Shown here piece after piece: positions 1 to 20,480 of a stretch of DNA of 20,480 nt. The DNA lies in NCBI RefSeq assembly GCF_001556865.1, contig NZ_LSJY01000170.1, positions 1 to 20,480 of the forward strand, read 5' to 3'. Within the stretch, counting starts at the first letter, position 1, and every line of letters starts with the position of its first letter. The notes under the pieces are model-generated. The model saw nothing but the letters and a program-made list of their open reading frames with translations. It searched no databases and had not been told where the DNA came from. Source of the stretch: Sphingobium sp. CCH11-B1 (GTDB lineage: Bacteria > Pseudomonadota > Alphaproteobacteria > Sphingomonadales > Sphingomonadaceae). A program made the translations under genes and the position numbers.

Positions 1-912
1 TCGAGCGTCAACAAGACCTCGTCCAAGGCGCTGACCTGGCAACTGGGCGTCGACTGGAAGGCGTCGGATGCGATCTTCCTCTATGCGATCACGCGCCGGG
101 GCTATCGAGCTGGCGGCATTAACAGCCCGACGCTGGCCGGGCGGCTGGCGCCCTTCCAGTCCTTCGCCCCGGAAAAGGTGACGGATGTGGAGGTCGGTAT
201 CCGCTCCGACTTCACCGTGGGCGACGTCAAGCTGCAGTTCAACGCATCACCCTTTGTCGGCTGGTATAATAATGTGCAGGTGCCGATTTCGGGCCTCAAC
301 ACCCAGGCGAGCTGCAGCACGACCACGCCGGGCGGGATCAATCCGCCAAAATCACCGGACGGCGATTGCGACGCCAGCAACGATCCAAGCGGCGGGACGC
401 TGCTCGTCAACGCCGGCAAGACCCGGGTGGCGGGCATCGACCTTTCGACCCGTATCCAGCCGACATCGACCTTGTCCCTCGACGCCGGTGCGACCTTCCT
501 GGACCTCAAGTCGCGGTCGCTGACGGTGCCTGCGGATCTCCAATCCTATCTTGCAGCGCTCAAGGTGCCGTTCAATCTGGTTGCAAAGACGACGGTTACG
601 GCTGGCGTGCGCTGGACGTTGCCAGTGCCGCCATCGCTGGCGGAAACCGTGTTCAGCCTGTACTATTATCATTCCAGCAAGGTACGGTCTTCGGACCAGG
701 TCCTGCCCGCCTATGACTTGGTCAACGGACGGCTGGACCTGAACGGCGTTGGCGGCAGCAACGCCGACATCAGCTTTTTCGTGCGCAACCTGTTCGACAA
801 GAAATATCTGGCGTCGAGCAATGTCGGATCGGCCGCGCTCGGGATATTCAGTGGATTCTATGGCGCGCCGAGGACCTATGGCGTGGAGGTTCGCTATCGG
901 TTTGGCGATTGA
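1..912 (+). CDS. TonB-dependent outer-membrane receptor, C-terminal part
   Basis: The frame is open from the first base to a TGA at 910-912, so the gene begins upstream of the window and only about 303 residues are visible. The visible part is the C-terminal beta-barrel. It has a 'YAITRRGYRAGGINSP' strand near the start, the 'FAPEKVTDVEVGIRSDF' segment, a receptor-type 'FVRNLFDKKYLASS' block, and a terminal strand 'TYGVEVRYRFGD'. These match the end of sphingomonad TonB-dependent receptors, which take up large or scarce organic substrates and iron complexes across the outer membrane with energy from TonB-ExbBD. An extracellular loop with two cysteines (near positions 310-370) may be disulphide-bonded. 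The last residues are GD after the usual terminal aromatic. Plug domain and signal peptide are outside the window, so the substrate cannot be judged. It resembles the second receptor at 2722-5154 in architecture. Confidence 0.93.
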   Translation, partial: SSVNKTSSKALTWQLGVDWKASDAIFLYAITRRGYRAGGINSPTLAGRLAPFQSFAPEKVTDVEVGIRSDFTVGDVKLQFNASPFVGWYNNVQVPISGLNTQASCSTTTPGGINPPKSPDGDCDASNDPSGGTLLVNAGKTRVAGIDLSTRIQPTSTLSLDAGATFLDLKSRSLTVPADLQSYLAALKVPFNLVAKTTVTAGVRWTLPVPPSLAETVFSLYYYHSSKVRSSDQVLPAYDLVNGRLDLNGVGGSNADISFFVRNLFDKKYLASSNVGSAALGIFSGFYGAPRTYGVEVRYRFGD

Positions 913-1030
913 GGGCAGGCACTAAAAACGGTGCGTCAGCCCGATCTTTCCGCAACGGCCGCCCGGCCCATAAAAGGCGCATGGCGCACCGGCCATAATG
1001 GACAGAAAAAGACTATGGAGAGGACCGTCG

Positions 1031-2425
1031 ATGGCGCAGACCGAAGCCGATCAGGATCAGGCCGAAAGCCGCGAACAGCTCAGCCGATGGCTTGAGGATG
1101 TCCTGGGTTGTTCTGAAGTCGTGCTCGAAAAACAGCGGCGCTGGCGCCCGGTCTGGCGCGCCAGCGCGCAGCAAAATGGCGTGAAGCGCGACTTTCTGCT
1201 CAAGGGCGACCGCACCTGGCCGACCCATCCCTATCCGCTTGTGTATGAAATGGGCATGCAGCGCGCACTGCATGAAAATGGCATTCCCATTCCCGCCATA
1301 TTGGGCATGTGCGACCAACCCAACACCATCGTGATGGAATGGATAGAAGGCGGCCGGGATCCCGGCCTGGTCCAGGAGGCGATCGAAAGCGCGTCGGTGA
1401 TGACCGAGGATCGGTGGGCCGCATCGCTACGCTATATGGAGATATTGGCTGACATCCACAGCCTGCCAAGTCAGGCTTTCATCGAAGGCGGAGCCCATTT
1501 GCCGCAGAGTGCGCGCGAGATCGCCCTGCATAATTTCGAACGCTTTCATGCCATGACGGTCGAGCAGGGCATCACCGATCCGCTGCTGGAATTTTGCGCG
1601 CGATGGCTGCGCCGAAACTATCCCCGACATCGGGAATCCATCTCCTTCGTCACGGGCGATTGCGGCCAGTTCCTTTCGGACGGTACTCAGGTTACCGGCA
1701 TATTGGATGTGGAAATCGGTCATCTAGGCGATCCCATGCGCGATCTCGCGTGCTTCCGGGGGCGCCACCCGATTGAGAATATGGGCGACGTCGCCGCTCT
1801 ATTCCGTCACTATGAAACGGCGATCGGCGTACCTCTCGATTTTGACGCGATCGCCTATCACACCGTGTCCTTCCTCGCCGAAGCCATTTACGGTCCCCTG
1901 TTCGGGATGCACGAAAAGGGGCGCGGCGGCGATTGGGTCGAGGCAGCGGTACAGGTGTCGATGATCGGACGGCGATGTATGGAGGCGTTGGCCGAGATAT
2001 TGGGCGTGGCGCTCGACGACATTGCGCTTCCGCCGCCCGCCGCCGTCGACCAGAATGATCTGGCACTTCATAAATTGCAGGCGGAGATCGAACGTCTGCC
2101 GGAAAGCGGATCGCTACAGGGCTGGCAACGTAATATCCTTGCCTCGATCCCTCACTATCTGCGGAACCAGCTGCGCTATCGCGATTGGCTGCGGGAAGAG
2201 GATGGCAAGGACGTCGAGGCGCTGCTGGGTACGGCCTATGCCGATGCCGCCGCGGGTGAGGCCGCATTGATGCGCTTCATCGAAAAGAGCACGCCTGCCA
2301 ACCATGCCGCCCTGACGCGCTTCTTTCATCGGCGGATGCTGCGACAATGCCTGGTGATCGCAGGTCCCGATGCGCCTGCCGATCATCTTGTTCTGGTGCC
2401 CATGGAGCCCTTGCTACGAGGGTAA
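1031..2425 (+). CDS. APH-type phosphotransferase family protein with C-terminal extension
   Basis: This is a 464-aa protein. I place the start at ATG 1031 because GGAGAGG (1016-1022) sits about 8 bases ahead; an in-frame ATG at 998 has no ribosome site. Residues about 30-330 follow the aminoglycoside/choline kinase-like (APH) fold. A 'FLLKGD' strand supplies a candidate nucleotide-binding Lys58, 'IVMEWIEG' is the hinge, 'TGDCGQFL' (Asp210) is the catalytic loop, and 'GILDVEIGHLGDPMRDLA' (Asp226) is the metal-binding motif. The catalytic loop is unusual: His of the common HGD is Thr, and the Asn is apparently replaced by Gln in a shortened loop. About 130 further residues, predicted helical and of unknown role, follow the kinase domain. 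In actinobacteria and sphingomonads such proteins often lie beside acyl-CoA or steroid/lipid catabolism genes rather than resistance genes. Phosphorylation of a small hydroxylated substrate is inference. Confidence 0.82.
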   Translation: MAQTEADQDQAESREQLSRWLEDVLGCSEVVLEKQRRWRPVWRASAQQNGVKRDFLLKGDRTWPTHPYPLVYEMGMQRALHENGIPIPAILGMCDQPNTIVMEWIEGGRDPGLVQEAIESASVMTEDRWAASLRYMEILADIHSLPSQAFIEGGAHLPQSAREIALHNFERFHAMTVEQGITDPLLEFCARWLRRNYPRHRESISFVTGDCGQFLSDGTQVTGILDVEIGHLGDPMRDLACFRGRHPIENMGDVAALFRHYETAIGVPLDFDAIAYHTVSFLAEAIYGPLFGMHEKGRGGDWVEAAVQVSMIGRRCMEALAEILGVALDDIALPPPAAVDQNDLALHKLQAEIERLPESGSLQGWQRNILASIPHYLRNQLRYRDWLREEDGKDVEALLGTAYADAAAGEAALMRFIEKSTPANHAALTRFFHRRMLRQCLVIAGPDAPADHLVLVPMEPLLRG

Positions 2426-2579
2426 GTGCGTGGGCCTCTGGGTCAGGATACCTATCCGACGGTATGTGTCTTCTGCGTATGAAGCGATAAAATTCGGAGG
2501 GTGGAATAACCGGCGACGGCGAAACAGTAAAGTACTTAATATACTGCCCAATATCGCACTGATCTAGTTTTCAAGATCA

Positions 2580-2716
2580 TATTCCCGGCCTTAGATCGGT
2601 GATATAATATAAGTATATAATACTTCTTCTCTTAGTACCATTAATATAAATGCATGAAAATAATAATAAATATGGTAATTAAATTCCGTTATTTAATAAT
2701 ATTAATAGTGGAGGGG
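2580..2716 (+). promoter_or_regulatory. AT-rich upstream region of the TonB receptor gene, with possible promoter
   Basis: The 296 bases between 2426 and 2721 contain no gene. The part 2601-2700 has only 17 G or C in 100 bases, against a clearly GC-rich surrounding. Two TATAAT hexamers occur (2603-2608 and 2616-2621), but neither has a convincing -35 box at standard spacing. The second lies inside a 15-base palindrome, AAGTAT-ATA-ATACTT (2611-2625). A second small AT palindrome, TTAAT-AAT-ATTAA, is at 2693-2705. A ribosome site GGAGGGG (2710-2716) precedes ATG 2722 by 5 bases. The region probably holds the receptor promoter and perhaps a nucleoid-protein or repressor site; which bases act is not decidable by eye. 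Confidence 0.5.
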
Positions 2717-2721
2717 ATGAA

Positions 2722-5154
2722 ATGGTTAAAATATTCCGCGCAATCCTGATGGCCGGCACGGTATTGGGTGTCGGTGGTGCAGGCGTAAGCCACGCGGCAG
2801 AAGCGGTCGAGCAAAGTGCGAGCGGTGATGAAAATAGCGGCGTGCGCGACATCATCGTGACGGCTCGCCGCACGTCGGAAAATCTTCAGACGGTTCCCGT
2901 TGCCGTCACGGCGCTCGATCCGACTGCGCTGCTTGAACGGCAGATTGTCGAAGTGGCGGATGTGGGCCGGGCGGCGCCGGGTTTGTCGGTGCAATCCGGT
3001 GGCACCGGCAACGCATCGCTCATATATCTCGCCATCCGTGGCAATGCGCAGAATAGCCCTAACTCATTTTCCGATCCTGCGGTCGGCATCTATGTCGATG
3101 GCGTCTATTATGGGCGACCTATCGCCGGGAATCTCGGACTTCTCGATCTGGCTTCGGTCGAGGTCTTGCGCGGAACCCAGGGAACCTTGTTCGGACGCAA
3201 CACGACGGGTGGCGCCCTCAACATGACAACTGTGCAGCCGGACGGAAATTTCGGCGGCTATGTAACCGGACGTATCGGTAACTATGAAAGCTGGTCCATC
3301 GAATCCGCGCTGACCTTGCCGATTTCGGGCGATGAATTGTCCTTGCGCCTGGCTGGCCGCTATGGCGAGAGGGGCAAGGGTTTTGGCGACAATCCGATAA
3401 GAGGGGTCGATGCGGCCCGTATCGATCACGACATCGCGGGCCGTGCCACGCTGAACTGGGAGCCGTCCGCGATCCCGATGACTGTGTCCCTGTCGGCCGA
3501 CTATGCCAATATTAAAGATACATACAATAACGTCGCTCTGCGCGGTATCAACCCGACCGGACCGGCGCTCGCACTATATTCCGGCCAATTCGACATCGCC
3601 AGCTTCCTTCAGAGCAAGAGCCGCTTTTACAGAACATATAATGATCCCGACACGGGCAACGCCAACATCGATACGCCATATAATTATAACAAGACGTGGG
3701 GTGTCCGTGCGACCATCGAATATGATCTGGGCGACGTTAAGATCAAATCGATAACGGCCTATCGCGAGGCGGATACCGGGGATGGTACCGATCTTGACGG
3801 CACGCCCGCCAAGATCGCATCTTATGCGAGCGACTATTCGCAAAAGCAGCGTAGCGAGGAACTGCAATTCTCCGGTAACCTGGGGAAGCTGGAGTTCATT
3901 TTCGGCGGTTTCTATTTCAAGGAAACGGGTGATGAGCAGTCCCAGTCGCTCGTCTTCCAGGATACCGACTTCGGTTTCAACCTGGCCCCGGCCAATACCA
4001 ACCTGGCCACATACAAGTCGGAATCGAAGGCCTTGTTCGCCCAAGTCAACTACAGCCTGACCGAACGGCTGCGCGTGACCGGCGGATTCCGCTATACCTG
4101 GGACAAGCGTTCGATCAACCGCATGGGGTATATCGGAGGGATTCCGGGCTTTTCCGGTTCGTTCGTCTCCAACGGCCGAGTGATCACGTTGCCCGCTACG
4201 GGGCTATGCGCCGTGGGTGCCAATGCAAATCTGGTCGCCCCCGGTCCGGATTGCACGGATCCTGTGACGGCCAAATTTGATTATCCCGCCTGGCTCGCCA
4301 GCATCGACTACGAACTGGGAGACGGCAAGCTCATCTATGCAAAGACGGGTGGCGCCGCACTGGCCGGCGGTCTCAATTCGCGTCCGACCCCGCCCGATGC
4401 GAGTTCCTTTGCGCCGGAAAAGGTGAAGGATGCCGAGATCGGCTTAAAGGGCGACTTTTTCGATCGGCATCTGCGAACTAATTTTGCTGGATTCTACATT
4501 TGGCGCAACGGCGCCCAGAATGTCGTCAATGCCCTGGTCGGCGGTAATCTGACCCAGTTCGTTCAGAATGCAGGCGATGTGAAGGCCTATGGTCTGGAAT
4601 TTGAAGGTACGCTCATTCCGTGGCAGGGCATGGAGTTGAGCGGCGCCTTGTCCTGGCTTAAGGCGAAATATGCTGCGGGATCATTCACCGCGGCGGGCCT
4701 GGGCGGTACGGTGGATCGTAGCGGGGAGGTTGTTCCGCGCGCGCCGCGCTGGACCTGGAACATCGGCGCGACGCAGCGTTTTCCGGTCAAGGGGGGGGAA
4801 ATTGCGCTGCATGCCGACTATGCCTACACTTCTGCCGTTTACCAGGACTATGCCACTGCGGATTTGACGACACCGGCGCTCAACGATGGTGTCAACGACG
4901 CGGCGGAGCGTGCGGCGGCTATCAGCTTCATCGATACGCAGAACAGCTTCAGTCGGCTCAAGGCCTACGGGGTGCTGAACGGAAGCCTGAATTTCAAGCT
5001 CGACGGCGGAATGGAGTTCACCCTTTGGGGGCGCAACCTGACGCAGGCAAAATATTATAACGCCATATTCAACGGTTATGGCACCTTCGGCACCGCGATC
5101 GGCTTTACCGCAGCGCCGCGCACATGGGGCGCAACGGTTTCCTATCGATTCTGA
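2722..5154 (+). CDS. TonB-dependent outer-membrane receptor, complete
   Basis: The protein has 810 residues, a normal length for the family. A signal peptide covers about residues 1-26 with a likely cut after 'VSHA'. The mature N-terminus carries a 'DIIVTARRTSENLQTVPVAV' TonB-box/plug start. The plug domain continues with 'IYVDGVYYGRP', 'VEVLRGTQGTLFGRN' and 'TTGGALNM', all typical plug signatures. The rest is a 22-strand-type barrel ending in 'ATVSYRF', with the terminal Phe needed for barrel assembly. A loop with two cysteines (about 4206-4257) may be disulphide-bonded. The start has a strong ribosome site directly upstream. The gene stands alone: an AT-rich control region lies before it and a hairpin terminator after it. 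It likely imports the substrate handled by the nearby enzymes, but its specificity cannot be read from the sequence. No separate N-terminal signalling domain for a FecIR-type system is present. Confidence 0.96.
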   Translation: MVKIFRAILMAGTVLGVGGAGVSHAAEAVEQSASGDENSGVRDIIVTARRTSENLQTVPVAVTALDPTALLERQIVEVADVGRAAPGLSVQSGGTGNASLIYLAIRGNAQNSPNSFSDPAVGIYVDGVYYGRPIAGNLGLLDLASVEVLRGTQGTLFGRNTTGGALNMTTVQPDGNFGGYVTGRIGNYESWSIESALTLPISGDELSLRLAGRYGERGKGFGDNPIRGVDAARIDHDIAGRATLNWEPSAIPMTVSLSADYANIKDTYNNVALRGINPTGPALALYSGQFDIASFLQSKSRFYRTYNDPDTGNANIDTPYNYNKTWGVRATIEYDLGDVKIKSITAYREADTGDGTDLDGTPAKIASYASDYSQKQRSEELQFSGNLGKLEFIFGGFYFKETGDEQSQSLVFQDTDFGFNLAPANTNLATYKSESKALFAQVNYSLTERLRVTGGFRYTWDKRSINRMGYIGGIPGFSGSFVSNGRVITLPATGLCAVGANANLVAPGPDCTDPVTAKFDYPAWLASIDYELGDGKLIYAKTGGAALAGGLNSRPTPPDASSFAPEKVKDAEIGLKGDFFDRHLRTNFAGFYIWRNGAQNVVNALVGGNLTQFVQNAGDVKAYGLEFEGTLIPWQGMELSGALSWLKAKYAAGSFTAAGLGGTVDRSGEVVPRAPRWTWNIGATQRFPVKGGEIALHADYAYTSAVYQDYATADLTTPALNDGVNDAAERAAAISFIDTQNSFSRLKAYGVLNGSLNFKLDGGMEFTLWGRNLTQAKYYNAIFNGYGTFGTAIGFTAAPRTWGATVSYRF

Positions 5155-5162
5155 CATTGGGG

Positions 5163-5196
5163 CATGAGTGAAGTGGCTTCGTCCACTTCACTCATG
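5163..5196 (+). terminator. Hairpin terminator after the TonB receptor
   Basis: A perfect 14-bp inverted repeat, CATGAGTGAAGTGG (5163-5176) and its complement (5183-5196), encloses a 6-base CTTCGT loop close to a UUCG-type loop. It begins 8 bases after the receptor stop codon. No T-tract follows, so it may stop transcription less cleanly or mainly protect the 3' end of the transcript. Confidence 0.7.
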
Positions 5197-5258
5197 GACC
5201 CGATCCGGCCTGCGTGAACGATCCTATCTTTTGTCAGGAGTTCCATCGCTGATCTGCT

Positions 5259-5292
5259 GCATAACTGCTCGGTCAAGAACGAGCAGTTATGC
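5259..5292. repeat. Perfect 13-bp inverted repeat upstream of a small gene
   Basis: GCATAACTGCTCG (5259-5271) is followed after 8 bases by its exact complement (5280-5292). It lies 25 bases upstream of the ATG at 5318 and 62 bases beyond the terminator hairpin. No T-run follows on the + strand. It may be an operator for a dimeric regulator or an RNA hairpin in the leader of the small gene. A terminator function for either strand is less likely. Confidence 0.5.
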
Positions 5293-5317
5293 CGTATTTC
5301 AAGGTACAGGTTCGAAA

Positions 5318-5566
5318 ATGGATATCAGTCAATCGGTGGACAGTGGCGACAAGGCTTTGATCATATTGCAGAGCCTGATCTGCTATTTGCGTGAAAAGAA
5401 CATTCTTTCACGATGCGATATCGAAGAATTATGCGAGCGCGTCGAGGCGCGCGAAAAGGAATTTCCCTGCGATCAACACCAGGCTGCGGCAGCAGCGAAG
5501 GATATGCGCGACCTGGGCGAATATTGCGGGAAACGATATGGCGGGAAACGGCGGCGCTGCCTGTAA
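5318..5566 (+). CDS. Small hypothetical protein (82 aa)
   Basis: I do not recognise a named family. The frame could be read from an ATG at 5168, but that ATG lies inside the terminator hairpin and the added residues look random. ATG 5318, preceded by a weak ACAGG, gives a protein-like sequence. Residues about 9-32, 'GDKALIILQSLICYLREKNI' and on, form an amphipathic helix. An acidic 'DIEELCERVEAREKEF' helix follows, then an Ala-rich stretch and a basic tail 'YGGKRRRCL'. Four to five cysteines are scattered (for example in 'LICYL', 'EELC', 'FPCD', 'EYCG' and the tail). There is no signal peptide. The 10-base word GCGGGAAACG occurs twice near the 3' end (5526-5535 and 5541-5550). It is separated by about 280 bases from the MFS gene, so it is probably its own transcription unit. 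Role unknown. Confidence 0.55.
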   Translation: MDISQSVDSGDKALIILQSLICYLREKNILSRCDIEELCERVEAREKEFPCDQHQAAAAAKDMRDLGEYCGKRYGGKRRRCL

Positions 5567-5847
5567 GACACTGCTCGACAGGGTCATGATGGGGTGCTGC
5601 GTTACGCGATTTTACCAAACGGCGGCCCGCAGACTGAAATAGCGGGCTGGGGGCTGCGATCATCGTCAATCGCCCGCTTTGCCTGTGTTTGTTGTGCAAT
5701 ATTCGGGGAATAGACGGGGGAGGCATAGGGGAAGGAATATGTCTCCTGCGCGACATCTGTCGTCCCGGCGATAGTCGTGGCGGGGGCATGGGATGCGCTG
5801 TTGGCATAGCCTTCGTCACAGTCGATAAAAATGAAATAGGATGAGTG
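5567..5847. other. Gene-free stretch with three mutually pairing GC elements
   Basis: No convincing gene lies in these 281 bases; the reading frames present look like shadows. GCCCGC (5625-5630), GCGGGC (5642-5647) and GCCCGC (5672-5677, followed by TTT) occur in order, so the middle element can pair with either outer one. The alternative stems are only 6-7 bp with loops of 11 and 24 bases. This could be a weak terminator for the small gene or chance. No clear promoter for the MFS gene could be named. Confidence 0.25.
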
Positions 5848-7227
5848 ATGCACAATCCGTCAATAGTGGATGCAGGTCCGCAACCGATGCCGGACGACGC
5901 ATCGCTTTCTGCCGATGGGCGATCGTTGCTATCGTGGACGATTGTCGCGCTGTTTCTGCTCAACTGCCTCAACTATATTGATCGACTGCTCTTCTCGGTC
6001 GCCCAGGAAATGATCAAGGTCGATCTCCATCTCAGCGATTTTCAGCTCGGCCTGATTGGTGGACCCGCATTCGCCATACTCTACACGGTCTTCAGTTTCC
6101 CGATCGCGCGCGCGGCGGACCGCGGTCGCCGGGTGGGGATCATCGCCATTTCGCTGACATTGTGGAGCGCCATGACGGCCTTTTGCGGAATTGCAGCCAA
6201 TTTCGTCCAGATGCTCGTCGGGCGAGCCGCCGTCAGCATTGGCGAAGCGGGATGCACGCCGGCCTCGCATTCGCTCATCTCCGACGCATTCCCCGCGCAA
6301 CGTCGAACGACCGCCATCGCCATCTTCGCGGTCGCCGGCCCCTTCGGCGCCATCGTCGCAGCGGTGGGCGGGGGCGCTTTGATCGCCGCTTATGGTTGGC
6401 GCACGGCTTTCCTCATCTGCGGAATGGCCGGCATCGTCATGGCTCTGCTGTTCCGCGCCACCGTGCCGGAACCGCCGCGCAGCCAGCCCCGATCGCATCA
6501 TTCCGCGTCTTTCATCGACACCCTCCGCCAGTTGCTGGCCCGGCGCAGCTTTGCTCTGGTGGCCGTCGCGGGGGGCGTCGCCGGGATCGGCAGCTATGCC
6601 AATCAACAATATATGGTGTCCTTCCTCATGCGCGGGCACGGCCTGTCGTTGGCCAATGCGTCGGCGCTGATGGGGCTTGTGATCGGTGGCGTCGGCATCG
6701 TCTTCACGCTGTTGGGCGGCCCGATGATGGACCTGGGTGCGCGTCGCTACCCGCGAATCAAGGCATGGCTGCCCTCCTTCGGCTTGCTCTGGTGCGGCGC
6801 GCTATATGCCGCCGCTTTTCAAATTCCTACGGTTGGTCTTGCGGTGGCGTTGATGGTGCTCGGATCCATGGGGCAGCATTTCTACATGCCCGCCATGTAT
6901 GCGCACGGACAGGATGTGGCGCCGCCGCATATGCGCGCCATGGCCTCCGCCGTGATTATCGCTACCAGTTCCATATTGGGCTATGGATTGGGCCCGCCGC
7001 TGATCGGCCTTGCCAGCGATATATTGGGGGAAAGTGCGCGGGTGTCGGCAGGCCTCAGCCTGGCCGAATGCGCCAAGCGGGCCGTCGCGGCCTGCGAGGC
7101 GGCAAGCGCACAGGGGCTGCGCCTGTCGCTCAGCCTGGGATCCTGCTTCTTCATCCTGGCCGCCGTCCTGTTTGCATTGGCAAGCCGGTGGGTGGTCGCC
7201 GATGTGCATGAACATGATCGGCACTGA
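5848..7227 (+). CDS. MFS transporter, Spinster-like
   Basis: The 459-residue polytopic membrane protein has about 12 predicted transmembrane segments. TM1 contains 'LLNCLNYIDRLLFSVAQEMI', the Asn-Tyr-x-Asp-Arg pattern frequent in the Spinster/sphingolipid-transporter-like branch of the major facilitator superfamily. The loop after TM2 has the motif A variant 'ARAADRGRRVGII', followed by 'GEAGCTPASHSLISDAF' in TM4. A loop of about 25 residues rich in Arg, Ser and His near the middle separates the two six-helix halves. A start at GTG 5845 is possible, but ATG 5848, with TAGGATGAG just ahead, is better placed. In sphingomonads these transporters often accompany aromatic, steroid or terpenoid degradation genes. 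The likely job is import of the catabolic substrate or export of a product across the inner membrane; direction and substrate are not visible. The AraC gene follows after 84 bases on the same strand. Confidence 0.9.
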   Translation: MHNPSIVDAGPQPMPDDASLSADGRSLLSWTIVALFLLNCLNYIDRLLFSVAQEMIKVDLHLSDFQLGLIGGPAFAILYTVFSFPIARAADRGRRVGIIAISLTLWSAMTAFCGIAANFVQMLVGRAAVSIGEAGCTPASHSLISDAFPAQRRTTAIAIFAVAGPFGAIVAAVGGGALIAAYGWRTAFLICGMAGIVMALLFRATVPEPPRSQPRSHHSASFIDTLRQLLARRSFALVAVAGGVAGIGSYANQQYMVSFLMRGHGLSLANASALMGLVIGGVGIVFTLLGGPMMDLGARRYPRIKAWLPSFGLLWCGALYAAAFQIPTVGLAVALMVLGSMGQHFYMPAMYAHGQDVAPPHMRAMASAVIIATSSILGYGLGPPLIGLASDILGESARVSAGLSLAECAKRAVAACEAASAQGLRLSLSLGSCFFILAAVLFALASRWVVADVHEHDRH

Positions 7228-7311
7228 CTTGCCATTCGCGATCTACAGGGAAATAATGGTCCTGCGCTTTAGGATCGAGCCAAGATTCGATCGATGGCGA
7301 GGAGGTTGAGG

Positions 7312-8199
7312 ATGCGACATGAAGCCGACCTTGGTCTGCCGCTCTGTGCCCCGCACACTGCGTCGCATTTCCATGTCGAACGGCGGTTCCATACGAACGG
7401 CATTTTCGCTGATATCCGTCACTTCGGATGGACCCAGAGCAGCCGATCGGTTTTTCGACCCGATTCCTACTATCTGGATTTTTCCATCGGCCCGCGCTGT
7501 CCCAGCGCTCGTTTCTTCAACAGCGAACGCCAACTGGCTGATCCGCCAGGCGATGTCGTCTTTCTGCCCAAGGGCGGCGCATTTGCGACCCTGAGTGAAC
7601 CGGGCGAGCACAGCCTGCTGTGCCTGACATTTGAAAACGACCGGGCGATGCAATTATTCGAGGATGACAGCGTCGCCGATCTGGCGGCATGTCAGGATGT
7701 TCAGATCGGTCGGGTGCGTCAGGGCCTTGCCCGGCTGGTGGAGGAATTGCGCAATCCAGGCTTTGGACAGGATATATTGCTCGAAAGCATGGCGTTGATG
7801 CTCGTCGTCGAACTGTGCCGGCATTTTCGCCAAGCCCAATACGATGACCGCAGCGCACATGGACAGATGCCCGGCTGGCGCTTGCGTCGCATCAAGGATA
7901 AAATAGAGGCCGATCTGGCCGAAATGCTTTCGGTGGCCGATCTGGCCGCCGAAATCCGCACCAGCCCGCGTCACTTGATCCGGACTTTCCGGGCCACCAC
8001 TGGCATCACTTTGACCGACTATATCGCCAGCCGCCGGATCGCGCGTGCGCAAGACCTGCTTGTCCGTGACGAGGCTATGATCAAGGTGATCGCCGGCAAT
8101 TGCGGCTTCCAAAGCGCTGCCGCTTTCTCGGCGGCGTTCCGGAAGGCGACCGGCATGACCCCCCGCGAATTTCGCGAAGAGCGTGGCGCATTGCGCTGA
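7312..8199 (+). CDS. AraC-family transcriptional regulator
   Basis: The protein has 295 residues from ATG 7312, chosen because GAGGAGG (7299-7305) lies 6 bases ahead; an in-frame ATG at 7294 precedes that site. Residues about 1-180 form a sensor domain of the cupin-like type ('PPGDVVFLPKGGAFATL', then 'HSLLCLTFENDRAM'). The C-terminal 100 residues are a double helix-turn-helix of the AraC/XylS type. The first helix pair is 'LSVADLAAEIRTSPRHLIRTFRATTG' and the second 'VIAGNCGFQSAAAFSAAFRKATGMTPREFREER', with the usual family signature at the end. Such regulators commonly bind direct repeats near -35 of adjacent catabolic promoters and respond to a pathway ligand. The position directly ahead of the LuxE/LuxC set suggests it controls that set, and perhaps the MFS gene; that is inference. 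Confidence 0.92.
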   Translation: MRHEADLGLPLCAPHTASHFHVERRFHTNGIFADIRHFGWTQSSRSVFRPDSYYLDFSIGPRCPSARFFNSERQLADPPGDVVFLPKGGAFATLSEPGEHSLLCLTFENDRAMQLFEDDSVADLAACQDVQIGRVRQGLARLVEELRNPGFGQDILLESMALMLVVELCRHFRQAQYDDRSAHGQMPGWRLRRIKDKIEADLAEMLSVADLAAEIRTSPRHLIRTFRATTGITLTDYIASRRIARAQDLLVRDEAMIKVIAGNCGFQSAAAFSAAFRKATGMTPREFREERGALR

Positions 8200-8235
8200 A
8201 CCAGTTCTGCGTTGGATCGCCGATCTGATATGATG

Positions 8236-8252
8236 TGAAGCATCGCGCTTCA
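8236..8252. promoter_or_regulatory. Small inverted repeat after the AraC gene
   Basis: TGAAGC (8236-8241) and GCTTCA (8247-8252) flank a 5-base spacer, 37 bases after the AraC stop. It may be a weak terminator or an operator half-site pair in the 157-base gap before the LuxE-like gene. No T-tract follows, and no convincing -35/-10 pair was found in this gap. Confidence 0.3.
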
Positions 8253-8324
8253 TGTCCGCCTGACGATGTTTGGGCGTTCCGGCTGTAGGCATCGGCATTG
8301 CGGGGAACGCCTCGCCCCCGCCAC

Positions 8325-8356
8325 AATCCGTCCCATCAAGAAGGACGGATTTTCTT
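8325..8356 (+). promoter_or_regulatory. Hairpin abutting the LuxE-like start (attenuator or RBS-masking)
   Basis: AATCCGTCC (8325-8333) and GGACGGATT (8343-8351) form a perfect 9-bp stem with a 9-base loop, followed by TTCTT and then the ATG at 8357. A stem plus T-rich run is the shape of an intrinsic terminator. The right arm also contains the only purine-rich stretch (AAGGACGG) that could serve as ribosome site for the gene. So the structure could end transcription from the AraC gene, attenuate the LuxE operon, or hide its ribosome site. Confidence 0.55.
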
Positions 8357-9772
8357 ATGAGCAGCTATCTCGATCGACTGATCGCCGATCCCACCAGTTT
8401 CCACGACGCGCCTTATGCGCAGGCCTTCACGCTCAGTCGCGAGGAGATCGACCGGCTGCATCTGGAAGGCGCGCGCAAGCGCTTTGCCGAATTGCGGCCC
8501 GGCCTGTCCATGCTGGACAAGTTGGCGCGCGAGCAGGGCATCGACGCGATCGAGACGATCGACAATCTGGCGCCGCTGCTGTTTCCCCACACTGTCTATA
8601 AATCCTATCCGATCAGCTATCTGGAACGGAGCCGTTTCGACAAGCTGACCAAATGGCTCGCGGGCCTGACGACCAGCGACATTTCCCACGTCGATGCCAG
8701 CGGTATCGAGACGATCGACGACTGGGTCGACCTGCTCGACGCGGAAACTGACCTGACCATCCAGCATACGTCCGGCACCACCGGCAAGCTGAGCTTCGTC
8801 CCTCGCCGCAAGAAGCAGTGGCGTGAAACCATTGTCCATTCGGGCGTCATCATCCGCGACTGGTGGCCGGACCGCGGTCCGGACATCGTGAAGGACGGGA
8901 TGCCGATCATCATTCCGGGCTATCGCTACGGCGCTGCTGCGATGCAGCGCGGCAACGGCATCCAAGTCGATCTCTATGCCAAGGGCGAGGAAAACACCCT
9001 GTTCCTCTACCCCAACGCCCGGTTCAGCGCGGACATCGCCTCGCTGGGCGGTCGCCTGCGCGCGGCGGAGGCGCGGGGCGAGGCCGGCATGATCGACATT
9101 CCGCCGGTCCTACTGGAACGGCGGGAGGCGCTGCTGGAACTGGAGCGCCGCCGGCCCGACGACCTCAAGCATTTCTTCAGCGAGGCGCAGCGGCGCTTCG
9201 GTGGACGCGACGTCTATGTGACAGCTATGTGGGCCATCCTCTATGACTGGGCGGAGGAGGGGCTGAAACGCGGCCTCAAGAACGTCTTCGGAAAGGGCAG
9301 CGTGCTGCTGACCGGGGGCGGCAAGAAGGGCAAGGAACTACCCGACGACTGGCGCGAGCGCGTGATCGAATTTCTGGGTTTCGACACCATCTATGAAATG
9401 TACGCCACATCAGAGCAGATGGGTCTGTCGATGATGTGCGAGCATGGCCATTATCACGTCCCACCCATCCAGATCCCGTTCCTGCTCGATCCGGCGACCG
9501 GAAAGCCCCTGCCGCGTAAGGATGGCCTGACCGGCCGCTATGCCTCGTTCGACCTGATGCCCAACACCTATTGGGCCGGGCTGGTGACGGGGGACGAGAT
9601 CACGCTGGCCGGCTGGGAAAAGCCCTGCGCCTGCGGTCGCACCGGGCCGTACGTCATTCCGCCGGTGCGCCGCTACAGCGAGCAGGAAGGCGGCGATGAC
9701 CGCATCGTGTGCGCCGGTGCCCCCGAGGCGCACGACCGCGCCCTCGAATTTCTTGCCGAACTGTCGATGTGA
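8357..9772 (+). CDS. LuxE-like acyl-protein synthetase (first copy)
   Basis: The 471-residue protein belongs to the ANL-type adenylating enzymes near LuxE and phenylacetate-CoA ligase. The nucleotide loop is 'HTSGTTGKLSF' (Ser139-Lys144). A 'YEMYATSEQMG' A5-type motif is at 346-356, and 'LVTGDEITLAGW' supplies the ribose-binding Asp. A zinc-type 'CACGRTGP' (Cys424, Cys426) follows. Cys452, in 'DDRIVCAGA', lies 20 residues from the end. LuxE of luminous bacteria carries the acyl group on a Cys near its C-terminus before passing it to LuxC, and Cys452 is a good candidate. At 471 aa it is about 100 residues longer than classic LuxE. The start at ATG 8357 excludes about 29 upstream in-frame residues that would overlap the hairpin and look non-coding. 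The LuxC-like gene starts 8 bases after the stop, so the two are cotranscribed. A CoA-ligase activity remains the main alternative. Confidence 0.85.
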   Translation: MSSYLDRLIADPTSFHDAPYAQAFTLSREEIDRLHLEGARKRFAELRPGLSMLDKLAREQGIDAIETIDNLAPLLFPHTVYKSYPISYLERSRFDKLTKWLAGLTTSDISHVDASGIETIDDWVDLLDAETDLTIQHTSGTTGKLSFVPRRKKQWRETIVHSGVIIRDWWPDRGPDIVKDGMPIIIPGYRYGAAAMQRGNGIQVDLYAKGEENTLFLYPNARFSADIASLGGRLRAAEARGEAGMIDIPPVLLERREALLELERRRPDDLKHFFSEAQRRFGGRDVYVTAMWAILYDWAEEGLKRGLKNVFGKGSVLLTGGGKKGKELPDDWRERVIEFLGFDTIYEMYATSEQMGLSMMCEHGHYHVPPIQIPFLLDPATGKPLPRKDGLTGRYASFDLMPNTYWAGLVTGDEITLAGWEKPCACGRTGPYVIPPVRRYSEQEGGDDRIVCAGAPEAHDRALEFLAELSM

Positions 9773-9780
9773 GTAGAGCC

Positions 9781-11238
9781 ATGACCGATCCATTCCGCGT
9801 GCCCCTGATCATCCGGGGCCAGATTATCGATGATGCCGAGGTCGACTATGGCGGCCGCCGGGGCGGCGTTAGTTTCTCGGCGCCTGACATTGCCAAACAT
9901 GTGGCGCGCCTGCCGCTGCGCACCCCTTCGGCCATGGCCGACCTCTATGCGCTGAGCTTTGACGAAATACTCGATTTCCTCGTCGCCCTGGGGCAGCGGC
10001 TCGATTTCGGCCAGAACCGGCATTTGCAGGAGGCATTTCGCCTGTCCTGTCAGACCTCCGGCCTGTCCGAGAGTATATTGCGCGTCCATTTCCAGTATAT
10101 CGGCGCGGCCTTCGATCGCACCGAAATGCGGCGGATGATGGAACGCTCCTGCGGCATCGACTATCTGGAAGGCTGGGTGGATCAGGGGGCTGGCAGATTT
10201 CCGGGTCTCACCGCCCGCACGCGCGCCTTCGGTGCGCGGACCGTGCACGTCATTGCCGGCAATGCGCCGATCGTGTCGATCCTGACGGTGATCCGCAATG
10301 CGCTGACCCGGTCCGACGCGATCATCAAGCTGCCGTCCAACGATCCGCTGACGGCCGCCGCGCTGGTGCGCACCATGGTCGAGATGGACCCCGACCATCC
10401 GCTGTCGAAACATGTCTCCGTCGCCTATTGGAAAGGCGGCGACGATCAGGTGGAGTCGGCAATCTACGATCCGCGCGGCGTTGAGAAGATCGTTGCCTGG
10501 GGCGGGTTCGATTCGGTCAAGCATATCACGCGCTATCTGCAACCGGGCATCGACCTCATCACCCAGGACCCCAAGCTGTCGGGGACGATCATCGGTCGTG
10601 AAGCCTTCGCCGACGAGGAGACGCTGGAGCAGGTGGCGCGCCGTCTGGCGCTCGATATCGGCGCGCAAAATCAGGAAGGCTGCGTGTCCGCACGCGTCAT
10701 CTATGTCGAATGCGGCACGGACGAAGCCGGGCTGGAGTGTGCCAATCGGCTGGGGCAGATGACCTTCGACGCTCTCCAGCGCCTGCCCGATCATCTGAGC
10801 ACGCCGCACAAGGCGTTTGACGGTGCGCTCAAGGCCGAGATCGACGGCATCCGCCTCAACGACGAGGATTATCGCATCTTCGGCGGCCGCACCAACGAAG
10901 GCGCGGTGATCGTGAGCCAGGAAGAATATCCGGTCGATTTTTCGCGCACGCTCGCCTGCCGGGTGGGCAATATCGTGCCCATCGACAGCCGGGAAACGGC
11001 CGTCAGTGCGGTCAACGCCTATACCCAGACGATCGGCATCTTTCCCGAAAGTCTCAAGGACGAGCTGCGCGACCGCCTCGCCTTTCAGGGCGCGCAGCGG
11101 ATCGTATCGCTGGGCGGGGCTGCGACGATGCAGCATAATATGGAAAGGCAGGACGCGATCGAGCCGGTCCGCCGCATGGTGAAGTGGGTCACGGAAGAAC
11201 AGGCATCGGGCGAGATGCTGGCTGCGCTGGCAGGCTGA
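9781..11238 (+). CDS. LuxC-like acyl reductase (first copy)
   Basis: The 485-residue protein has the length of LuxC. In the Lux system LuxC is the NADPH-dependent reductase that turns the acyl group delivered by LuxE into an aldehyde. The dehydrogenase-type core is visible as 'VHVIAGNAPIVSILTVIRNAL' and 'DAIIKLPSNDPLTAAALVRTM'. 'AYWKGGDDQVESAIYDPRGVEKIVAWGG' follows, then the nucleophile region 'GAQNQEGCVSARVIYVE', where Cys301 is the candidate catalytic cysteine (LuxC-type NQxxCxS pattern). The C-terminal part, 'TQTIGIFPESLKDELRD' and 'GAQRIVSLGGAATM', is also LuxC-like. I prefer ATG 9781, although an in-frame ATG exists upstream inside the LuxE gene, because homologous N-termini begin near 'MTDPFRVPLIIRGQ'; the ribosome site is weak (GAGTAGAG). 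The substrate may be a non-fatty acid. The amidohydrolase gene starts 14 bases after this stop. Confidence 0.9.
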   Translation: MTDPFRVPLIIRGQIIDDAEVDYGGRRGGVSFSAPDIAKHVARLPLRTPSAMADLYALSFDEILDFLVALGQRLDFGQNRHLQEAFRLSCQTSGLSESILRVHFQYIGAAFDRTEMRRMMERSCGIDYLEGWVDQGAGRFPGLTARTRAFGARTVHVIAGNAPIVSILTVIRNALTRSDAIIKLPSNDPLTAAALVRTMVEMDPDHPLSKHVSVAYWKGGDDQVESAIYDPRGVEKIVAWGGFDSVKHITRYLQPGIDLITQDPKLSGTIIGREAFADEETLEQVARRLALDIGAQNQEGCVSARVIYVECGTDEAGLECANRLGQMTFDALQRLPDHLSTPHKAFDGALKAEIDGIRLNDEDYRIFGGRTNEGAVIVSQEEYPVDFSRTLACRVGNIVPIDSRETAVSAVNAYTQTIGIFPESLKDELRDRLAFQGAQRIVSLGGAATMQHNMERQDAIEPVRRMVKWVTEEQASGEMLAALAG

Positions 11239-11252
11239 GAGGAGCCAGGGAC

Positions 11253-12965
11253 ATGGTGAAAGCTGATCTGGTGATCCGGGGCGGCACGATCGTCGACGGG
11301 CAGGGCGGCGATCCGTTCGAGGCGGACATTGCCATCGTTGATGGACGTATCGCGAGGATCGGCGTTGACGTCGGGCGGGGGCGAGAGGAGATCGACGCCC
11401 GCGACCTCCTCGTCACGCCCGGCTTCGTCGATGTTCATACCCATTATGACGGACAGGTCACATGGACGGACAGTCTGGTGCCGTCCACCGACCATGGTGT
11501 CACCACCGTCGTTATCGGCAATTGCGGTGTCGGCTTCGCGCCGTGCCGGCCGAAGGACCGCGAAGCGCTGGTCAACGTCATGGAGGGGGTGGAGGACATT
11601 CCCGAAGCGGTGATGGCCAAGGGCCTGCCTTGGAACTGGGAGAGCTTCCCAGACTATCTGAAATCCCTGGAAGCGCGCGCATGGGACGCCGATGTCGGCG
11701 CCTATATTCCCCATTCGCCCCTGCGGGTCTATGCGATGGGCCAGCGCGGGCTGGATCGCGAGCCGGCGACGGCAGCGGATGTCGCGCGGATGGCGCAACT
11801 GGTGGCGGAGGGGATGGCGGCCGGGGCGCTTGGCTTTGCCACATCCCGTTCGCTGGTGCACCGGCGCGGCGACGGCGCGTTCATCCCGTCCTTTCAAGCG
11901 GACAGCGACGAACTGGTGGCGATCGCCCGATCGGTCGGGGATGCGGGGCGCGGCGTGCTGCAGATGATCCCCAATCTCGATACCGCCGACTGGGCCAGCG
12001 ATCTCGACCTCATGAAGCGCATGACCAGCACGTCGGGGCGTCCGTTGACCTATTCGCTCGCCCAATGGTCGACCGATCCGCAGGGTTGGCGGCGCACCAT
12101 GGATGCGCTCGCCGAACATAATCGCAGCGGCGCGGCGCCAGTGCTGGCGCAGGTTTTCCCCCGGCCGATGGGTGCGATGTGCGGGTTATCGACGTCGGCC
12201 AACGCGTTCAGCCATTGTGCAAGCTATCGTGCGATCGCCGACCGGCCGCTGGCGGAAAAGGTCGCCATCATGCGTGATCCCGCCTTCCGCGCCCTGCTGA
12301 TCGCGGAGGAGCCCGACGAGACGCCGACGCCGCTGCATCGCTTGCTGCGGACATGGGACAATATCTATCCGCTGGGAGCCGAGCCCGATTATGAGCCGTC
12401 ACCAGACCAGAGCATCGCCGCGCTGGCCGGACAGCGCGGCGTCAGCCCGGTCGAACTGGTCTATGATCTGATGCTGGAGCAGGACGGCCATGCGCTGATC
12501 CTGATGCCCTTTTCCAATTATGCGGAAAGGTCGCTCAACCCTGCCCTGGCCATGATGCGCGATCCCTACAGCATCGTGGGACTGGGCGACGGCGGCGCGC
12601 ATTATGGCATCATCTGTGATGCCAGCTATCCGACCACGATGCTGGCCTATTGGACCCGCGATCGGGCTGGCGAGCAACTAACGATCCCGGCGGCGGTCAA
12701 GGCTCTGAGCGCGGACAATGCCGACTTCCTGGGACTGCGGGACCGGGGGCGGCTGAAGCCGGGATTGAAGGCCGACATCAACCTGATCGATCATGGTGCG
12801 CTGCACTTGCATGCCCCCCATGTCGTGCATGATCTGCCCGGCGGCGGGCGCCGTCTGGCGCAGCAGGCCACCGGTTATCGCGCCACGATGGTCAGCGGGG
12901 TCATCACCCGGCGGGACGGCGCCGATACCGGCGCGCGTCCCGGAAGGCTCATCCGCGCCGCCTGA
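11253..12965 (+). CDS. N-acyl-D-amino-acid deacylase-type amidohydrolase
   Basis: The 570-residue protein starts at ATG 11253, with AGGAG at 11240-11244. It is a metal-dependent amidohydrolase of the D-aminoacylase group. The N-terminal 'ADLVIRGGTIVDGQGGDPFEADI' strand block is the small beta domain. The metal-binding 'VDVHTHYDGQVTW' has His62 and His64. 'VIGNCGVGFAPCRP' places Cys91 where D-aminoacylases have a zinc-ligand cysteine. 'VGLGDGGAHYG' (Asp446) carries the catalytic aspartate region, and the C-terminal beta domain ends with 'LKPGLKADINLIDHG'. Such enzymes release a free acid from an N-acyl amino acid or related amide. Here the released acid could feed the acid-reducing LuxE/LuxC pair just upstream; that link is inference. 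The true substrate may be another cyclic or linear amide, because this family is broad and often misannotated. The stop codon abuts that of the convergent gene. Confidence 0.9.
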   Translation: MVKADLVIRGGTIVDGQGGDPFEADIAIVDGRIARIGVDVGRGREEIDARDLLVTPGFVDVHTHYDGQVTWTDSLVPSTDHGVTTVVIGNCGVGFAPCRPKDREALVNVMEGVEDIPEAVMAKGLPWNWESFPDYLKSLEARAWDADVGAYIPHSPLRVYAMGQRGLDREPATAADVARMAQLVAEGMAAGALGFATSRSLVHRRGDGAFIPSFQADSDELVAIARSVGDAGRGVLQMIPNLDTADWASDLDLMKRMTSTSGRPLTYSLAQWSTDPQGWRRTMDALAEHNRSGAAPVLAQVFPRPMGAMCGLSTSANAFSHCASYRAIADRPLAEKVAIMRDPAFRALLIAEEPDETPTPLHRLLRTWDNIYPLGAEPDYEPSPDQSIAALAGQRGVSPVELVYDLMLEQDGHALILMPFSNYAERSLNPALAMMRDPYSIVGLGDGGAHYGIICDASYPTTMLAYWTRDRAGEQLTIPAAVKALSADNADFLGLRDRGRLKPGLKADINLIDHGALHLHAPHVVHDLPGGGRRLAQQATGYRATMVSGVITRRDGADTGARPGRLIRAA

Positions 12966-12977
12966 TCAAGCGCGCGG
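12953..12977. terminator. Possible two-way hairpin at a convergent junction
   Basis: CCGCGC (12953-12958) and GCGCGG (12972-12977) can pair across a 13-base loop that contains the two abutting stop codons (TGATCA, 12963-12968). There is no T-tract on either side, so it is at best a weak terminator for both convergent transcripts. Confidence 0.3.
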
Positions 12978-14033
12978 CCGGATATTTGTGCCGCCCGTCA
13001 GCCCATGGCGGATGAAGGGTGAGGCGAGGAAATCATGCGGAAAGCCGAGCGGCGTGCGGCTCACCGTATCCAGCCGTTCCAGTTGCGCGGGCTCCAGCCT
13101 GACGCTAAGCGCGGCGACATTGTCCGCATATTGCCGCATTGTCCGCGCGCCTAGCAGCGGCGAGACGACTGCCGGATTGGCAAGGGTCCAGGCGATCGCC
13201 ACTTGCGCCGAGGTGACGCCCATCTCGTCGGCGACGGCCTTCACCGCGTCCGCAATGGCCACCACGCGCGCATCGACGCGGCCTGCCGCTTCGAGCAGGG
13301 AGCCACGGCCGCCAGCCTCGCCGGCATGGGCGCTGCCACCAGTCGCATATTTGCCCGACAACATGCCGCTCGCCAGCGGCGACCAGGGCATGACGCCGAT
13401 ACCCAGCGCCTTGGCGGCGGGGATAAGGTCGCGCTCGGCCGTGCGCTCAACCAGATTATATTCGGACTGCAAGGCCACCAGCTGGCTCCAGCCACGCAAT
13501 TCCGACATGGTCTGCAACCGGGCCATCTGCCAGGCGGGAGTATCCGACAGTCCAAGATAGAGGATTTTCCCCTGCGTCACCAGATCGTCGAACGCGCGCA
13601 ATATCTCGTCCGCCGGCGTCATGTCGTCCCAGACATGCAGGAAGAACAGGTCGATCCGGTCCGTCTTCAGTCGCTTGAGGCTGGTTTCGACCGTCTGCAC
13701 CATGTTGCGGCGGCTGTTGCCGGCGGCATTGGGATCGCCGACTGAGCGGGTCAGCGAATATTTGGTGGAAAGAACCAGCCGTTCGCGCTTTGCCTCTGCG
13801 AACTTGCCCGTCAATGTCTCCGACGCGCCGTCGGCATAATAGCCCGCCGTGTCGATGAAGTTGCCGCCCTGATCGACATAGCTGTCGAAGATACGGCGGG
13901 ATTCCTGCTCGTCCGCACCCCATTCTTCGCCAAAGGTCATGGTTCCCAGCGCCAGCGGAGAAACGCGCAGGCCCGAGCGGCCGAGCAGGCGATAGCTGTC
14001 GAGCGACAGCGCCTGAATAGTCGTCTGTGTCAT
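12966..14033 (-). CDS. Aldo/keto reductase
   Basis: The 355-residue protein starts at the ATG complementary to 14031-14033, 8 bases after the upstream LuxC-like stop. The frame is also open further upstream, but there it merely crosses the LuxC gene in another register. The NADP-dependent (alpha/beta)8 barrel family is clear: 'YRLLGRSGLRVSPLALGTMTFG' at the N-terminus, then the catalytic tetrad Asp61 and Tyr66 ('DTAGYYADG'), Lys91 ('LSTKYSLT') and His133 ('FFLHVWDD'). 'GVMPWSPLASGMLSGKYATGG' is typical of the AKR groups that include YajO-like and voltage-channel beta-subunit-like enzymes. It would reduce an aldehyde or ketone to an alcohol, or run in reverse. Its place behind the second LuxE/LuxC pair suggests it acts on the aldehyde made there; that is inference. 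Confidence 0.94.
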   Translation of the reverse strand: MTQTTIQALSLDSYRLLGRSGLRVSPLALGTMTFGEEWGADEQESRRIFDSYVDQGGNFIDTAGYYADGASETLTGKFAEAKRERLVLSTKYSLTRSVGDPNAAGNSRRNMVQTVETSLKRLKTDRIDLFFLHVWDDMTPADEILRAFDDLVTQGKILYLGLSDTPAWQMARLQTMSELRGWSQLVALQSEYNLVERTAERDLIPAAKALGIGVMPWSPLASGMLSGKYATGGSAHAGEAGGRGSLLEAAGRVDARVVAIADAVKAVADEMGVTSAQVAIAWTLANPAVVSPLLGARTMRQYADNVAALSVRLEPAQLERLDTVSRTPLGFPHDFLASPFIRHGLTGGTNIRPRA

Positions 14034-14041
14034 GATCTGGT

Positions 14042-15454
14042 TCAATCTTTCGCTGCTTCCGTGACGACCCAATGCATCATCTTGTGCACGGGCCATCCCC
14101 CATCGTGCGGCAGGCCGCCGAATTTTCCGGTGTTGATGTTGCCCAGGCCGACGATGCGCTGGGCGCCCGCCGAGGCAAGCCCGTCGCGCACCTCGGCAAT
14201 GCGGGAGGGGGGATAGACGCCGACCGACTGGGTCGCGACGGTGACATGCTGGATCGCGTCCGCAAGCCGATCGACGGTGACGACATTGACGAGCTTGCCG
14301 CCCGGATTGAACGACACCGGTTCGCTGGAGCGGATGACCATGCCCCGGCCGTCGGGCCGCCCGAACAGGCGATAGATGGGCTCCAGATTGCCCAGCATGT
14401 TCAGTTCCTCGATCAGCATGGCGGGCGGCAGCGGGCCGTCGGACCCCGCGCCATAGCGGATGTCCTGGCCCATCGCCTCCACCAGCGCTTCGCAATAGCG
14501 GTCGACCTGATCGTCCGATCCCTCGATGAACTGGAAGCGGGCGCAACTGCACGCATCCTGGTTGAAGGCAATGATGTCGGCCGCGCTTCTTTCGGCGACG
14601 GTCGAGAGGGGGACGCCGTCAAAGGCTTCGCGACCGATCAGCGAGATGGACACCTTCGGATCGAAGGACATGATCTCGAAGCCCGGCGCGGCATATTGCA
14701 TGGCATGGCGCACCGCCGCCTCGCCGCCCCAGACGGCGAGCTTGTCGAAATATTGCGAGCGCAGGATGTGATTTTCGATGCTGGCATCGCCGCCGCGCCA
14801 GTAAGCGGCGGAAAAGGACCGCGTCACCGGATGGTTGGGGCCGACATCCGCCATCGTCCGCAGCAGGGCGGTCGCCGTGAACATGTCGTTGGACGGCATT
14901 TTCAGCAGGTGGACGCCCTTGCTGATCGCCCCTCGGACGATCGTGACCGGCGGCACGATCGGGGCGTTGCCGGCCAGAATATGCACCATACGCGGCGGGA
15001 AGGCGCGGATGTCGAAGGCCGTGCCCTGAATGTCGCGTCGCGCCCATCCATCCAGCAGGTCAAGCGATCCCAGCGACTGTTCGGCCTCCGCCTCGACCGC
15101 GTCGCGGGTGAAGAACCAGGCGATGTCGCGGTAGCAATTCTCGAGAATGCGCGCGCCCAGGCTGTTACAGCGCAGATTATAGGCCGCGGCCTCCTGAAGA
15201 TGGATATTCCGGTCGAAATCGAGCGCCTTGCCGACCTCGACGAGGAAATCCACGATCTCCGCAAGCTGCGTGTCGAAGGCGGGACCGGGCTGGCTGCGTT
15301 GCCAGATCAGCGAGTCCAGATCGATCGACGGGGTCATGACCGTCGAGCCGCTGGCCCGCGACCGATGCTCCACGGCGGCGTCGAGTTGAACCACACCCTT
15401 TATCACATGGGGAACGAGCAGCCGATCATTATCAGCGATGATTTCATGCAGCAT
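14042..15454 (-). CDS. LuxC-like acyl reductase (second copy)
   Basis: The 470-residue protein starts at the ATG complementary to 15452-15454, with GGAGG 5 bases ahead on the coding strand. It is related to, but clearly diverged from, the first LuxC-like protein. Shared blocks are 'MVHILAGNAPIVPPVTIVRGAI', 'HLLKMPSNDMFTATALLRTM', 'AYWRGGDASIENHI', and the nucleophile region 'AFNQDACSCARFQFIEG' with Cys302. That Cys aligns within one residue of Cys301 in the first copy. The C-terminus has 'TQSVGVYPPSRIAEVRD' and 'GAQRIVGLGNINTG', where the first copy has 'GAQRIVSLGG'. It is expected to reduce a LuxE-bound acyl group to an aldehyde. The start is 16 bases after the LuxE-like stop and the AKR begins 8 bases after its own stop, so all three should form one transcript. 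Confidence 0.9.
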   Translation of the reverse strand: MLHEIIADNDRLLVPHVIKGVVQLDAAVEHRSRASGSTVMTPSIDLDSLIWQRSQPGPAFDTQLAEIVDFLVEVGKALDFDRNIHLQEAAAYNLRCNSLGARILENCYRDIAWFFTRDAVEAEAEQSLGSLDLLDGWARRDIQGTAFDIRAFPPRMVHILAGNAPIVPPVTIVRGAISKGVHLLKMPSNDMFTATALLRTMADVGPNHPVTRSFSAAYWRGGDASIENHILRSQYFDKLAVWGGEAAVRHAMQYAAPGFEIMSFDPKVSISLIGREAFDGVPLSTVAERSAADIIAFNQDACSCARFQFIEGSDDQVDRYCEALVEAMGQDIRYGAGSDGPLPPAMLIEELNMLGNLEPIYRLFGRPDGRGMVIRSSEPVSFNPGGKLVNVVTVDRLADAIQHVTVATQSVGVYPPSRIAEVRDGLASAGAQRIVGLGNINTGKFGGLPHDGGWPVHKMMHWVVTEAAKD

Positions 15455-15470
15455 GTCTGCCTCCTGTCGT

Positions 15471-16847
15471 TCAGGCCGCGACCGGCTGGGGCGCGGTGAT
15501 CGATCCGCGCACGTAGGAATCGATCGATCCGGCGCAACTAAGCTTGTCCTCGCCCTCCTCCAGATCGGCGTAGCGGGCGATGGCATGGACGACCGGCGTC
15601 TTCACGCCTTCCAGGCCGGAGCCGAATTCCACCTGCACCTTGTCGCCGGAAATGATGCCGCCCCACCGGCCGTCCGCCAATATGTCGAAGAACGCCATGC
15701 GGCCTTCCACCCGGCCCGTATCCTTGGTCGTGCCCAGCAGCGTTTCGCCAGGCTTGTCGAGGATGAGGGGGATGATCCATGGCGGCACTGCATAGGATTC
15801 GGTCGGCTGGATCTTGGCGCAGAAGCCGCTCATTTCGACCATGGCATAGGAACTGGTGATGCGGTCCGGCGTGACGCCGAAAAAGCCCATAATCTGTTCC
15901 TTATAGTCGGCTGGGACCGCTGCCCCCTTGGTGCCTCCGCCAAAGCTCATCAGCGTGTCGGGATGGAAATCGCCATCCTCGATCCCGCGTGCGCGCAGAG
16001 CCTGCACGATCTGCCAGGCGACGCCATACATGACGCCGATATAGAGCGGGCGATCCCGGCGGCTGACAAGCAGGTCCATCCAGGCGTCGAACTCGCCGGC
16101 GCGCGCCTGCTGACGGGCCTCGATCTCCGCCTCGTAGGCGGCGATCTCACCGGGACCGACCTTGCCGGCCGCCAGCAGGCGGCGCAGCTGCGCGGGGCGC
16201 ATGGCGTCGAAGGCGCGCATCGGATAGTCGCTCAGGCGATGAAATTCGCCGGGCGCGGCCCAGCGCGGGAAATGGACGTTGCAGAATTCGATCATCTTAT
16301 GGGTGCCGCGCGGCGGCATCATGGTGAAGACCGAGCGGCCATGATCGGGGGCATAGGCCGGTGTCGACAGGTCGGCCGCGGCCAGACAGGCGGCGAGCGA
16401 CAGGTCGCGGTCCTGCGTCGACTGATTTAGGAAAGAGGATTTGCCCGACGTCCCGCTCGACGCGAAGACATGGTGGCCCGCCGCCCTGGCGCGATCCAGC
16501 CATTCGTCGATGTCGCGCACGTCCGCAACGTCGATATTGTCGGTGGCATGGCTGCTCAGCGTACCGAGCCACATGTTCATATGCTTCCACTGGCCATTGT
16601 CGACGAACGCTTCGGGATAGCTCTTATAATTGGTGTGGGCGAACAGGAGCGGGACGAGATCGGCCAGGCTGTCGATCCTGCCGATGCCAGCTTCCTTCGC
16701 CCGCTTGTCGAGCACCCTGATCTGCTGGCGGCGCTCAGCGAAGCGCTCGCGCGCCGCTTCCAGTTGCAGGTCGGCCAGATTGTCCGGGGCGTTACGGAAC
16801 GGATCGGGCGACCGGGCAAGGGCGATCAATTCGTCAACGGCGCTCAT
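15471..16847 (-). CDS. LuxE-like acyl-protein synthetase (second copy)
   Basis: The 458-residue protein is first in the - strand set. GAGGAG lies about 10 bases before the ATG complementary to 16845-16847. The nucleotide loop is 'ASSGTSGKSSF' (Ser130-Lys136), followed by 'SSYAMVEMSGF' in the A5 position and 'GIISGDKVQVEF' with the ribose-binding Asp. The tail has 'EDKLSCAGS', with Cys438 21 residues from the end. The same pattern occurs in the first copy ('DDRIVCAGA', Cys452), although the tails around it differ; this supports an acyl-carrier cysteine as in LuxE. Unlike the first copy it lacks the 'CACGRTGP' element, so the two copies are likely to differ in structure and substrate. It should activate an acid with ATP and pass it to the LuxC-like protein encoded next. 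Confidence 0.83.
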   Translation of the reverse strand: MSAVDELIALARSPDPFRNAPDNLADLQLEAARERFAERRQQIRVLDKRAKEAGIGRIDSLADLVPLLFAHTNYKSYPEAFVDNGQWKHMNMWLGTLSSHATDNIDVADVRDIDEWLDRARAAGHHVFASSGTSGKSSFLNQSTQDRDLSLAACLAAADLSTPAYAPDHGRSVFTMMPPRGTHKMIEFCNVHFPRWAAPGEFHRLSDYPMRAFDAMRPAQLRRLLAAGKVGPGEIAAYEAEIEARQQARAGEFDAWMDLLVSRRDRPLYIGVMYGVAWQIVQALRARGIEDGDFHPDTLMSFGGGTKGAAVPADYKEQIMGFFGVTPDRITSSYAMVEMSGFCAKIQPTESYAVPPWIIPLILDKPGETLLGTTKDTGRVEGRMAFFDILADGRWGGIISGDKVQVEFGSGLEGVKTPVVHAIARYADLEEGEDKLSCAGSIDSYVRGSITAPQPVAA

Positions 16848-17066
16848 CAGTGAAAACTCCTCTCAGCTTTGCCGGGAAGTATAGGCGACGCCCGATATTT
16901 GGCCGCTCGATTCACTGTTATGGGGAGGACATACTATTCTCAGCATGACCTTTCCGCCCGATGGCGTGCCGATCCCTCCATCAAAATCCAATGGCTATCT
17001 TTCGGCAGGGCAGAAGGGGGCCGCCTCGCGCCATGATGCCCGCGCAACACAGGAGCAGGGGGTGAC
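16848..17066. promoter_or_regulatory. Divergent promoter region between LuxE-like and epoxide-hydrolase-like genes
   Basis: The 219 bases between two divergent start codons must hold outward promoters for the - strand LuxE/LuxC/AKR set and the + strand LEH/LLM/methyltransferase set. A TACTAT hexamer (16932-16937) could be a -10 for the + strand, with TTCACT (16911-16916) at a short 15-base spacing. It is only a weak candidate. No clear operator repeat was seen. Confidence 0.4.
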
Positions 17067-17441
17067 ATGCCCGGTCCACTGGACGAAGCATTGGCGTTTT
17101 TTCGGGAAAGCAGCGGCTCGCGCGACGACATGCTGTCCGCCATGGAGCGCCGGTTTACGGCGGATACGCGTTGGGAAAATGTCGGCGTGGCGACGACTGT
17201 CGGGATCGATCAGGCGAGGCAGTTCGTCGAGGGCTTTTTGGGCCGGATTCCTTTCGAACGCTGCGAGGTCGTGGTCCATCATGCGGCGGCCGCTGGCAAC
17301 GTGGTCCTGACCGAGCGCAGCGATATTTTCTACGGACCGGATGGGCAGGAAATGCTCTCGCTGCGGCTGATGGGTGCGCTGGAAATGGATGGGTCCCATA
17401 TCGTCGCCTGGCGTGACTATTTCGACACAAGCGGCTTTTAA
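17067..17441 (+). CDS. Limonene-1,2-epoxide hydrolase-like (LEH/SnoaL-fold) protein
   Basis: This is a 124-residue NTF2/SnoaL-fold protein. AGGAG (17051-17055) and GGGGG precede ATG 17067. The catalytic set known from the Rhodococcus limonene epoxide hydrolase is Tyr53/Asn55, Arg99, Asp101, Trp130, Asp132. It is matched here by Trp36/Asn38 ('RWENVG'), Arg84 and Asp86 ('VLTERSDIF'), and Trp115 and Asp117 ('AWRDYFD'). The spacing from Arg84 to Asp117 equals that from Arg99 to Asp132. Only the Tyr is changed, to Trp. Such enzymes open an epoxide with water to give a trans-diol in one step without a covalent intermediate. The LLM gene starts 12 bases after the stop. A ketosteroid-isomerase-like role of this fold is the alternative, but the Arg-Asp-Asp set argues for LEH. 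Confidence 0.82.
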   Translation: MPGPLDEALAFFRESSGSRDDMLSAMERRFTADTRWENVGVATTVGIDQARQFVEGFLGRIPFERCEVVVHHAAAAGNVVLTERSDIFYGPDGQEMLSLRLMGALEMDGSHIVAWRDYFDTSGF

Positions 17442-17453
17442 AGGGGGATGGGG

Positions 17454-18476
17454 ATGACCGATCGCAAGGCTGTCTGGGCGCAGATCGTCCCGATGCCGGG
17501 CGCCGATCTGTCGGCGCTGGCACAGAGCTACGAAGCGGCGGGCGTGGAAGGGGTGTGGGCGCCCCAGATGTTCGGCGCGCCCTTTACGACGCTGGCTACC
17601 GTCGCCCCGGCTACGCAGCGCATCAAGCTGGGGACCGGCATCGCGCTGGCGTTCGTGCGCAGTCCGCTGGAAACCGCCTGCAGCGCCATCGACCTGGACC
17701 TCATCAGCAACGGCCGGGTGGTGCTGGGACTGGGATCCAGCGCGCAGAGCCAGATCGAGGGATCGTTCGGCAGCGCCTATGGCAAGCCGCTCGCCCATAT
17801 GCGTGAGATCGTGGGCATGATCCGCGCCATCGTCGCACGCGGGCATACGGGCGAACTCACCGAACTGGCGGGCGACTATCATCGTCTCGACCTTTCGCAC
17901 TTCCGCCTGCTGCACAAGCCGGTGCGCGGCGACATTCCCATCGTTCTGCCGGCGGTGTTTCAGAAGGCCTGCGCACAGGCGGCGGAAATCGCCGACGGGC
18001 TGCTCGGGCACCCACTGTGGAACGATGCCTGGATCGAGCGGGAAGTGGCCGCTCAAATCAAGGCCGGGCTGGATCGGGCCAGGCGGGCGCGCAAGGACTT
18101 CTCGCTCAACATCTCGATATTCACGGCGATTTCGGATGACAGGCGCGAAGCGATCGAAGATTGTCGGGGGACCGTGGCCTATTACAGCCAGTCACCCCAA
18201 TATCTGCGCTATTTCGAGGAAATCGGTTTCGGCCGCGAGGCATCGGCGATCCAGGCCGCCTTCGCGCAGGGCGACATGGCGGGTATGGCGGCGGCCTGCT
18301 CCGACGAAATGGTGGAGAGCATCGCCGTGGTTGGAACGGTTGATGAGGTGCGCAGCCGGGTTGCCCGGCGCGCCGCCCTGGCCGACGCGATTACGCCGGT
18401 GATCCCTCATTATGGCCTGTCGCCCGAAAAAAGCGCGATCTACACGCAGCGCATCGCGGAGACATTTTATGGCTGA
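17454..18476 (+). CDS. LLM-class (luciferase-like) flavin-dependent oxidoreductase
   Basis: The 340-residue protein starts at ATG 17454; ATG 17448 is also possible because an AAGGGGG run covers both. The luciferase-like fold of single-chain type is visible in 'ALAQSYEAAGVEGVWAPQMFG', 'TQRIKLGTGIALAFVRSPLETACSAIDLDLISNGRVVLGLGSS', and the C-terminal 'VGTVDEVRSRVARRA' helix. Members use reduced FMN or coenzyme F420; the sequence by eye does not decide which. Candidate roles are an aldehyde or ketone monooxygenase (the LuxAB branch) or an F420-type hydride transfer on a hydroxyl or double bond. It overlaps the next gene by 8 bases (ATGGCTGA), a classic translational coupling. It is the only luciferase-like gene in the window, so no LuxAB-type heterodimer is encoded here. 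Confidence 0.9.
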   Translation: MTDRKAVWAQIVPMPGADLSALAQSYEAAGVEGVWAPQMFGAPFTTLATVAPATQRIKLGTGIALAFVRSPLETACSAIDLDLISNGRVVLGLGSSAQSQIEGSFGSAYGKPLAHMREIVGMIRAIVARGHTGELTELAGDYHRLDLSHFRLLHKPVRGDIPIVLPAVFQKACAQAAEIADGLLGHPLWNDAWIEREVAAQIKAGLDRARRARKDFSLNISIFTAISDDRREAIEDCRGTVAYYSQSPQYLRYFEEIGFGREASAIQAAFAQGDMAGMAAACSDEMVESIAVVGTVDEVRSRVARRAALADAITPVIPHYGLSPEKSAIYTQRIAETFYG

Positions 18477-19516
18477 TCCCGCCGCTGCCTCCAGCAGGGG
18501 AAGCGCGGTACAACCGCCATTCGGGTCTGCAACAGGCCAATCTGCAATCCGCGCTTCCCCTGCTGGAGGCAGCGGCGCGGGCCATTGGGGACGGTTCTGT
18601 CGGTCCCGTCACCATTGTCGATTATGGCGCGTCGCAAGGACGCAATTCGATGGCGCCGATGGCGACAGCTATCGATCTGGTTCGCGCGCACGACGCGCAG
18701 CGGCCGGTGCAGGTCGTGCATACGGATCTGCCCTCGAACGATTTCACCTCGCTGTTCGGCCTGCTGGACCGGGATCCGGCCAGCTATCTGAATGGCCGAC
18801 AGGGCGTCTTTCCATCCGCGATCGGCCGATCCTATTTCGATGCGATATTGCCGCCCGGCAGCGTCGACCTGGGCTGGTCCTCCAACGCGCTGCACTGGAT
18901 GAGCCGCAATCCGGTCGATGTCGCGGATCATGGCTGGGCGATCTTCAGTCGGTCCGCGCAGGCGCGTGCCGCCGTCGAGGCCGTGCTGGCGGAGGATTGG
19001 CTGGCCTTCCTGAAGGCGCGCGCTGTCGAATTGCGGCCGGGAGGACGCCTGATCTGTCAGTTCATGGGCAGGGGACCCGACAGCCACGGCTTCGAATGGA
19101 TGGCCGGAAATTTCTGGCAGTCGATCGTCGACATGGAAGGCGAAGGCCTGCTCAACGCCGAGGAGACGCTAAGGATGACGGCGCCCTCCGCGGGGCGTTC
19201 GCCCGATCAGATACAAGCGCCTTTCGATGCCGGCCTGGTGCCCGAACTGGAACTGGAGCATCTCGCCGCGATCCCGTCCCCTGATCCCTATTGGGATGCT
19301 TATCAGCTATCCGGCGATGCGGCCGAACTGGGGCGGCTGTGGGCAGCCATGATGGGTGCGGCCAACGGCCCCAACTTCCTGACGCGGGTCGATGCGTCCC
19401 GCGACCGGGACGCGTTGTTGGCCAGTCTGGTGCAGCGGGTCGCGACCCGTGTCGAGGCCGATCCTCAGCGCAGCCGTGCCTTTATCCTGATCCTGTCGAT
19501 CCGGAAGGCGGTTTGA
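18469..19516 (+). CDS. SABATH-type SAM-dependent carboxyl methyltransferase, frame broken near its start
   Basis: The protein family is clear. 'RYNRHSGLQQANLQSALPLL' opens the fold, and SAM motif I is 'VDYGASQGRNSMAPM'. 'VDLGWSSNALHWMSRNP' is the SABATH 'SLHWLS' signature, and 'PGGRLICQFMGRG' matches the family's 'GGRMVLTFLGR' block. SABATH enzymes methylate small-molecule carboxyls such as salicylate, IAA or gibberellins. The frame carrying these motifs is open from before 18469 to the TGA at 19514-19516, but it has no ATG before 18650, which lies inside motif I and would give a protein missing the fold's first strand. The natural ATG (18469, overlapping the LLM stop) is in the neighbouring frame. 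Dropping one C of CCC at 18478-18480 joins them and gives a sensible 348-residue protein beginning MADPPLPPAGEARYNRHS, near the family's usual 350-380. Either +1 slippage, a real mutation or a sequence error is involved. Confidence 0.8.
18480..18577. repeat. Perfect 29-bp inverted repeat inside the methyltransferase gene
   Basis: The arms 18480-18508 and 18549-18577 are exact reverse complements over 29 bases, separated by 40 bases. The left arm begins at the last base of the CCC triplet where the reading frame breaks. The right arm encodes 'ALPLLEAAAR' of the fold; the left arm encodes the odd proline-rich start. A hairpin this perfect in coding DNA is unusual. Confidence 0.9.
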
Positions 19517-19532
19517 AGCGCGAAGGGCGCTT
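19516..19532 (+). terminator. Small hairpin after the methyltransferase stop
   Basis: AAGCGC (19516-19521) and GCGCTT (19527-19532) flank a 5-base loop directly at the stop codon. No T-tract follows, and the SDR gene begins 71 bases after the methyltransferase stop. At most it modulates readthrough into that gene. Confidence 0.25.
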
Positions 19533-19587
19533 ATCGAAGCGGCGGGATCGCCAAAGAGCCAATGAATCATAAGGGAGAGGACGCCAC

Positions 19588-20394
19588 ATGACCCGCCTTG
19601 CCGACAAAATCTGCATCATCACCGGCAGCGGGAGCGGCATCGGACGCGCCAGCGCGCTGATGTTCGCGCGAGAAGGCGCGACGGTGATCGTCGCGGATAT
19701 TCGCGCCGAAGCTGCCGAGATGACCGCGCAGGCCGTTGTCGATGCCGGCGGATCAGCGCGCGCGATGACCGTCGATGTCGGTGAACAGGCCGATCTGGAG
19801 AAGATGGTCAGCCAGACGATCGCCGACTTCGGTCGCATCGACGTGCTCTTCAACAATGCCCTGTACGTCAATCAGGACCACGCCATGCGCGACATGGATT
19901 TCCTGACCTTCGACCCCGCCATATTCCTCGCCAATCTGAGGGTGAATGTATTGGGCGCGGTTCTGGCGAGCAAACTCGCCATTCCGCATATGCTGGAGCG
20001 CGGCGCGGGGTCGATCATTTCCACCTCTTCGGGCAGTTCCATGGGCGGGGATATCACAGCCTATAGCTATGGATCGTCCAAAGCTGCGCTCAACTGGTTC
20101 GTGCAGGCGATCGCCGCCACCTATGGCAAGCGGGGTATCCGCAGCAATGCGATCTTACCCGGTCCGACACAGACGCCGGCCAAGCTGCAATGGTCCACGC
20201 CCGAGATGGATCGGCTGTTTCTGGAGGTGCTCAACACGCCCTTCATCGGCGAGCCGGAAGACATCGCCGCCATGGCGCTGTTCCTGGCGTCCGACGAATC
20301 CCGTTACGTCAACGGCATGTTGTATCCCGTCGATGGCGGTCAGAGCTGCACCGTGCCGTTCATCAGCGTCACGCGGGCCTTGTCCCCCGGATGA
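19588..20394 (+). CDS. Short-chain dehydrogenase/reductase (SDR)
   Basis: The 268-residue classical SDR starts at ATG 19588 with GGGAGAGG (19573-19580) ahead. The nucleotide-binding 'TGSGSGIGR' is at residues 12-20. 'VADIR' with Asp37 favours NAD over NADP. The catalytic set is Asn120 ('NLRVNVLG'), Ser147/148 ('STSSGSS'), Tyr161 and Lys165 ('YGSSK'). The usual NNAG reads 'NNALY', a small change. The C-terminus has 'NAILPGPTQTPAKL' and 'NGMLYPVDGGQSC', the normal SDR ending, followed by a short extension. It would oxidise a hydroxyl or reduce a ketone, possibly on the diol or alcohol made by neighbours. It is probably the last or a middle gene of the LEH-LLM-methyltransferase set. Confidence 0.95.
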   Translation: MTRLADKICIITGSGSGIGRASALMFAREGATVIVADIRAEAAEMTAQAVVDAGGSARAMTVDVGEQADLEKMVSQTIADFGRIDVLFNNALYVNQDHAMRDMDFLTFDPAIFLANLRVNVLGAVLASKLAIPHMLERGAGSIISTSSGSSMGGDITAYSYGSSKAALNWFVQAIAATYGKRGIRSNAILPGPTQTPAKLQWSTPEMDRLFLEVLNTPFIGEPEDIAAMALFLASDESRYVNGMLYPVDGGQSCTVPFISVTRALSPG

Positions 20395-20426
20395 ACGGCA
20401 AAATAAGGCAGGATGAAATCAGAAAA

Positions 20427-20480
20427 AAGGAGATGGCATGAATGATTTGTGATCGGCCTTGGTGCTCGGCGTCGTGGCGT
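20427..20480 (+). other. Unclear gene start at the right edge
   Basis: AAGGAG (20427-20432) is directly followed by three closely spaced ATGs. ATG 20433 reads only ATG-GCA-TGA and ATG 20438 reads MNDL and then TGA. ATG 20442 stays open to the window edge but gives MICDRPWCSASWR, which is not recognisable. After the TGA at 20450 the 20438 frame continues 'SALVLGVVA', which looks more like protein. A gene probably begins here, but its frame and product cannot be settled from 40 bases. Confidence 0.3.

Follow-up and report, generated by a model that had tools for sequence, protein, structure and literature searches.

Twin LuxE-like/LuxC Gene Pairs in Sphingobium: Candidates for Two CoA-Independent Carboxylic Acid Reductases in One Pathway

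Among the closest described counterparts of the genes reported here is LuxC-LuxE, the fatty acid reductase encoded in lux operons (PDB 7xc6). Canonical LuxE carries an acyl group on a cysteine in its C-terminal tail. Another point of reference is the mel2 locus of Mycobacterium marinum, in which genes for an LLM protein and an epoxide hydrolase occur together with one claimed to be LuxC-like, and for which the paper itself states that there is no clear LuxE homologue (PMC1793995). Kinship with mel2 was rejected for this lack of a clear LuxE; the mel2 hydrolase also differs in having an alpha/beta fold (PMC1793995).

The window, by which we mean the whole stretch of 20,480 nucleotides that was analysed, contains two LuxE/LuxC-type gene pairs. 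It opens on the plus strand with genes for a TonB receptor, an APH-like kinase, a second TonB receptor, an MFS transporter (5845..7227), and an AraC-family regulator (7294..8199) directly upstream of the first cassette. This cassette, also on the plus strand, codes for LuxE1 (8357..9772, 471 aa), a predicted acyl-protein-synthetase-like adenylating enzyme with the motif SGTTGK at residues 139-144, for the LuxC-family reductase LuxC1 (9781..11238, 485 aa), and, as the third gene of the run, for an Amidohydro_3 amidohydrolase (11253..12965) with D-aminoacylase as the nearest solved structure. The second cassette lies on the minus strand and comprises LuxE2 (15471..16847, 458 aa), a second LuxE-like adenylating enzyme, the LuxC-family reductase LuxC2 (14042..15454, 470 aa), and an aldo-keto reductase as third gene (12966..14033; nearest solved structures DepB 8hwn and 7utf, tied). 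The two runs converge, with the amidohydrolase gene ending at 12965 and the aldo-keto reductase gene at 12966. Beyond LuxE2, and again on the plus strand, follow accessory genes for a LEH/SnoaL-like protein (17067..17441), an LLM oxidoreductase (17448..18476; PF00296, E 2e-54), a SABATH carboxyl methyltransferase (18473..19516, putative start; nearest solved structure 5f2k, a 'fatty acid O-methyltransferase'), and an SDR oxidoreductase (19588..20394). The original prediction of two full pairs facing each other, with the LLM gene divergent from LuxE2, is confirmed by the open reading frames and their family assignments. Predicted counts of promoters and terminators in the window were no better than in shuffled sequence.

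Counterparts of these genes with 94-100% protein identity are present in S. soli, S. abikonense and S. xenophagum contigs and in a further genome, G001. Of the genomes compared, G001 is the nearest to the window, with 47% of 31-letter words in common. Its downstream flank adds more SnoaL-like, APH/EcKL kinase-like, GST and SDR genes, and its upstream flank a GMC oxidoreductase and one member of the ALDH cluster.

By sequence, both LuxC proteins are clear LuxC homologues and members of the LuxC family. They match PF05893 with E values of 7e-43 (LuxC1) and 8e-48 (LuxC2), corresponding to 147 and 164 bits against a cut-off of 21. The only solved structure matched by either protein at E ≤ 0.001 is LuxC of 7xc6 (E ~1e-29 to 1e-30), so that the worry that they might side with non-reducing dehydrogenases finds no footing among solved structures. 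The nucleophilic residues claimed for the two proteins, Cys301 in LuxC1 and Cys302 in LuxC2, are present; in the alignment they fall on the DQQAC segment of 7xc6_A, in a catalytic-type column that holds cysteine in 79/79 aligned LuxC proteins. Neither protein reaches the NCBIfam equivalog for luminous LuxC (NF052251; 137 and 144 bits against a cut-off of 750). Since these scores are so far under the cut-off, we assign LuxC1 and LuxC2 to a subfamily different from luminous LuxC.

The LuxE half of the assignment needs qualifying. The PF04443 (LuxE) model misses both window copies even at E ≤ 10, and LuxE1 gives a sub-threshold match only to the Pfam AMP-binding model. LuxE1 and LuxE2 are ~31% identical and form one family by profile comparison (E 7e-82). 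LuxE1 has 509 homologues at E ≤ 0.001 among 7995 candidates scored, in genomes that range from Pseudomonadota to Hodarchaeota. Among 87 relatives drawn from the best 120 of these homologues, PF04443 and AMP-binding PF00501 are each matched by 16 (both E ≤ 0.01). An 18-row LuxE1 profile run against solved structures had 7xc6_E as its top match (E 0.004), with the PaaK-like ClxA next (E 0.007), which is a near-tie. The full 87-row alignment, which stops at residue 435 and hence before the tail, scored 122 (E 4e-16) against a canonical PF04443 profile and 54 (E 2.7e-6) against a PaaK profile. Because the control alignments were small and unequal in diversity (five canonical PF04443 proteins; 8 of 12 fetched PaaK proteins), this result is support, not proof, that LuxE1 is nearer to canonical LuxE than to PaaK CoA ligases. 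LuxE2, compared as a 10-row alignment, scored about equally against both profiles, at 51 (LuxE) and 53 (PaaK). The concern that the LuxE-like proteins might side with CoA ligases is thus not borne out for LuxE1 and ends in a draw for LuxE2.

This draw is one of three observations that speak for a CoA-dependent route, in which the LuxE-like proteins would be PaaK-type CoA ligases and LuxC would reduce ordinary acyl-CoA. The second is that the best fold matches of a predicted LuxE1 structure (pLDDT 83.7, pTM 0.86) are CoA ligases of the PaaK type, at a Foldseek TM of only ~0.48-0.5; 7xc6_E is absent among the Foldseek and VIA-align matches listed for this model. The third, the presence of beta-oxidation genes around the Paraburkholderia copies, is described below. 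The extent of the structural match argues in the other direction. VIA-align pairs residues ~17-445 of the LuxE1 model with residues ~4-334 of ~430 in PaaK and BT_0428 ligases, and the match to 2-hydroxyisobutyryl-CoA ligase runs to residue 374 of ~475. Since these matches stop before the ligase end, ~100 C-terminal ligase residues have no counterpart in the model: LuxE1 ends ~26 residues after the matched adenylation domain, and the PaaK-type C-terminal domain (~100 residues) is absent. The predicted structure of LuxE2 was poor (mean pLDDT 55) and was not used.

What LuxE1 and LuxE2 do carry is the C-terminal 'D(R/K)(I/L)xCAG' cysteine of the original prediction, as DRIVCAG (Cys452) in LuxE1 and DKLSCAG (Cys438) in LuxE2, which ends 20 residues further on. 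This cysteine is present in 76/76 LuxE rows that reach the position, with three rows gapped, and in 10/10 LuxE2-type rows. It occupies the same segment as the canonical LuxE cysteine in a different aligned column, and in the LuxE1 model it falls within a low-confidence tail (442-459). An adenylation fold modelled without the PaaK C-terminal domain, together with an invariant tail cysteine, favours a putative enzyme-bound thioester over free CoA. By Pfam the window proteins lie outside the LuxE family, yet most likely they act as LuxE does.

The gene-by-gene pairing of LuxE with LuxC also speaks against the CoA-dependent route. We judged 100 LuxE places in 84 loci plus the window, with four at contig edges set aside. 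A LuxC gene on the same strand lies within 400 bases in 89 of them, and by best window match LuxE1-type genes are accompanied by LuxC1-type genes (75/75) and LuxE2-type genes by LuxC2-type genes (14/14). Of the 11 places without an adjacent LuxC, two have one less than 3 kb away on the opposite strand, two belong to a single archaeal locus in which LuxC lies further along, and one is a second copy beside a pair; in six, no LuxC was found in the locus. Eight of the 11 are distant relatives (36-39%), mostly sphingomonad. Since these distant LuxE proteins are unpaired, six of the places having no LuxC found in the locus, LuxE may also stand alone. For 79 of the 89 pairs, left after dropping ten that were identical, short, broken or X-bearing, the LuxE and LuxC distances correlate with a Mantel r of 0.955, which 0/2000 permutations reach and which in part reflects shared descent. 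Taking the structural, profile and pairing evidence together, we regard the CoA-dependent route as unlikely, though it is the alternative to be taken most seriously.

LuxE1- and LuxE2-type genes occur together in 11 of the 79 genome loci retrieved with the LuxE1 profile. These twin loci belong to five Sphingobium, a Hirschia MAG, Novosphingobium lentum, two other sphingomonad MAGs and two outliers, a gammaproteobacterial MAG and a Verrucomicrobiaceae MAG. The outliers have the genes in tandem, in the order LuxE2-LuxC2-MFS-amidohydrolase-LuxE1-LuxC1. The aldo-keto reductase gene is present in 9/9 sphingomonad and Hirschia twin loci and absent from the two others; the amidohydrolase gene is present in 8/11, and the MFS gene is kept upstream in the five Sphingobium loci. 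In a tree from a quick search with midpoint rooting and long-branch warnings, the ten LuxE1 rows from twin loci group together (SH-aLRT 96), as do the thirteen LuxE2-type rows (SH-aLRT 100), the eleven twin ones among them with 99. Both groups share their main splits, with the gammaproteobacterial/Verrucomicrobiaceae pair on one side and Sphingobium together, and some forks are unresolved. These common splits lead us to conclude that both cassettes have travelled together for long and that the twin cassette is an old, jointly inherited unit. A recent duplication of one cassette was considered and discarded, as LuxE1 and LuxE2 differ too widely and fall in separate groups. The twin cassette is not unique in offering more than one acid reduction per cluster, since differently combined sets of two or three LuxE genes occur in five other loci (L040, L042, L045, L051, L092).

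The LEH, LLM and SABATH genes fall outside the core of this unit. They lie beside the twin cassette in 4/11 loci, all Sphingobium; one of the 11, L023, stops 1.2 kb beyond LuxE2. The alignment of S. fontiphilum with the window covers 5935-16849 only, the MFS-to-LuxE2 core. On this distribution we rejected the LLM protein as a core member. Its six solved-structure matches at E ≤ 1e-10 are all methylenetetrahydromethanopterin reductases, three of them named as F420-dependent. It scores under every NCBIfam LLM cut-off, the best being an F420 LLM family (202 against 278 bits).

CofH is above cut-off in 4/4 tested Sphingobium genomes with the twin cassette. A survey of coenzyme F420 covered 397 Sphingomonadaceae genomes, of which 24 contain the LuxE family (LuxE2 query, E ≤ 1e-20) and 55 contain CofH. 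CofH occurs in 17/24 LuxE-family genomes and in 38/373 others (Fisher 4e-11); counted by genus, the figures are 12/15 with LuxE and 15/81 without (7e-6). A size was listed for 99 of the genomes; in these, CofH is found at 3.4 Mb and above in 7/7 with LuxE and 4/26 without (8e-5), and below 3.4 Mb in 1/4 and 3/62 (0.23). To control for catabolic versatility, ring-hydroxylating dioxygenases were examined in the same way and gave a weaker link than CofH (21/24 LuxE genomes and 212/373 others, p 0.002). When only the 233 genomes with such a dioxygenase are counted, the link of LuxE with CofH persists (16/21 with LuxE and 24/212 without). Inside the genus of G001 the CofH link is weak (3/5 LuxE-bearing and 2/6 other genomes). 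The LuxE family in Sphingomonadaceae is therefore associated with coenzyme F420 biosynthesis, relatedness being handled at genus level only. This association was unexpected and constitutes a separate lead.

Elsewhere, LuxE1-LuxC1 pairs at 62-63% occur in six Paraburkholderia/Burkholderia genomes, with P450, FAA hydrolase, 3-hydroxyacyl-CoA dehydrogenase, thiolase and amidohydrolase genes as neighbors. On chromosome 3 of P. xenovorans LB400 the pair lies at 656.6-659.4 kb, ~50 kb from genes for a ring-hydroxylating dioxygenase (alpha 604.1 kb, beta 605.6 kb), and the region from the dioxygenase on includes two P450s, acyl-CoA dehydrogenases and an APH-like kinase. The same replicon reportedly holds a published cluster of 80 kb for abietane diterpenoids (dit) with a similar gene content. 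The gene after the dioxygenase beta subunit codes for a glyoxalase-family protein, not the expected ferredoxin. In four Burkholderiales, a TPP enzyme and a flavin monooxygenase are encoded beside LuxE-LuxC, two of them also with a called FMN-dependent 2-hydroxyacid dehydrogenase, and a Mycobacterium avium plasmid contains an LLM-LuxE-LuxC-phosphotransferase-SDR run.

How might the two cassettes work? We infer every catalytic step, as well as cofactors, direction and substrate, from the gene content, pairing, conserved cysteines, LuxE1 model architecture and joint inheritance that were observed directly. LuxE would adenylate a carboxylic acid with ATP, and the acyl group would move to the LuxE tail cysteine (Cys452 or Cys438). 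From this position it would be handed on to LuxC of the same pair, at the catalytic cysteine (Cys301 or Cys302); this LuxC would reduce it with NAD(P)H and free the aldehyde. The aldo-keto reductase encoded with LuxC2-LuxE2 may then take an aldehyde to the alcohol. Most likely, then, the cassettes are CoA-independent, ATP- and NAD(P)H-dependent acid reductases that feed the aldo-keto reductase. The E1-C1 and E2-C2 pairs would not be spare copies; they may act on the two carboxyls of one compound, or on two successive acids. The compound could be hydrophobic, an acid of plant or terpenoid type, which the amidohydrolase may release from an amide.

We lean toward this reading, that two separate LuxE-LuxC carboxylic acid reductases serve different acid groups of a plant- or terpenoid-type acid in one pathway, and consider it reasonably probable. 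In its favor are the homology and cysteines of LuxC, the LuxE1 profile and model, the tail cysteine, the pairing, the shared tree splits, and the Paraburkholderia relatives within P450/beta-oxidation clusters. Counted against it are the LuxE2 profile tie, the CoA ligases as best LuxE1 folds, AMP-binding matches as frequent as LuxE matches, the shifted column of the tail cysteine, the contribution of descent to the Mantel correlation, and the LuxE places without LuxC. A more specific version, a two-ended module in which each pair takes one carboxyl (or a successive acid) of a terpenoid-like compound with CoA-free transfer from protein to protein, in a pathway that in sphingomonads also uses F420, is a speculative and rather doubtful extension. 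If true, LuxE-LuxC chemistry would, to our knowledge, have a catabolic role for the first time, and F420 would be tied to aerobic catabolism in Alphaproteobacteria. No report of LuxE-LuxC in catabolism was found among the matches listed from the PMC literature, which is weak evidence of absence as subscription journals lie mostly outside it.

The chemistry could also run in the opposite direction, with LuxC oxidizing aldehydes onto its cysteine and LuxE or water freeing the acid, as in aldehyde detoxification. LuxC is indeed related to aldehyde dehydrogenases (PF05893 matches an Aldedh protein with E 2e-5), and the ALDH-cluster member in G001 lies ~13 kb from LuxE1. However, an ATP-using LuxE would have no obvious role there, and LuxE is tightly paired with LuxC; we hold this direction to be improbable. 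Least probable of all is that the cassettes make an acyl-derived modification, as LuxE/LuxC may do next to genes for flagellin modification, rather than serve catabolism: two papers on flagellin modification (PMC7874193, PMC4875605) reportedly mention 'LuxC' and 'acyl-protein synthetase', but the annotated genes of the window and the G001 flanks include no flagellar gene, the neighbors being TonB receptors, MFS, SDR, SnoaL, kinase-like, GST, GMC and ALDH genes.

Set against the lux system, the two-reductase reading keeps the acid reduction and drops the light. A Pfam scan of 16 ORFs of the window found no LuxD-type acyl-transferase, no LuxA/LuxB pair and one single-chain LLM, as the original prediction had it. 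Bioluminescence, already thought unlikely there, can be set aside, since no LuxD was found and the single LLM is nearest to solved methylenetetrahydromethanopterin reductases. PaaK-family phenylacetate-CoA ligases differ from the window LuxE proteins in their extra C-terminal domain, the lack of such a tail cysteine, and a weaker LuxE1 profile score. Loci L129-L133, which have a PF04443 LuxE and the same order, are alike in having a LuxE tail cysteine (GCSD) followed by what appears by eye to be a LuxC-like ORF; their LuxE is short (338-360 aa), and in L129-L132 it also adjoins an ORF that by eye resembles a full AMP-binding ligase. If the proposed reading is correct, acid reduction by LuxE-LuxC would reach beyond light emission into a large family mostly labelled 'hypothetical protein' or unnamed. 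It would provide a compact two-protein catalyst that converts acids to aldehydes with no need for CoA. It would also help to explain what some Sphingobium and Paraburkholderia do with carboxylic acids on which ordinary beta-oxidation cannot start. With lux LuxC-LuxE the window shares LuxC homology including the cysteine, LuxE beside LuxC, and a weak similarity of the LuxE1 profile to 7xc6_E. In contrast to 7xc6_E (373 residues), the window LuxE proteins are 85-98 residues longer and fall outside PF04443, and unlike the lux operon the window contains two different pairs in one cluster, with an aldo-keto reductase and an amidohydrolase attached.

Identity along positions 1–19779 of the window was compared with two retrieved loci, L010 and L012. 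Sphingobium soli matches the window at 99.2–99.7% identity across 14–19 kb, and S. xenophagum matches it at 99.8–99.9% at 0–2 kb but at only 89% at 8 kb. The window is a mosaic, and this pattern suggests recombination within the cluster. In a Sphingobium relative (G333, contig 11, 49872–50649; loci L112 and L126), the LuxE2 match is divided over two frames. The same search found no match to LuxE1 in this genome. The cassette there is apparently decaying.

Among Sphingomonadaceae, CofH, the marker for coenzyme F420 biosynthesis, co-occurs with the LuxE family (17 of 24 LuxE-bearing genomes versus 38 of 373 others). This co-occurrence persists when only dioxygenase-bearing genomes are compared. 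In the window, the observation refers to the LLM oxidoreductase gene (17448–18476, plus strand).

Phosphotransferases of the APH/EcKL-like type recur close to LuxE-LuxC clusters, as in the window (998–2425) and at loci L006 (5834–7207 and 82–1188), L096 (12153–13205) and L092 (6714–7853). On a Mycobacterium avium plasmid (L089, 8826–14796), an LLM gene and LuxE share 4 bases, and genes for LuxC, a phosphotransferase and an SDR follow. This locus is another case of LLM and kinase-like genes adjoining LuxE-LuxC.

Six distant loci (L061, L065, L074, L078, L079 and L086) carry a LuxE relative, but none of them yielded a LuxC match within its own bounds. Two of the six, L061 and L065, have a gene of a TauD-family cluster directly after LuxE. 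Relatives of LuxE with 37–39% identity also occur in Hodarchaeota MAGs (L052, L054, L066 and L088), where a LuxC-like gene lies adjoining or near the LuxE relative.
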